Below are positions 1-64,000 of a stretch of DNA of 64,000 nt, in pieces (within the stretch, counting starts at the first letter, position 1; each line of letters begins with the position of its first letter). Below the pieces are notes generated by a model. The model was not told where the DNA came from and made no database searches. It worked only from the letters and a program-made list of their open reading frames with translations. The stretch is from Mycobacterium kiyosense (GTDB lineage: Bacteria > Actinomycetota > Actinomycetes > Mycobacteriales > Mycobacteriaceae): positions 2,108,001 through 2,172,000 of the forward strand of contig AP025179.1 in NCBI GenBank assembly GCA_021654635.1, read 5' to 3'. The translations under genes were made by a program, and so were the position numbers.

Positions 1-2
1 AA

Positions 3-1121
3 GACAACCTGCGGTCGCCGTCGGGTGTGTCCTACGTCATGGAGAACCGGCGCACCATGGCCCGGGTCTTCCCGAACCTGTTCGCCACCCACCGGGTGCG
101 CACCGTCGACGACTACGCCGCCCACCTGCTGCGGGCGCTGCGCAACTCGGCGGCCACCAACGAAGCCGACCCGACCGTGGTGGTGCTGACTCCCGGCGTC
201 TACAACTCGGCGTATTTCGAGCACTCGCTGCTGGCCCGGCAGATGGGTGTGGAGCTGGTCGAGGGCCGCGACCTGTTCTGCCGGGACAACCAGGTCTACA
301 TGCGCACCACCGCGGGGGAGCGGCAGGTCGACGTCATCTACCGGCGCATCGACGACACGTTCCTGGATCCGCTGCAGTTCCGCGCCGACTCGGTGCTGGG
401 GGTGGCCGGGCTGGTCAACGCCGCCCGCGCCGGCAACGTGGTGATCTCCAGCTCGATCGGCAACGGCGTGGGCGACGACAAGCTGGTCTACACCTACGTG
501 CCCACCATCATCGAGTACTACCTGGGCGAAAAGCCGCTGCTGGCCAATGTGGAAACGTACCGCTGTTGGCTGGACGACGAGCGCGAGGAGGTGCTCGACC
601 GGATCCACGAATTGGTGATCAAGCCGGTGGAAGGCTCCGGCGGGTACGGCATCGTGTTCGGCCCGGAGGCCTCGGAGAAGGAATTGACCGCGCTGGCCAA
701 GAAGATCCGCGAAGATCCGCGATCGTGGATCGCCCAACCGGTCATGGAGCTCTCGACGGTGCCGACCCGGATCGGCGACTCGCTGGCGCCGCGTTACGTG
801 GACCTGCGGCCGTTCGCGGTCAACGACGGCAACGAGGTGTGGGTGCTGCCCGGCGGATTGACCCGAACCGCGCTGGTCGAGGGCTCGCGGGTGGTGAACT
901 CCAGCCAGGGCGGCGGCTCCAAGGACACCTGGGTGCTGGCGTCGCGGGCCTCGGGGGCCGGTCGTGAGCTGGGTCGCGCCCAGGTGGTGCGGTCGCTGCC
1001 GCGGGCCGTGCCCGAGCAGGCTCCCGAGGCTGTTCGTCCGGCTACCACCCACGCTCAGCCGATCAACCCGCCCCAGGACGAACAGCCGCAGCAGCAACAA
1101 CAGCAGAAAGCGAGCGACTGA
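3..1121 (+). CDS. Circularly permuted ATP-grasp protein, 3' part
   Basis: The gene enters from outside the window, so only about the last 372 residues are visible. They match the C-terminal part of the circularly permuted ATP-grasp type 2 family (Rv2411c-like). The glycine-rich ATP-binding stretch KPVEGSGGYGIVFG is seen near nt 621-660, and the conserved RPFAV and SQGGGSKDTWV motifs follow. The protein ends in a low-complexity tail with a run of Gln codons (nt 1087-1107). Family members are predicted peptide amidoligases acting with the alpha-E and transglutaminase-like proteins encoded directly downstream; the substrate is unknown. The stop overlaps the next start by one base, so the three genes are translationally coupled. 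Family call is firm, reaction inferred. Confidence 0.88.
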   Translation, partial: DNLRSPSGVSYVMENRRTMARVFPNLFATHRVRTVDDYAAHLLRALRNSAATNEADPTVVVLTPGVYNSAYFEHSLLARQMGVELVEGRDLFCRDNQVYMRTTAGERQVDVIYRRIDDTFLDPLQFRADSVLGVAGLVNAARAGNVVISSSIGNGVGDDKLVYTYVPTIIEYYLGEKPLLANVETYRCWLDDEREEVLDRIHELVIKPVEGSGGYGIVFGPEASEKELTALAKKIREDPRSWIAQPVMELSTVPTRIGDSLAPRYVDLRPFAVNDGNEVWVLPGGLTRTALVEGSRVVNSSQGGGSKDTWVLASRASGAGRELGRAQVVRSLPRAVPEQAPEAVRPATTHAQPINPPQDEQPQQQQQQKASD

Positions 1122-2107
1122 TGCTGGCCCGTAACGCCGAGGCGCTGTTCTGGATCGGCCGTTACGTCGAGCGTGCCGACGACACGGCGCGCATCCTGGA
1201 CGTGGCGGTGCACCACTTGCTGGAGGATTCCAGCGTCGACCCCGACCAGGCCTCCCGCCTGCTGCTCAAGGTGCTGGGCATCGAGCCTCCCGAGCACCGC
1301 CTCGACGTCTGGTCGCTGACCGACCTGGTTGCGTTCAACCCCAACACCGACGGTGGTTGCTCGATCGTCGAGGCCATCTCGGCGGCGCGCGAAAATGCAA
1401 GGTCGGCAAGGGAAGTCACGTCCAGCGAGATCTGGGAATGCATCAACACCACCTATCATGCGCTGCCCGAACGGGAGCGGGCCGCCAAACGCCTTGGGCC
1501 GCATGAGTTTTTGTCGTTCATCGAGGGACGCGCGGCGATGTTCGCCGGCTTGGCCGACTCCACCCTGTCGCGCGACGACGGCTACCGGTTCATGGTGTTG
1601 GGCCGCGCGATCGAACGGGTCGACATGACGGTGCGGCTGTTGCTGTCCCGCGTCGGGGACAGCGCCTCGTCGCCGGCCTGGGTGACGCTGTTGCGTTCGG
1701 CGGGTGCCCACGACACCTATCTGCGTACCTACCGCGGCGCGCTGGACGCGGCCCGGGTGGTCGAGTTCATGCTGCTCGACCGGCTGTTCCCGCGTTCGGT
1801 CTTCTACTCGCTGAAGCTGGCCGAACACAACCTCGAGGAACTGCTGCACAACCCGCAGAGCCGGATCGGGGCCACCACCGAAGCGCAGCGTCTGCTCGGC
1901 AAGGCGCGCAGCGAGCTGGAATTCGTCCAGCCCGGGGTGCTGCTCGAGACGCTGGAGAACAGGCTGGGGGCGCTGCAGCGGACCTGCCGGGACGTCGGGG
2001 ATGCGTTGGCGCTGCAGTACTTCCACGCTGCGCCCTGGGTGGCGTGGACGGACGCCCGGCAGCGCGGGGAACTGGTCGAGACGCTGGACAGCCGAGGAGA
2101 ATCCTGA
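1121..2107 (+). CDS. Alpha-E domain protein
   Basis: A 328-residue, all-helical protein of the alpha-E family (DUF403, Rv2410c-like). It opens with the family signature MLARNAEALFWIGRYVERAD and carries repeated charged helices throughout. Its start overlaps the preceding ATP-grasp stop by one base, and its own stop overlaps the transglutaminase start in the same way. Alpha-E proteins nearly always occur beside circularly permuted ATP-grasp and transglutaminase-like genes and are thought to be part of one peptide-tagging or peptide-modifying pathway. No catalytic motif is visible, so its role may be structural or adaptor-like. Length is normal and the frame intact. Confidence 0.88.
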   Translation: MLARNAEALFWIGRYVERADDTARILDVAVHHLLEDSSVDPDQASRLLLKVLGIEPPEHRLDVWSLTDLVAFNPNTDGGCSIVEAISAARENARSAREVTSSEIWECINTTYHALPERERAAKRLGPHEFLSFIEGRAAMFAGLADSTLSRDDGYRFMVLGRAIERVDMTVRLLLSRVGDSASSPAWVTLLRSAGAHDTYLRTYRGALDAARVVEFMLLDRLFPRSVFYSLKLAEHNLEELLHNPQSRIGATTEAQRLLGKARSELEFVQPGVLLETLENRLGALQRTCRDVGDALALQYFHAAPWVAWTDARQRGELVETLDSRGES

Positions 2108-2946
2108 TGTGGCGGATGCGGGTGGTGCACACCACTGGTTATGCGTATCAGTCGCCGGTGACGGCGTCCTACAACGAGGCACGGCTGACACCGCGCTCCA
2201 ACACCCGGCAGAACGTCGTCCTCAACCGCGTCGAAACCATCCCGGCGACCCGGTCCTACCGCTACATCGACTACTGGGGGACCGCGGTCACCGCGTTCGA
2301 CCTGCACGCGCCGCACACCGAACTGACGGTGACGTCGTCCTCGGTGGTCGAGACCGAATGCCCGGAGTTGCCGGAGGAGAAGGCCGGCTGGGACGAACTG
2401 AAGTCGATGGCCGTGATCGACCGCTTCGACGAAGTGCTGCGCCCCACCGCCTACACCCCGACCAGCAAACGCGTTGAGGCCGTCGGCAAGCGGATCATGA
2501 AGAACCACGACCCGCAGGAGGCGGTGGTGGCCGCGGCCCGGTGGGCGCGCAGCGAGCTGGACTACCTGCCGGGCACCACCGGAGTGCACTCGTCGGGGCT
2601 TGATGCGCTGGAGCAGGGTAAGGGCGTGTGCCAGGACTTCGCGCACCTGACATTGATCGTGTTGCGCAGCATGGGAATTCCCGGGCGATACGTGTCCGGA
2701 TACCTGCATCCCAAACCCAAGGCGGCGATCGGCAAGACTGTCGAGGGCCGCAGCCACGCCTGGGTTCAGGCCTGGACGGGCGGCTGGTGGAATTACGACC
2801 CCACCAACGACACCGACATCTCCGAGCAGTACATCAGCGTGGGCGTCGGCCGCGACTACGCCGACGTGTCGCCGCTGAAGGGTATCTACTCCGGGATGGG
2901 CGCCACCGACCTCGACGTGGACGTCGAGATCACCCGGCTGGCCTAG
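2107..2946 (+). CDS. Transglutaminase-like cysteine protease
   Basis: A 279-residue protein with an N-terminal bacterial transglutaminase beta region followed by a transglutaminase-core domain. The catalytic triad is recognisable: Cys in GKGVCQDFAHL, His in RSHAWVQAW and Asp in NYDPTND. The ATG at 2107 was chosen because it overlaps the alpha-E stop and follows a GAGGAG ribosome-binding site; the length then equals that of Rv2409c. It is the last gene of the ATP-grasp/alpha-E/transglutaminase set and probably hydrolyses or transfers the peptide bond made by the amidoligase (inference). Its stop codon overlaps the stop of the convergent PE gene. Confidence 0.9.
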   Translation: MWRMRVVHTTGYAYQSPVTASYNEARLTPRSNTRQNVVLNRVETIPATRSYRYIDYWGTAVTAFDLHAPHTELTVTSSSVVETECPELPEEKAGWDELKSMAVIDRFDEVLRPTAYTPTSKRVEAVGKRIMKNHDPQEAVVAAARWARSELDYLPGTTGVHSSGLDALEQGKGVCQDFAHLTLIVLRSMGIPGRYVSGYLHPKPKAAIGKTVEGRSHAWVQAWTGGWWNYDPTNDTDISEQYISVGVGRDYADVSPLKGIYSGMGATDLDVDVEITRLA

Positions 2947-3254
2947 CTGAGCAGGTCCCGCAGCGGCGCGGCCGCGTCGGCGTCGGCGTCGGCGTAACTG
3001 GCAGCCGCGCCGGCCAGCCGCTGCACCAGCTGCTCGTGGACGGCCGACATCGCAGCGCTGATCTGCAGATAACCCTGCGCGTGGGCACCCCAGAACGCCG
3101 CCACGACCGCCGACACCTGGTCAGCGGCCGCTGCCGGCACACCAGCGGTCTGCTGGGCCGCCCCGGTGTTGGAGGCGTCGATCGCCGAACCGATGCCGGC
3201 CAAGTCAGCGGCCGCAGCCGCCAGCGCCCCGGGGCCCGCGACGACGTACGACAT
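2943..3254 (-). CDS. Short PE-family protein
   Basis: A 103-residue protein consisting only of a PE domain: the start MSYVVAGPGALAAAAADLAG, two amphipathic helices, and a C-terminal YADAD that fits the YxxxD/E secretion signal of ESX (type VII) substrates. The usual Pro-Glu pair near residue 8 is Pro-Gly here. The start at 3254 is set by the family N-terminus and an AGAGGT ribosome-binding site. It sits where M. tuberculosis has PE24 (Rv2408), but is less than half that length. No PPE partner is adjacent. Likely exported or surface-exposed; function unknown. Confidence 0.8.
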   Translation of the reverse strand: MSYVVAGPGALAAAAADLAGIGSAIDASNTGAAQQTAGVPAAAADQVSAVVAAFWGAHAQGYLQISAAMSAVHEQLVQRLAGAAASYADADADAAAPLRDLLS

Positions 3255-3371
3255 CCAGCACCTCTGATTCGAGAACGGCAGAAGCGGATCGTACCTCGCT
3301 GCGAGCCCCAAGACCCGCGTTTGCACGTCCAGATCGTCGCCGGCCAGAAATTCGGCACGACTCGACCGCCG

Positions 3372-4214
3372 CTAGGGGCGCGCCGACACCTCGACCCGGT
3401 GCAGGTCGTCGCCGAGTTCGATCTGCCCGCTGAACTCGGTGGCCGCCAGCGCTCGCCACTGGTCCTCCTGGCCTGCCACCAGCGGCGGTACGTAATGCGT
3501 CAGGATCAGCGTCGCCACCCCGGCACGGGCCGCCGTCGCGGCCGCCTCCGCCACCGATGAGTGGTAGTCGCAGACGTCCTTGACCCGCTGCTGCGGCACG
3601 TGGGTCAGGATGTCTTTGCGGATCGCGGTGTGCACCAACCCGTCTGCGCCGGCAGCCAGTGCGTCCAGACTCGCGCACGGCACCGTGTCGCCGGCCAGCA
3701 CCACCGACGCACCGTCGAACTCGACGCGGAAGCCGATCGTCGGCGCCACCGGGCGGTGATCGGTGGGCGCGACCCGGATGGTGACGCCGTCACGGTCCCA
3801 CACCACGCCGTCGGTGTGCTCGTGGACCTCGACCGACGGCGGGGCGTTCAGGTCGGCGTGGTGGGCGATCCGGTAGCTGATGTCGTGGCCGAACGCCTTG
3901 AGCGTCAGCTCCACCACCTCCGCGGTGCCCGGCGGGCCGATGATCTGCAGCGGCGGGGGATCGGGGGTGAAGGTGGTGATCCAATTCGTGATCAGCAGAT
4001 CGCCCAGTTCGGCGATGTGGTCGCTGTGCAGGTGGGTGAGCAACAGGCCGGATAATCCGGCGGCTGCCACCCCGACCGCCGCCGCGCGTTGCAGCACGCC
4101 CCGCCCGCAGTCCACCAGGAACACCTGCTCGCCGGCGCGCACCAGGGTCGCGGGCCCGGCCCGGTTCGGGTCGGGGACGGGACTTCCGGTGCCAAGTAGC
4201 GTGACCTCGATCAT
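3372..4214 (-). CDS. rnz: RNase Z-like metallo-beta-lactamase-fold hydrolase
   Basis: A 280-residue metallo-beta-lactamase-fold protein. The zinc-binding motif HLHSDH follows the beta strand near residue 65, the later ligands Asp (AGDTVP) and His (LILTHYVPP) are in place, and the N-terminus [20 protein letters not shown] is that of the ribonuclease Z/ElaC group (Rv2407-like). The family processes tRNA 3' ends, although some members act on other phosphodiesters. The ATG at 4214 is preferred to one three codons earlier because the family sequence begins there. It lies alone between the PE gene and the CBS gene. Confidence 0.85.
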
Positions 4215-4358
4215 GGGCAACATCTTTGCAAGTCGGCTGGGAATTGCGTATCCACCATCCGGTTGATTCGACGCGGGTACGGATGGCGGGGGCGTCTTTC
4301 CCGCCGCGCCACTAAGTCGTAGCCTGAGTGAATTGGATCACAAGGCATGGGAGGCCAG

Positions 4359-4787
4359 ATGCGGATCGTGGACGTCTTGCGGAATAAGGGTGCGGCGGTG
4401 ACGACGATCCACCCCGACGCGACAGTCCGGGAACTGTTGGCCGGCTTGGCGGAGCAGAACATCGGCGCCATGGTGGTGGTGGGTGACGACGGCGTGGCCG
4501 GCATCGTCTCCGAACGCGACGTGGTGCGTCAGCTGCACGTACACGGCGCCAGCGTGCTGTCCCGGCCCGTCTCCAAGATCATGACCAGCGCCGTTGCCAC
4601 CTGCACCAAATCGGACACCGTCGACAGCGTCAGTGTGCTGATGACTCAGAACCGGGTGCGCCATGTGCCGGTGCTGGAAGGCAAGAAGCTGGTCGGCATC
4701 GTCAGCATCGGCGATGTGGTCAAGACGCGGATGGGCGAACTGGAGGCCGAGCAGCAGCAGCTGCAGTCCTACATCACCCAGGGCTGA
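4359..4787 (+). CDS. Two-CBS-domain protein
   Basis: A 142-residue protein made of two CBS domains (about residues 1-60 and 70-130) with the typical GIVSERDVVRQL and VGIVSIGDVVK segments, followed by a short Glu/Gln-rich helix. It closely resembles Rv2406c, with the same length. CBS pairs bind adenine nucleotides and usually sense energy state or regulate a partner protein; no partner is encoded with it. The ATG at 4359 follows GGGAGG at a proper distance; an upstream ATG at 4347 lacks a site. Cytoplasmic. Confidence 0.88.
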   Translation: MRIVDVLRNKGAAVTTIHPDATVRELLAGLAEQNIGAMVVVGDDGVAGIVSERDVVRQLHVHGASVLSRPVSKIMTSAVATCTKSDTVDSVSVLMTQNRVRHVPVLEGKKLVGIVSIGDVVKTRMGELEAEQQQLQSYITQG

Positions 4788-4818
4788 ACGACTCGGCCCC
4801 GGCGGTCGTGGAGACCAC

Positions 4819-5430
4819 TCAGCGCCACGAGTATTCCGCGCGTAGCCGGGCGGCCACCACGTCGAAGGTCTCGCGGTCCAGGATCGCGCCCTCGCGGCGG
4901 ATGCCTTCCTCGGGCACGTCGAGCACCCGGTCCAGCCGCACCCAGCTCTCGCGACCCTCGTAATCCCAGTCACCCGAACCGATTCCGACCCACTCCCGCT
5001 CTCCGGCGTGATGCTCCTGGCTGGACAGCATCAGCCCGAGCAGCACGGTGCGCTCCCGGCCCACCACCAGCACCGGCCGGTCTTTTCCGCGGGTCGGGTC
5101 ATCCTCGTAAACCACCCAGGTCCAGACGATCTCGCCCGGATCGGCCTTGCCGTCCAGGTCGGGTGCATAAACCACTTTGCGGGCCCGCTGCGCGGTGGGA
5201 GAGCTGGTGTTCGTCACTGGGCGGCCCGCGGCGATCTCGACCGGAGCGGCCGGCAGACCCATCGCCACGATGTTCGCGGTGATCTTCACGGCGTGCTGCA
5301 GGGTCCGCAGTGTCTCCTGCGTGTTCTGCAGGCGCTGCACCACCCTCGGGGCCTCGGCGACGAGGTTCTCCGCAAAGCGCTGAAACGTTTTCCACTGTGA
5401 CTTGCCGGACGACTTCTTACCCGGGGCCAT
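4819..5430 (-). CDS. PemK/MazF-like domain protein (Rv2405-like)
   Basis: A 203-residue protein. A basic N-terminal region (about 1-60) is followed by a PemK/MazF-type fold from about residue 90 ([27 protein letters not shown]), the motif typical of the toxin family. There is no adjacent antitoxin gene, the protein is longer than ordinary MazF toxins, and it is conserved at this place in mycobacteria (Rv2405). A housekeeping or regulatory role is therefore as likely as toxicity. It is transcribed away from lepA from a short shared intergenic region. Confidence 0.78.
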
Positions 5431-5447
5431 GGTCGCAGTTTAACTGC

Positions 5448-7361
5448 GTGATTGTGTCCGGGGTGTTCTGCACGGATACGCTGGGCCTACTCGCACACCG
5501 CTCAACCAGGAGATTTCCCATCAGCAGTTTCGCCGACAAGACGTTCACGCCGCCGGCGCAGATTCGGAACTTCTGCATCATCGCTCACATCGACCACGGC
5601 AAGTCGACGCTGGCCGACCGGATGCTGCAGCTGACCGGTGTGGTCGACGAGCGTTCGATGCGCGCGCAGTACCTGGACCGGATGGACATCGAGCGCGAGC
5701 GTGGCATCACCATCAAGGCGCAGAACGTCCGGTTGCCCTGGCAGGTCGACAACGAAAACTACGTCCTGCACCTGATCGACACCCCCGGTCACGTCGACTT
5801 CACCTACGAGGTGTCCCGCGCCCTGGAAGCCTGCGAGGGCGCGGTACTGCTGGTCGACGCCGCCCAGGGGATCGAGGCGCAGACGCTGGCCAACCTCTAC
5901 CTGGCCCTGGACCGCGACCTGCACATCATCCCGGTGCTCAACAAGATCGACCTGCCCGCCGCCGACCCCGACCGCTACGCCGGTGAGATCGCTCACATCA
6001 TCGGCTGCGAACCGGGCGACGTGCTGAGGGTTTCCGGCAAAACCGGTGCGGGCGTCGCCGATCTGCTCGACCATGTGGTGCGCGAGGTGCCGCCCCCGCA
6101 GGGCGACGCCGACGCCCCCACCCGCGCGATGATCTTCGACTCCGTCTACGACATCTACCGCGGCGTGGTGACCTACGTCCGGGTGGTCGACGGCAAGATC
6201 AAACCGCGCGAGCGAATCGCGATGATGTCCACCGGCGCCACCCACGAGCTGCTCGAGGTCGGCATCGTCTCGCCCGAGCCCAAGCCCAGTGACGGTCTGG
6301 GTGTCGGCGAGGTGGGCTACCTCATCACCGGGGTGAAAGACGTCCGTCAGTCCAAGGTCGGCGACACCGTGACCACGGCGCGTCACGGTGCCACCGAAGC
6401 GCTGACCGGTTATCGCGAGCCCAAGCCGATGGTCTATTCGGGCCTCTACCCGGTCGACGGCAGCGACTACCCGAATCTGCGCGACGCCCTGGACAAGTTG
6501 CAACTCAACGACGCCGCCCTGACCTACGAGCCGGAAACGTCGGTGGCGCTGGGTTTCGGCTTCCGCTGTGGCTTCCTGGGCCTGCTGCACATGGAGATCA
6601 CCCGCGAGCGGCTGGAGCGCGAATTCGACCTGGACCTGATCTCCACCTCGCCCAACGTCGTGTACCGCGTCGAGAAAGAGGACAACACCGAGATCGTGGT
6701 GACGAATCCGTCGGACTGGCCCGAAGGCAAGGTCCGTACCGTCTACGAGCCGGTGGTCAAGACCACCATCATCGCACCCAGCGAATTCATCGGCACCATC
6801 ATGGAACTGTGCCAGTCACGCCGCGGCGAGCTCGGCGGCATGGACTACCTGTCGCCGGAGCGGGTGGAGCTGCGCTACACAATGCCGTTGGGCGAGATCA
6901 TCTTCGACTTCTTCGACTCGCTGAAGTCGCGCACCCGCGGCTACGCCAGCCTCGACTACGAAGAGGCCGGTGAACAGGAAGCCCAACTGGTCAAGGTCGA
7001 CATCCTGCTGCAGGGCGAGGCCGTCGACGCGTTCAGCGCGATCGTGCACAAGGATTCGGCGTTCGCCTACGGCAACAAGATGACGACCAAACTCAAAGAG
7101 CTGATCCCGCGCCAACAGTTCGAGGTTCCGGTGCAGGCTGCGATCGGATCGAAAATCATTGCGCGGGAAAATATTCGGGCCATCCGCAAGGACGTGCTGT
7201 CCAAGTGCTACGGCGGTGACATCACCCGTAAGCGCAAGCTGCTGGAGAAGCAGAAAGAGGGCAAGAAGCGGATGAAGACCATCGGCCGCGTCGATGTCCC
7301 GCAGGAGGCGTTCGTCGCGGCGCTGTCCACCGATGCCGCCGGGGACAAGGGCAAGAAATAA
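5448..7361 (+). CDS. lepA: Elongation factor 4 (LepA)
   Basis: Ribosomal back-translocase GTPase. G1 is AHIDHGKS, G2 lies around RGITIK, G3 is DTPGH and G4 is NKID. The EF4-specific C-terminal domain ends with the family's [22 protein letters not shown] region. The first conventional start codon near the protein is GTG 5448, used here as the outer limit. However, AGGAGA at 5508-5513 lies six bases before an ATC codon at 5520, and starting there would match the N-terminal length of corynebacterial LepA. The true N-terminus may therefore be Ile-Ser-Ser-Phe-Ala-Asp from a near-cognate start. The rest of the gene is intact. Confidence 0.93.
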
Positions 7362-7488
7362 GGCGAACCGTACCGGGCGGGACGGCACCGTTCGGCCGCA
7401 CGCCGGTGTCGGCAGCAGGACAATCGACCTCGTCAAAGCTCTTGTTGCACAAGCTCGTCGGCGCGAACTGACCTATCTGGTAGGTGAC

Positions 7489-9525
7489 TCAGACCGGCGC
7501 GTTGGCCGGCTGGAACGCACCGGAGCCGTCGGCTTCCTCCTCGGCCCGGATCACGTGTACCACCGCATTGATCAGCGCCAGGTGCGTGAACGCCTGCGGG
7601 AAGTTGCCCAGGTGGCGCCCGGTGCGCGGCTCGATCTCCTCGGCGTACAGGTGCAGCGGACTGGCGAAAGACAGCAGCCGCTCACACAGCCGCTTGGCGC
7701 GGGCCACCTCGCCGATCTCCACCAGCGCCGAAACCAGCCAGAACGAGCAGATGGTGAAGGTGCCCTCCTCGCCGGAGAGCCCGTCGTCGGTCTCCTCGAC
7801 CCGGTAGCGCAGCACCAGGCCTTCCTCGGTGAGCTCGTCGGCGATCGCCAGCACGGTGTTGCGCACCCGCGGGTCATCCGGCGGCAGGAACCGCGTCAGC
7901 ACCACCAGCAACAGCGAAGCGTCGAGGGCATCGTCTCCATAGCGCTGGGTGAACACCCCGCGCGAGTCCACCCCATGCTGAAGGATGTCCGCCTTGATCT
8001 CCTCGGCGATCTCGCGCCATCGCTGCGCGTAACTCCGCTCACCCTGCTTCTCAGCCAGCTTGGCGCCCCGGTCCAGCGCCACCCAGCACATCACCTTCGA
8101 CGAAGTGAAATGCTGCGGCTCACCGCGCACCTCCCAGATCCCGCGGTCCGGCTCGCGCCAGTGCGTGATCGCCTCCTCGACCTGCTTCTTCAGCACCGGC
8201 CACAGCGTCTCCGGGACCTGCTCGCGCGACTTGGCGTGCAGGTAGAACGAGTCCAGCACCGAACCCCAGATGTCGTGCTGGACCTGGTCGTAGGCGCCGT
8301 TGCCGATCCGCACCGGTCGGGCATGGTCGTAGCCGGACAGATGGTTGAGCTCCTCTTCGACCAGGCTGCGCTCCCCGCCGACGCCGTACATCACCTGCAG
8401 CGGATGCCGCTCGTTGCTGTTGGCGCCGGACACGTCGGCGATGAAGGCGAAGAAGTCGTCGGCCTCGCGGTCCAGGCCCAGTGTGTAAAGCCCCCACAAC
8501 GCGAAGGTGGAGTCGCGGATCCAGGCGTAGCGGTAGTCCCAGTTGCGTTCGCCGTGCGGTGTCTCGGGCAGCGACGTGGTGCTCGCGGCCAGCAGCGCGC
8601 CGGTCGGGGAGTAGGTCAGGCCCTTCAGGGTCAGCGCACTGCGCTGCAGGTAAGCCCGCCACGGGTGGTCGGGGAAGTTGCCGATGTTGATCCACTGCCG
8701 CCAGCACTCGGTGGTCTGCCACATCTTGTGTGCGGCCTCTTCGTAGGTCTGCGGCGCCGGGTGCTTGGTCCAGCTCAGCGCGACGAAGATGTTGTCGCCC
8801 TCCTTCATCCGGGTTCGGGCGCGCGCTTCCCGGCCCTCCAGCCCGATGTTGAGGTTGGTGGTCAGCCGCAACGTGGGGTGCGCGTCGGGTTGCCGGCTGG
8901 CGCGCGCGATCGCCTCGCCGTAGGCGTTCGCCGAATATTCCCAGGTACAGTCGGTGCGGTGATAGTCGAAGGCGGGTTCGCAGCTCATCATCAACTCGAC
9001 GGTGCCGCTGACACAGCGCACCGTGCGCAGCAGAATGTGCTCGGCGTCCCAGTCCATCGGGGTCCGGCGGTGGGTACGCGAGCGCCGCTCGATGTCGTGC
9101 CACGGCCCCATCACCAGCGCGTCGCGCACGATCAGCCAACCGGTGTGGGTCTGCCAGGTGGTTTCCATGATCAGACTGCCGGGCAGGTACCGCCGCGCCG
9201 AGGGCACCGATACGCCGTAGGGGCCGAGCCGGAAGTGGCCGGCGCTGCGGTCCAATATCGCGCCGAACACGCTGGGGGAGTCCGGCCGCGGCACACACAG
9301 CCACTCCACCGAACCCGCCGGCGAGATCAGGCAGGTCGTCTCCCAGTCCGACAGGAACGAGTAGTCGGCGATCGGCGGGAACGGGTTGCGTGACGGCGAG
9401 CTGGACTCATACGGCCCGCTCGACTCGAATGCCACCGAAGTGCCGTCGAGCGCGTGCAACTCGGGTTCGTCAAGGGGGACCACCCGGTCGTCAGTTGAGT
9501 CGGCGGAGTCGGCGTGCAGGACCAT
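7489..9525 (-). CDS. GH15 trehalase
   Basis: A 678-residue glycoside hydrolase of family 15, closely similar to the M. tuberculosis trehalase Rv2402. An N-terminal beta-sandwich (about 50-320, starting PPIADYSFLSDWETTCLI) precedes an (alpha/alpha)6 catalytic domain. NWDYRYAWIRDSTF contains the substrate-binding Trp/Arg/Asp cluster, and the acid/base region GIWEVRG follows. It hydrolyses trehalose to glucose and is probably cytoplasmic, since no signal peptide is visible. Compared with Rv2402 the N-terminus carries about 35 extra low-complexity residues. It converges on lepA with no lppR homologue in between, unlike M. tuberculosis. Confidence 0.9.
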   Translation of the reverse strand: MVLHADSADSTDDRVVPLDEPELHALDGTSVAFESSGPYESSSPSRNPFPPIADYSFLSDWETTCLISPAGSVEWLCVPRPDSPSVFGAILDRSAGHFRLGPYGVSVPSARRYLPGSLIMETTWQTHTGWLIVRDALVMGPWHDIERRSRTHRRTPMDWDAEHILLRTVRCVSGTVELMMSCEPAFDYHRTDCTWEYSANAYGEAIARASRQPDAHPTLRLTTNLNIGLEGREARARTRMKEGDNIFVALSWTKHPAPQTYEEAAHKMWQTTECWRQWINIGNFPDHPWRAYLQRSALTLKGLTYSPTGALLAASTTSLPETPHGERNWDYRYAWIRDSTFALWGLYTLGLDREADDFFAFIADVSGANSNERHPLQVMYGVGGERSLVEEELNHLSGYDHARPVRIGNGAYDQVQHDIWGSVLDSFYLHAKSREQVPETLWPVLKKQVEEAITHWREPDRGIWEVRGEPQHFTSSKVMCWVALDRGAKLAEKQGERSYAQRWREIAEEIKADILQHGVDSRGVFTQRYGDDALDASLLLVVLTRFLPPDDPRVRNTVLAIADELTEEGLVLRYRVEETDDGLSGEEGTFTICSFWLVSALVEIGEVARAKRLCERLLSFASPLHLYAEEIEPRTGRHLGNFPQAFTHLALINAVVHVIRAEEEADGSGAFQPANAPV

Positions 9526-9647
9526 CCCGACATCATCGACCGTTCACCTGTCCGTCGTCCACCTTCGCTACCGAGGTGTTACCGGCGGCAACAAGGCTGA
9601 CCGAATCCCATTGGTCTCGCGGGTCTCCGCCGCATAGGGTGGGCTCG

Positions 9648-9839
9648 GTGAACGGCTTCCTGAATTGGTGGGACAGCGTGGAGCTTTGGCTCTCCGGGCT
9701 GCCCTTCGTGCTTCAGGCGCTGGCGGTCATGCCGATCGTGTTGGCGCTGGCGTACTTCCTGGCCGCGACGCTGGACGCGGTGCTGGGCCGGGCCACCCGG
9801 ATGCTGCGTCGCATTCGCCACTCCGAAGTCTCCGGATAA
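9648..9839 (+). CDS. Small membrane protein (Rv2401A-like)
   Basis: A 63-residue protein starting with GTG at 9648 (Val-Asn-Gly-Phe-Leu-Asn-Trp-Trp). It has one long hydrophobic segment (about residues 14-45) and a basic C-terminal tail rich in Arg. It resembles the small conserved membrane protein Rv2401A in sequence style and place, between trehalase and the sulfate transporter. A further GTG three codons upstream (9639) is possible. Function unknown. Confidence 0.62.
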   Translation: MNGFLNWWDSVELWLSGLPFVLQALAVMPIVLALAYFLAATLDAVLGRATRMLRRIRHSEVSG

Positions 9840-9846
9840 CGCTCCG

Positions 9847-9924
9847 ATGCCGCGTTCGCACGTGTCGCTGGTGCTGGCCGCTCTGGTGGTTCTGGTGATC
9901 GTCGCTTGGCTGCTCACCCACTGA
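9847..9924 (+). CDS. Putative 25-residue membrane micropeptide
   Basis: A tiny ORF starting ATG seven bases after the stop of the preceding small membrane protein. It encodes 25 residues: four to five polar residues (MPRSH), an uninterrupted hydrophobic stretch of 17-18 residues, then Leu-Thr-His. The composition is that of a single-span membrane peptide. No ribosome-binding site is evident, so it would rely on coupling to the upstream gene. It could also be chance hydrophobic sequence in GC-rich DNA. Confidence 0.35.
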   Translation: MPRSHVSLVLAALVVLVIVAWLLTH

Positions 9925-9959
9925 TCAGCCCGTCGAATTGCCAGTCCGCTGAACTCTGT

Positions 9960-9965
9960 TACGCT
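9960..9965 (+). promoter_or_regulatory. -10 element for leaderless subI leader ORF
   Basis: TACGCT matches the mycobacterial TANNNT -10 box and ends seven bases before the ATG at 9973, the spacing expected if transcription starts at that A. This predicts a leaderless mRNA beginning with the Cys-rich short ORF. Confidence 0.6.
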
Positions 9966-9972
9966 TCGCGAC

Positions 9973-10074
9973 ATGCACGCAGCAACCGAGGTTTTGCAGC
10001 GCGACGTCGTCGCGCCCGGTTGCCACCCTGCGGCCGTGGTCTGCGCCGCGGCCGGCGTGCGCTGTTGTCGCTGA
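9973..10074 (+). CDS. Cys-rich leaderless leader peptide upstream of subI
   Basis: A 33-codon ORF whose product ends Val-Arg-Cys-Cys-Arg-stop, with two further Cys codons (positions 17 and 24). A -10 box seven bases upstream of the ATG predicts leaderless transcription. Polycysteine-encoding leaderless short ORFs ahead of sulfur-assimilation operons are established in mycobacteria as cysteine-responsive attenuators: when Cys-tRNA is scarce the ribosome stalls on the Cys codons, and expression of the following operon rises. The sulfate transporter operon starts 130 bp downstream. The assignment rests on the Cys codons next to the stop, the promoter spacing and the context. Confidence 0.72.
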   Translation: MHAATEVLQRDVVAPGCHPAAVVCAAAGVRCCR

Positions 10075-10203
10075 CTCCCTAACCCCGTGCGCGGTTGGTG
10101 TGGAGTCGGTGAATCGTATCGATTCTGATTGATCGCCCATCCGCAGCTACGGGACAGATGAACCCATTGAATAAGTCCCGCACCGGAAGGCTGATGACCG
10201 TAG

Positions 10204-11238
10204 ATGTTGGAGTACAGGGGTGCACCGCGCTGGCAAGCGCTGGTGGCGCTCGTCTTGACGATCGGGACGGTGGCGGCCTGCCGCGGGGGTCCCAGCGACG
10301 TCGTCGGCGGCGGGGGCCTGGCTAACGCGAAAACCAGCGTGACGCTGGTTGCGTATTCGGTCGCCGAACCCGGTTGGGCCAAGGTGGGTCCGGCGTTCAA
10401 CGCCTCCGAGGAAGGCAAGGGGGTGCAGGTGATCGCCACCTACGGCGCCTCGGGTGACCAGTCACGCGGCGTCGCCGAGGGCAAGCCGGCCGACCTGGTC
10501 AACTTTTCGGTGGAGCCCGACATCACCCGGCTGATCAAGTCCGGCAAGGTCGCCAAGGATTGGAATACCGACGCCACCAAAGGCATTCCGTTCGGATCGG
10601 TGGTGACGCTGGTGGTGCGCAAGGGCAACCCGAAGAACATCAGGGACTGGGACGACTTACTGCGGCCCGGAATCGAAGTGATCACCCCGAGCCCGCTGAG
10701 CTCCGGATCGGCCAAATGGAACCTGTTGGCCCCCTACGCGGTCAAGAGCGAAGGCGGCCACAACAGCCAGGCGGGCATCGAGTTTGTCAGCCGATTGGTG
10801 AGGGAACACGTGAAACTGCGTCCGGGCTCGGGCCGTGAAGCCACGGACGTCTTCGTTCAAGGCAGTGGAGATGTGCTGATCAGCTACGAGAACGAGGCCA
10901 TCGCCGCCGAACGCGCGGGCAAGCCGGTCGAGCACGTCACCCCGCCGCAGACATTCAAGATCGAGAACCCCATGGCGGTGATCACCACCAGCCCGCACTT
11001 GGCCGCGGCAAACGCCTTCAAGAACTTCCAGTACACCGCAGCGGCGCAGAAGCTGTGGGCACAGGCCGGGTTCCGGCCGGTCGACCCCTCGGTTGCCGCC
11101 GCGTTCCGCGACCAGTTCCCGTTGCCGGCGAAACTGTGGACCATCGCCGACCTCGGCGGCTGGGACGTCGTCGATCCGCAACTGTTCGACAAGAACGCCG
11201 GCAGCATCACCAAGATCTATACGCAGGCCACCGGATGA
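10204..11238 (+). CDS. subI: Sulfate-binding lipoprotein SubI
   Basis: A 344-residue periplasmic sulfate-binding protein of an ABC importer. The N-terminus has a signal peptide with a lipobox (Val-Ala-Ala-Cys at about residues 23-26), so the mature protein is anchored by its lipidated Cys. The mature part carries the family's TLVAYSVAEPGWAKV start and the FVQGSGDVLISYENEA and SGSAKWN regions that shape the anion pocket. It is the first gene of subI-cysT-cysW-cysA1, with its stop overlapping cysT by four bases. Control is likely by the upstream Cys-codon leader ORF. Confidence 0.93.
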   Translation: MLEYRGAPRWQALVALVLTIGTVAACRGGPSDVVGGGGLANAKTSVTLVAYSVAEPGWAKVGPAFNASEEGKGVQVIATYGASGDQSRGVAEGKPADLVNFSVEPDITRLIKSGKVAKDWNTDATKGIPFGSVVTLVVRKGNPKNIRDWDDLLRPGIEVITPSPLSSGSAKWNLLAPYAVKSEGGHNSQAGIEFVSRLVREHVKLRPGSGREATDVFVQGSGDVLISYENEAIAAERAGKPVEHVTPPQTFKIENPMAVITTSPHLAAANAFKNFQYTAAAQKLWAQAGFRPVDPSVAAAFRDQFPLPAKLWTIADLGGWDVVDPQLFDKNAGSITKIYTQATG

Positions 11239-12122
11239 CCGTGACGATAACCCCAGATCCGGAGGCGATCCGCCCCGAAATCGACCAGCCCGGCGGCGAC
11301 GCCCCCGGCGTGGTCGCGGTTGCCCGCGGGCGGGCCGGCACCACCTCACTGCGCGTCGGCGTGGCGACCGTGTGGCTGTCGGTGATCGTGCTGCTGCCGC
11401 TGGCGGCCATCCTGTGGCAGGCGGTCGGCGGCGGCTGGGACGCCTTCCGGCTGGCGGTCACCTCGAACGCGGCGATCGAGTCGTTTCGGGTGACGCTCAC
11501 CATTTCGGCCGGGGTGACGCTGCTGAATACGTTGTTCGGCCTGCTGATCGCCTGGGTACTGGTGCGCGACAACTTCTTCGGCAAGCGCCTGGTGGACGCC
11601 GTGATCGACCTGCCGTTCGCGCTGCCGACCATCGTCGCCAGCCTGGTGATGCTGGCGCTGTACGGGAACCACAGCCCGGTGGGACTGCACCTGCAACACA
11701 CCGAGTGGGGTGTCGGGGTCGCGCTGGCGTTCGTCACCCTGCCGTTCGTGGTGCGCGCCGTGCAGCCGGTGCTGCTCGAGGTCGACCGGGAAGCCGAGGA
11801 AGCGGCGGCGTCGCTGGGCGCCAACGGTCCCAAGATCTTCGTCTCCATCGTGCTGCCGTCGTTGCTGCCCGCGTTGTTGTCCGGTGCGGGCCTGGCGTTT
11901 TCGCGGGCGATCGGCGAGTTCGGGTCGGTGGTTCTGATCGGCGGTGCGGTGCCGGGCAAGACCGAGGTCTCCTCGCAGTGGATCCGGACCTTGATCGAGA
12001 ACGACGACCGCACCGGTGCTGCCGCGATATCCATTGTGCTGCTGTCTATTTCGTTCGTCGTACTGCTGCTCCTGCGCGTCGTCGGGGGGCGGGCGGCCAA
12101 ACGCGAGGAGTTGGGACATTGA
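11235..12122 (+). CDS. cysT: Sulfate ABC transporter permease CysT
   Basis: A 295-residue inner-membrane permease with about six transmembrane segments. The ABC permease coupling motif lies in the cytoplasmic loop EAAASLGANGPKIFVSIVLP, which contacts the CysA ATPase. The ATG at 11235 overlaps the subI stop (ATGA) and fixes the start. The protein pairs with CysW to form the membrane channel for sulfate and thiosulfate. A polar N-terminal extension of about 40 residues precedes the first membrane span. Confidence 0.93.
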   Translation: MTVTITPDPEAIRPEIDQPGGDAPGVVAVARGRAGTTSLRVGVATVWLSVIVLLPLAAILWQAVGGGWDAFRLAVTSNAAIESFRVTLTISAGVTLLNTLFGLLIAWVLVRDNFFGKRLVDAVIDLPFALPTIVASLVMLALYGNHSPVGLHLQHTEWGVGVALAFVTLPFVVRAVQPVLLEVDREAEEAAASLGANGPKIFVSIVLPSLLPALLSGAGLAFSRAIGEFGSVVLIGGAVPGKTEVSSQWIRTLIENDDRTGAAAISIVLLSISFVVLLLLRVVGGRAAKREELGH

Positions 12123-12958
12123 CCGCCGCGACTTCCCCGACCGCCGCGACTTCCTCGCGTCCGGTCCGCTACCTGCTGCGCTACACCGCGCTGGCGTATA
12201 TCGCTGTGCTGCTGATCATTCCGGTGATGCTCATCCTGTGGCGCACCTTCCGGCCCGGGTTGGGGCAGTTCTACGACTGGATCAGCACACCGGCCGCGGT
12301 CGCTGCGCTGAACCTCTCCCTGCTGGTGGTGGCCATCGTGGTCCCGCTGAACGTGGTGTTCGGCATTCCGACGGCTTTGGTGTTGGCGCGCAACCGGTTT
12401 CGTGGCAAAGGCATTCTGCAGGCGGTCATCGACCTGCCGTTCGCCGTGTCGCCGGTGATTGTGGGTGTCTCGCTGATCGTGCTGTGGGGGGCCGGCGGTG
12501 CGCTGGGGTTCGTGGAGCGAGACTTCGGGTTCAAGATCATCTTCGGGCTGCCGGGCATCGTGCTGGCCAGCATCTTCGTCACGCTGCCGTTCGTCGTGCG
12601 CGAGGTGGAACCGGTGCTGCACGAACTGGGAACCGATCAGGAGCAGGCCGCCGCGACCCTGGGTTCTGGTTGGTGGCAGACATTCTGGCGGATCACGCTG
12701 CCGTCCATCCGGTGGGGCCTGACCTACGGCATCGTGCTGACCATCGCCCGAACCCTCGGTGAGTACGGCGCGGTCATCATGGTGTCGTCCAACCTGCCCG
12801 GCGAGTCGCAGACACTGACACTGCTGGTGTCGGACCGCTACAACCGCGGGGCAGAGTACGGCGCCTACGCGCTGTCGACGTTGTTGATGGCCGTCGCCGT
12901 TTTGGTGCTGGTCGTCCAGGTGGTGCTGGATGTACGCCGGGCACGGGTAAGTAAGTAA
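12119..12958 (+). CDS. cysW: Sulfate ABC transporter permease CysW
   Basis: A 279-residue second permease subunit with about six membrane spans and the coupling loop QAAATLGSGWWQTFWRITLP. The most likely start is TTG at 12119, which overlaps the cysT stop as TTGA and sits nine bases after GAGGAG; the mycobacterial protein begins at about this point. With CysT it forms the sulfate channel energised by CysA1. Confidence 0.92.
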   Translation: MTAATSPTAATSSRPVRYLLRYTALAYIAVLLIIPVMLILWRTFRPGLGQFYDWISTPAAVAALNLSLLVVAIVVPLNVVFGIPTALVLARNRFRGKGILQAVIDLPFAVSPVIVGVSLIVLWGAGGALGFVERDFGFKIIFGLPGIVLASIFVTLPFVVREVEPVLHELGTDQEQAAATLGSGWWQTFWRITLPSIRWGLTYGIVLTIARTLGEYGAVIMVSSNLPGESQTLTLLVSDRYNRGAEYGAYALSTLLMAVAVLVLVVQVVLDVRRARVSK

Positions 12959-12979
12959 GCCGGACAAGGAGATTCGACG

Positions 12980-14068
12980 ATGACCGATACCGCAGCCGCC
13001 CCGCGTGAGCACGCGATCGTGGTGCAGGACGCTTTCAAGCAGTACGGCGATTTCGTGGCGCTGGATCACGTGGACTTCGTGGTGCCCACCGGCTCGTTGA
13101 CGGCGTTGCTGGGGCCCAGCGGGTCGGGCAAGTCGACGCTGCTGCGTACCATCGCCGGTCTCGACCAACCTGATTCGGGAACGGTCACCATCAAGGGGCG
13201 CGACGTCACCCGGGTGCCGACCCAACGTCGTGGGATCGGATTCGTGTTCCAGCACTATGCGGCGTTCAAGCATCTGACCGTGCGCAACAACGTGGCTTAC
13301 GGGTTGAAGATCCGTAAGCGGCCCAAGGCCGAGATCAAGGAGAAGGTAGACCATCTGCTGGAGGTGGTGGGGCTGAGCGGATTCCAGAACCGCTACCCCA
13401 ACCAGCTCTCCGGCGGGCAGCGGCAGCGTATGGCGCTGGCCCGGGCGCTGGCCGTCGACCCGCAGGTGCTGCTGCTCGACGAACCGTTCGGCGCCCTGGA
13501 CGCCAAGGTCCGCGAAGACCTGCGGTCCTGGCTGCGTCGCCTGCACGACGAGGTCCATGTCACCACCGTGCTGGTCACCCACGATCAGGCCGAGGCGCTG
13601 GACGTGGCCGACCGGATCGCCGTGCTGAACAAGGGCCGCATCGAGCAGGTCGGTTCCCCGACGGAGGTCTACGACGCGCCCGCGAACGCGTTCGTGATGT
13701 CCTTCCTGGGCGCGGTGTCCGTGCTGAACGGTGCTCTGGTCCGTCCGCACGACATTCGGGTGGGCCGCAACCCCGACATGGCGGTCGCCGGCGGTGACGG
13801 CACGGCGGAGTCGATCGGCGTCGTGCGCGCCACCGTCGACCGGGTAGTGACGCTCGGATTCGAGGTCCGGGTCGAACTGACCAGCGCGGTCAGCGGAGGC
13901 CCGTTCACCGCACAGATCACCCGAGGTGACGCCGAGGCTCTGGCGCTGAAGGAGGGCGACACCGTCTACGTGCGCGCAACCCGGGTGCCGCCGATTGTCG
14001 ACCCGGGCGACGTGTCGTTAAACGGTGCGGCAAACGACGAGGACGAGCCCACGCTCACATCGGCCTGA
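12980..14068 (+). CDS. cysA1: Sulfate ABC transporter ATPase CysA1
   Basis: A 362-residue ATP-binding subunit. Walker A is GPSGSGKST, the Q-loop is FVFQHYA, the ABC signature is [14 protein letters not shown], Walker B is [11 protein letters not shown], and a switch His lies in VTHDQAEA. The C-terminal 110 residues form the TOBE-type regulatory domain found in CysA and MalK. A good AAGGAG precedes the ATG. Last gene of the sulfate importer operon; cytoplasmic face of the membrane. Confidence 0.94.
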
Positions 14069-14081
14069 GCCGACGCCCGGG

Positions 14082-14795
14082 TCAGGCCGCGATGCGTTGC
14101 GCCGCAGCTTGATCGAAGCGGTCCAGCACCGTCGCGGCCACCAGGCGGTGCGCGCCCAGCGGCGCGGCCATCGCCGCCCCGGCGCCGCGCGCGAACCGCT
14201 CGACCCGGTCCGGGATGCGGCCCGGCGCCAGGAACCACGGCGCGATGACCACCCGGCCGGCGCCCTGGCTGCGCAACTCATCGACCGCTTCGTCCAGCGA
14301 CGGTTCGGTGTGCGTGGCGAACGCCGTTGCCACTGCGGCCCAACGGGTTCCGGCTGCCAGCCTGGGGGCCACCGCGGCTGTACGCGCATTCGCGACCGGG
14401 TTCGACGAACCGATCGCCACCACCAGCACGCCGACGCTGTCGTCGAGCCGCGACACCCCCAGTTCGACGACCCGGTGCCGCAGCACCGACACCAGCCGGT
14501 CGTCCTCGCCCAACACGCCGGCCTGCCGGACCAGGTCGCCGACACCGCACGCTGCGATCTGGCCCGGAATGTCCACGCGTGCGTGGTAGGCGTCGGCCAG
14601 TAGCAGCGGCGTCACAATCGCCGCACCGGCACACGAGTCCAGCACCTCGCCCAGGCCCGGAGAGTTGTGCTCGCAGAACGCAACCCGCACGTCGAGGCCG
14701 GGGCGCAGCCGGGCCACCCGGGCCGCGACGGCGCGGGCGTTGGCCGCCGACCGCGGGTCGGCGCTGCCGTGCGCGGTCAATATGAGAGGGGTCAC
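14082..14795 (-). CDS. che1: Sirohydrochlorin ferrochelatase-like protein
   Basis: A 237-residue CbiX/SirB-family chelatase with two tandem half-domains. The first His motif is in TAHGS at the N-terminus, and further His residues lie in the DAYHARVDIP stretch. It probably inserts iron into sirohydrochlorin to make siroheme, the cofactor of the SirA reductase encoded two genes upstream in the same operon. The GTG at 14795 overlaps the cysH stop (GTGA) and is preferred over an ATG six codons earlier (14813) inside cysH. Confidence 0.87.
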   Translation of the reverse strand: MTPLILTAHGSADPRSAANARAVAARVARLRPGLDVRVAFCEHNSPGLGEVLDSCAGAAIVTPLLLADAYHARVDIPGQIAACGVGDLVRQAGVLGEDDRLVSVLRHRVVELGVSRLDDSVGVLVVAIGSSNPVANARTAAVAPRLAAGTRWAAVATAFATHTEPSLDEAVDELRSQGAGRVVIAPWFLAPGRIPDRVERFARGAGAAMAAPLGAHRLVAATVLDRFDQAAAQRIAA

Positions 14796-15532
14796 GACGC
14801 GTGCAGCCCGCATTCGGTCTTGGCCTGCCCCTGCCAGCGCCCGCTGCGCGGATCGGCGCCTTCGATCGGCTTGGCCGTGCACGGGGCGCAACCGATTGAC
14901 GGATATCCTTCGTAGACAAGGGGATTGACCAACACATCGTGCTTGTCGATGTAGTCCTGCATGTCCTGGTCTGACCAGGCGGCCAGCGGGTTGATCTTCA
15001 CCAGCTTGAACGCCTCGTCGAAGCTGATCAGCGGGGCATTGGCACGGGTCGGCGCCTCGACCCGGCGGATGCCGGTCACCCACGCGGAATACCCGCGCAA
15101 CGCCTTGCCCAGCGGAACGACCTTGCGCAGCCGGCAGCACTCGCCGGGGTCCCGGCTGAACAGGTCCTTGCCCAGCAGCTTGTCCTGCTCTGCCACCGAG
15201 TGCTCCGGGGTGACATTGACCACCCGGATGTCGTAGACGGATTCGATCGCGTCGCGGGTGCCGATGGTCTCCACGAAGTGATAGCCGGTGTCCAGGAACA
15301 TCACCGGAACACCCGGGCGCACCTTGGCGGCCAGATCCACCAGCACCGCGTCCTGCATGTTGGAGGCCACCACGTAGTTGCACGTCGCCCAGCCGCGCGG
15401 TCCGTTGATGTTGCCGAAGTGCTGCTCGGTCCACCGCAACAGCTCCATGGCGTCGGCACCGTCGAGTTCGGCAGCGCCGCGGGCCGCCAGCTCGCGCAGT
15501 TGGTCCTCGTTCAGTTTGGGCGCCTCGCTCAT
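14792..15532 (-). CDS. cysH: APS reductase (CysH)
   Basis: A 246-residue adenylylsulfate reductase. The Cys pairs that bind a 4Fe-4S cluster are present (ECCRLRK near residue 140 and CAPC near 223), which distinguishes the bacterial APS-type enzyme from PAPS reductases. The C-terminal catalytic ECGLH motif is also intact. It reduces adenylylsulfate to sulfite with thioredoxin. The ATG at 15532 overlaps the sirA stop (ATGA), and its own stop overlaps che1, giving a tightly coupled sirA-cysH-che1 operon. Confidence 0.93.
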   Translation of the reverse strand: MSEAPKLNEDQLRELAARGAAELDGADAMELLRWTEQHFGNINGPRGWATCNYVVASNMQDAVLVDLAAKVRPGVPVMFLDTGYHFVETIGTRDAIESVYDIRVVNVTPEHSVAEQDKLLGKDLFSRDPGECCRLRKVVPLGKALRGYSAWVTGIRRVEAPTRANAPLISFDEAFKLVKINPLAAWSDQDMQDYIDKHDVLVNPLVYEGYPSIGCAPCTAKPIEGADPRSGRWQGQAKTECGLHAS

Positions 15533-17199
15533 CGCAAGTCGTCCTCCTCCGCGCGGATGGCCCACTGCGCGAAGCGTTCACCGTCGTTGCGGTGTTTGAG
15601 GAAGTTGCGGGTCACCCGGTCGATGTAATCGCCCAGCTCTTCGCTGGTGACCTTGTGCTGGCGCAGTTTGCGCCCGAAGCCGCTGTCCAGGCCGAGGCCG
15701 CCGCCGAGGTGAACCTGGAAGCCTTCGACCGAGCCGCCGTTGCCGTCGTCGACCATCTGGCCCTTGAACCCGATGTCGGCGATCTGGATGCGGGCGCACG
15801 AGTTGGGGCAGCCGTTGATGTTGACCGTGATCGGCACGTCGAGTTCGCCGTTGATGTCCTCCAGCCGGGCTTCCAGCTCGGGCGCCAAAGACTGTGCCCG
15901 CACCCGTGTTTCGGCGAATGACAGTTTGCAGAATTCGATTCCGCTGCACGCCATCAGGTTTCGGCGCCAGCGCGACGGCTTCGATTGCAGGCCCAGGCTT
16001 TCCAGTCCAGCGACCGTCTCGTCGACTTTATCGTCGGGCACGTCGAGCATGACCAGCTTCTGGTAAGGGGTGAGCCGGATCCGGTTGGATCCGGCGTTGT
16101 CGGCCAGGTCCGCGACCGCGCTCAGGATGGTGCCGGAGACCCGTCCGGCGATGGGGGAGACGCCGATGGCGTTGAGCCCGTTCTTGAGTCGCTGCACGCC
16201 CACGTGGTCGATCGGGTGCGCGATCTGGTCGGGCGCCGGGCCGTCGATCAGTGGACGCTTGAGGTACTCGGTCTCCAGGACCTCCCGGAACTTCTGCACG
16301 CCCCAGTCCTTGACCAGGAACTTCAGCCGCGCCTTGGCGCGCAGTCGCCGGTAACCGTAGTCCCGGAAGATCGACGTCACCGCCTCCCACACCTCGGGCA
16401 CCTCGTCCAGCGGAACCCACGCCCCGAGCCGCTGGGCCAGCATCGGGTTGGTGGAGAGCCCGCCGCCGACCCACAGGTCCAGCCCGGGCCCGTGCTCGGG
16501 GTGGTTGACTCCGATGAACGCGATGTCGTTGATCTCGTGGGCGACGTCCTGCAGCCCGGAGATGGCGGTCTTGTACTTGCGCGGCAGGTCGGCGTACTCG
16601 GGCTTGCCGATGTAGCGCTTGACGATCTCGTCGATCGCCCAGGTGGGGTCGAGCACCTCGTCCAGCGATTCACCGGCCAGCGGCGAACCGAGCACCACGC
16701 GGGGGCAGTCGCCGCAGGCCTCGGTGGTCTGCAACCCCACCTCGTCGAGCCGGCGCCAGATCTCCGGGACGTCCTCGACCCGGATCCAGTGGTACTGGAT
16801 GTTCTCCCGGTCGGAGATGTCGGCGGTGTCGCGGGCGAACTCCGTCGAGATCTGGCCCAATACGCGCAACGCGGTCGCCGAGATGGCACCGCCGTCGCAG
16901 CGCACCCGCATCATGAAGTACTTGGCCTCGAGCATGTCCATGTTGTCGTCGCCGGTGAACGAGCCGTCGTAGCCCTGCTCGCGCTGGGTGTACAGGCCCC
17001 ACCAGCGGAAACGGCCGCGCAGGTCGCTCTTGTCGATGCTGTCGAAGCCCTGCTTGGAGTAGATGTTCTCGATGCGCTCGCGGACCTCGAGGGGCGCGCC
17101 GGCTTTCTTCATCTCCTCGTTGGGGTTCAGCGGCTCGCGATTGCCCAGCGCCCACTGTCCCTCATTGCGGGGCGCCTTCGCGGGGCGTGCTGTGGTCAT
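15529..17199 (-). CDS. sirA: Ferredoxin-dependent sulfite reductase SirA
   Basis: A 556-residue siroheme and 4Fe-4S sulfite reductase that converts sulfite to sulfide with electrons from ferredoxin. The cluster/siroheme cysteines are present as CSGIEFC and CPNSC, together with duplicated ferredoxin-like and nitrite/sulfite reductase domains. The ATG at 17199 is preceded by GAAGGAG at ideal spacing. It heads the sirA-cysH-che1 operon. A leaderless Cys-codon ORF 108 bp upstream probably controls it by attenuation. Confidence 0.95.
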   Translation of the reverse strand: MTTARPAKAPRNEGQWALGNREPLNPNEEMKKAGAPLEVRERIENIYSKQGFDSIDKSDLRGRFRWWGLYTQREQGYDGSFTGDDNMDMLEAKYFMMRVRCDGGAISATALRVLGQISTEFARDTADISDRENIQYHWIRVEDVPEIWRRLDEVGLQTTEACGDCPRVVLGSPLAGESLDEVLDPTWAIDEIVKRYIGKPEYADLPRKYKTAISGLQDVAHEINDIAFIGVNHPEHGPGLDLWVGGGLSTNPMLAQRLGAWVPLDEVPEVWEAVTSIFRDYGYRRLRAKARLKFLVKDWGVQKFREVLETEYLKRPLIDGPAPDQIAHPIDHVGVQRLKNGLNAIGVSPIAGRVSGTILSAVADLADNAGSNRIRLTPYQKLVMLDVPDDKVDETVAGLESLGLQSKPSRWRRNLMACSGIEFCKLSFAETRVRAQSLAPELEARLEDINGELDVPITVNINGCPNSCARIQIADIGFKGQMVDDGNGGSVEGFQVHLGGGLGLDSGFGRKLRQHKVTSEELGDYIDRVTRNFLKHRNDGERFAQWAIRAEEDDLR

Positions 17200-17307
17200 A
17201 CGGGGACTCCTTCACGAACGAGACCGGCTGGAATCCGCGCAGCGCACCGTTGCTTCCGGCGGCGCAGATCCGGCAGCCAGGGGTACAGATGGGCTGGGTC
17301 TACGACA

Positions 17308-17400
17308 TCAAGACAGACAGCAGCAGCTGCAAACGCGCTTGAGGTCGATATGCCGTCGCACCACCAGCGCTACCCGCAGGTTCGATTCGGCGACAGTCAC
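17308..17400 (-). CDS. Polycysteine leaderless leader peptide upstream of sirA
   Basis: A 30-codon ORF starting GTG at 17400 and ending Val-Cys-Ser-Cys-Cys-Cys-Leu-Ser-stop, so four of the last seven codons are Cys. A -10-like hexamer (CAGAAT) lies seven bases before the GTG, predicting a leaderless transcript. This is the hallmark of the mycobacterial cysteine-responsive attenuator family. It would stall ribosomes when charged Cys-tRNA is low and so permit expression of sirA, whose ribosome-binding site lies about 100 bp downstream. Confidence 0.8.
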   Translation of the reverse strand: MTVAESNLRVALVVRRHIDLKRVCSCCCLS

Positions 17401-17407
17401 GGGTGCC

Positions 17408-17413
17408 ATTCTG
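17408..17413 (-). promoter_or_regulatory. -10 element for leaderless sirA leader ORF
   Basis: CAGAAT on the minus strand differs by one base from TANAAT and ends seven bases before the GTG of the leader ORF, the spacing of a leaderless start. Confidence 0.55.
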
Positions 17414-17561
17414 CCATGAATCCCGACGTGCCGTGCTACCAGGTCAAATTTCTCATCACAGTGATTAAAACTAGGTCCCAAACCTGAGTGATCAGGCCAA
17501 GAAAACCGGGAACAGCCTGGGAAAACGTCATATACAGGGGCTTCGTGCCAGAATTTCGGGC

Positions 17562-18758
17562 ATGGCCCTCAGCGAGACCCGGAGCGAGACCGGGTCAGCC
17601 CCCCACGCGGAGCTACCGGCGGCGCGGCCCACTGCGGGACGACCGTTCGGGCTGTACGTACACGTCCCGTTCTGCATCACCCGGTGCGGATACTGCGACT
17701 TCAACACCTACACCCCGGCTGAACTGGGCGGGGTGAACCCGGACGCCTGGCTGGCGGCGTTGCGCACCGAGCTGGAGTTGGCGGCCGCCCGGCTGGACGG
17801 CCCGACGGTGCAGACCGTCTTCGTCGGCGGGGGGACGCCGTCGCTGCTGGGCGCTGCCCGCTTGACCACCCTGCTGAACCAGGTGCGCGAACACTTCGCC
17901 CTGGCGCCGGACGCCGAGATCACCACCGAGGCCAACCCGGAGTCGACGTGGCCGGAGTTCTTCGAGACGATCCGCGCGGCCGGCTATACGCGGGTATCGC
18001 TCGGCATGCAGTCGGTGGTTCCGCACGTACTCGGTGTGCTGGACCGGGTGCACACTCCCAACCGGTCGGCGGCGGCCGCCCGCGAGGCGCTGGCGGTGGG
18101 TTTCGAGCACGTCAGCCTGGACCTGATCTACGGAACTCCGGGGGAGAGCGACGACGATCTGCTGCGCTCGGTGGACACGGCGGTGCAGACCGGGGTCGAT
18201 CACGTCTCGGCCTACGCGCTGGTGGTCGAGCAGGGCACCGCGATGGCCAGGCGGGTCCGTGCCGGTGAACTCACCGCCCCCGACGACGACGTGCTCGCGC
18301 ATCGCTACGAACTGGTCGACGAACGTCTTTCGGCGGCAGGGATGAACTGGTACGAGGTGTCGAACTGGTCTCGGCCCGGAGGTGAGTGCCGGCACAACCT
18401 CGGTTACTGGAACGGTGGTCAGTGGTGGGGTGCGGGACCGGGCGCGCACGGCTACGTCGGCACCACCCGATGGTGGAATGTCAAGCATCCCAACGCTTAT
18501 GCCGAGCTACTGGCGGATGGTGCGTTGCCGGTAGCCGGTTTCGAAGAACTCGGCCCGGATGCGCTGCACACCGAGGAGGTGTTGCTGGGAATCCGGCTGC
18601 GACAAGGTCTTTCGCTTGATCTGCTGGACGCAGCCGAACGTCAGCGGGCCGAGACGGCGCGGGCCGACGGGCTGCTGGAATCCGCCGGCGACCGCCTGGT
18701 GCTCACCGACCGGGGGCGGCTACTGGCCGACGGTGTGGTGCGGACGCTGCTGGGCTGA
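17562..18758 (+). CDS. hemW: HemW-type radical SAM protein (annotated hemN in M. tuberculosis)
   Basis: A 398-residue radical SAM protein. The cluster motif CITRCGYC lies at about residue 40, followed by GGGTPS and the family's RVSLGMQS and YEVSNW segments. It is a member of the coproporphyrinogen III oxidase-like group; most such actinobacterial proteins are HemW heme chaperones rather than true HemN enzymes. The ATG at 17562 gives the length of Rv2388c. rpfD and Rv2390c, found between sirA and this gene in M. tuberculosis, are absent. Its last 118 bp overlap the 3' end of the convergent permease gene. Confidence 0.9.
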   Translation: MALSETRSETGSAPHAELPAARPTAGRPFGLYVHVPFCITRCGYCDFNTYTPAELGGVNPDAWLAALRTELELAAARLDGPTVQTVFVGGGTPSLLGAARLTTLLNQVREHFALAPDAEITTEANPESTWPEFFETIRAAGYTRVSLGMQSVVPHVLGVLDRVHTPNRSAAAAREALAVGFEHVSLDLIYGTPGESDDDLLRSVDTAVQTGVDHVSAYALVVEQGTAMARRVRAGELTAPDDDVLAHRYELVDERLSAAGMNWYEVSNWSRPGGECRHNLGYWNGGQWWGAGPGAHGYVGTTRWWNVKHPNAYAELLADGALPVAGFEELGPDALHTEEVLLGIRLRQGLSLDLLDAAERQRAETARADGLLESAGDRLVLTDRGRLLADGVVRTLLG

Positions 18759-20008
18759 CCCGGGTTTCGGCTGGTATGGAACCAGTGTCCGACCAGGCGG
18801 GCGAATTCGATGTACAGCGGGATCCCGATCGTCACGTTGTAGGAGAACGTCAGGCCCAGTGATGCCGCCAGCGGCAGTGTCGGGCTGGCTTCGGGGATCG
18901 CGAGGCGCTGGACGGCGGGAACGGCGATGTAGGAGGCCGCACCGCACAGCACGGCGAACAACACGTAGGTGCCTGGTTTGAAGTCCGCGCCGGTCAGTGC
19001 CGCGTAGCTGTGCGCGACGACGATGCCAAGTGCGGCAAAGACATTCGGGGCCAGCAGCCCGAAGACGATGAAGCCCTTCCCCGCGCTGCGCAGGTCGCGC
19101 AGCTTGCGTGACGCCGTCATGCCCATTTCCAGCAGGAACAGCGCCAGCACGCCCTGAAAGGCGGTGACGAAGAAGGTGTCGTCGTCGTGGACGACTTTCT
19201 CGCCCTGCAGCCCGCTGATCAGGCCGATGACGATGCCGCCGAGCAGCAGGCACAGCCCCGGATTCAGGAACACCTCCTGCAGCAGATCGCGGGAGAACAG
19301 CGACGCCTTCTTGGCACTGGTGCCCGGTTTGGTAACGGTGTCGTCCCAGCCGCCGTGTTCGTTCTTTTCCATCGACAGCTCGAGCTCCTGCTCGATGGCG
19401 CGTTCTTCGCTCTCGACGCTCTGGCCACTGGCGGGCCGGGCCACGGTGCCGGGGCCGATGCTGACCCGGGCGGGTGCGGTGTAGCCGGGCTCGTCGGGCA
19501 GATAACCCGCCTGGTCCATGCCGCGGTGCCGCAGACGAGCCACCAGGTACAGCGCCACCAGACAGCCCGGGATCTCCATGACCGCCAACATGACAGGCAT
19601 GTAGGCGTTGAAGACGAGTCCGACACTGGTCAGCACCGCGACGCAGGTGGCGAAGGTGCCGGCCGAGTCCGATCCGTAATAGCCGGCGACCGTGGCTCGG
19701 TCGACGCGCCGCATTCGGGTCATGCGACCGAGCAGGAAGTAGGCCAAGCTGCCGATCACGAAATTCAACACGAAGCCGACCACCATGAAGCCGACGATGA
19801 CGCCGATGCTTGAGGGCTTGATCTTGGCCAGTTCCTCGCCGCCGTGCCAGCCGATGGCCAGCAGCAGGTACATCGTCAGGCCTTGGTAGATGACGTAGGG
19901 AAATTCGAAGCGAACCTTGAGGATTGGGATCAGAAACCCGAAGTAGAAGAACAGCAGTAGCGGCTTGAACAGGTTGTGGGTGAAGTTCTCCCAGAACTCG
20001 TGCAGCAT
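18641..20008 (-). CDS. SbtA/DUF897-type sodium-bicarbonate permease
   Basis: A 455-residue membrane protein (Rv2387-like, DUF897/Sbt_1 family) with about ten hydrophobic spans in two halves. They are separated by a long polar cytoplasmic loop (about residues 165-250) rich in Glu and Ser. Family members import bicarbonate with sodium. The ATG at 20008 begins Met-Leu-His-Glu-Phe. The last 40 or so residues are a Ser/Arg/Pro-rich tail encoded antisense to the 3' end of hemW, and the protein is longer than Rv2387 (417 residues as I recall). A lost stop or a frameshift near 18770 could explain it. Confidence 0.82.
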   Translation of the reverse strand: MLHEFWENFTHNLFKPLLLFFYFGFLIPILKVRFEFPYVIYQGLTMYLLLAIGWHGGEELAKIKPSSIGVIVGFMVVGFVLNFVIGSLAYFLLGRMTRMRRVDRATVAGYYGSDSAGTFATCVAVLTSVGLVFNAYMPVMLAVMEIPGCLVALYLVARLRHRGMDQAGYLPDEPGYTAPARVSIGPGTVARPASGQSVESEERAIEQELELSMEKNEHGGWDDTVTKPGTSAKKASLFSRDLLQEVFLNPGLCLLLGGIVIGLISGLQGEKVVHDDDTFFVTAFQGVLALFLLEMGMTASRKLRDLRSAGKGFIVFGLLAPNVFAALGIVVAHSYAALTGADFKPGTYVLFAVLCGAASYIAVPAVQRLAIPEASPTLPLAASLGLTFSYNVTIGIPLYIEFARLVGHWFHTSRNPGQPSSVRTTPSASSRPRSVSTRRSPADSSSPSARAVSAR

Positions 20009-20398
20009 CCGACACCCTCCGCGCTCATCGCGATTCGAGAACAACCGGCCGTCGGTGGGCGACCGCGAGATATCGCTGCGAACGTAACCGCGCCGATGTC
20101 CACCCGCCACTCAGCTGGAGCGGACAAGCTGCCGATTTAGCCCAGTTTTCGTGCCGGTACCCTCGCCGAAATCTGCTTGTAACCAGCGGAAATCGCAATT
20201 TCGCAGGCTGGCGCCGTTTGTCGGTGCAGGGTGTGGATCGAGTACCAATTACCTGTCAGTTTGCTGGGAGCCCCGTGTCGGGTCGGCGCACAGGCGCCAG
20301 CGCAGTCGGCTTGACGTCGACGCGACCCTCGGCACCGCGCCGCCGGGCCGTACCGGGGACGGCCGGCGCGCTCCCGGGGGCGCCCCCCGCCTTAGTGG
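20009..20398. other. Intergenic region before mbtI
   Basis: About 390 bp with no convincing gene. It must hold the divergent promoters of the bicarbonate permease and mbtI. An imperfect inverted repeat (GCGGAAAT...ATTTCGC) lies near 20177-20195. The mbtI-proximal end runs into the IdeR-like box. Confidence 0.5.
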
Positions 20399-21776
<1,378 letters not shown>

Positions 21777-21897
21777 CGGGCTGAGGCTGCCCGGACCGCC
21801 GTGGGCGCGGGTCCACACCGACGAAATCGGCGGCATCCACGCCATTCGGGCGTCCCCTGTCGACGCCACCATGAGGTGACCGACGGCATGTCCGCGC

Positions 21898-21911
21898 GGG
21901 ACTTTGGTCCC
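21898..21911. promoter_or_regulatory. DosR-type box
   Basis: GGGACTTTGGTCCC matches 13 of the 14 core positions of the DosR consensus (GGGACTWWAGTCCC). It lies 100 bp upstream of an Rv0079-like gene, a member of the DosR dormancy regulon in M. tuberculosis. Hypoxia- or nitric-oxide-responsive activation of the following two genes is predicted. Confidence 0.78.
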
Positions 21912-22011
21912 TATTCGGTGCAGGTGCCTGCCAGCGACCCTGGTTAACGGTGACATTCGGTGTCGCTGAACGTGAATCGTCACGAATAACAGGAAAGCGG
22001 GGTCGCAGGGA

Positions 22012-22779
22012 ATGGGTGCACCCGAGTTCGTGCAGGAATCACCCGAGGTCACCGTTTTCTCCGGTGGAAACCTGTCGACTGCCCGCGCCGAACAGATTGC
22101 CCGGGCAGTCAAGTGCATTCTGGATCGTCGCGGGCTCACCGGTGGTGCCCGGGTGCGGGTCAAGACGGGGCGGTGCGGGCGCGGTCCGATGGTGGTGCAG
22201 GTGAACCTGCGGATCGGCGACCTGCCGGCCCGTGTGGCGGCCGTCACCAGCGGCGTCGACGATCTGGCGCCGGCCCTGGCCAGGCTGGACCGCCAGGTGG
22301 CCCGGCTCTGTGCGCCGTGGCGGCCCCGCCCGTGGCCGGACCAGACCCGCAGGCCGATGACCGTCGCCCCGGACGCCACGCTTACCCGTCGTAAAACGGT
22401 TGTGCTGCAACGCACCGCACCACTGGATGCCGTCCAGGTGATGGACGCGATGGACTACGACGTGCATCTGTTCACCGACGCCGAGACGGGTGAGGACGCG
22501 GTGGTGTATCGGGCCGGCCCGTCCGGATTGCGCCTGGCCCGCCAGCAGCACGTGCGTCCCCCGGGCTGGGTGTGGTCACCGGAGGACTCCGGCCCACCCG
22601 TGCCGCTGATCGTCAATCCCCTTGCCGCACCGGTGCTTTCCGAGGATGCCGCGGTGCGCCGCGCACGCGACCACGGGCTGCGGCACCTGTTCTACACCGA
22701 CGCGACCACCGGGCGCGGAGGGCTGCTGTACCCGCGCCACGACGGCAACCTGGGGCTGATAACCCCCGCACATCGATAA
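22012..22779 (+). CDS. Rv0079/DATIN-like ribosome-binding stress protein
   Basis: A 255-residue protein closely resembling Rv0079, the dormancy-associated translation inhibitor. The N-terminal half (about 10-110) looks like a degenerate S30AE/hibernation-factor domain. Two copies of the HPF-type C-terminal domain follow: about 130-182 (MDYDVHLFTDAETGEDAVVY) and about 205-254 (HLFYTDATTGRGG, ending DGNLGLITP). Such factors bind ribosomes in stasis. A DosR-type box lies 100 bp upstream. The desaturase gene follows after 13 bp, suggesting one transcript. In M. tuberculosis the homologue lies elsewhere, so its place beside mbtI is unusual. Confidence 0.85.
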   Translation: MGAPEFVQESPEVTVFSGGNLSTARAEQIARAVKCILDRRGLTGGARVRVKTGRCGRGPMVVQVNLRIGDLPARVAAVTSGVDDLAPALARLDRQVARLCAPWRPRPWPDQTRRPMTVAPDATLTRRKTVVLQRTAPLDAVQVMDAMDYDVHLFTDAETGEDAVVYRAGPSGLRLARQQHVRPPGWVWSPEDSGPPVPLIVNPLAAPVLSEDAAVRRARDHGLRHLFYTDATTGRGGLLYPRHDGNLGLITPAHR

Positions 22780-22792
22780 CTGGGAGATTGCT

Positions 22793-23809
22793 GTGTCCAA
22801 AGAAATGACCAACCTGCAGCTACTCGAAGAGCTGGAACCGGTGGTGGAGCGACTGCTCAACCGCCACCTGTCGGTGTTCAAGGAGTGGAGTCCGCACGAC
22901 TACATCCCGTGGTCGGACGGCAGGAATTACTACACCCTGGACGGCCAGGACTGGGAGCCGGGGCAGAGTCAGCTGTCCGACGTGGCACAGGTCGCAATGG
23001 TGCAGAACCTGTTGACAGAGGACAACTTACCGTCCTACCACCGCGAGATCGCGATGAACTTCAGCATGGACGGGCCCTGGGGGCAGTGGGTCAACCGCTG
23101 GACCGCCGAAGAGAACCGGCACAGCACCGCGTTGCGCGACTACCTGGTGGTGACCCGCGCGGTCGATCCGGTGGAGCTGGAGAAACTGCGCGTGGAGCAA
23201 ATGACCAGAGGCTTCAGCCCGGGCCAGAACCAGCAGGGCGACCTGTTTGCCGAGAGCATCTTCGACTCGGTCATGTACGTCTCGTTCCAGGAGCTGGCGA
23301 CTCGCGTCTCGCACCGCAACACCGGCAAAGCCTGCAACGACAGCATCGCCGACCAGCTGCTCGCCCGGGTCTCTCACGACGAGAACCTGCACATGATCTT
23401 CTACCGCGACGTCAGCGAGGCCGGCCTGGACATCGCGCCCAACCAGGCCATGCGTTCGGTGCACCGGATCCTGCGCAACTTCAAGATGCCCGGATTCACC
23501 GTGCCTGAGTTCCGGCGCAAGGCGGTGATCATCGCCGTCGGCGGCGTCTACGACCCGCGTATCCACCTCGAAGAGGTGGTCATGCCGGTGCTGCGCAAGT
23601 GGCGGATCTTCGAACGCGAGGACTTCACCGGCGAGGCCGCGTGGATGCGCGACGACCTGGCCGTGCTGATCAAAGAGCTCGAGCAGGCCTCCGACAAGTT
23701 CGACGAGTCCAAGCAGCGATACCTCGATCGCGAGGCGCGCAAAGCCGAGCGGATCACGGCCAGCAAGGTGCTCAAGACCGACGGGACGCTGACGCTGAGC
23801 AGGCACTGA
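22793..23809 (+). CDS. desA1: Acyl-ACP desaturase (DesA1-like)
   Basis: A 338-residue soluble di-iron desaturase of the DesA family, very close to mycobacterial DesA1. The two metal-binding motifs are EENRH (about residue 104) and DENLH (about residue 196), with the other carboxylate ligands in the surrounding helices. It introduces a double bond into ACP-bound acyl chains, in DesA1 for mycolic acid precursors. GTG 22793 follows GGGAG. It shares a likely transcript with the DosR-boxed Rv0079-like gene. It may be an extra paralogue under hypoxia control rather than the housekeeping DesA1. Confidence 0.9.
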   Translation: MSKEMTNLQLLEELEPVVERLLNRHLSVFKEWSPHDYIPWSDGRNYYTLDGQDWEPGQSQLSDVAQVAMVQNLLTEDNLPSYHREIAMNFSMDGPWGQWVNRWTAEENRHSTALRDYLVVTRAVDPVELEKLRVEQMTRGFSPGQNQQGDLFAESIFDSVMYVSFQELATRVSHRNTGKACNDSIADQLLARVSHDENLHMIFYRDVSEAGLDIAPNQAMRSVHRILRNFKMPGFTVPEFRRKAVIIAVGGVYDPRIHLEEVVMPVLRKWRIFEREDFTGEAAWMRDDLAVLIKELEQASDKFDESKQRYLDREARKAERITASKVLKTDGTLTLSRH

Positions 23810-23819
23810 GGGAACGCGC

Positions 23820-24755
23820 TCAGGTTCCGGTCTCGGCGGCGGCCGACTTCTCCAGGTATTCCGCCAGCAGTCGGCTGACCAGAGATTCGATGTTGGCTTC
23901 GATCGACGATGCCAGGGTCGCGGTGACGGTGGCGACCGCTTGAGTCCGGAACCGCACCAGCATGGTGATCAGCTCGGCCACTTCGGCGTCCGCCGGCAGC
24001 GCCTCACCGGGCTTGATGCGGTCCGCGACGTGTTCGAAACCGGCTTGCACCAGCAGGTCGCTGATCTCATCGATCTTCGGCACGATCTGCTCGTGCAGGT
24101 CGATGAGCCGGTGTGTGCTGATCCCGTAGCCGCGGACCTCGTTGAAGGCCTCGATGAGTTTGGGTCGGGTCAGCGTGGCCTGGTCGCCTTCGATGCGGAT
24201 CAACCCCAGCCCCACTATGCGGTCGAAAGAGCTTGGGTCGTCCACGAGTTCGCGCGCTTCGGTCAGCGGCATGGTCTGGGGCTTCTCGGTCGTCCAGGTC
24301 CCCACGATGGCCGATTCCAGGCCCAGCACGTCGCCGAGGTTTTTGCCTTCTTCCCACGCGCTGACCATCTCCCGCACGTGGGCGATGGTGTAGCCGCGGT
24401 CCAGCATCGAGGTGATCAGCCGCAGCCGGGTCAGGTGGGTGTCGTTGAACAACGCGATGCGCCCGACGCGCAGCGGCGGTGGCAACAGACCGCGGTCGCG
24501 GTAGACCCGGATGTTGCGGGTGGTGGTGCCGACCAGTCGGGCCAGCTCCTCGATCCGATACTCCCCGGATTCGCCGGCGCCGTGCGGATTGCGGACCGCG
24601 GCGTCGAACAGCTGAGTCACCGCCGCTTCGACGAAGTCACGGGACTGGCGCCGCACGCGTTTCGGCGTGCGGCGCACGTTGTACAGCACGCTGGCGATGG
24701 TGCCGGGCTCGGGACGGGGCGGTCGATCCGCCGCCCCGCCGCTGCGTTGCGTCAC
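23820..24755 (-). CDS. MerR-family transcriptional regulator
   Basis: A 311-residue regulator. A MerR-type winged helix-turn-helix spans about residues 65-135 (YRIEELARLVGTTTRNIRVYRDRGLLPPP, with MLDRGYTIAHV), followed by a long helical C-terminal region with no Cys metal site, which suggests an organic ligand. GTG 24755 overlaps the monooxygenase stop (GTGA), so it is the last gene of a five-gene operon and probably regulates it. An N-terminal extension reading back into the monooxygenase gene is rejected. It converges on desA with a 10-bp gap. Confidence 0.88.
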   Translation of the reverse strand: MTQRSGGAADRPPRPEPGTIASVLYNVRRTPKRVRRQSRDFVEAAVTQLFDAAVRNPHGAGESGEYRIEELARLVGTTTRNIRVYRDRGLLPPPLRVGRIALFNDTHLTRLRLITSMLDRGYTIAHVREMVSAWEEGKNLGDVLGLESAIVGTWTTEKPQTMPLTEARELVDDPSSFDRIVGLGLIRIEGDQATLTRPKLIEAFNEVRGYGISTHRLIDLHEQIVPKIDEISDLLVQAGFEHVADRIKPGEALPADAEVAELITMLVRFRTQAVATVTATLASSIEANIESLVSRLLAEYLEKSAAAETGT

Positions 24756-26257
24756 GCCGGTGCGCTGACGCGGTCCCGGGTGTCGTGGGCATTGTTGGCG
24801 ATCGCGTCGTAGTGCTCGTACCGGAAGTTGTGCATCTGGCGAAGATACTGCGTGGCCGTCCCCGGGTACATCGACCCGTTGAACCCGTCCTTGGTCAGAT
24901 ACCAGCTCTGGCAGCCCGAGTTCCACGTCGTCTTGGTCAACCGGCGCTGGATGCGCTGGTTGTGCCGGCGTTGGACGTCTTCGCGCACGTCGAGGTAGCG
25001 CAGGTCGTCATCGAGGATGGTTTTGATGCCCCGCACCGCGTAGTCGAGCTGGCCTTCGATGTAGACCAGCAGCGAGTTGTGGCCGGGCCCGGAGTTCGGG
25101 CCGGTCATGAAGAACAGATTCGGGTAGCCGTGCGCGTTGATGCTCTTGTAAGCCTGTGCGCCACCGGCCCATTCCGCGGCCAGTGCGCGCCCGCCGAGTC
25201 CGGTGACCGGGAACGGCGGCCCGCTCAGGTGGACGTCGTAGCCGGTGGCGAACACGATGCAGTCCAGGTGGTGTTCGACGCCGTCGCTGGTGCGGATCCC
25301 GGCCGGGCTCAGCGTCGCGATCGGCCAGTCGATCAGTTTGCAGTTCTCGCGCTGCAGGGCCGGGTAGTAGTCGCTGGAGATCAGCATCCGTTTGCAGCCG
25401 GGCGCGAAGTCCGGTGTCAGCTGGCGACGCAGCCAGGGGTCTTTGACCTGCGCGCGGATGTGGGCCTTGCCGAGCCGGGCCACCAGTGCGGTCAGCGGGG
25501 TGTTCCACACCATCGCCGTCGCGGTGGCTTCGTGGCCCCAGAACAGCACCTGGCGGGCGAGCTGTTGGGTGGCAGGAAGTTTGGCGAACAACGCCTGCAC
25601 CGCGGGCGGGGTGGCGACGTCCAGCCGCGGCAATACCCAGCCGGGCGTGCGCTGGAACACCTTGACGAACCCGGCCTGCTTGACCAGTTCCGGGACGATC
25701 TGGATCGCGCTGGCGCCAGTGCCGATGACGGCCACCTTCTTGCCGGTGAAGTCGTAGTCGCAGTCCCAACGGGCGCTGTGAATCTTGTGGCCCTGGTAGC
25801 TGTCCAGCCCGCGGATGTCCGGGAAGCTGGCATCGGACAGCGGCCCGGACGCCAGCACCACGGTGCGCGCCCGAAACCGCTTGCGGTTCTTGGTCTTCGC
25901 GGTCCAGACGCCGGCCTCTTCGTCGAACGTCAGGCCGCTGACCTGGTGGCCGAACCGGATCTTGTCGCGGGTCCCGAACCGGGTGGCCATCTCCTCGATG
26001 TGGCGATAGATCTCCGGGGCCGGGGAATAGGTCCGCGACCACTTCGGGTTCGTGACGAACGAGTACGAGTACAGCAGCGACGGGACGTCGCAGCTGGCCC
26101 CCGGATAGCGGGTGTCGCGCCAGGTGCCGCCCACCCGGTCGGATCGTTCCAGGATCACGACGTCGTCGATTCCGGCTTCGGCCAACCGGATTGCCGCCCC
26201 GAGCCCGGTGAAGCCGGCTCCGATGATCAGCGTCTGATAAGTGCGTTCGGTCGCCAT
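24752..26257 (-). CDS. Baeyer-Villiger-type flavin monooxygenase
   Basis: A 501-residue class B flavoprotein monooxygenase. The FAD-binding GAGFTGLGAA motif is at the N-terminus, the Baeyer-Villiger fingerprint YQGHKIHSARWD lies near residue 160, and a second Rossmann motif (VIGTGASA) for NADPH follows. It would insert oxygen next to a ketone or oxidise a heteroatom. Neighbours are a di-iron protein, a short-chain dehydrogenase and an alpha/beta hydrolase, reminiscent of the M. tuberculosis mymA operon (monooxygenase, lipR, sadH). A catabolic or lipid-modifying pathway (alcohol to ketone to ester to acid) is plausible. Substrate unknown. Confidence 0.9.
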   Translation of the reverse strand: MATERTYQTLIIGAGFTGLGAAIRLAEAGIDDVVILERSDRVGGTWRDTRYPGASCDVPSLLYSYSFVTNPKWSRTYSPAPEIYRHIEEMATRFGTRDKIRFGHQVSGLTFDEEAGVWTAKTKNRKRFRARTVVLASGPLSDASFPDIRGLDSYQGHKIHSARWDCDYDFTGKKVAVIGTGASAIQIVPELVKQAGFVKVFQRTPGWVLPRLDVATPPAVQALFAKLPATQQLARQVLFWGHEATATAMVWNTPLTALVARLGKAHIRAQVKDPWLRRQLTPDFAPGCKRMLISSDYYPALQRENCKLIDWPIATLSPAGIRTSDGVEHHLDCIVFATGYDVHLSGPPFPVTGLGGRALAAEWAGGAQAYKSINAHGYPNLFFMTGPNSGPGHNSLLVYIEGQLDYAVRGIKTILDDDLRYLDVREDVQRRHNQRIQRRLTKTTWNSGCQSWYLTKDGFNGSMYPGTATQYLRQMHNFRYEHYDAIANNAHDTRDRVSAPA

Positions 26258-26260
26258 GTG

Positions 26261-27181
26261 CTACGCCGCCGGCTCGTGGGTGAGCTCCCGCGACCAGCTC
26301 GGCATCGGGCGCAGCAACGGCTTGGGGTAGAAGTCGGACAGCCACACCATGGAATTGGCCAGCAGCTGGTAGGGGTGCCGTGGGTTGACCACCCACCCGG
26401 CATGGCGCTTGAGCAGTTTGTAGGCCGGCACCCGCGGAGTGCGATCACCGCGCTCGCCGAGTTGGCGGAACCGCTTGACGGCGTTGAAGAGTCGCTCGGC
26501 CTCCATGCCCATGCCGGCCATCTCGTTGCGGATGCGGTTGAGCAGCGGTACGTACATCAGCGCGCCCAGGATCAGGCCCGGAGTCGCGACGGTGCCGACG
26601 AATTCGATGGCCAGCCGCCGCGCGGTGGCGTGCCCGATCATCTCCAGCACCGCGAAATCAACTGCGATGTGGCGTGATTCGTCGTTGTTGATCTTCTCGA
26701 ACACCTGGTGACAGACCGGGTCCTCGACAGTGTCCAGCAGGAACTTGAGCAGTGCGCCGTCCAGCGCCACCTCCAGCATCGGGATCACGGTGCCCAGCAC
26801 CGACAGCGGCATGTCGTCGGAGTAGGCGTCCAGCCACTCGATGGCCAGCCGGATATTGACGTTGGGTTTGGGGACCTCACCGTCCTCGAGCATGCCCCAA
26901 CGCTTCATCAGGGCCAGTTCTGCGTTGGCGTGCCGTTGCTCCTCGGCGTGGAAGTACCGGTAGATTTCGGCGATCGTCGGGTTGGGCGCCTTCTTGGCCA
27001 GCGCCGCGAACCCGCGGGCGCCGATGTTCTCGATCCAGCACAAGTCGGCCATGAACGCCTTGAGTTTCGGCCGGAACTCGGGCCGGATGGTTTCGGCACC
27101 CGGTGCATCCCAGTCGATGTCGGCGAGCGCCCACTGCCGATCTTTGATCTTGGCGAGCATGGCTTCCATTTCGATGGCCAC
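26261..27181 (-). CDS. Ferritin-like di-iron protein
   Basis: A 306-residue helical protein. Carboxylate and His ligands are placed as in ferritin-like di-iron oxygenases: Glu in WIENIG, ExxH in EEQRH, Glu in MLEVALDG and ExxH in DESRH. The spacing fits a four-helix bundle. The C-terminal third is basic and ends SWSRELTHEPAA. It ends three bases before the monooxygenase start, so the two are probably co-translated. It may be a hydroxylase that starts the pathway, or an aldehyde or acyl oxidase; the exact family is uncertain. Confidence 0.75.
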   Translation of the reverse strand: MAIEMEAMLAKIKDRQWALADIDWDAPGAETIRPEFRPKLKAFMADLCWIENIGARGFAALAKKAPNPTIAEIYRYFHAEEQRHANAELALMKRWGMLEDGEVPKPNVNIRLAIEWLDAYSDDMPLSVLGTVIPMLEVALDGALLKFLLDTVEDPVCHQVFEKINNDESRHIAVDFAVLEMIGHATARRLAIEFVGTVATPGLILGALMYVPLLNRIRNEMAGMGMEAERLFNAVKRFRQLGERGDRTPRVPAYKLLKRHAGWVVNPRHPYQLLANSMVWLSDFYPKPLLRPMPSWSRELTHEPAA

Positions 27182-27210
27182 CAGGCCCTCCTTTCAGGTG
27201 GACGGGTGTT

Positions 27211-28080
27211 TCAGTGACTGGTCACCCGCATTACCAGGCCGACTCCACGGGTATAAGCCCCGGGGGCAAGGCGTTTGATGTTCCAGCCGATCTTGGCGTC
27301 GAGCTGGGGCATGCAGTACAGATCGCCGCGGTCGTTGGTGTCCAGGCAGACCCTGGCGACCTTCTCCGCCGACAGGCCGGTCCAGCGCATCAACCGGTCG
27401 GCCAGGTTGCTGGACTCCTCGCTGATGCGTCCGGCTTCGAGGCCCGAACCGACGATGTTGGTCTTGACGAAGGTGGGGCACAGCACGGTGACTCTGACTG
27501 CGGTGCCGGATAATTCGGCCGCCAGCGTCTCCGACAACGAGAGCACCCCGGCCTTGCTGACGTTGTAGGCGGCCATTCCGGGAGCCGCGCCGAACGCAGC
27601 TGCCGAGGCGACATTGATGATCCCGCGGGGCGCGTGTGACGGGCCGGCTTCACGCAGGATCGGAGTGAACACCTGGCAGCCGTAGATGGGTCCCCACAGG
27701 TTGATCCCCAGTGTCAGCTGCCAATCCTCAAGCGGCACTTCGCCGATGGGGGCACCCCCGGCGCCGACGCCGGCGTTGTTGATCACCAGGGTGGGTGGCG
27801 CGCCGAACCAGGCCTGCGCCTGTTCGGCCAGGACGGCCACCTCCTCGTACTCGGACACGTCGCAGCGCACCGCCGTTGCCTTGGCGCCCAGCTCGTTGAT
27901 GGTCTCGGCGGTACGTTGCGCGGCCGCCTCGTCGATGTCGCTGCACACCACCGAGCCACCGCGACGGCCGAGTTCGACGGCGAAGGCGGCGCCGATGCCG
28001 CTGCCCGCTCCGGTCACCACTGCCAGCGAGTCGCGACTGGTGGTCGGCTTGTTGCGCAGTTTGTCCAGTGGTCCGAACAT
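27211..28080 (-). CDS. Short-chain dehydrogenase/reductase
   Basis: A 289-residue classical SDR. The cofactor motif is TGAGSGIG (about residues 24-31) and the acidic residue in CSDID suggests NAD preference. NNAGVGAGG and the catalytic Ser with YNVSKAG are in place. A 30-residue C-terminal extension follows the core. It would oxidise an alcohol to the ketone used by the monooxygenase in the same operon (inference). It resembles SadH-type enzymes of the mymA operon. Confidence 0.88.
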   Translation of the reverse strand: MFGPLDKLRNKPTTSRDSLAVVTGAGSGIGAAFAVELGRRGGSVVCSDIDEAAAQRTAETINELGAKATAVRCDVSEYEEVAVLAEQAQAWFGAPPTLVINNAGVGAGGAPIGEVPLEDWQLTLGINLWGPIYGCQVFTPILREAGPSHAPRGIINVASAAAFGAAPGMAAYNVSKAGVLSLSETLAAELSGTAVRVTVLCPTFVKTNIVGSGLEAGRISEESSNLADRLMRWTGLSAEKVARVCLDTNDRGDLYCMPQLDAKIGWNIKRLAPGAYTRGVGLVMRVTSH

Positions 28081-28082
28081 GG

Positions 28083-29084
28083 TCAGCCGGCCTCCTGCTC
28101 GATACTTTTCTCAGTTATGTCGTCCCGCAGCGACTTTGCGATGAACCGCTGTACGTGCGCCATGGCTTTGGGGGCCTCCGGTGATATCCGGGGCAGTGCC
28201 TGGAACACATGCATCTGGTCGGGCCAGACCTGCAATTCACAACTACCGCCGGCGGCGCTGATGTCGGCGGCGAGTTGCCGAGCGTCGTCCTGCAGCATCT
28301 CGGCGCCACCGGCCTGGATCAGCGCAGGCGGCAGCGTCGGGCCACCCGCCACGTCGAGCGTCAGCCGATGGTGGGTGGGATCCACCCCGGCGTGATAGAG
28401 GGCCACCAACTTCGCCGCGGCCGCCGCGCGTATCGCCGGGTCGGGGCGTCGCAGTTCGCGTGCGGCGCACAGTCCGAAGGTGAGATCGATCAGCGGCGAG
28501 AACAGCACCATCGCCGCGGCCGGGTTCTGCGCGACGTCGGGTTGCAGCAGCAGGTCCACCGAGAGGTGGCCGCCGGCCGAATCCGCAACGACCACAATGT
28601 TTTCCGGCGGCACTCCGCTGGCCTGCGGTAGCCAGTCCCAGCCGGCGCGCACGTCGTCGGCGGCGGCGGGGAAGCGGTGCCGGGGTGCCAGCCGGTAGTC
28701 GATGCAGAACACCGGCAGCCCGGTGAGTGCGGACAGCCAGGAGGTCAGCCGGCGATGGGTGCGCGGCGAGCACATCGTGTAGCCGCTGCCGTGCACGTAG
28801 TAGATGACGCCGTGTGATGAATGTTGCCGGATACCACGCCCGTACACCCATTCGCCGACCACGCGGCGCCCGTCGGCAAGGACGGTGTCGACCGGTCTGA
28901 CCCGGGCGCCGGCCAGCGACGGGCCGAAGGTGTCCATCACCCGGGCGACGAGTTGTCGTGATGTCCAGACTCCCCATGCCTGATCGGGGCGGATCGCGCC
29001 GGTGATCGGTCGCAGCATCAGCGAGCTGACCGTGATCGCGGTCCGGGAGCGCAGCGACCCGCGGGCTGGAACATCGTCGTCCAT
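28083..29084 (-). CDS. Alpha/beta hydrolase (LipR/hormone-sensitive-lipase type)
   Basis: An esterase of about 333 residues in the HSL family. The oxyanion motif reads HGSG (instead of HGGG), the nucleophile motif is DSAGG, the catalytic Asp lies in the DPTHHRLTLD region and the His in DQMHVF. It ends two bases before the dehydrogenase start. ATG 29084 is chosen because the alternative ATG 29114 lies within a TGAC/GTCA palindrome that looks like an operator. First gene of the operon that ends with the MerR gene; it may hydrolyse the ester produced by the monooxygenase. Confidence 0.84.
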   Translation of the reverse strand: MDDDVPARGSLRSRTAITVSSLMLRPITGAIRPDQAWGVWTSRQLVARVMDTFGPSLAGARVRPVDTVLADGRRVVGEWVYGRGIRQHSSHGVIYYVHGSGYTMCSPRTHRRLTSWLSALTGLPVFCIDYRLAPRHRFPAAADDVRAGWDWLPQASGVPPENIVVVADSAGGHLSVDLLLQPDVAQNPAAAMVLFSPLIDLTFGLCAARELRRPDPAIRAAAAAKLVALYHAGVDPTHHRLTLDVAGGPTLPPALIQAGGAEMLQDDARQLAADISAAGGSCELQVWPDQMHVFQALPRISPEAPKAMAHVQRFIAKSLRDDITEKSIEQEAG

Positions 29085-29108
29085 GGGAAGCGAGTCAATA
29101 CCAAATGG

Positions 29109-29120
29109 TGACATTAGTCA
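29109..29120. promoter_or_regulatory. Inverted repeat, possible operator of the hydrolase-MerR operon
   Basis: TGACATTAGTCA has TGAC/GTCA arms and lies just upstream of the preferred hydrolase start. On the coding strand, ATTGACT occurs twice about 23 bp apart around this site. It is a candidate site for the MerR regulator encoded at the end of the operon. Confidence 0.45.
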
Positions 29121-29216
29121 ATGGCAGCTTCGGGCGGGACTCTGTTTCCGCCGCCGCCCATCCCATCCGCCCAGCGTGACTCGCACGACGCGACCCGCCG
29201 CGGGAGCGTGCCTAGT

Positions 29217-32072
29217 TCACGGCCGAGGCCGAGGCCGAGGCGGAGGTGGGTGGCTGGGTGGAAGAGGCGGGACGGGCCGGGACCGCACCAGGGTGGGCCA
29301 CCAGAACCACGGCCCCATGATCCGCAGCAGGCACGGCACCACGAACGAGCGCACCACCAGCGTGTCGAGCAGCAGGCCGATACACACCGTGGAACCCACC
29401 TGGCCGATGCTGCGCAGATCGCTGCTGAGCATCGCGAGCATGGTGAACGCGAACACCAGTCCCGCCGACGTCACCACCGCACCGGTACTGCCCAGCGCGC
29501 GGATCAGGCCGGTGTTCAACCCGGCGTGCACCTCCTCCTTGACGCGGGCGATCAGCAACAGGTTGTAGTCCGAACCCACCGCGACCAGGATGATGAACGT
29601 CAGCGGCAACACCAGCCAGTGCAGGTGCAGCCCGATCAGGTGCTGCCAGACCAACACCGACAGCCCGAACGCCCCGGCGTAGGAGAAGGCGACGGTACCG
29701 GGAATCACCAAGGCGGCCACCAGACTTCGCGTCAGAAACATCATGATCAAGAAGATCAGCACGAAGGCGGCGATCGCCGCGATCAGCAGATCCGACGCGG
29801 CGTACTGCTTGATGTCCTTGTCGTTGGAGCCCGAGCCGCCGATGTAGACCCGCGCTCCGGCCAGCGAAGTCTCTTTGAGCACCGTGGTGATGGCCCCGGC
29901 GAACTGTTCGACGTGCTGTACCCCTTCGGGGCCCATCGCGTTGCCCTCGTGGGTGACGATGAACCGGGCGGCCTTGCCGTCGGGCGACATCATCAGCGTC
30001 ATACCGGTTTTGACGTCTTCGTTGTCGAATCCCTCCCGGGGGATGTAGAAGAAGTCGTCGCTGCGGGCCCGGTCGAAGTCGATTCCGACGTTGATCATGT
30101 CGTCGAAGGTCTGGTCGGTCTGGATGGCTTGCAGATCCGCCGATCCGTAGCTGTTGACCAGCAGCGCCTGCAGCGCCTCGGTGTCGTCGCGCATGATCTT
30201 CATCTGCGAGATCATCTGTGGCAGCAGCTTATCGATGACCTCCAGGGAAGCCACGGCGTCCTTGATATCGGCGGCCATCTTGTCGATGCCGTCGAGCGCG
30301 TCGAACAGCGACCTGAACGCCCAGCACACCGGAATGTCGAAACAGTGCCGCTCCCAATAGAAATACGAGCGAAGAGGCCGGAAGAAGTCGTCGAGGTTGG
30401 ACAGCTCCTGGTTGAGCTGTTCGGTGACCTTCTTCATGTCCTCCATGGTGAGCACGGTCGAGTGCATCTCGTCGGCCATCTTCTGCAGCAGCCCGATGGT
30501 GCGGTCCAGCACTTCGACGGTGTTCGCCTGGATTTGGGCCTGCTGATCGGTATTCGCGTTCTGCTGACGGTTGAATGGCAGCTGTTGGCCGTTGCCGCTG
30601 CCTTGGGTGGTGAACAGGTAGGGCAGCGTCGCGTGCTCGAGCGGACGTCCCATCGGCCGGGTGATGCTCTGCACCATGGCCACGCCGGGCAGTCGGATCA
30701 GGCTCTTGGCCACCCGGTCCAGTGAGATGAAATCGGCCGAGTTCCGCATGTCGTGATCCGTCTCGACCATCAACATCTCGGAGAACAGTTTGCTCTTGGA
30801 GAAGTGCCGATCCGCCGCGGCGAAGCCCTGGTTGGCAGGGCCGTCGGACGGCTGGTATTGGCGGTCGTCGTAGTTGACCCGGTAGGTCGGCACGAACACC
30901 GCCCCGAACATGACAACAGCGGTGCTGGCCACCAGGATCGGCACCGGCCACCGCACCACACTGGTCCCGATCCGCCGATACAGTTTCGCCTGAGCCTGGC
31001 GCCGCGGATCGAACAGCCCGAACAGGCTGCCTACCGTCAACACGGCCGGGCCCAGGGTCAGCGCCGCCGCGATGGTCAGCAGCATCGAGATGGCCACCGC
31101 CGGGCCCATGGTGTGAAAGTAGTTGAGCCGGGCGAAACTCAGGCAGAAACACGCCCCGGCGATCGTCAGCCCGGAGCCGATGATGATGGGTGTGACACCC
31201 CGGTAGGCCGTGTAGAACGCCTCTTCCCGGTCTTCGCCGGCGCGCCGTGCCTCGTGATAGCGGCCCATCAGGAAGATGCCGTAGTCGGTGCCCGCGCCCA
31301 GGGTCAGCGCGACGACGATGTTCACCGCGAACGAGGACAGTTCGATGTATCCGAGATGGCCGAGCGTCGCGACCACCCCCTTGGCGACCAGCATCTCGAT
31401 CAGCACGCCGGCCAGCGGGACCAGCAGCGTGGACACCGACCGGTACACCAGCAACAGCATCACGATGATCAGGATGATCGTCACGATGGTGATGTCGTTC
31501 AGGCTGGCATTCGCGATCGTCACGGTGTCGGAAGCCAGCGGGGCCGGGCCACTGACGTAGACCTTGAGCCCGGGCGGCGGAGTATCGTGCGCGACAATCT
31601 GTTTCACCGCGGAGACCGACTGATTTGCTTGCATCTGCCCGATGTCGCCGGCGAGGCGCAGCAACACGTAAGCCGCTTTGCCGTCCACGCTCTGGGCGCC
31701 CGCCGCGGTGATCGGCTTGCCCCACAGGTCCATCACGTACTGCACATGGCTGGTGTCCTGCTTGAGACGGCGCATCAAGTCGTCGTAGTAGTGGTGGTCC
31801 ACGTCGCCCAGCGGCCGGTCGGCTTCTAAGACGATCATGGTCATACTGGTCGAGGTGGATTCGTGGAACTTTTCACCGATGCGCAGCATCGCCCGTTGCG
31901 ACGGCGCGTAATGCGGGACCATCGGCCCGGCGAGTTCTTCGGCGACCCGTTCGACCTGGGGCACAAAGGTATTGGTGGTGACGGCGATCAGCGCCCAGAA
32001 GACGATGATCGGGATCGCCAGTGCCCGGACCGCCCGCGGCAGGAACGGCCGAGGCGCCCGGTGCTCACTCAT
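29217..32072 (-). CDS. MmpL4/5-type RND exporter
   Basis: A 951-residue RND transporter with about 12 membrane spans in two halves and two large periplasmic loops. Proton-relay Asp-Tyr pairs are seen in TDYG (about residue 262) and SDYN (about residue 834). The second periplasmic loop holds a long coiled-coil stretch (about 510-650) with a Cys pair near its tip (CFDIPVC), a feature of MmpL4/MmpL5, the exporters of mycobactin and carboxymycobactin. The ATG at 32072 overlaps the mmpS stop (ATGA). Its place inside the mbt locus supports siderophore export. The C-terminal tail is Pro/Arg-rich. Confidence 0.92.
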   Translation of the reverse strand: MSEHRAPRPFLPRAVRALAIPIIVFWALIAVTTNTFVPQVERVAEELAGPMVPHYAPSQRAMLRIGEKFHESTSTSMTMIVLEADRPLGDVDHHYYDDLMRRLKQDTSHVQYVMDLWGKPITAAGAQSVDGKAAYVLLRLAGDIGQMQANQSVSAVKQIVAHDTPPPGLKVYVSGPAPLASDTVTIANASLNDITIVTIILIIVMLLLVYRSVSTLLVPLAGVLIEMLVAKGVVATLGHLGYIELSSFAVNIVVALTLGAGTDYGIFLMGRYHEARRAGEDREEAFYTAYRGVTPIIIGSGLTIAGACFCLSFARLNYFHTMGPAVAISMLLTIAAALTLGPAVLTVGSLFGLFDPRRQAQAKLYRRIGTSVVRWPVPILVASTAVVMFGAVFVPTYRVNYDDRQYQPSDGPANQGFAAADRHFSKSKLFSEMLMVETDHDMRNSADFISLDRVAKSLIRLPGVAMVQSITRPMGRPLEHATLPYLFTTQGSGNGQQLPFNRQQNANTDQQAQIQANTVEVLDRTIGLLQKMADEMHSTVLTMEDMKKVTEQLNQELSNLDDFFRPLRSYFYWERHCFDIPVCWAFRSLFDALDGIDKMAADIKDAVASLEVIDKLLPQMISQMKIMRDDTEALQALLVNSYGSADLQAIQTDQTFDDMINVGIDFDRARSDDFFYIPREGFDNEDVKTGMTLMMSPDGKAARFIVTHEGNAMGPEGVQHVEQFAGAITTVLKETSLAGARVYIGGSGSNDKDIKQYAASDLLIAAIAAFVLIFLIMMFLTRSLVAALVIPGTVAFSYAGAFGLSVLVWQHLIGLHLHWLVLPLTFIILVAVGSDYNLLLIARVKEEVHAGLNTGLIRALGSTGAVVTSAGLVFAFTMLAMLSSDLRSIGQVGSTVCIGLLLDTLVVRSFVVPCLLRIMGPWFWWPTLVRSRPVPPLPPSHPPPPRPRPRP

Positions 32073-32530
32073 GCGGATTTCACCCGGCAGGTGACATGGG
32101 CGTCCTGGTGGGTATCGGACTGTTCGTCGCGCACGACGTCGTTCACCCTTATTCGGCACCCGATCTGACCGCCACGAACCTGTGCCGAGATGCTGCCGGA
32201 AACGACGGTCAGCGTCGTCGTCTCGGTGTGCGACCAGGGCAGCGTATTCAGGTCAAGCCGGTGCGGGTGGCTTTCGACGTCGACATAGACGAGCATTCCG
32301 CCGTCGCCGACGTTGCCGAACAACTCGTAGGTCATTTCCTTGCGGGTGGTCTGCTCCGGCGCTTGCTGCCCCAGGACGGTGATGACCGGAGGGGGAGCGG
32401 AGAATTCGTGCACCTTCCACATGCACAGCGCCCCGACGCCGATCGCGACGACGGCGACCAACGGCATCCAGGCTCGCGCCAACAAGGTCCTGCCGGTCGG
32501 TCGACTACTCACCCGATTCTCCATCCGCAC
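32069..32530 (-). CDS. MmpS accessory protein
   Basis: A 153-residue MmpS-family protein: a short cytoplasmic N-terminus, one membrane span (about 20-43), then a beta-rich periplasmic domain with the family's YELFGNVGDGGMLVYVD and CRIRVNDVVRDE segments. It is the cognate partner of the MmpL encoded immediately downstream and is needed with it for siderophore export in M. tuberculosis. GTG 32530 abuts the preceding stop; starts at 32524 or 32512 are also possible. Confidence 0.9.
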   Translation of the reverse strand: MRMENRVSSRPTGRTLLARAWMPLVAVVAIGVGALCMWKVHEFSAPPPVITVLGQQAPEQTTRKEMTYELFGNVGDGGMLVYVDVESHPHRLDLNTLPWSHTETTTLTVVSGSISAQVRGGQIGCRIRVNDVVRDEQSDTHQDAHVTCRVKSA

Positions 32531-32956
32531 TCAAACTGCTTTTGGCAGCAGCTTTTTCAACCTGGCGCCGGCGAGCAGCCGAAGCGCGAGGTTGGTGGAG
32601 GTCAGCATCGGGATCACCCCGAGGAAGGTCCGTTCCGACGGCCTGGCACCGTGTAGGTGTTCGAGGCTGCCGAACACATAGAAGCAGCCCAGCATGAAGA
32701 TCATCCCGGGAATGGCGAGCGCCATCGGCGATCCGCGGTCGGTGACCACCTGTCTGGCGTAGTTCAGTTCCTCGGCCGTCATGGGTTCGCGTTTGCGCAG
32801 CTTGCGCACCACCGTCGTGGCGCTGCCCACCTCCCGGCTGATCGGCGGCAAGTCCCGGCTGCGGAGTCGTCTCACATATGTGAAGGCGACGGTGGCGAAA
32901 GTCAACATCATTGCCAGAGAGGCAATGGTCAAATAGCCGTACAGACCCGGCGTCAT
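32531..32956 (-). CDS. Conserved membrane protein of the MmpS/MmpL operon
   Basis: A 141-residue protein with an N-terminal membrane span (about 5-25), a basic cytoplasmic stretch, and one or two more hydrophobic segments (about 77-97 and 110-125). I do not recognise a family. The ATG at 32956 follows GGAGGAG. It is the first gene of the three-gene exporter operon and abuts mmpS without a gap, so a role in assembling or regulating the exporter is likely. Confidence 0.78.
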   Translation of the reverse strand: MTPGLYGYLTIASLAMMLTFATVAFTYVRRLRSRDLPPISREVGSATTVVRKLRKREPMTAEELNYARQVVTDRGSPMALAIPGMIFMLGCFYVFGSLEHLHGARPSERTFLGVIPMLTSTNLALRLLAGARLKKLLPKAV

Positions 32957-32984
32957 GATCTCCTCCCGTGCCGCCGACCGAATT

Positions 32985-32996
32985 TAGTGAACACTA
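32985..32996. promoter_or_regulatory. Palindrome upstream of exporter operon
   Basis: TAGTGAACACTA has perfect TAGTG/CACTA arms and lies 29 bp before the first start of the exporter operon. It resembles a TetR- or MarR-type operator and is unlike the IdeR consensus, so the exporter may answer to something other than iron alone. Confidence 0.5.
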
Positions 32997-33095
32997 CCGT
33001 CTGCTATCTGAATTCCTCAAGAAGGTACCCGACACACGTGGCGGGCGCGCGTCGGGAATTGGCAGACGGCGCCGTCGTGAGGTCACGCCAGCGGC

Positions 33096-34733
33096 TCAGC
33101 CCACGGTGCGGATGATCGCCTTCTTGTCGACCTTGCCGATCGCGGTGGTGGGCAGCGCCGGTAGCGCGGCCAGCTGGTCGATTCGTACGTGCGAAGCGAC
33201 GCCGCGCTGCTCGAGGTGGGCGTTGAGCTCCGACTTCGTCACCGGAGCGCCTGCGAAAACAACTGCGGCGCAGATTTTTTCACCGAGAGCCGGGTCGGGC
33301 AGCGGCACCGCCGCGACCGACCAGACGGCCGGGTGGCTGAGCAGGTGCTCTTCGAGGTCCAGCGCCGAAATGGTCTCACCGGCGCGGCAGATTACGTCTT
33401 TGACCCGCCCGGTGACCACCAGGTTGCCGTCGGCGCGGAGCCGAACCAGGTCGCCGCTGCGGTAGAAGCCGTCCGGGTCGAAGGAACGTTCGTTGTCTCG
33501 CCCGGCACGGAAGTAGCCGTTGATGGTGTACGGGCCGCGCACCAACAGTTCGCCTTCGGCGCCGGCGGCCACGGGCGCTCCGTCGGCATCGACGATGCGC
33601 AGTTCGTCGGCAGGGCTCAACGGCCGGCCCTGGGTGCGCTCGAGCGTTTCGGGCGGGTCGTCGAGGCGGGTGAAGTTGAGCAGTCCCTCGGCCATCCCGA
33701 ACACCTGCTGCAGGCCCGCGGTCAGCCTCGCGCGCACTTCGGCGGCGTCCTCGGGTTCCAGCTTGGAACCGCCGACCTGCAACAGCCGCAACGTTTGTGG
33801 TGTGACGGGTTCCCAGTCGCAGGCCTGCGCCCAGAGTCTGGCCAGTGCCGGCACCAGCGCGGTGACGGTGACGCCGTGCCGGTCGATGGTGGCGAACGCG
33901 GCTTCGGGGCTGGGGTCGTCGGCGAAAACGATTGTGGCGCCGGCGCTTAGCGCGCCGAGGAGGCCGGGGCAGGCCAACGGAAAGTTGTGTGCCGCCGGTA
34001 GCGCGACCAGATAGACGTCGTCGTGGGTGAGCCGGCAGAGTGCCGCGCTGGCGGTGGCGTTGTACACGTAGTCGTGGTGGGTGCGTGGGATCAGTTTCGG
34101 GGTGCCGGTGGTGCCGCCGGACACCAGCAGCAGCGCCGGGGAGCCAGGGTCGGGGACGACCTGCGGAACGTCCCCGTCCGGCAGCGTCGCCCAGGCCAGG
34201 AACGGGCCGGGATGCCCGTCGACCACGACGTGCCGCAGCGACGGCTGGGTGGCGACGAGCGTCTGGGCCATCGGTCGGTAGTCGAACCCGCCCACGGTGT
34301 CGGCGACGATCAGCGCTACCGCGTCGCTGACCTCCGCGAAATGACTCAGCTCGGCCAGCCGGTGTCCCGGCAGGCACATCACCGGGATGGCGCCGGCGCG
34401 CAGCACTCCGAACAGCGCCTCGGCGAACCGGCATGAATTGGGTAGCGCGAGCAGCACCCGGTCGCCGGGTTCGATGCCCAGCGCCGCCAGGCCGGCCGCC
34501 GCACGGTCGGCGAGCCGGTCCAGCTCAGCGTAGGTATGGCGGTGGTGCGCATCGACGACGGCGGGGTGGTGCGGCCAGGTCTCCGCGGCCTGGGTGAGCA
34601 GGTCGTCCACCGTCCGGTCGGTCCAATAGCCGGCGGCCCGGTAGGCGGCGGCCCGCTCGGGCGGAAACGGGACGAAGCCGTCCAGAGCGGGGCTTTCAGA
34701 CGGGTGGGACGGGCAGGTAGAACGTGGCGGCAC
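33096..34733 (-). CDS. mbtA: Salicyl-AMP ligase MbtA
   Basis: A 545-residue stand-alone adenylation enzyme that activates salicylate and loads it on the aryl carrier domain of MbtB. The adenylation motif SGGTTGTPK (about residue 205), the GMAEGLLNFT region and the C-terminal catalytic Lys in TTAIGKVDKKAI are present. The sequence is very close to M. tuberculosis MbtA. GTG 34733 is chosen from GAGGAG eight bases before it and from the family N-terminus (GFVPFP follows); the open frame upstream is only GC-rich read-through. Shares a promoter region and IdeR box with mbtG. Confidence 0.94.
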   Translation of the reverse strand: MPPRSTCPSHPSESPALDGFVPFPPERAAAYRAAGYWTDRTVDDLLTQAAETWPHHPAVVDAHHRHTYAELDRLADRAAAGLAALGIEPGDRVLLALPNSCRFAEALFGVLRAGAIPVMCLPGHRLAELSHFAEVSDAVALIVADTVGGFDYRPMAQTLVATQPSLRHVVVDGHPGPFLAWATLPDGDVPQVVPDPGSPALLLVSGGTTGTPKLIPRTHHDYVYNATASAALCRLTHDDVYLVALPAAHNFPLACPGLLGALSAGATIVFADDPSPEAAFATIDRHGVTVTALVPALARLWAQACDWEPVTPQTLRLLQVGGSKLEPEDAAEVRARLTAGLQQVFGMAEGLLNFTRLDDPPETLERTQGRPLSPADELRIVDADGAPVAAGAEGELLVRGPYTINGYFRAGRDNERSFDPDGFYRSGDLVRLRADGNLVVTGRVKDVICRAGETISALDLEEHLLSHPAVWSVAAVPLPDPALGEKICAAVVFAGAPVTKSELNAHLEQRGVASHVRIDQLAALPALPTTAIGKVDKKAIIRTVG

Positions 34734-34792
34734 TCGCGAGCTCCTCGGGGTGAGCGTGTCGGCACTGCGAGCATAGGGTAGCGTACAGAAAG

Positions 34793-34811
34793 TTAGGACA
34801 GCCTGAGCTAA
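34793..34811. promoter_or_regulatory. IdeR-like iron box between mbtA and mbtG
   Basis: TTAGGACAGCCTGAGCTAA matches the IdeR consensus at 14 of 19 positions with intact outer arms TTAGG and CTAA. It sits 60 bp before mbtA and 110 bp before mbtG, placed to repress both divergent units. Confidence 0.78.
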
Positions 34812-34920
34812 TACGGGAGGTGGGGGTCGTGGGCGGCGCGTCATTCGCCGGATCACCGGCGAACGCAGAATGCCACCCGGGCCACCTCGGCCGGAGCGAC
34901 GATCGTGGGGCGGGTGACTG

Positions 34921-36214
34921 GTGAGCCGGACGCTGGCGGTCATCGGCGCGGGCGCCAAGGCGGTCGCGGTGGCGGCAAAAGCCGCGGTGCTGCGCGAGAT
35001 GGGTGTCGAGACGCCTGACGTGGTGGCCATCGAACGCACCGAGGTGGCGGCCAACTGGCTGCCGGGGGGCGGCTGGACCGACGGTCGGCAGCGGCTGGGC
35101 ACCAGCCCGGAGAAAGACGTCGGGTTCCCGTACCGGTCGACGCTGGTGGCCGGGCGCGAGTCCGAGGTCGACGAACAGATGATGCGGTTCAGGCCGGCAG
35201 TCGTATCTGGTTGCCTCCGACCAGTTCGTGGGCTGGGTGGACCGGGGCAGGCCGGCGCCGGCCCACGACACCTGGGCCCGCTACCTGCGGTGGGTCGCCG
35301 AGGTCGCCGGCCTGAAAGTCGTTCAGGGCGAAGCGCGCAAGATCGCCGTCGAGCAATCCCGCTGGGCCGTCCACACATCCGGATCCACCGTCTGCGCTGA
35401 CGCGCTGATGGTCACCGGGCCCGGACAGCCGGAGCGATCGATGCTCTCCGGTGATCCCCGGGTGTTGTCGATAGCGCAGTTCTGGGCCCGCGCCGGGCAG
35501 CACGAGCGCATCGTGGCCGACAGTGTCGCGGTGATCGGCGGCGGCGAGACCGCTGCGTCGATCCTCAACGAGCTGTTCCACCATCGGGTTTCGTCGATCA
35601 CCGCGATCTCGCCGCAGGCGACGCTGTTCACCCGCGGCGAGGGCTTCTTCGAGAACTCGCTGTTCTCCGATCCCGCCGGATGGCGCAGCCTCAGCCACGC
35701 CGAACGCCGCAACTGCATCGCCCGCACCGACCGCGGGGTCTTCTCCGCACGGGTCCAGGAGTCGCTGCTGGCCGACGAGCGGATCACCCACCTGCGTGGC
35801 CGCGTCGCGCGGGTCTTCGACCAGGACAACAAGATCTGGATCACGCTGCGCACCGACAACTGCGGTGAACCGCAGGAGACGCTGCACCGCTACGACCTCG
35901 TCATCGACGGGTCCGGCGCCGACCCGCTGTGGTTTTTGCCGCTGCTGCAACCGGACGCGGTGGGACTGCTGGAGTCGGAGGTCGGTGCGCCGCTGTCCGG
36001 TGAGCGACTCGAAGAGTGCATCGGTCCCGATCTGGCGATCGCCGGTGTCAATCCGAAACTGTTCCTGCCCAACCTGTCCGGCGTCAACGAGGGTCCCGGA
36101 TTTCCCAACCTGAGTTGCCTGGGACTGCTGTCGGACCGGGTGCTCGGCGCCGAGATTCAGCGTGCCGCTGCCACAACCTCGATGGGGAGATCCGGTGAGT
36201 ATCAATCCGTTTGA
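34921..36214 (+). CDS. mbtG: Lysine N6-hydroxylase MbtG (one frameshift)
   Basis: A flavin-dependent N-hydroxylase making the hydroxamate precursor N6-hydroxylysine. The FAD motif [13 protein letters not shown] is at the N-terminus and an NADPH motif IGGGETAAS lies mid-protein. The sequence closely follows M. tuberculosis MbtG to the end ([15 protein letters not shown]). The frame breaks near 35191-35200 in AGGCCGGCAG; removing one C restores the family sequence (Phe-Arg-Arg-Gln-Ser-Tyr). A sequencing error is likelier than a dead gene, since both parts are fully conserved. GTG 34921 is the start; the 3' end overlaps mbtH by 20 bp. Confidence 0.88.
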
Positions 36215-36410
36215 CGACGAAGACGGCACCTTCTACGTGTTGACCAACGACGAGGAACAGCACAGCCTGTGGCCGGAGTCCATCGGCCGGCCGGCCGGCT
36301 GGCGGGTGGTGTTCGGTGCGGACAGCCGCGCCAACTGCCTGGCCTACGTCGAGCAGCACTGGACGGATATGCGGCCCAAGACTCTTCGCGACGCAATGGC
36401 CGCCGACTGA
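36195..36410 (+). CDS. mbtH: MbtH-like NRPS helper protein
   Basis: A 71-residue MbtH protein that binds and stabilises NRPS adenylation domains. It has the invariant [24 protein letters not shown] and the Trp-containing PAGWRVV and [12 protein letters not shown] segments, with the same length as M. tuberculosis MbtH. GTG 36195, inside the 3' end of mbtG, follows GGGGAGA. The mbtG-mbtH pair forms a short transcript that converges on mbtD. Confidence 0.95.
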
Positions 36411-36480
36411 CGCCCGCCGACTGACGCCGCCGGTTGAGGATGCCCGCCGACTAGGGCCGGCGCGGTGTCCCGTTCCCGCC

Positions 36481-39400
36481 TCAGGCGTCCAGCTTGGCCA
36501 GCACGTCGGCGATCGACGCCCCGCCCAGTAGGTCCGCGACATCGAGCTCGTGGTCGAACTCCTTCTTGACGCGACGGCGAAACTCGAGCGCCTGCAACGA
36601 ATCCAGGCCGATCGCCACCATCGGGATGGTGGTGTCGATCGCCTCCACACTGTCCACCCCGATGGCCCCGGCCAGCAGGCTCATCAACCGGTGCGACGCG
36701 CCGGCGGGTGCCTCGACCGCCACGGAAGGGGCAGGTCCGGCCGCGGGTGCGGCCGCGGGTTCGGGCTCGGAAAGCTGCGCCAGCAGCGAGTCGCGGCCAC
36801 AGGTCGCAAGCACCGACCGGGCACGATCCAGGTCGAACGCGGCGACGGCGGCGTTGGTGGCAAGTCTGGTCATCCCGACCGCCAGCGCATCAGCGGGCGC
36901 CATCGGGACAACGCCGAGACCGGACAGCATGGCCAGTCCCGAGTCGTCGAGGTGCACCTTCCAATGCCCCCATTGCACCGACACGCAGTCCAGGCCCTCG
37001 GCCCGAACGTGGTGTGCCAGGGCGTCGAGCATACGGTTGCCGGCGGCGTACAGCGCCAGGCCGCGACCCCCGACGGTGGCCGACACCGACGAGCACAGGA
37101 CCACGCGGCAGTCGTCGGTTCTGGGGAAGCTGCGCAGGATGCGTGCGATTCCCACCACCTTGGCGCTCAGCGCGGCATGCACCTTGTCGGTGGTGATGTC
37201 TTCGAGTTCGACACCCGAATACTCGACCGCGCCATGGATGATCACGTCGGCAGGAGCGTCCCGGTGCCGCTCGGCCAGCTGCGCCACCGAAGCCGGATCG
37301 CTCAGGTCACACCTGGCGACCTCGATGTGAGTCGTTGTGGCGGAACGGATCTGGCGCAGCCGCTCCCCGACGGCGGTGGTCTCGCCGGTTCTGCTGACCA
37401 GCGTGATGCGCTGGGCGCCCTGCTGGGCGAAGTGCCCGCAGAACTCGAGTCCGAGTTTCCCGGTGCCGCCGACGATCAGGACGTGCCCGGGACGCGCGGC
37501 GGCCGTGCCGGCGGCGCATTTCTCGCCCGGCACGACACGCTTGGCGTACAGGCCGCCGTCGCGCAGCGCGAGTTCGGATTCCCCGGCCGTGTGCAGCGCC
37601 TTGAGCACCGGCGCCGCGGTTGCCGCCGATGCGCCGGCCGGCAGGTCGAGGTGGCGGAACCGCACGCCGGGATATTTCGCGCCGATGCTGCGGAATCCCG
37701 CGCTGGCCGCCGCGTGCACGAGGTCCGGCGGCCCGTCGTCGGTGACGACGGCCTCGCCGGCCACCGTCACCAGCCAGCAGTCGGTGACCCCGCCGTGCAC
37801 CCCGGGCCACCACGCGCGCTCGGCGAAGAAAGCGGCGACACGATCCGCCGCGGCGACGGCGTCCAGCTTCGGCGATGCCGGCAGCAGGATGACGTGGGTG
37901 TCCAAATCGTCTTGGGCGGCGGCACTCTCGCTGTCGATCGACCGGGCCGTTGCGCCCAGTTCGGCGGCTGCGGCACACAGTGCCTCAACCAGCTCGGCGC
38001 AGTCTCCGGTGTGATCGATGAGCCCGATGGACCGCGGCCGGGTCAGCGACCGGCGCGTCAGGCGAACCCATTCCTCGGCGAGCAGCCGCGGCTGTGCCGA
38101 CGGCGAAGCCGCGCCAACCTCGGGCACTGCCGGTCGGCTGGTCGGTGTGGCGGTCTTACGCCGCGGTAGTACCTCGTCGTAGGGCAGCCACAGGGTGGTC
38201 TCGTTCATCAGGGTGTTCGGGAAGTCGGGAAGCGGTTCAGCGGCCGGGTGCTCGGAGTCGACGCGCAGGAGATCCCACCGGTAGTTCAGGTCATGAACGG
38301 CCAACTGCGCGAGGTTTGTGGTGAATTCGCGCAGATCGGTCGCGGTCCGGACGGAGGTGCTGACCACCCGGGAAGCCATTTCGTCGCCGCCGCGGGCGGC
38401 GAGGTTCTCGTGGATCGCCAGTTGCAGGGTCGGATGCTCGGCCAGTTCGACGAACGTGTCGACATTCAGTTCGGCGGCGGCCGCGACCGCCTTGTCGAAC
38501 CGCACCGTGTTACGCAGGTTCCAAAACCAGTACTGGTCGACCGGCAGGTCCGGGGTGATCGCGGCGCCGAGAGTGGAACCGAAACAGTCGATCTCGCTGT
38601 CCAGGAACTTGGGATTCGCCAGCTGCCGCTGCGAGGCCGCGCGTACCGTGTCGCCGAGTCCGTTGATCAGGCTGGTGTGCGCCGGATACCGGACACCGAT
38701 GACCCGGGCGAACACACCGCGCTCGGACAGCGCGGCCACGAGGTCCTGCACCGTCTCCCGGTCGCCCGAGATGCCGGTCATATTGGGCGAATTCACCACC
38801 GACAGCTCCGCCCAGCCGGTACAGCGGGCCAACAGCTCTTCGCAGCTGTCCCGGTCGGTCGCCACCACGGCCATCGAGTAGGTCACCCGACTCGATCTCG
38901 CGGGCGGCCAGCGCACGAATACCGATGACGCGCACCGCATCCGCCAACGTGATCAGCCCCGAAACGTAGGCGGCGGCGATCTCGCCCTGGCTGTGTCCGA
39001 CGGTGACCTGCGGGACGACCCCGACCGATCGCCACGCCGCGGCCAGGCCCGCCATCTGCGTGAACAGAGCCGGTTGCACCGTGCCGGCGTCGCTCTCGGC
39101 GGTCAATTGGTCGTCGAGCAGATAGGGCAGCGGCGACTGGCCCGAGTACTCCACGAAAGCTTGCGCACAGCGGTCCGCCTCCGCACGAAAGGCCGGAATC
39201 AGCTCGTAGAACAACCGCCCCATCCCGGGACGCTGACTGCCCTGGCCCGGAAAGACGTAGGCGAGCCGACGGGCCGCCGCCCCCGCGGCGCCCACCACCG
39301 AAGGGTGGTCACGACCCTCGGCGATCGCGCCCAGCGCCGCCAGCAGCTCGTCACGGTCGTTGACCATGGCCAGCGCACGGTGCTTGCGGGCCACCCGGGT

Positions 39401-39571
39401 GCCGAACAGCATCTGCGCGATGGCCGGTGGTGTCACGCTCGGGTGCGATGCCGCGTAGGACAGCACGGCGGCGGCTTCGCCACGCAGCAACTCCGGTGTC
39501 TCCGAGGTCAGCAGGACCGGGATCGAGCCGTCCGGAAGCCGGTAGGTCACGCCGTGGTGGGCAACTGTCAC
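36481..39571 (-). CDS. mbtD: Polyketide synthase MbtD (one frameshift)
   Basis: A modular PKS of about 1029 residues once one base is removed. An acyltransferase domain (FPGQGSQ near residue 105, active-site GHSQGE near 191), a ketoreductase (GGTGKLG near 697) and a C-terminal acyl carrier domain (GLDSLQALEF, Ser near 985) are present. With the MbtC ketosynthase it adds the 3-hydroxy acid unit of mycobactin. The frame breaks at 38881-38882, where one extra C separates GAC and TAC codons. GTG 39571 overlaps the mbtC stop (GTGA), so mbtT-mbtC-mbtD are coupled. Confidence 0.9.
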
Positions 39572-40902
39572 TTCGTCACTTCCCCTGCCGCTGCGGGCAT
39601 TTCGATGATGGCGTGGGCGTTGGCGCCCCCCGCGCCGAACGACGACGTCGCGCCGTAGCGAATCCCGTCCTTGGCCGGCCACGGGTGAACCTTGGTGGCC
39701 AGGCGCAGTCCGACCAGGTCCCAGTCCAGCATCTTGGTCGGGTTGTCGGCGTAGAGGGTCGGCGGAATCTGACCGTGGTGGCCGGCCAGCAGCAGCTTGA
39801 TCAGGCCGAGGATGCCGGACGCGGCCTGCGGGTGGCCGAGGTTGGACTTGATCGAGCCCAGCAGCGCCTGGCTGCCCGCTGCGCCGTAGGTCTTGAACAA
39901 GGCGAGCAGCTCCACCGGGTCGCCGGCCTGGGTTGCGGTGCCGTGCCCCTCGATCATCCCGACATCGGCGGGGTCGATGCCCACCACGTCGAGCGTCTTG
40001 CGCACGACTTGTTCCTGCGCCCGGACCCGGGGGACCAGGATCGGCTTGCCTTTACCGTTGTGATTGGTGCGGATGGCCAGGATGCGCCCGTAGATGTGGT
40101 GGCCCAATTGTTTTGCCCGCGATTCGCGTTCGATGACCACCATGCCCGCGCCTTCGCCCCATACGGTGCCGCTGGCGTCGTCGGAGTAGGCGCGGCAGTG
40201 CCCGTCGTCGGAAAGCGCGTTCAGCCGGGAGAATTCGTAGAAGGCGCCCGGGGAACCCATTACGCACACCCCGCCGGCCAGCGCCCAGTCGCATTCGTCG
40301 AAGGCGACGGCGGTAGCGGCCAGGTGTACCGCGGTCAGCGAGGACGCACAGGCGGTGTCGAGGCTGATGGACGGACCGGTCAGCCCCAGACTGTGCGAAA
40401 TCCTTGCAGCCCCGCCCAATTGGCCCAGGCTGGCGATGCGGTGTCCGGTGAAGGCATCGGCCACCGAGGCGCGCGGCCCGTACTCCATCGGTGACATCCC
40501 GACGAAGCAGCCCACGAATTCGCCGTCCAGCGTCCCGGGGTTGATCCCGGTGTTCTCCAGCGCTTTCCACGCCACGCGCATCGCGACGCGCTGCTGGGGG
40601 TGCATCACCAGTGCTTCGCGGTGGGTGATCCCGAACAATGTGGGGTCGAAAGTGGTTGCGCTGTCCAGGAACCCGCCCGCATCGTGGACCGGGCCCCAGC
40701 CGTCCATCTCCGATACCGAGAACAGCTCGTCCAACGGCCAGCCGCGGTCGCGCGGGAACGGGCCGATCAGTTCCCTGGATTCGGTGAGCGCCTGCCACAG
40801 TGCGGCCGGGGTGTCGATGCCGCCGGGCGCCTCGACGGCCAACCCGGAGATGACGATGTGATCTTCGGTCGACCCGGCTGTCACGGTCCGGCCGTAGGTC
40901 AT
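39568..40902 (-). CDS. mbtC: Ketosynthase MbtC
   Basis: A 444-residue stand-alone beta-ketoacyl synthase, the same length as M. tuberculosis MbtC. The nucleophile Cys is in DTACASS (about residue 184), and the two His are in EGHGTATQAGDPVE and KSNLGHPQAA. It condenses malonyl from MbtD onto the growing chain. ATG 40902 overlaps the thioesterase stop (ATGA). The C-terminal FGAGGANAHAII motif is intact. Confidence 0.94.
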   Translation of the reverse strand: MTYGRTVTAGSTEDHIVISGLAVEAPGGIDTPAALWQALTESRELIGPFPRDRGWPLDELFSVSEMDGWGPVHDAGGFLDSATTFDPTLFGITHREALVMHPQQRVAMRVAWKALENTGINPGTLDGEFVGCFVGMSPMEYGPRASVADAFTGHRIASLGQLGGAARISHSLGLTGPSISLDTACASSLTAVHLAATAVAFDECDWALAGGVCVMGSPGAFYEFSRLNALSDDGHCRAYSDDASGTVWGEGAGMVVIERESRAKQLGHHIYGRILAIRTNHNGKGKPILVPRVRAQEQVVRKTLDVVGIDPADVGMIEGHGTATQAGDPVELLALFKTYGAAGSQALLGSIKSNLGHPQAASGILGLIKLLLAGHHGQIPPTLYADNPTKMLDWDLVGLRLATKVHPWPAKDGIRYGATSSFGAGGANAHAIIEMPAAAGEVTK

Positions 40903-41660
40903 GATCTCGACTCGGACTGCCGCAGTTCGCCGGCCAGCAGCTCGGCGATCGCCTCGGTGTGTTCGTTGAGGAAGAAGTGTCCGCCGTCGAACATCGTCAC
41001 CTCGACGGAGTCGGTGTGCTTGCCCCATCCGTAAAGGTCGCCCAGTGTGACGATCGGATCCTGGTCGCCGCCCAGTGCGTGGATGGGCGCGGAGATCCTG
41101 ACGTCCTCGTCGCACGCGTACGCGTCGCAGGCGCGGTAGTCGGCCTTGATCACCGGCAGTGCCAGTCGCATCAGGTCACGGTTGCCGAAGACGTCGGAGT
41201 TGGTGCCCTCCAGCGCCGCGAGGTGGGTGAGGATCTCCTCGTCGGTTTCGGGGTGCGACGGCTTGTTCGCCGCGTTGCACGGCGCGACCGCGGCCGAGAC
41301 GGTGAGGTGTGCGACGTCGACGCCGTTGGCTTCGGCGATCCGGGCGAACTCGAACGCCACCCAGCCGCCCATGCTGTGCCCGAAGGCCGCGACCGGGACA
41401 CCGCGATTGTGGTCCGAGCGGGCGAACTCCTCGAATGCTCCGGCGGCGATCTCGGGCAGTGAACCCAGCGGTGGTTCGGCGGCCCGGTCCTGGCGTCCGG
41501 GGTACTGGAACACGATGACGTCGAACTTGCTGCTCAGCGCCTTGGAGAAGGCGCGGTAGGCCGATGCGCCGGCGCCGGCGTGGGGGAAGACCAACAGCGT
41601 GGGGCTGCCCGGGGATTCAGGTTTGTGGAACTGCCTGATCCACCCAAGGGTGCGCGGCAT
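40899..41660 (-). CDS. mbtT: Type II thioesterase MbtT
   Basis: A 253-residue alpha/beta-hydrolase thioesterase. The catalytic Ser is in GHSMGG, Asp in GGDQDPIV and His in GGHFFLN. As an editing thioesterase it clears misprimed carrier domains. Here it may also stand in for the TE domain that is missing from the C-terminus of MbtB but present in M. tuberculosis MbtB. First gene of mbtT-mbtC-mbtD, read from the shared IdeR box at 41786. Confidence 0.9.
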   Translation of the reverse strand: MPRTLGWIRQFHKPESPGSPTLLVFPHAGAGASAYRAFSKALSSKFDVIVFQYPGRQDRAAEPPLGSLPEIAAGAFEEFARSDHNRGVPVAAFGHSMGGWVAFEFARIAEANGVDVAHLTVSAAVAPCNAANKPSHPETDEEILTHLAALEGTNSDVFGNRDLMRLALPVIKADYRACDAYACDEDVRISAPIHALGGDQDPIVTLGDLYGWGKHTDSVEVTMFDGGHFFLNEHTEAIAELLAGELRQSESRS

Positions 41661-41785
41661 GCATCGTCACCTTTCGCTCGCTGCTGACTGGCCGGGCGCC
41701 TGGCGCCGACCGGTCACCTGTTCGGCGGGTCCCGAAGACGTCGAGCCGGCCTTGTCGCACGTCAGTCCCCCAGGAACTTCGTAAC

Positions 41786-41804
41786 TTAGCGAAGGCTAAC
41801 ATAA
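41786..41804. promoter_or_regulatory. IdeR-like iron box between mbtT and formyltransferase
   Basis: TTAGCGAAGGCTAACATAA matches the IdeR consensus at 15 of 19 positions, including AGGCTAAC. It lies 126 bp before mbtT and 58 bp before the formyltransferase, so iron should co-repress the two longest mbt units. Confidence 0.84.
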
Positions 41805-41861
41805 TCTGCTGAGGCCGGATCGGGCCGATCGGAAGACGACGTACGAAGGGGGTTGAGGCTG

Positions 41862-42800
41862 ATGCGCGTCGTGTCGTTCGGCTTCCAGACCTGGGGACAC
41901 AAGACCCTGCAGGCGCTGATCGAGCTCGGGCACGATGTCGTTCTCGCGGTCACCCACCCGGCCAGTGCCGAGTCCTACAAAGCCATCTGGTCGGCCTCGG
42001 TCGAGGAACTCGCCCGCGAACACGGCATTCCGGTCCATGTCACCACCCGTGCCGACGCCGAGACCATCGACGTCGTCAAGCGCGCCGAACCCGACGTCAT
42101 CGTCGTCAACAGCTGGTACAGCTGGATGCCGCCCGAGCTGTACACGCTGCCGCCGCACGGCACCCTGAACCTGCACGATTCGCTGCTCCCCAAGTTCACC
42201 GGGTTCTCCCCGGTGCTGTGGGCGTTGATCAGCGGCGAAACCGAATTCGGGCTGACGGTGCACCGGATGGACGAGGGCCTGGACACCGGAGACATCCTGG
42301 TGCAGCGGTCGTTACCCATCGGCGCGAGCGACACCGGCACCGATTTGGTGGTCAAGGGCATGGAGCTGATCCCGGGCGCGTTGCGGGAGGCGCTGGACGC
42401 GCTGGAGTCCGGCACCGCGCGCTGGCGGCCGCAGCACAAGGCCGAGCGGACCTACTTCCACAAGCGTTCCGAACGTGACAGCCTGATCGACTGGAATTGG
42501 CCGGCCGAAGACCTGGAACGGTTCGTGCGGGCCCTGTCGGACCCCTATCCGCGCCCGTTCACCCATTACCGCGGCGAACGCATCGAAGTGCTGCAGGCCC
42601 GGGTGTCCGAAGCTCGCTACGGTGGAACGCCGGGGCGGGTGATCGTGCAGGAGGGGGGCGGCGCGGTGGTGTCCGGGCCCAGCGCCTATCGCGGCGGCAA
42701 CCACGGGTTGGTGATCACCCTGGTCCGCGACGCCGACGGGGTAGAACGTCGCGGCGACGAGTTCTTCGTGCGCGGCGGCTATCTGACCGACCAAGCGTAG
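41862..42800 (+). CDS. 10-formyl-THF-dependent formyltransferase of the siderophore operon
   Basis: A 312-residue protein of the Fmt/ArnA/FxbA formyltransferase fold. The catalytic Asn-His pair lies in NLHDSLLPKFTG (about residue 102) and the third catalytic Asp in MDEGLDTGDIL. A C-terminal OB-like domain starts near residue 205. ATG 41862 follows a GGGGG ribosome-binding site; a TTG three codons earlier is too close to it. It heads the mbtE-mbtF-mbtB operon behind an IdeR box, so it should be iron-repressed. FxbA of exochelin synthesis formylates a hydroxyornithine; here N6-hydroxylysine from MbtG is the natural candidate. No counterpart lies in the M. tuberculosis mbt-1 cluster. Family firm, substrate inferred. 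Confidence 0.9.
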   Translation: MRVVSFGFQTWGHKTLQALIELGHDVVLAVTHPASAESYKAIWSASVEELAREHGIPVHVTTRADAETIDVVKRAEPDVIVVNSWYSWMPPELYTLPPHGTLNLHDSLLPKFTGFSPVLWALISGETEFGLTVHRMDEGLDTGDILVQRSLPIGASDTGTDLVVKGMELIPGALREALDALESGTARWRPQHKAERTYFHKRSERDSLIDWNWPAEDLERFVRALSDPYPRPFTHYRGERIEVLQARVSEARYGGTPGRVIVQEGGGAVVSGPSAYRGGNHGLVITLVRDADGVERRGDEFFVRGGYLTDQA

Positions 42801-42829
42801 CGAGCCAAACCTAGGAGTTGGGACAATCC

Positions 42830-45800
42830 ATGGCAGACGATGCCAAGACCCTGCAGGAACGCCGTCGCGAGTTGCTGCGCCGGCGAATCGCCGAAAGCGG
42901 TGTGGCGGCAGGGAAATCGGCCGAGGCGGTCGAGCTTCGAGCGGGGCAACGCTACCGCCTTTCTTCCGGCCAGCGCCGCATGTGGTTCCTGCAGGCCATG
43001 GACGCCGACGACACCACGCTGAACATCTGCGTCGCCTACCGGCTGACCGGACAGCTTGACCCGGCCCGGCTGCGCGACGCCGTCGGTGCGGTGGTGGCAC
43101 GACACGCCGTGTTGCGCACCAACTACGGAGTGGACAGCGAAGGTGAGCCGTACCAGGTCTTTCGGGATCACGTCGAGACACCTTGGCAGGAACACGATTT
43201 CACCGATCTGGACGATCGCGACGATCGCGACCGGCGGGTGGAAGACCTGGCGCGCCGGGAGTTCGGGCGACCGTTCAACCTGGCCGACGACATGCCGCTG
43301 CGGATCACCCTGATCCGGACCCGCCCAGCAGAATTCGTGTTGCTGCTCGTCGTGCACCACATCTGCTGGGACGACGACGCCTGGGCGGTGTTCTTCGCAG
43401 AACTCAGCGCGGCCTACAACTCTCAGCCGCTGGGCGAACCGGCGCCGCAGTTCGTCGCCGTCGAAGTGCTCGACGGCGCAACCGAACCCGGTATGGCCGA
43501 CGTCGGCTACTGGGCCGACAAGCTGCGGCCGGCCCCCGAGCCGCTGGAGTTGCCCGGTGTCCGGGCCGCGCACCCGTCGCGGCGGGCCGAGCGGGTGACC
43601 CGGCCGCTGCCCGAGGGTCTGTTCGGCCGGCTGGAAGAATTCGCCCGCGAACACTCCGCCTCGCCGTTCATGGTGCTGCTGGCCGCCTACGGCGTGTTGA
43701 TCCGGCGTTACACCGGCAGCCCGGACTTCTTGGTGTCGGTACCGGTAACCGACCGGAAAGCCCTGGCCCAGAGGGTGATCGGCTATTTCGGCAACACCCT
43801 GCTGCTGCGCCTGACCGCACGGCCGAACGTCACTTTCGGCGCCTACGTCGACGCGGTACGCGACACCTGCCTGGACGGCTTCGCCCACCAGTCGGTCGGC
43901 ATCGACCGGGTGGTGCGGGAAGCCAACCCCCGAGCGGATGGGCCACGACGGCATGGACCAGCTGGTGCGGCTGGGATTCAGCATGCGCAAGAGTGTGAGC
44001 GGATTCGCACTGGACGGCGTGGCCGTGCAACAGCTGGGGCTGGGCGCGGTGACCGCACACCTGCCCCTGGCCCTGGCCATCGTGCTGGAGCCCGAGGGTG
44101 CCCTGGCCGAGTTCGAATACCAGACCGACGTACTCAGCCCGGCCCTCGTCGAACAGTTGGCGGCGCACTACATCCAGCTGTTGGACAACGCGATCACCGA
44201 GCCCGACCGTCGCCTCACCAGCCTGGACATGTTGGACGCCGATGAGCGCGACGCGGTGCTGGACGCCTCGCACGGCGACCTGGTCCCGACTCCGCCCACC
44301 ACCATGGTCGCGGTGCTCGAAGCGGCGGCCGCCGCCCGCCCGGACGCCACGGCGCTGGTCTGCGACGACGACGAGTTGACCTACGCCGAGCTACACGGCC
44401 GGGCAAATCGCCTGGCGCGCTGGCTGATCGGGCAGGGCATCGGCGCCGAGGACATCGTGGGGCTGCGGCTGAGCACGTCCGTCGAATTCATCGTCGCGAT
44501 GCTGGCCGTGCTCAAAGCCGGCGCGGCCTACCTGCCCATCGACCCGGCCTATCCGGACGAGCGGATCGACTATCTGATCGGCGATGCACGGCCACACCTG
44601 GTGCTCGGGCAACGAGAACTCGCGGACGCCGAACGGGCCGCGGCACAGCTGTCCGACGCTGCGGTCACCGACGCCGACCGCCGAACCGCTTTGCGCCCAG
44701 GGCATTTGGCGTACGTCATCTACACCTCCGGTTCCACCGGTCAGCCCAAGGGCGTCGCGGTGTCGCATCACGCGATCGCCGAGCATGTCCAGGGTTTCGT
44801 GGCGGAGTGGAGCATGACCGCCGAAGACCGGCTGCTGCAGTCGTCTTCGGTGAGCTTCGACGCCTCGCTGCTGGACATCTTCGTCACGCTCTCGCTGGGC
44901 GCGCAACTGGTGGTGCCCAAACCGTCGGACACCGGTGCGTTCAGCGACCTGAGTTACCTTGCCGACCTGATCAGCCGGCACCGCATCACCGTGCTGCACA
45001 TGGTGCCGTCGATGCTGAGCACCCTGCTGCTGTTGCCGCAGGCCGAGGAATGGCGGCAGCTCCGGCACGTACCGGTAGGTGGCGAGGCGCTGGCCGGGGA
45101 GGTGGCCGACAAGTTCGCCGGCTATTTCGACGCGCAACTGCGCAACCACTACGGGCCCACCGAGGCGGTGGTCTGCGCCACGCACATGGTGGTCGACGGG
45201 TCGCACGGGGCACGCGTGGTTCCCATCGGCCTGCCCAACCGCAACGTCTACGCCTACGTGCTCGACGAGGAACTGCAACCGGTGCCCGCCGAGGTGATCG
45301 GGGAGCTCTACCTCGGCGGCGCACAGCTCGCCCGCTGCTATCTGGGTCGTCCCGGACTGACCGCGGCACGCTTCGTCGCCGACCCGTTCAATCCCGGCGA
45401 ACGGCTCTACCGCACCGGAGATCTGGTCCGCCGCAACATCTCCGGTCAGCTGGAGTTCGTCGGCCGCGCCGACGAGCAGGTCAAGGTCCGCGGCTACCGC
45501 ATCGAACTCGGCGAGGTCGAATCGGTGATCGCGACCCATCCCGCGGTCCGGCACTGCCTGGTGGTGACCGAGGACACCGAGGCCGGGCCGATGCTCGCCG
45601 CCTACCTGGTCCCGGCCACCGGCGACGGGGTTTCCGGTGAGCTGAACCTGGACGAGGTGCGCACCCACGCGGCGGCGACGCTGCCCGAATACATGGTGCC
45701 CACCGCGTTCGCGGTCATCCCGGAGATTCCGCTGACGGTCAGCGGCAAGCTGGACAAGCGGGCGCTGCCCGCGCCGACACCGGTCGCGGTGCGCAGTTAC

Positions 45801-47849
45801 CGGCAGCCGGCCACCGAGACCGAACGACGGATGTGCGCGATCTTCGCGCGGCTGTTCGGCTGGGAGAAGGTCGGCGCGGAGGACTCGTTCTTCGGCCTCG
45901 GCGGCCACTCGCTGCTGGCTGCCCGGCTGGTGGCAGCGATCCGCGCCGAGTTCGGCGTGGAACTGACGGTGCGCGCCGTGTTCGACACCCCCACCCCGGC
46001 CGGGCTTGCGGCGCGACTGGAGCAGTCGAGCGCCGACAGCGACGCGATGATCGCCCGGCGCAACGGTTCTGGCTCGGCCGGCCCGGCCCGTCCAGAGTTG
46101 ACGGCAGTGCGCCCGGAACGTCCGCCGCTGTCCTACTCGCAGCTGGCGATGTGGTTCCAGCAGAAGATGAGGGGCGCCAACGACGTCTTCAACATGGCGC
46201 TGACACTTCGGGTGAACGGCCCGCTGGACATCGCGGCGCTCGGTGCCGCCCTCAACGACGTCATCGCCCGACACGAAGTGCTGCGCACCAACTTCGTCGA
46301 ACACGAAGGTGTTCCGTATCAGCACATCCACCCGGCCCGGCAGGTGCCACTCGAGGTCACCGACGTCAGCGCCGACGGCGTGGACCGGGCGATCGCCGAG
46401 TTGCGCCGGCACGTCTTCGCCCTGGACTCCGAGTCCCTGGTGCGGCCCACCCTGCTGCGGATCGACCCGGCTTCGCACGTGCTGCTGCTGCTCGTCCACC
46501 ACACCGTCACCGACCACTCGTCGATGGGCATCATCTTCGAAGACCTGCTCACCGCGTACCGGGCGCGGCTGGACGGGCACCCGCCGCAGTGGCGGACCGT
46601 GGCCGCCCAGTTCGCCGAACACGCGCTGTGGCAACGCAATACCTTCGAAGCCGACACCGACTGGGGGCAAGCTGCGCTGCGGCACTGGCACTCCGCCGTC
46701 GCGGGGATGCCCTACGAGATCCCGACGGTCGCCGACCACACCCGGCCGCCGGTCCTCGGAAAGCGCGGCGAGCTGGTCGATTTCACGGTGTCAGCGGCTC
46801 GGCGGGCGGCATTGGTCCGGCTCGCCGAAGAAGTCGGGGCCAGCGAGTTCATGGTGTACCAGGCCGCGCTCGCGGTCCTGCTGCACAAGCTCGGCGGCGG
46901 CACCGACATCGGCATCGGAAGCCCGGTCGCGGCCCGCGTCGATCTGGCCACCACCAACATGGTGGGTCCGTGCGCCAACGTGATGGTGCTACGCAACGAC
47001 CTGTCCGGCGATCCGAGCCTGCGGGACACCGTTTCCCGCAGCCGCGACACCGTGCTCGACGCGCTGGCGCATCAGGAACTGCCCATCGAGCGGCTGGTCG
47101 AGGAGCTCAACCCGCCGCGCTCCCCGTCCCGCAACCACCCGTTGTTCCAGCATTCGATCCACTTCCGCGGCGAGGACTGGGCACTGCTGCCGCGGGACCT
47201 GACCCCTGACGGGGCGACGACGGTGGTGCCGGTCCCGATGGACTTCGAAATCTCACTGCTGGACCTCAACGTCTCACTGGACGTGATGCCGGATGCCGAG
47301 CTGAACGTGCGCGTGGTTGCCAACGCGGATCTGTTTGAACCGCAAACGGTTTCGTCGATCGGTACGGCTTTCTGCACCGCGCTCGAGTTGTTCGCGACCC
47401 AACCGGACCGGCCGCTGTCGCAGGTGCAGTTGCTGCCGGCGGAGGTGATGGAGCAGTTGCTCGCCCCGGCCACCCCCGCGGTGATCAGCCGCTCGGAGCT
47501 CGGCGAAGCTTCGGCGGAGACCGAGCAGACCCTGATCGCCCTGCTGGAGGAGTTGCTCGACATCACCGGCGTGGACCGCGAGGACAACTTCTTCGCGATC
47601 GGCGGCGACAGCATCATCTCGGTGCAGCTCGCGGCCCGCGCCAACGCGCTGGGACTGGCGCTGACGCCGGCCATGGTGTTCGAGTACCTGACGCTTGCGG
47701 AGCTGGCCGCGGCTGTCGATGCTGCCGGCGAGCAGCCCACGGCCACATCGGATCCCGAGGCGCAACCACAGTCCGCGCCGATGAGCGCGTCGGGTCTGGA
47801 CGCGGACGCGCTGGCGGCGCTGTCCGCGGCATGGCAGAGCCGCTCGTGA
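42830..47849 (+). CDS. mbtE: Nonribosomal peptide synthetase MbtE (one frameshift)
   Basis: About 1672 residues after one correction. Domain order: condensation (HHICWDD near residue 175), adenylation (YTSGSTGQPKG near 630), carrier (GGHSLLAA near 1023), a second condensation domain (HHTVTDH near 1222) and a second carrier (GGDSIIS near 1590). It should activate the internal hydroxylysine, in acylated or formylated form. The frame breaks in a run of five C at 43927-43931; with four C the reading is Asn-Pro-Glu-Arg-Met, as expected. ATG 42830 follows CTAGGAG. The length is close to M. tuberculosis MbtE (1682, as I recall). Confidence 0.92.
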
Positions 47850-47856
47850 GGCACCG

Positions 47857-50800
47857 GTGACCACGGCACCACCGCAGATCGAGGACGTCCTGGCGCTCAG
47901 CCCCCTGCAGGAGGGGCTGTTCGCGCTGTACCGGATGGCCGAGGACAGCGTCGACCTCTACACCATGCAACTGCGGGTGGACATCGACGGACCGGTCGAC
48001 TTGGAACTGCTGCGGCCGCAGCGCCGCGGTGATGCTGGCGCGGCACCCCAACCTGCGCGCCGCCTTCTGGGATCAGGATGTGCCCAAACCGGTGCAGATC
48101 GTGCCCTCGCACGCCGAGCTGCCCTGGCACGAACGCACCGGAACGCCGGCCGAATTCGACGCGATCGCCCGCTCGGAACGACGCCGGCCGTTCGACCTGA
48201 GTCGCGGTCCGGCATTGCGCGTGGTGCTGATCTCGGTGCCGGGCCAGACGCGCCGCCGGATGGTCTTCACCGCGCACCACATCCTGATGGACGGCTGGGC
48301 GCTGGCGATCTTCTTCACCGAGATGCTGGCCGTATACCGGGCCGGCGGATCCGCGGACGCACTGCCCGCCCCACGTCCGTACCGCGACTACATCGCCTGG
48401 CTGGCCACCCAGGACGCCACGGCCGCACTGGACAGGTGGACGCGGTACCTGAGCGCGGTGTCCGCCCCGCTGATGGTGGCCGACGGCACCGTCGACATCC
48501 GGGCCGCGGTGCCGGAGCAGACGAAATCGCTGCTGTCGGCCACCGACACCGCCCGGCTGCGCGGCTGGGCCGGCCGCAACGGCCTGACGCTGAACACCGC
48601 GGTGCTGTTCGCCTGGGCGGTGCTGCTCAGCAGGCTCACCGACCGGCGCGATCTGGTATTCGGCACCGTCGTGTCCGGGCGCCCCGAACACCTGACCGGC
48701 GTGGAAAGCATGGTCGGGCTGTTCATCAACACCGTGCCGGTGGTGCACCAGATCAGTGCCGGCACCCCGATCGTGGAGCAGTGCGCGCGGCTGCAACGCG
48801 AGTCGTCGGCCATGCGCGAGATCGGTTACCTCAGCCTGTCGGAACTGCAGCGGGCACACGGCCGCGGAGCCCTGTTCGACAGTCTGTTCGTATTCGAGAA
48901 CGCACCGATCGAGGACTCGATCCGCACGGTGACCACGCCCGACGGCGCCAGCTTCAGCCCAGTCGAAATGGACAGCCTCACCCACTATCCGCTGACCGTG
49001 GTCTCCCACCTCAGCGGCGACGAACTGGTGGTGGTGGTGGAGGCGATTGCGGCTGCGCTGCCGCATCTTCCGGCCGCCGACATCTGCCGGCGACTGGTCC
49101 AGGTGCTGCTGCAACTGCCCGACATCGGCGACGAAACCCCGGAAGCGCTCGACGTGCTCACCGCGGCCGAGCACGCCGCCTTCGCCCACGTCGCCGCCGC
49201 GGCGCCGGCCCGGCCCGTTGACACCGTGTGGGACGTCTTCGCGCGGCAAGCCACCGCCACACCGGATGCCGTCGCACTGACCACCGGCGCCGGCGAGCGC
49301 CACACCTACGCTGAATTGCACGGCCAGGCAACGCGATTGGCGTCAGAGCTGGCCGAGCGGGGCGTCGGACCCGAGACGGTGGTGGCGTTGCTGCTGCCGC
49401 GCTCGTCGCGGTCCGTCGTCGCCATCCTCGGTGTGCTGGCGGCCGGGGGCGCCTATCTGCCGGTGGACATCACGCTGCCCGAGGTTCGGATCGAATCAAT
49501 CCTCCGCCAGGCCGAGCCGATCCTGGCGATCGCCGACGCCGAAAATGCCGGCCTCGCCGGATCCGCGCTGCCAACCCTGCTACTCGACGATCCGGCTGTG
49601 GCCAAACGGATTTCGCGGCGCCCCGACATTGCCCCAGCGGTCCGTCGCCACCCCGGCCAGCGGGCTTACGTCATCTTCACCTCCGGCTCCACCGGCGAAC
49701 CCAAAGGTGTGATCGGCACCCATGCGGCGATCCTCGGCTACTTCGCCGACCACCGCGACCGCGTCTACCGCCCGGCCGTCGCGCGCCTGGGCCGCCCGCT
49801 GCGCATCGCCCACGCCTGGTCGTTGAGCTTCGACGCCTCCTGGCAGCCGATGGTCGGCCTGCTCGACGGGCATGCGGTGCACCTGTTCGACGCCGAGGAG
49901 ATGCGGGACGCCGATCGGCTGGTCAAGGGGATGGCCCAACACCGGTTGGACATGATCGACACGACACCGTCGATGTTCACTCAACTCAGCGCAGCGGGGC
50001 TGCTCGATCACGCGCTGGCGGTGCTGGCGCTCGGTGGCGAGGCGATCGACAGCTCCCAGTGGAGCTACCTGCGCGGGTTGTCCAACGCCGTCTACAACTG
50101 CTACGGCCCAACCGAAATGACCGTGGAGGCGGTGGTGGCCGCGGTCACCGACTACCCGACACCGACCATCGGCACGCCCAATGCCGGCACCTTCGGCTAC
50201 GTGCTGGATTCGGCATTGCGGCAGGTGCCCGACGGTGTGGTGGGTGAGCTGTATCTGTCGGGTGTGCAGCTGGCTCGCGGCTACATCGGCCGTGCCGGGT
50301 TGACCGCCACCCGCTTCGTCGCCGATCCGTTCCGGCCGGGCGAGCGCATGTACCGCACCGGTGATCTGGTGCGGCGCTTGCCGCACGGCGGCTACGCCTA
50401 CCTGGGGCGCGGTGACACCCAGGTGAAGATCCGCGGCTACCGGGTGGAGATCGGCGAGATCGAGGCCGCGTTGCGCGGCCTGCCCGAGGTGCACGACGCG
50501 GCCGTCTCGGTGTTGCGCCGGGACAGCGGCGCCACCCTGGTGGGTTTCGTCGTCTGGCAAGGCGACGACGGTGATGCGGGCCGGTTGCGCGCCGCGCTGG
50601 CCGATCGGTTGCCGTCGTACATGGTTCCGGCGCGGATCGTGGCGCTGCCGCGGCTGCCGGTGAATCCCAACGGCAAACTCGACGGCCACGCCCTGGACGC
50701 CATCGCCGAGGACACGCTGTCGCGGCCGGCCGGGGACTCCTCGGCGACGGCTGCCGGGACGGACACCGAAAAGGCGTTGGGTGAATTGTTCGCCGAACAG

Positions 50801-52396
50801 TTCAACGGCCTGGTGCCGCATCTGGACGACGACTTCTTCGCGTTCGGGCTGGACAGCATCGTCGCGATCTCGTTGGTGCACAAGGCGAGACGACGCGGTT
50901 TGACGCTGAGTCCGCGCATGGTGTTCTCCGCTCCCACCATTCGCGAGCTCGCCGCCGTCATCGACTCGGTGGGGGACACCGGGATGTCGGCGCACACCGC
51001 CGAATACGGCGAGGTGCCGCCGTTGCCGATGGTGTCCTGGCTCTACGAGCACGGCAACTTCCGGCGGTTTACCCACACTGTGTTGCTGCGACTGCCCGAC
51101 GGTATCGACCGCGCGGCGCTGCAGTCGCTGCTGCAGTCGATGCTCGACGGCCACGACACGTTGCGGTCGATTCTGACCGACACCTCGGCGGGTCCCCGGC
51201 TGGTCACCCGGGAGCCGGGTGTGCTCAGCGCGGCCGACATCCTCACTCAGGTCGAGGTCGGGCGCAGCAGCGACGAATTGGTCGCTGCGATAGCCGATTC
51301 CGCGCCACGGGTGATGGACCAGATGGACCCCTACGCGGGCTCGATGGTGCGGGCGGTCTGGTTCTCCGGCGCTGAGCAAGGAGACGCGCTGCTGCTGGCC
51401 GCCCACCACCTGACAGTGGATGTGGTGTCGTGGCACATCATCGTCGGCGACCTTGCCGAGGCGTGGCGGTGTGTGCAAGCCGGCACGGCGCCGAAGGTGT
51501 TGCCGGAGTTCACCTCCTACCGGCGCTGGTGTGAGCTGATGTGGCGCCGCGCCGCCGAACCCGAGGTTCAGGCGCAGCGCGACTACTGGATGGACCAGGT
51601 GTGCAGGCCCGACGCCGCGCTCGGCGCCCGCCATCCCGACCCGACCCGCGACAGCTGGTCCACGCTGCAGGTCACCCAGGTGGTGAGCCCGGCCGACGTC
51701 ACCGCGCAGGTGCTGCACACGCTGCGTCGCGACGAGGGCGTGCGCGAATTCCTTTTGGCTGCAACGACGATGACGATAGCCAGCTGGCGGCGGGCCAGGG
51801 GCCAGGACCCCGCGGTGGGTACCCTGGTCGCGCTGGAAGGCCACGGTCGCGCGGATGCCGTACTGGACACCGACACAACCAACACCGTGGGTTGGTTCAC
51901 CACCGCCTTCCCGGTCCGGTTCGGTGTCGGCGAAGCGGCGGTCGACGTCGAACGGGCCGAGCGGGATCCGGCAGCCGCGGTCGGCCTGGTCGACTCGGTG
52001 GTCGAGCACCTGGGCGAGGTGCCCACCGACGGCATGGATTACGGCCTGCTGCACTATGTCGACCGGCTACCCGAATTGCAGGAGGCCGCCGAACCGCAGA
52101 TCCAGTTCAGCTACCTGGGCCGGCTGGATCTCGGCGGCAGCACCGACCAGCCGTGGTCGCTACTGACCGGTCCCTACCTCGAGGCGCTGCCAAACGCCCC
52201 GGAACCGGATCTGCCGCTGCGGTTCGCGCTGAACATCAGTGCGTTCGTAGCTAAAACGCCGGAAGGTACCCAACTGATCAGCAACTGGCGCTGGAGTGAC
52301 GTACTGTTCACGCCCGCCGACATCGAGCGTCTGACCGAATTCTGGCTGCGCGCAATCGCCGCTCTGGCAGCCGGCCTGCAGAGAAGTCTGGCCTGA
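47857..52396 (+). CDS. mbtF: Nonribosomal peptide synthetase MbtF (one frameshift)
   Basis: About 1512 residues after one correction. Domain order: condensation (HHILMDG near residue 140), adenylation (FTSGSTGEPKG near 607), carrier (FGLDSIVA near 998), then a C-terminal epimerisation-type domain (HHLTVDVVSW near 1181, EGHGR near 1326, TVGWFTTAFP, and QFSYLGRLD at the end). It adds the terminal, cyclised hydroxylysine. The frame breaks near 48016-48017 (CGGCCGCAG); removing one C restores Arg-Arg-Ser-Ala-Ala-Val-Met. GTG 47857 lies seven bases after the mbtE stop. Confidence 0.92.
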
Positions 52397-52426
52397 CCGC
52401 ACGGTCGAGGCCGAGAGGGGATGAGC

Positions 52427-55400
52427 ATGGAGCTGCCGCACGGCGTGCGCGACGCCGAACGCAGTATCACCAGGGACGAGATCAAGGCGACGATCGCAGC
52501 CCAATTAGGCTGCACCGCAGATGAATTCGCCGATCACGACGACCTGATCCAGCTTGGGCTGAACTCGATCCGGATGATGGCGATGGCGGGCGGGTGGCGC
52601 AAGCGCGGCGCCGACATCACCTTCGCCCAGCTGGCGGCCAACCCGACCGTCGACTCCTGGTACGGGCTGCTGGCCGTCGAGGAAGCCGACCGAGCGGCCC
52701 AGTCGGTCGTTCCGGCACCGGCTCAGCAGCCGGCCGGCGAATTCGAGCCGTTCCCGTTGGCGCCCATGCAGCACGCGTATTGGATCGGCCGCCAAGATGA
52801 GCAGCAGCTCGGCGGCGTGGCCGCGCACCTCTACGTGGAGTTCGACGGTTCCGGGGTGGACCCGGTGCGGCTGGAACGCGCGGTGAGCGCGCTGCTGGCG
52901 GCACACCCGATGCTGCGCACCCGCTTCCTGCCGGACGGGACGCAGCAGACGATGCCCGAGCCGGGCCGGCCCGTCTTCGCCGTCGTCGACCTGCGCGGCC
53001 AGGACCCCGAACATGGTGAGTCGGCACTGGCCGGGCTGCGCGACCGAAAGACCCACCAGCGCTTGGCAATCGAAGACGGACAGGTCTTCGACGTCACCCT
53101 GACGCTGCGGGACGGCGACCGCAGCAGACTGCACCTGGACATCGACATGCTGGCCGGGGACGCGATGAGCTACCGGATCCTGGTCGCGGATCTGGCCGCG
53201 GCGTACCGAGGTGCGACGCTGTGCACCCCGGGCTACAGCTACCGGCGATACCGCACCGAACGGCGCGACGACACCACCGCGCGCGAGCGCGACCGGCAGT
53301 GGTGGCAGCAACGGCTACCCGAACTGCCCGGTGCGCCCGAGCTCCCAACCGTGCCGGTGGGCGAACGCCGCGCGCAGCACCGCACCGTCCGCTACGACCA
53401 CTGGTTGGGGCCGGACGCCAAGCGGACACTGGTGAGCGGCGCGCACGCGCGCGGCGTCACCCCGGCCACGGCACTGGCCGCCGTCTTCGCCGACACCATC
53501 GGCGGGTGGTCCGCGCAGAGCAGGTTCCTGCTGAACATTCCGTTGTTCCAACGCGAACCGGTGCACCCCGACATCGATCGGGTGGTCGGTGACTTCACCT
53601 CCTCGATCATGCTGGAGGTCGACGTCGCCAAGAACGTGTCGGTGGCCGAGCGGGCCCGCGACATCCAGCGACGCATGTACGAAAGCGGCTCGCACACCGC
53701 CTATTCCGGCCTGGAGGTGCTGCGCGACCTGGGTCGGCAGCGCGGCGAGCCGGTGCTGGCGCCCATCGTGTTCACCAGCGCCCTGGACCTGGGTGAGTTG
53801 TTCACCGACCAGGTGATCGAGACGTTCGGCGAGCCGGTCTGGATCATCTCGCAAGGCCCGCAGGTGCTGCTGGACGCCCAGATCACCGAGTTGCGGGGCG
53901 GATTGCTGATCAACTGGGACGTCCGCGAGTCGGCGTTCCCGGACGGACTGATCGAGGCCATGTTCGGCCGGTTCGTCGAGGCAGTCGAACGCCTCGGCGA
54001 GGGCGACACCGGCTGGGCGGCCGAGGCCGCGGTACGGTTGCCGAGCGCGCAGGCGACGGTGCGCGCCGCGACCAACGCCACCGACGGCCCGGTCTCCGAA
54101 AGATGTTTGCACCAAGGATTTTTCGATCACGCTACGGCAGATCCGGAAGCGCCGGCCGTGCTGTGGGGCAGCGGCGACACCGCCGGGTCGTGGAGTTACC
54201 GCCAACTCGCCGAATCGGCTCTGGCCGTTGCGGGTGCGCTGTGCGGCCAGGGTGTGCAGCCCGGCGACGCGGTCGCCGTGCAATTGCCCAAGGGGCGCGA
54301 CCAGATCGTCGCCGTTTTGGGCGTACTGGCGGCCGGTGCGGCGTACGTGCCGATCGGATTCGACCAGCCGCCCGCCCGCCGCGCCAAGATCCTGCACGGC
54401 GCCGACGTGGTGGCGGCACTGACGTCGGATGGGGCCGACCTGGATGCCGGGGTGCCCTGCCTGTCCCTGGACGCCGCGCGCACCTACACCAAACCCCTGG
54501 CGGCGCCGCTGCTCCCGAACACCGGCGCGATCGCCTACGTGCTGTTTACCTCCGGCTCCACCGGCGAACCCAAAGGCGTCGAGGTACCGCACCGCGCAGC
54601 GATGAACACCATCGACGCCCTCAACGACTGGTTCTCGGTGGGCAGCCGGGACCGCGCGCTGGCGTTGTCGGCCCTCGAATTCGACCTTTCCGTCTACGAC
54701 ATCTTCGGTATGTTCTCGGTCGGCGGGGCGGTGGTCGCGGTCGATTCCGGAGACCGCGCCGCGGCCGCGTCGTGGGTGGAACTGATTCGCCGACACCGTG
54801 TTTCGATCCTCAATTGCGTGCCCAGCATGCTCGACATGATTCTGCAGATCGGTGGTGACCGGCTGGGGGACTCGCTGCGCGCGGTGATGCTGGGCGGTGA
54901 CTGGGTCAGCACGGATCTGGCCCGGCAGCTGGCCCGCCAGGTTCCCGGTTGCCGGTTCTCCGGTTTGGGCGGGGCGACCGAGACGGCCATCCACAGCACC
55001 ATCTGCGAGGTGACCGGCGCGCCGCCGGAGCACTGGGCCACGGTGCCGTTCGGCGTGCCGCTGCGCAACGTCCGGTGCCGGGTGGTCGGCCCCTCGGGCC
55101 GCGACTGCCTGGACTGGGTGCCCGGGGAGCTCTGGGTCGGCGGCGTCAACGTGGCCGCCGGCTACCGCAACGACCCCGAACGCACCGCGCAGCGGTTCGT
55201 CGAGCACGACGGTATCCGTTGGTACAAGACCGGCGATCTGGCCCGGTACTGGCCCGACGGCACCATCGAGTTCCTGGGCCGGGCCGACCATCAGGTGCAG
55301 ATCCGCGGGTACCGGGTCGAGCTCGGCGAGGTGGAGAGTGCACTGCGCACCTTGCCCGGGGTACGTCATGCCGTCGCAGCGGTCGTCGGCGCCGGGGCGC

Positions 55401-55945
55401 CCAAGCTGGTCGCTGCCGTCGCCGGTGACCGGGCCGAGATTGGCGACCCCGCCCGGGTCGCCGGGGCCGTGGGCGAGTTGCTACCGAGCTACATGGTTCC
55501 GAGTCGCACCGTCGTGCTGGCGCAGATGCCGTTGACCGCCAACGCCAAACTGGACCGGCGCGCGGTGGTCGCGTTACTCGAGTCGCACGCCTCAGCTGCT
55601 TCGGTGGCCGGCTCCGGTGCACCGGCCAGCGACGTGGAGACGGCGCTCGCCGACATCGTCGCCGAGGTGCTGGGCCGCGCGTCGATCGGCGTGCACGACG
55701 ACTTCTTCGCCCACGGCGGCGACTCGGTGCTCGCCACCACGGTCATCGCCCGGATCCGGGACTGGCTCGACATCGACCACGCCGTGGTGACCGATCTCTT
55801 CGCGACCCGAACGGTCGCCGGTCTGGCCGATCGGCTGGAAAAGCGCGAGGCCCAACGAGGGACGCCGGAGCGGCTGGCCGTGATCGCACGCCATTACCTC
55901 GAGATCGCCGCGTTGACCGACGAAGAGGTGCTCGCCGAGGGCTGA
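52427..55945 (+). CDS. mbtB: Nonribosomal peptide synthetase MbtB without TE domain
   Basis: About 1172 residues. Aryl carrier domain (GLNSIRM, Ser near residue 44), heterocyclisation domain (Asp-x4-Asp-x2-Ser in DMLAGDAMS near 240), adenylation domain (FTSGSTGEPKG near 706) and a terminal carrier (GGDSVLA near 1097). It joins salicylate to Ser or Thr and cyclises it to the oxazoline. The pocket residues I read (Asp-Leu-Tyr-Asn...Ile-His) are somewhat Thr-like, but the alignment is by eye. Unlike M. tuberculosis MbtB there is no C-terminal thioesterase. ATG 52427 is preferred over 52421, which abuts the ribosome-binding site. It is the last gene of the operon. Confidence 0.93.
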   Translation: MELPHGVRDAERSITRDEIKATIAAQLGCTADEFADHDDLIQLGLNSIRMMAMAGGWRKRGADITFAQLAANPTVDSWYGLLAVEEADRAAQSVVPAPAQQPAGEFEPFPLAPMQHAYWIGRQDEQQLGGVAAHLYVEFDGSGVDPVRLERAVSALLAAHPMLRTRFLPDGTQQTMPEPGRPVFAVVDLRGQDPEHGESALAGLRDRKTHQRLAIEDGQVFDVTLTLRDGDRSRLHLDIDMLAGDAMSYRILVADLAAAYRGATLCTPGYSYRRYRTERRDDTTARERDRQWWQQRLPELPGAPELPTVPVGERRAQHRTVRYDHWLGPDAKRTLVSGAHARGVTPATALAAVFADTIGGWSAQSRFLLNIPLFQREPVHPDIDRVVGDFTSSIMLEVDVAKNVSVAERARDIQRRMYESGSHTAYSGLEVLRDLGRQRGEPVLAPIVFTSALDLGELFTDQVIETFGEPVWIISQGPQVLLDAQITELRGGLLINWDVRESAFPDGLIEAMFGRFVEAVERLGEGDTGWAAEAAVRLPSAQATVRAATNATDGPVSERCLHQGFFDHATADPEAPAVLWGSGDTAGSWSYRQLAESALAVAGALCGQGVQPGDAVAVQLPKGRDQIVAVLGVLAAGAAYVPIGFDQPPARRAKILHGADVVAALTSDGADLDAGVPCLSLDAARTYTKPLAAPLLPNTGAIAYVLFTSGSTGEPKGVEVPHRAAMNTIDALNDWFSVGSRDRALALSALEFDLSVYDIFGMFSVGGAVVAVDSGDRAAAASWVELIRRHRVSILNCVPSMLDMILQIGGDRLGDSLRAVMLGGDWVSTDLARQLARQVPGCRFSGLGGATETAIHSTICEVTGAPPEHWATVPFGVPLRNVRCRVVGPSGRDCLDWVPGELWVGGVNVAAGYRNDPERTAQRFVEHDGIRWYKTGDLARYWPDGTIEFLGRADHQVQIRGYRVELGEVESALRTLPGVRHAVAAVVGAGAPKLVAAVAGDRAEIGDPARVAGAVGELLPSYMVPSRTVVLAQMPLTANAKLDRRAVVALLESHASAASVAGSGAPASDVETALADIVAEVLGRASIGVHDDFFAHGGDSVLATTVIARIRDWLDIDHAVVTDLFATRTVAGLADRLEKREAQRGTPERLAVIARHYLEIAALTDEEVLAEG

Positions 55946-56113
55946 CCTGCAGAACCCTGGCACCGCACAGCCATTCATGCCTGCTACAGAGCTGAGGCAC
56001 AGCATCGGTGTCGGCGGGAATCGCTACGGTGTGTGTAACGCAACTAAGCCACCAACCGAAACATCAGTCACACCATGCAAAGCTGTGCACGTGAGAATCG
56101 AGGGGGACACCCA

Positions 56114-56620
56114 ATGCTGACCATCAAGAAACTGGCCTTCGGCGCAGCCGCCGTCGTCGGGGTGGGCGCTGCCGCCGCCGGACTGACCGCCGCGGCCGAG
56201 CCGGCCGGCTTCCACGTGCAGCCGGTCGTCTACGGTGCACCGCTGCCCCAGGACCCGGCGCCGGCCCCGGCCACCGCCGTACCGACCGCCGCGCAGCTCA
56301 CCGGCCTGCTGAACAACCTCGCCGACCCCAGCGTTCCGTTCGCGAACAAAAGCGCTCTGGTCGAAGGCGGCATCGGCGGGACCGAGGCCCACCTGGCCGA
56401 CCACCAGCTGAAGAAGGCGCAGAAGAACGGCCAGTTGCCGCTGGCGTTCAGCATCGCCAACATCCAGCCGGCCGCCAACGGGGCGGCCACCGCCGACGTC
56501 TCCGTCTCCGGTCCCAAGTTGTCGCCGCCGGTCACCCAGAGCGTCACCTTCGTCAACCAGGGCGGCTGGGTGCTGTCCCGCAGCTCCGCGATGGAGCTGT
56601 TGCAGGCCGCCTCGCACTGA
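56114..56620 (+). CDS. cfp2: Secreted protein CFP-2 (MTB12 family)
   Basis: A 168-residue low-molecular-weight antigen. The N-terminal signal peptide (about 1-32) has a Lys-Lys start, a hydrophobic Ala/Val/Gly core and a likely cleavage after Ala near residue 30. A Pro/Ala-rich linker precedes the conserved domain with [22 protein letters not shown] and [13 protein letters not shown]. The ATG at 56114 follows GAGGGGGA. Secreted; function unknown (the fold resembles ketosteroid-isomerase-like proteins). In M. tuberculosis it likewise borders the mbt cluster. Confidence 0.93.
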
Positions 56621-56625
56621 CCCGG

Positions 56626-56850
56626 CTAGCCGCCCCGACCGCCCAGGCCGAGCCTGGCCAGGCGGTCCGGGTCGGCCAGCACGTCGATCGCGGTGAGGCA
56701 CTCGTCGGACAGCGCCCGCAACTCCTCGTCGGAGAACCCCAATCCCCGCGCAATCTGGGAGCCGGAAGGCGATCCGGGTGCCTAGCCCGGCGTCGCGATC
56801 GCTGACGCCGGTGAGTCGTGACAGGGCATTACCTCCGGTGAATGTGTCGT
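56626..56850 (-). pseudogene. Possible broken gene remnant
   Basis: No intact gene, but two adjacent frames carry protein-like sequence. From about 56850 down to 56760 one frame reads FDDTFTGGNALSRL...RIAFRLP. From about 56755 to the stop at 56626 another frame reads IARGLGFSDEELRALSDE and on to LADPDRLARLG. Together they look like the C-terminus of a soluble helical protein interrupted by a frameshift. I do not recognise the family. Confidence 0.35.
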
Positions 56851-56888
56851 CAAAGGTTCGACACCTGGGACCACCGAAACGTGACCGG

Positions 56889-57203
56889 CTATCGCGGCGC
56901 GTCGGGCGCCATATCCATGTCGTACACCCGGGCGTGCAGGACGGTGCGGTTTCGCAGCGCCGCACGCACGGCCCGGTGCAGACCGTCCTCGAGGTAGATG
57001 ATCCCGCGCCACCGCACCGCATGCGGGAACAGATCGCCGTAGAAGGTGGAGTCCTCCGACAGCAGACGATCCAGTTCGAGCACCCGCGTTGTGGTGACCA
57101 GTTCGTCCAGCCGGATCTGTTGTGGCGGGATCTGGGACCAGTCCCGGTACGACAGACCGTGTTCCGGGTACGGTTTGCCCTCGCGCACGCCCTTGAAGAT
57201 CAT
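56889..57203 (-). CDS. Conserved hypothetical protein (Rv2375-like)
   Basis: A 104-residue protein starting Met-Ile-Phe-Lys-Gly-Val, with conserved PYPEHGLSYRDWSQIPPQQIRLDEL and the SEDSTFYGDLFPHAV...YLEDGLHRAVRAALRNRT region. The last part resembles ParB/Srx-type domains, where a Gly-x-His-Arg motif contacts substrate, so a nucleotide-binding role is conceivable. No signal peptide. It lies alone between cfp2 and hrcA, as in M. tuberculosis, and is divergent from hrcA. Confidence 0.8.
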   Translation of the reverse strand: MIFKGVREGKPYPEHGLSYRDWSQIPPQQIRLDELVTTTRVLELDRLLSEDSTFYGDLFPHAVRWRGIIYLEDGLHRAVRAALRNRTVLHARVYDMDMAPDAPR

Positions 57204-57358
57204 CGTCGTCGCTCCCGGTCGCTTTTCGCCTGGATACCGGCCCGACGCAACCCTCGACGGGACCACGTGCAAAGGCTAGTCGCCGCGCCGGGCCGGTGAG
57301 GTATTGACCACGCATCGCCGACGCCGGCATGCCGGTTGCTGCGCAGACCGTAAAATGA

Positions 57359-58427
<1,069 letters not shown>

Positions 58428-58485
58428 CTGCGCACCGACCGGTTTTTTAGACAGCTGCCGCCTGGGCGGCTAAGAGAGGTCAGAC

Positions 58486-59628
58486 GTGGCACGCGACTAT
58501 TACGGACTGCTCGGCGTCAGCAAGGGCGCCAGCGACGCGGAGATCAAGCGCGCCTACCGCAAGCTGGCGCGGGAGTTGCATCCCGACGTCAACCCCGATG
58601 AGGCGGCACAGGCCAAGTTTCAGGAGATCAGCGCCGCCTACGAGGTGTTGAGCGACCCGGAGAAGCGCCGCATCGTCGACCTGGGCGGTGACCCGCTGGA
58701 AAACGCCGCCGCCGGCAACGGCTTCGCCGGCTTCGGCGGCTTGGGCGACGTGTTCGAGGCGTTTTTCGGCGGCGGTTTCGCCGGCGGCGGCGGCCGGGGA
58801 CCGATCGGCCGGGTACGCCCGGGTTCGGATTCGCTGCTGCGGCTGCGCCTGGACCTCGAGGAATGCGCGACCGGGGTCACCAAGCAGGTCACCGTCGACA
58901 CCGCGGTGTTGTGCGACCGCTGCCAGGGCAAAGGCACCAATGGCGATTCGGCGCCCGTCCCGTGTGACACCTGCGGAGGTCGCGGCGAGGTGCAGAGCGT
59001 GCAGCGTTCGCTGCTCGGCCAGATGTTGACCTCGCGGCCGTGTCCCACCTGCCGCGGCGTGGGCGTCACCATTCCCGACCCCTGCTACCAGTGCATGGGC
59101 GACGGGCGGGTGCGCGCCCGTCGCGACATCAGCGTCAAGATCCCGGCCGGCGTCGCCGAAGGCATGCGGGTCCGGCTCGCCGCCCAGGGCGAGGTGGGGC
59201 CGGGCGGTGGTCCGGCCGGCGACCTGTACGTCGAGGTGCACGAACAGGCGCACGACATCTTCGCCCGGCAGGGCGACGACCTGCACTGCACCGTCTCGGT
59301 GCCGATGGTCGACGCGGCGCTGGGCGCCACCGTCACCCTGGACGCGATCCTGGACGGCCCCAGCGAGATCGTCATTCCGGCCGGCACCCAGCCCGGCGCC
59401 ACCATCACCCTGCGGGGCCGCGGGATGCCGCAACTGCGTTCCAACACCCGCGGCGACCTGCACGTGCACGTCGAGGTGGTGGTGCCCACCCGGCTGGACC
59501 ACCACGACACCGAACTGCTGCGTGAGCTGAAGAACCGCCGCACCCGCGATGTGGCCGAAGTCCGCTCGGCACATGCCGGTGGCGGCGGACTGTTCAGCAG
59601 GTTGCGCGAAACCTTCACCGGCCGCTAG
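58486..59628 (+). CDS. dnaJ2: Chaperone DnaJ2
   Basis: A 380-residue Hsp40. The J domain has the HPD motif (LHPDVNP, about residue 34) and is followed by a Gly/Phe-rich linker. The zinc-binding domain has four CxxC motifs (CDRC, CDTC, CPTC and CYQC), and a C-terminal substrate-binding region follows. It stimulates DnaK. GTG 58486 follows AGAGGT. It is downstream of hrcA and likely co-transcribed, as in M. tuberculosis. Confidence 0.95.
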
Positions 59629-59644
59629 CCGGGTCGGGCCTCGT

Positions 59645-60424
59645 ATGGTGGCCACGCTGTTCTACGTCGATGCGCTGCCGGACGCCGGCGCGCTGGTCGA
59701 GGTAGCCGGCGACGAAGGCTTCCACGCCGCCACCGTGCGGCGCATCCGGCCGGGCGAGGAACTGGTGCTCGGTGACGGCGCCGGCGCGCTGGCCCGCTGT
59801 GTGGTCGAGCAGGCGGGGCGCGACGGCCTCGCCGCCCGGGTGCAGCAGCGGTGGACCGTCGCACCGGTGGTGCCTGCGGTGACGGTGGCGCAGGCGCTGC
59901 CCAAGTCCGAGCGTTCCGAACTGGCCGTCGAACTCGCCACCGAGGCGGGCGCCGATGCATTTCTGGCCTGGCAGGCGGCGCGGTGCGTGGCCAACTGGGA
60001 AGGCGCCCGCGCGGACAAGGGGCTGCGGCGGTGGCGGGCGGTGGCCCGTTCGGCCGCGCGCCAGTCCCGGCGCGCGTACATCCCGCCGGTCGACGGCGTG
60101 GTGTCCACCAAGGCGCTGACAGCGCGGGTTCGCGACCAGGTCGCCGCGGGCGGAATGGTTTTCGCGCTGCACGAGTCGGCCGTCGAACCGTTGGCGAATT
60201 TTGCTGGGGCGCAAGCTGATTCGGTGTGGCTGGTGGTGGGTCCCGAGGGCGGTATCGCCCCGGAGGAAATCGCAGCGCTGACCGAAGCCGGTGCCGTCGC
60301 GGTCCGGCTGGGCCCGACCGTGCTGCGCACCTCCACCGCGGCCGCGGTGGCGCTGGGAGCGCTGGGGGTGCTCACGTCGCGGTGGGATCGCCTTGCCGAT
60401 TGTGACTTCGACGACGGCACATAA
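59645..60424 (+). CDS. rsmE: 16S rRNA m3U1498 methyltransferase RsmE
   Basis: A 259-residue SPOUT-class methyltransferase. An N-terminal PUA-like domain (about 1-75) precedes the knotted SAM-binding domain with [15 protein letters not shown] and the [16 protein letters not shown] loop. It methylates U1498 of 16S rRNA. The start is ATG 59645 or the GTG directly after it. It follows dnaJ2 by 16 bp. Confidence 0.92.
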
Positions 60425-60492
60425 CGGTGGCGGACCGGCGTTAGACTGAGAAGCCCCGTCCGATATCCCAGGAAGCAGGCACCAGAAGCCAC

Positions 60493-61545
60493 GTGACGCC
60501 ACGCGAGACCCGCGCTGCCGACTCCGCTCAACAGGCCAACGCCCAGGTGCGCAGCAGTATCGATGTTCCGTCCGACCTCGTCGTGGGCCTACTGGGTTCG
60601 GCCGACGAAAACCTCCGTGCTCTGGAACGCGCGCTCAGTGCCGACCTGCACGTGCGCGGCAACACGGTGAGCCTGTCCGGCGAACCGGCCGATGTCGCCC
60701 TGGCCGAACGCGCGCTCTCCGAGCTGGTCGCGATCGTGGCCGGCGGCCAGACGCTGACGCCCGAGGTGGTGCGCCGCGGCGTCGCCATGCTGGTCGGGGC
60801 CGGCAACGAATCGCCGGCCGAGGTACTCACGCTGGACATCTTGTCCCGGCGCGGCAAGACGATCCGGCCCAAGACGCTCAACCAGAAGCACTACGTCGAC
60901 GCGATCGACGCCCACACCATCGTGTTCGGCATCGGCCCGGCCGGCACCGGTAAGACCTACCTGGCGATGGCAAAGGCCGTGCACGCGTTGCAGACCAAGC
61001 AGGTCACCCGCATCATCCTCACTCGCCCCGCGGTGGAAGCCGGTGAGCGCCTGGGCTTTCTGCCCGGCACGCTGAGCGAGAAGATCGACCCTTACCTGCG
61101 GCCGCTTTACGACGCGCTCTACGACATGATGGATCCCGAGCTGATCCCGAAGCTGATGTCGTCCGGGGTGATCGAGGTGGCTCCGCTGGCGTATATGCGC
61201 GGCAGAACGCTCAACGACGCGTTCATCGTCCTCGACGAAGCGCAGAACACCACCGCAGAGCAGATGAAGATGTTCCTCACCCGGTTGGGTTTCGGCTCCA
61301 AGATCGTGGTCACCGGCGACATCACGCAGATCGACCTGCCCGGCGGCGCCCGCTCGGGCCTGCGGGCCGCCGTCGACATCCTCGACGACATCGACGACAT
61401 CCATATCGCCGAGCTGACCAGCCAGGACGTGGTCCGTCACCGCCTGGTGGGGGAGATCGTCGACGCCTACGCGCGGTACGAGGAGCCCGGCGCCGGACTG
61501 AACCGGGCGGCTCGGCGCGCTTCGGGCGGCCGCAATCGTCGATGA
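60493..61545 (+). CDS. phoH1: PhoH-like ATPase
   Basis: A 350-residue PhoH family protein with an N-terminal KH-like region (about 20-110) and an ATPase domain. Walker A is GPAGTGKTY and Walker B FIVLDEAQN, with the conserved TRPAVEAGERLGFLPG segment. Family members are putative RNA helicases or ribonucleases; YbeY, encoded just downstream, is the usual neighbour, pointing to rRNA or ribosome quality control. GTG 60493 is used as the start. Confidence 0.93.
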   Translation: MTPRETRAADSAQQANAQVRSSIDVPSDLVVGLLGSADENLRALERALSADLHVRGNTVSLSGEPADVALAERALSELVAIVAGGQTLTPEVVRRGVAMLVGAGNESPAEVLTLDILSRRGKTIRPKTLNQKHYVDAIDAHTIVFGIGPAGTGKTYLAMAKAVHALQTKQVTRIILTRPAVEAGERLGFLPGTLSEKIDPYLRPLYDALYDMMDPELIPKLMSSGVIEVAPLAYMRGRTLNDAFIVLDEAQNTTAEQMKMFLTRLGFGSKIVVTGDITQIDLPGGARSGLRAAVDILDDIDDIHIAELTSQDVVRHRLVGEIVDAYARYEEPGAGLNRAARRASGGRNRR

Positions 61546-61563
61546 TGAGTGCGTGAGGGTGTT

Positions 61564-62097
61564 ATGAGCATCGAGGTATCCAACGAGTCGGGCATCGACG
61601 TCTCCGAAGTCGAACTGGTCAGCGTCGCGCGTTTCGTCATCACCAAAATGGACGTCAACCCCGCGGCCGAGCTGTCGATGGTGCTGCTGGACATCCCGGC
61701 CATGGCCGACCTGCACATGCGGTGGATGGACCTGCCCGGCCCGACCGACGTGATGAGCTTCCCGATGGACGAGCTCGAACCCGGTGGCCGGCCCGACGCA
61801 CCCGAACCGGGCCCGGCCATGCTGGGCGACATCGTGCTGTGCCCGGAATTCGCCGCCCAGCAGGCCGCCGCGGCGGGCCACACCCTCGGGCACGAACTCG
61901 CGCTGCTCACCATCCACGGTGTCCTGCACCTGCTCGGCTACGACCACGGCGAGCCCGACGAGGAGCGGGAGATGTTCGCGCTGCAGGACCGCCTGCTCGA
62001 GGAGTGGGTCGCCGAACAGGTCGAGGCCTACCGCCAGGACCGGCAGGAGGAGCGCGACCGCCGGCTGCTGGACAAGTCGAGGTACTTCGACAATTGA
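61564..62097 (+). CDS. ybeY: Endoribonuclease YbeY
   Basis: A 177-residue metal-dependent endoribonuclease for 16S rRNA maturation. The zinc motif [11 protein letters not shown] gives the three His ligands at about residues 119-129, and [10 protein letters not shown] is conserved. ATG 61564 is chosen over one 15 bases earlier because the family begins MSIEV. Its stop overlaps the TTG start of the CorC-like gene (TTGA). Confidence 0.94.
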
Positions 62098-63379
62098 CCG
62101 GTCTGTCCCAGCTGCTCGGTGCGGTCGTGTTGGTGGCGCTGGGCGGCATCTTCGCGATGGTCGACGCCGCCGTCAGCACGGTGTCGCTGGCCCGGGTGCA
62201 GGAATTGGTGCGCGACGAGCGGCCCGGCGCGCGGTCGCTGCTCAAAGTCATGACCGACCGCCCCCGCTACATCAACCTGGTGGTGCTGCTGCGGATCGTG
62301 TGCGAGATCACCGCGACCGCGCTGCTGGTGGTCTTCTTCCAGTTCGGTCACAGCCTGGGCTGGGGGCCTTTCTACGCGTCCACGATCATGGTGGTCACCA
62401 GCTTCGTCGTCATCGGTGTCGGCCCGCGCACCCTCGGGCGGCAGCACGCGTATTCCATCTCGCTGGCGACTGCCCTTCCGCTGCAAGTGCTCTCGTGGCT
62501 GCTGATGCCGATCAGCCGGTTGCTCGTGGTACTGGGTAACGCGCTGACTCCTGGCCGCGGTTTCCGCAACGGGCCGTTCGCCTCCGAAATCGAGTTGCGC
62601 GAAGTCGTCGACCTGGCCCAGCAGCGCGGCGTGGTCGCCGCCGACGAACGCCGGATGATCGAGTCGGTCTTCGAGCTCGGCGACACCCCCGCGCGGGAGG
62701 TGATGGTGCCGCGCACCGAGATGGTGTGGATCGAGGGCGACAAGACAGCCGGGCAGGGGATCGCGCTGGCGGTGCGCAGCGGTCACTCGCGGCTGCCGGT
62801 GATCGGCGAGAACGTCGACGACGTTCTGGGTGTCGTCTACCTCAAAGACCTTGTGCAACAAGCATTCTTCTCCGCCGACGGGGGTCGCGACATCCTGGTG
62901 TCCAAGGTGATGCGTCCGGCGGTTTTCGTGCCGGACTCCAAGCCGCTGGACACGCTGTTGCGCGAGATGCAGCGCGACCGCATCCACCTGGTGCTGCTGG
63001 TCGACGAGTACGGCGCCATCGCCGGCCTGGTGAGCATCGAGGACGTGCTCGAGGAGATCGTCGGCGAGATCGCCGACGAGTACGACGAAGCCGAAACCGC
63101 GCCGGTGGAGGAACTGGGGGGACAACCGGTTCCGGGTCTCGGCCCGGCTGCCCATCGAAGACGTCGGCGAACTGTACGGCGTGCAGTTCGACGACGATCT
63201 CGACGTCGACACGGTGGGTGGGCTGCTGGCCCTGGAACTCGGTCGTGTCCCCGCTGCCCGGCGCCGAGGTGGTGTCGCACGGCTTGCGGCTGCACGCCGA
63301 AGGTGGCCGTGACCATCGGGGCCGGGTCCGGATCGGCACCGTCCTGCTCAGCCCGGCCGAGACAGAGGAAGATAAGTGA
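62094..63379 (+). CDS. CorC/HlyC-type CNNM-CBS membrane protein (two frameshifts)
   Basis: About 427 residues after two corrections, homologous to Rv2366c. An N-terminal CNNM domain with three to four membrane spans (about 1-150) precedes a CBS pair ([33 protein letters not shown]) and a CorC transporter-associated domain. Likely handles magnesium or related ions. TTG 62094 overlaps the ybeY stop. The frame breaks at a run of six G (63116-63121) and again at CCCC (63249-63252); removing one base from each gives [17 protein letters not shown] and [17 protein letters not shown]. Probably errors rather than decay. Confidence 0.85.
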
Positions 63380-63453
63380 CGCGCAGAGTGCAGTCACGGC
63401 GCGAAGCGGCGCCGAAACCAGCCGTGGACGCACGCTGGGCGCAGGGGGCGCGG

Positions 63454-64000
63454 TGAGCGAGTTCCGCTCGGGCTTCGTGTGTTTGGTGGGCCGGCCCAAC
63501 ACCGGTAAGTCGACCCTGACCAACGCACTGGTCGGCGCCAAAGTGGCGATCACCTCGATGCGCCCGCAGACCACCCGGCACACCATCCGCGGCATCGTGC
63601 ACCGGGAGAACTTCCAGATCATCCTGGTCGACACCCCCGGCCTGCACCGGCCACGCACCCTGCTCGGTAAGCGCCTCAACGACCTGGTCCGCGACACCTA
63701 CACCGAGGTCGACGTCATCGGGTTGTGCATACCTGCGGACGAGGCGATCGGTCCCGGCGACCGCTGGATTGTCGAGCAGATCGGTTCGGTCGCCCCGAAG
63801 ACCACGTTGGTGGCCATTGTGACCAAGATCGACAAAGTACCCAAGGACCGGGTGGCCGCACAGTTGGTCGCGGTCAGCGAACTGGTCCCGCAGGCCGCCG
63901 AGATCGTCCCGGTGTCAGCGGTTTCCGGGGCGCAGGTGGACGTCCTGACCGACGTGTTCGCCGCGGCACTGCCACCCGGGCCGGCCTATTATCCCGACGG
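63454..64000 (+). CDS. era: GTPase Era, 5' part
   Basis: The first 182 codons of the ribosome-assembly GTPase Era; the gene leaves the window. G1 is GRPNTGKS, the switch I Thr lies in [12 protein letters not shown]3 is DTPG and G4 is TKID. The RNA-binding KH domain would follow outside. GTG 63454 gives the family N-terminus. Rv2365c, found between Rv2366c and era in M. tuberculosis, has no counterpart here; only 74 bp separate the genes. Confidence 0.94.

Follow-up and report, generated by a model that had tools for sequence, protein, structure and literature searches.

The window analysed here, a stretch of 64,000 nucleotides of the Mycobacterium kiyosense genome (contig AP025179.1), contains a siderophore cluster whose features are listed in Table 1. 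It is flanked by a hemW-like gene and by hrcA/dnaJ, the interval where mbt-1 lies in M. tuberculosis. The mbtE-, mbtF- and mbtB-like genes all follow the formyltransferase gene on the same strand, so the operon described in the original prediction stands. We infer that the condensation domain of the mbtB-like protein is of the cyclising kind, and the MmpL family protein is a possible siderophore exporter.

Table 1. Features of the siderophore cluster, with positions in the window.
Feature	Position	Strand	Basis
mbtI/nbtS-like salicylate synthase	20424..21776	+	TIGR03494 612.9 bits, cut-off 325.15; box 20399-20417, 5 mismatches
MmpL family transporter	29217..32159	-	TIGR00833 929.6 bits, cut-off 874.7; PF03176
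MmpS-like membrane protein	32069..32530	-	PF05423 104.5 bits
mbtA-like aryl-AMP ligase	33096..34796	-	TIGR02275 564.7 bits, below cut-off 723.55; beside mbtG in relatives
IdeR-like box between mbtA and mbtG	34793..34811	.	5 mismatches to the IdeR consensus
mbtG-like lysine N6-hydroxylase, two frames	34909..36214	+	PF13434 25.3 bits, cut-off 21.3, second piece
MbtH-like protein	36162..36410	+	PF03621 91.7 bits
nbtC-type PKS (AT-KR-ACP), two frames	36481..39550	-	NF037941 1095.7 bits, profile 221-1026, cut-off 1150
nbtB-like ketosynthase	39568..40905	-	PF00109/PF02801
Cluster thioesterase	40899..41660	-	PF00975 154.6 bits
IdeR-like box of operon	41786..41804	.	15/19 to the IdeR consensus
Probable TerH-like siderophore N-formyltransferase, one frame	41862..42800	+	PF00551+PF02911; 82% to N. 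terpenica enzyme; tree
mbtE-like NRPS (C-A-T-C-T), two frames	42830..47849	+	Adenylation code DALHPGHVC
mbtF-like NRPS (C-A-T-C), two frames, split near start	47857..52396	+	Domain matches
mbtB-like NRPS (T-C-A-T)	52421..55945	+	PF00668, PF00501, two PF00550 stretches

The gene at the head of the operon is an ORF of 312 aa whose product matched both PF00551 (111.9 bits) and PF02911 (52.2 bits) in a profile search. The motifs quoted in the original prediction are present, and its call of a formyltransferase was confirmed. N103, H105 and D141 are invariant across 20 aligned relatives, and presumably play the role of the Asn-His-Asp triad of this fold. The fold with these residues is found here next to nocobactin NRPS/PKS genes and a lysine hydroxylase. 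The original prediction stated that M. tuberculosis has no such gene in its mbt-1 cluster; across the genus, 210 of the 296 genomes sampled have no homologue at E ≤ 1e-60. Two other identities were rejected. The score against the tRNA formyltransferase model TIGR00460 is 162.2 bits for a cut-off of 201.5, and a separate Fmt-like match exists at 3646744-3647319 (161.1 bits over 192 positions, itself below the cut-off). For amino-sugar formyltransferases, the scores are also below cut-off (ArnA, 172.8 of 777 bits; PRK06988, 193.2 of 316 bits), and no sugar genes were found among the scanned neighbours. The product is probably a TerH-type siderophore N-formyltransferase of a nocobactin-type cluster.

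Among the best 80 named loci, the Nocardia enzymes are 79-85% identical to the window formyltransferase, and their loci mostly adjoin mbtG-like and nocobactin NRPS genes. TerH itself has been proposed as a candidate N-formyltransferase (PMC7413640, available text). Orthologues were identified in two species known to produce formylated compounds. N. gamkensis NBRC 108242, a producer according to the available portions of PMC7413640 and PMC8978914, has one of 84% identity (locus L131) with mbtG-, mbtE- and mbtF-like genes. The N. altamirensis orthologue (80%, L180) is accompanied by the same three genes plus nbtC, KS and TE; this genome record was matched to the producer of PMC8978914 at the species level. 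Amamistatin B was isolated from N. altamirensis, and the formyl group was seen on a lysine residue by NMR (PMC8978914, available text). Having the gene is no assurance of the product. Indeed, N. takedensis NBRC 100417 carries the formyltransferase (L167), but for this strain the available text of PMC7413640 gives no nocobactin as detected, and reports mycobactin-type signals instead.

A tree was built from 85 formyltransferases. A branch with 100/96 support separates its mycobacterial enzymes from those of the Nocardia side, which also take in Aldersonia and a Mycobacteriaceae MAG; L064 and L065 fall outside both sister groups, in the outgroup tier. The mycobacterial enzymes of mbt loci are not a single clade: those found beside a different NRPS group together (support 90/88), and two changes are required to account for the stand-alone ones. 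Two M. smegmatis formyltransferases, which we take to be FxbA, are 56% identical to the window enzyme and 83% to that of L065; they are not rows of the tree. FxbA, one of the two enzyme types named in the original prediction, is therefore not the nearest relative, the Nocardia enzymes being closer, and orthology with FxbA was rejected. A role like that of FxbA, in which the enzyme would supply formylated hydroxyornithine to an exochelin-type peptide encoded at another locus of the genome, could be argued from the 13 of the 80 named loci where the formyltransferase stands beside a different NRPS, and from the places where it stands alone with an IdeR-like box. We consider it very unlikely, given that the window gene heads the mbtE-F-B operon, that the M. 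smegmatis enzymes are so distant and lie near another clade, and that none of the other NRPS-like matches in the genome was tied to the formyltransferase gene.

Formyltransferases of 78-84% identity lie beside a different NRPS at L054 and L127 (M. ostraviense, G066) and at 12 other named loci; an MbtH-like gene was found in 6 of the 13. The NRPS of L054 has two modules and a terminal reductase domain, and the formyltransferase there has an IdeR-like box. This type of locus may direct a further formyl siderophore under iron regulation. The stand-alone genes with an IdeR-like box at L059 (G008) and L062 (G123) are located among shikimate and elongation-factor-P genes, and no siderophore gene was matched nearby.

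In the usual depiction of mycobactins, the hydroxylysine bears a long chain. The original prediction had placed the formyl hydroxamate on a mycobactin core, and this part was not supported, the PKS genes being of the nocobactin type. In a profile search, the ORF at 36481-38940(-) scored 1095.7 bits against the NbtC model and 469.8 against the MbtD model, on which basis an MbtD-type PKS was rejected; the NbtC score falls short of the cut-off of 1150, with about 220 N-terminal residues lying in another frame. The same preference was seen in pairwise comparisons with Nocardia loci (36 of the 44 Nocardia-side loci were used, 10 of which held KS, NbtC and TE). Identities to these 10 loci, against those to 6 MbtD-type mycobacterial loci, are 59-68% versus 50-53% for the ketosynthase, 45-56% versus 30-33% for NbtC, and 58-62% versus 37-42% for the thioesterase. 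Homologues in several mycobacteria are named "nocobactin polyketide synthase NbtC" in some sources and "MbtD" in others. From these sequence comparisons, the neighbouring PKS pair is nocobactin-type, not mycobactin-type.

The type of PKS bears on the place of the lipid. In the nocobactin-type pathway, the long chain is carried in the beta-hydroxy acid (PMC7413640, available text). Similarly, the mycobactins of M. abscessus and M. marinum are described, in the available text of PMC9505556, as having no long N-acyl chain; the portion derived from the PKS bears a long alkyl chain, which is argued there to replace the usual tail. Because the PKS is of the NbtB/NbtC type, a long tail is expected in the polyketide part; by analogy, the fatty tail is most likely located elsewhere in the molecule, not lost. 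The "more polar and secreted" product of the original prediction is thus disfavoured. Such a product would be a mycobactin with 3-hydroxybutyrate, in which formyl replaces the long acyl chain, leaving it tail-less. Although the formyltransferase and the lack of an mbtK match are what one would expect of it, this is quite unlikely with an NbtB/NbtC pair in place of MbtC/MbtD, and in M. abscessus and M. marinum the forms that lack the long N-acyl chain have a long alkyl chain on their polyketide portion (PMC9505556, available text).

The acyltransferase was searched for in the whole genome (98.5% complete, one contig). PF13523 gave zero matches, while it is matched at E ≤ 0.001 in 281 of the 296 genus genomes and above the cut-off in 255. 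We assume NbtH to be a member of this family; the formyltransferase stands without any NbtH-type acyltransferase. The best hit with an MbtK query has an E value of 0.656, which supports the original prediction in so far as it lets formyl take the place of the acyl chain added by MbtK; its other option was formyl besides that chain. For mbtL, mbtM and mbtN, named there alongside mbtK, the search covered the surroundings of irtAB and, for MbtN, the whole genome. The irtAB importer genes are present (irtA split over frames), with neighbours that, judged by eye, run from lprD to murI, and no match to mbtL, mbtM, mbtN or mbtK was found beside them, the mbtM and mbtN queries having also missed both control loci (n = 2; mbtK found twice, mbtL once, mbtM and mbtN never). 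Genome-wide, the MbtN query found at best generic enzymes of 26% identity.

We then surveyed the slot between the thioesterase and mbtE across the genus. The NbtC cut-off was passed by 58 of the 296 genomes; adding the window and a second copy from G036 brought the number of clusters to 60. The slot holds the formyltransferase only in 13 clusters, a PF13523 acyltransferase only in 25, both in 5 and neither in 12, while in the remaining 5 the PKS has no adjacent mbtE; G012 was classed from its PF13523 position, and G007 and G005 across contig ends. Among genomes with formyl-only clusters, 10 of 13 lack a PF13523 match better than 1e-8, versus 37 of the 283 others (Fisher p = 8e-7, uncorrected for kinship, with the list of 47 such genomes compiled by eye). 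The three formyl-only genomes that keep a strong PF13523 match are G148, G151 and G204. Nocardia is split likewise between an N-acetyltransferase (NbtH) and an N-formyltransferase, in agreement with MS of the acetyl and formyl products (PMC7413640, available text). The 5 clusters with both enzymes and the 12 with neither mean that the cap cannot always be read from what the slot contains.

Clusters with both enzymes are L055, L056, L057, L058 and L115 (four of M. asiaticum type and one of M. deserti, names presumed). Those with neither are L090-L094, L096-L099, L101, L103 and L110; a formyltransferase homologue is found elsewhere in 9 of these 12 genomes, and their cap enzyme may act from another genomic place. 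In addition, four plasmids of M. avium and M. intracellulare (NZ_AP012556.1, NZ_CP076859.1, NZ_CP076857.1 and NZ_CP023152.1) carry a 79% identical formyltransferase together with an NbtC-type PKS, at a distance of about 44-46 kb. The occurrence of NbtC on plasmids of M. avium has been mentioned in print (PMC11877719, available text).

The adenylation pocket of MbtE varies with the content of the slot. The code of the window enzyme, with positions anchored on motifs, is DALHPGHVC, and its third position, which we take to be residue 239 of GrsA, is Leu. Leu is found at this position in 13/13 formyl-only mycobacterial clusters and in 34/34 scored Nocardia-side clusters (44 loci in the group, 36 given, 34 yielding an adenylation domain); the Nocardia rows were found via the formyltransferase and are therefore silent on Leu in acetyl-type Nocardia. 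All 47 scored clusters that have the formyltransferase alone retain it. The 25 acyl-only clusters have Ala (12), Leu (4), Pro (3), Met (3), Ser (1), Phe (1) or Ile (1), the clusters with neither enzyme Ala (12/12), those with both Met (4) or Leu (1), and the MbtD-type clusters (n = 6) Gly (5) or Ala (1). The difference in Leu between formyl-only and acyl-only clusters has p = 4e-7, uncorrected for kinship. On the MbtE tree, a quick tree without bootstrap, formyl and acyl clusters interleave, and the formyl label needs at fewest 9 changes, of which 3 are forced by starred branches.

This pattern fits a formyltransferase that would act before MbtE loads its amino acid. We tentatively propose that the hydroxamate cap may be a module swappable at one slot, with position 239 setting the cap size (Leu for formyl, mostly Ala for acetyl, Gly for long acyl), a proposal that we hold with rather less than even confidence. 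A plain size rule leaves unexplained the 9 of the 25 acyl-only clusters that have a bulky residue at 239. Leu may instead be ancestral and simply kept where formyl is used. Close pairs serve as natural experiments: of M. angelicum and M. szulgai (names presumed), the former has the formyl gene, and the latter has the acyl gene with Leu kept. If the pocket rule holds, siderophore caps would be predictable from sequence.

The cluster is apparently under iron control, judging from the sites upstream of its genes. The IdeR-like box at 41786-41804 matches 15 of the 19 positions of the consensus and ends 57 nt ahead of the formyltransferase ATG; the box of the original prediction is thus retained, with its distance of 58 bp corrected. 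In a scan of the + strand of the window, sites with ≤5 mismatches occurred in 4 of 425 overlapping 300-bp tiles. The same strand has three sites with ≤6 mismatches in 64 kb, all at siderophore genes (20399 before mbtI, 34793 between mbtA and mbtG, and 41786 before the formyltransferase). Among the mycobacterial loci, which were the ones scanned, a box with ≤6 mismatches precedes the formyltransferase gene by 39-305 nt in 27 of the 29 best relatives, the exceptions being G011 and G270. By comparison, the putative box ahead of Msmeg0011 in M. smegmatis matches at 13/19 and was called similar to the known fxbA site (PMC2170428, available text).

Four genes of the cluster (mbtG, nbtC, mbtE and mbtF) are each interrupted in the window, their coding sequence running over two frames where relatives have one. 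If these breaks were real, no siderophore would be made. That the cluster is dying, its genes no longer working, could be read from these four splits and from that of irtA elsewhere in the genome. We give this only a slender chance. The hrcA gene (57395-58424), which is unrelated to iron, is likewise split in two frames in the window and unbroken in relatives. Elsewhere in the genome, the tRNA fmt gene is probably split as well, its match ending early within a frame of 240 aa. The longer pieces of the split genes still have third-position GC like coding sequence, and in M. vicinigordonae, a near relative, NbtC is 1022 aa long. Because hrcA and probably the tRNA fmt gene are also broken, the frame breaks are likely assembly errors.

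Taken together, our preferred reading, to which we assign a probability of roughly 0.8, is that a TerH-type formyltransferase caps N6-hydroxylysine before MbtE, leading to a formobactin/amamistatin-like mycobactin; the catalytic steps, their order and the structure are all deduced from gene content. Upon iron starvation, IdeR would release the operon from the box. MbtG would hydroxylate the lysine side chain, and the formyltransferase would add formyl from 10-formyl-THF, giving N6-formyl-N6-hydroxylysine for loading by MbtE. NbtB/NbtC would then add the long-chain beta-hydroxy acid, and MbtF the lactam-forming hydroxylysine. The predicted product would have a short hydroxamate cap and a lipid tail in its polyketide part, and would be membrane-seeking. 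Hydroxylation need not come first, since a formylated, non-hydroxylated congener has been isolated (PMC8978914, available text). The formyl hydroxamate itself, the central idea of the original prediction, is supported by orthology, by the lack of an mbtK match and by the slot pattern.

The window and 12 similar loci among the 296 genus genomes predict formyl-capped, nocobactin-like mycobactins. Several of the predicted producers are slow-growing species, such as M. riyadhense, M. simulans, M. persicum and M. angelicum, among others (names presumed). We found no description of a formylated mycobactin in Mycobacterium in the literature searched, which excludes most subscription journals. The type of enzyme and cluster is already known from Nocardia; the MbtE pocket hypothesis is the new part.

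Compared with known systems, the window cluster is closest in its enzyme to the Nocardia formyl nocobactins (terpenibactin, formobactin, brasilibactin and amamistatin), at the 79-85% identity given above for the best 80 named loci. It shares with the TerH systems the either/or relation with an acyltransferase (PMC7413640, available text), but it has the mycobacterial mbt gene order, and the mycobacterial enzymes form their own group in the tree. As in MBT Ab and MBT M, the mycobactins of M. abscessus and M. marinum, a lipid tail is expected in the PKS part (PMC9505556, available text). No mbt-2 locus is reported for M. abscessus in the available text of the same paper, and no mbt-2 match lies beside irtAB in the window genome. 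Unlike MBT Ab and MBT M, which are described as having no acyl group on the internal hydroxylysine in a paper where the word "formyl" is absent (PMC9505556), the window cluster has a formyltransferase. The FxbA protein of M. smegmatis exochelin belongs to the same family and has an IdeR box upstream (PMC2170428, available text), but differs in its 56% identity, its position near another clade and its NRPS partner. Finally, the window has equivalents of MbtA, B, E, F, G, H and I and an IdeR-like box in common with the M. tuberculosis mycobactin system (mbt-1 and mbt-2), from which it differs in having no MbtK match and an NbtC-type instead of an MbtD-type PKS.
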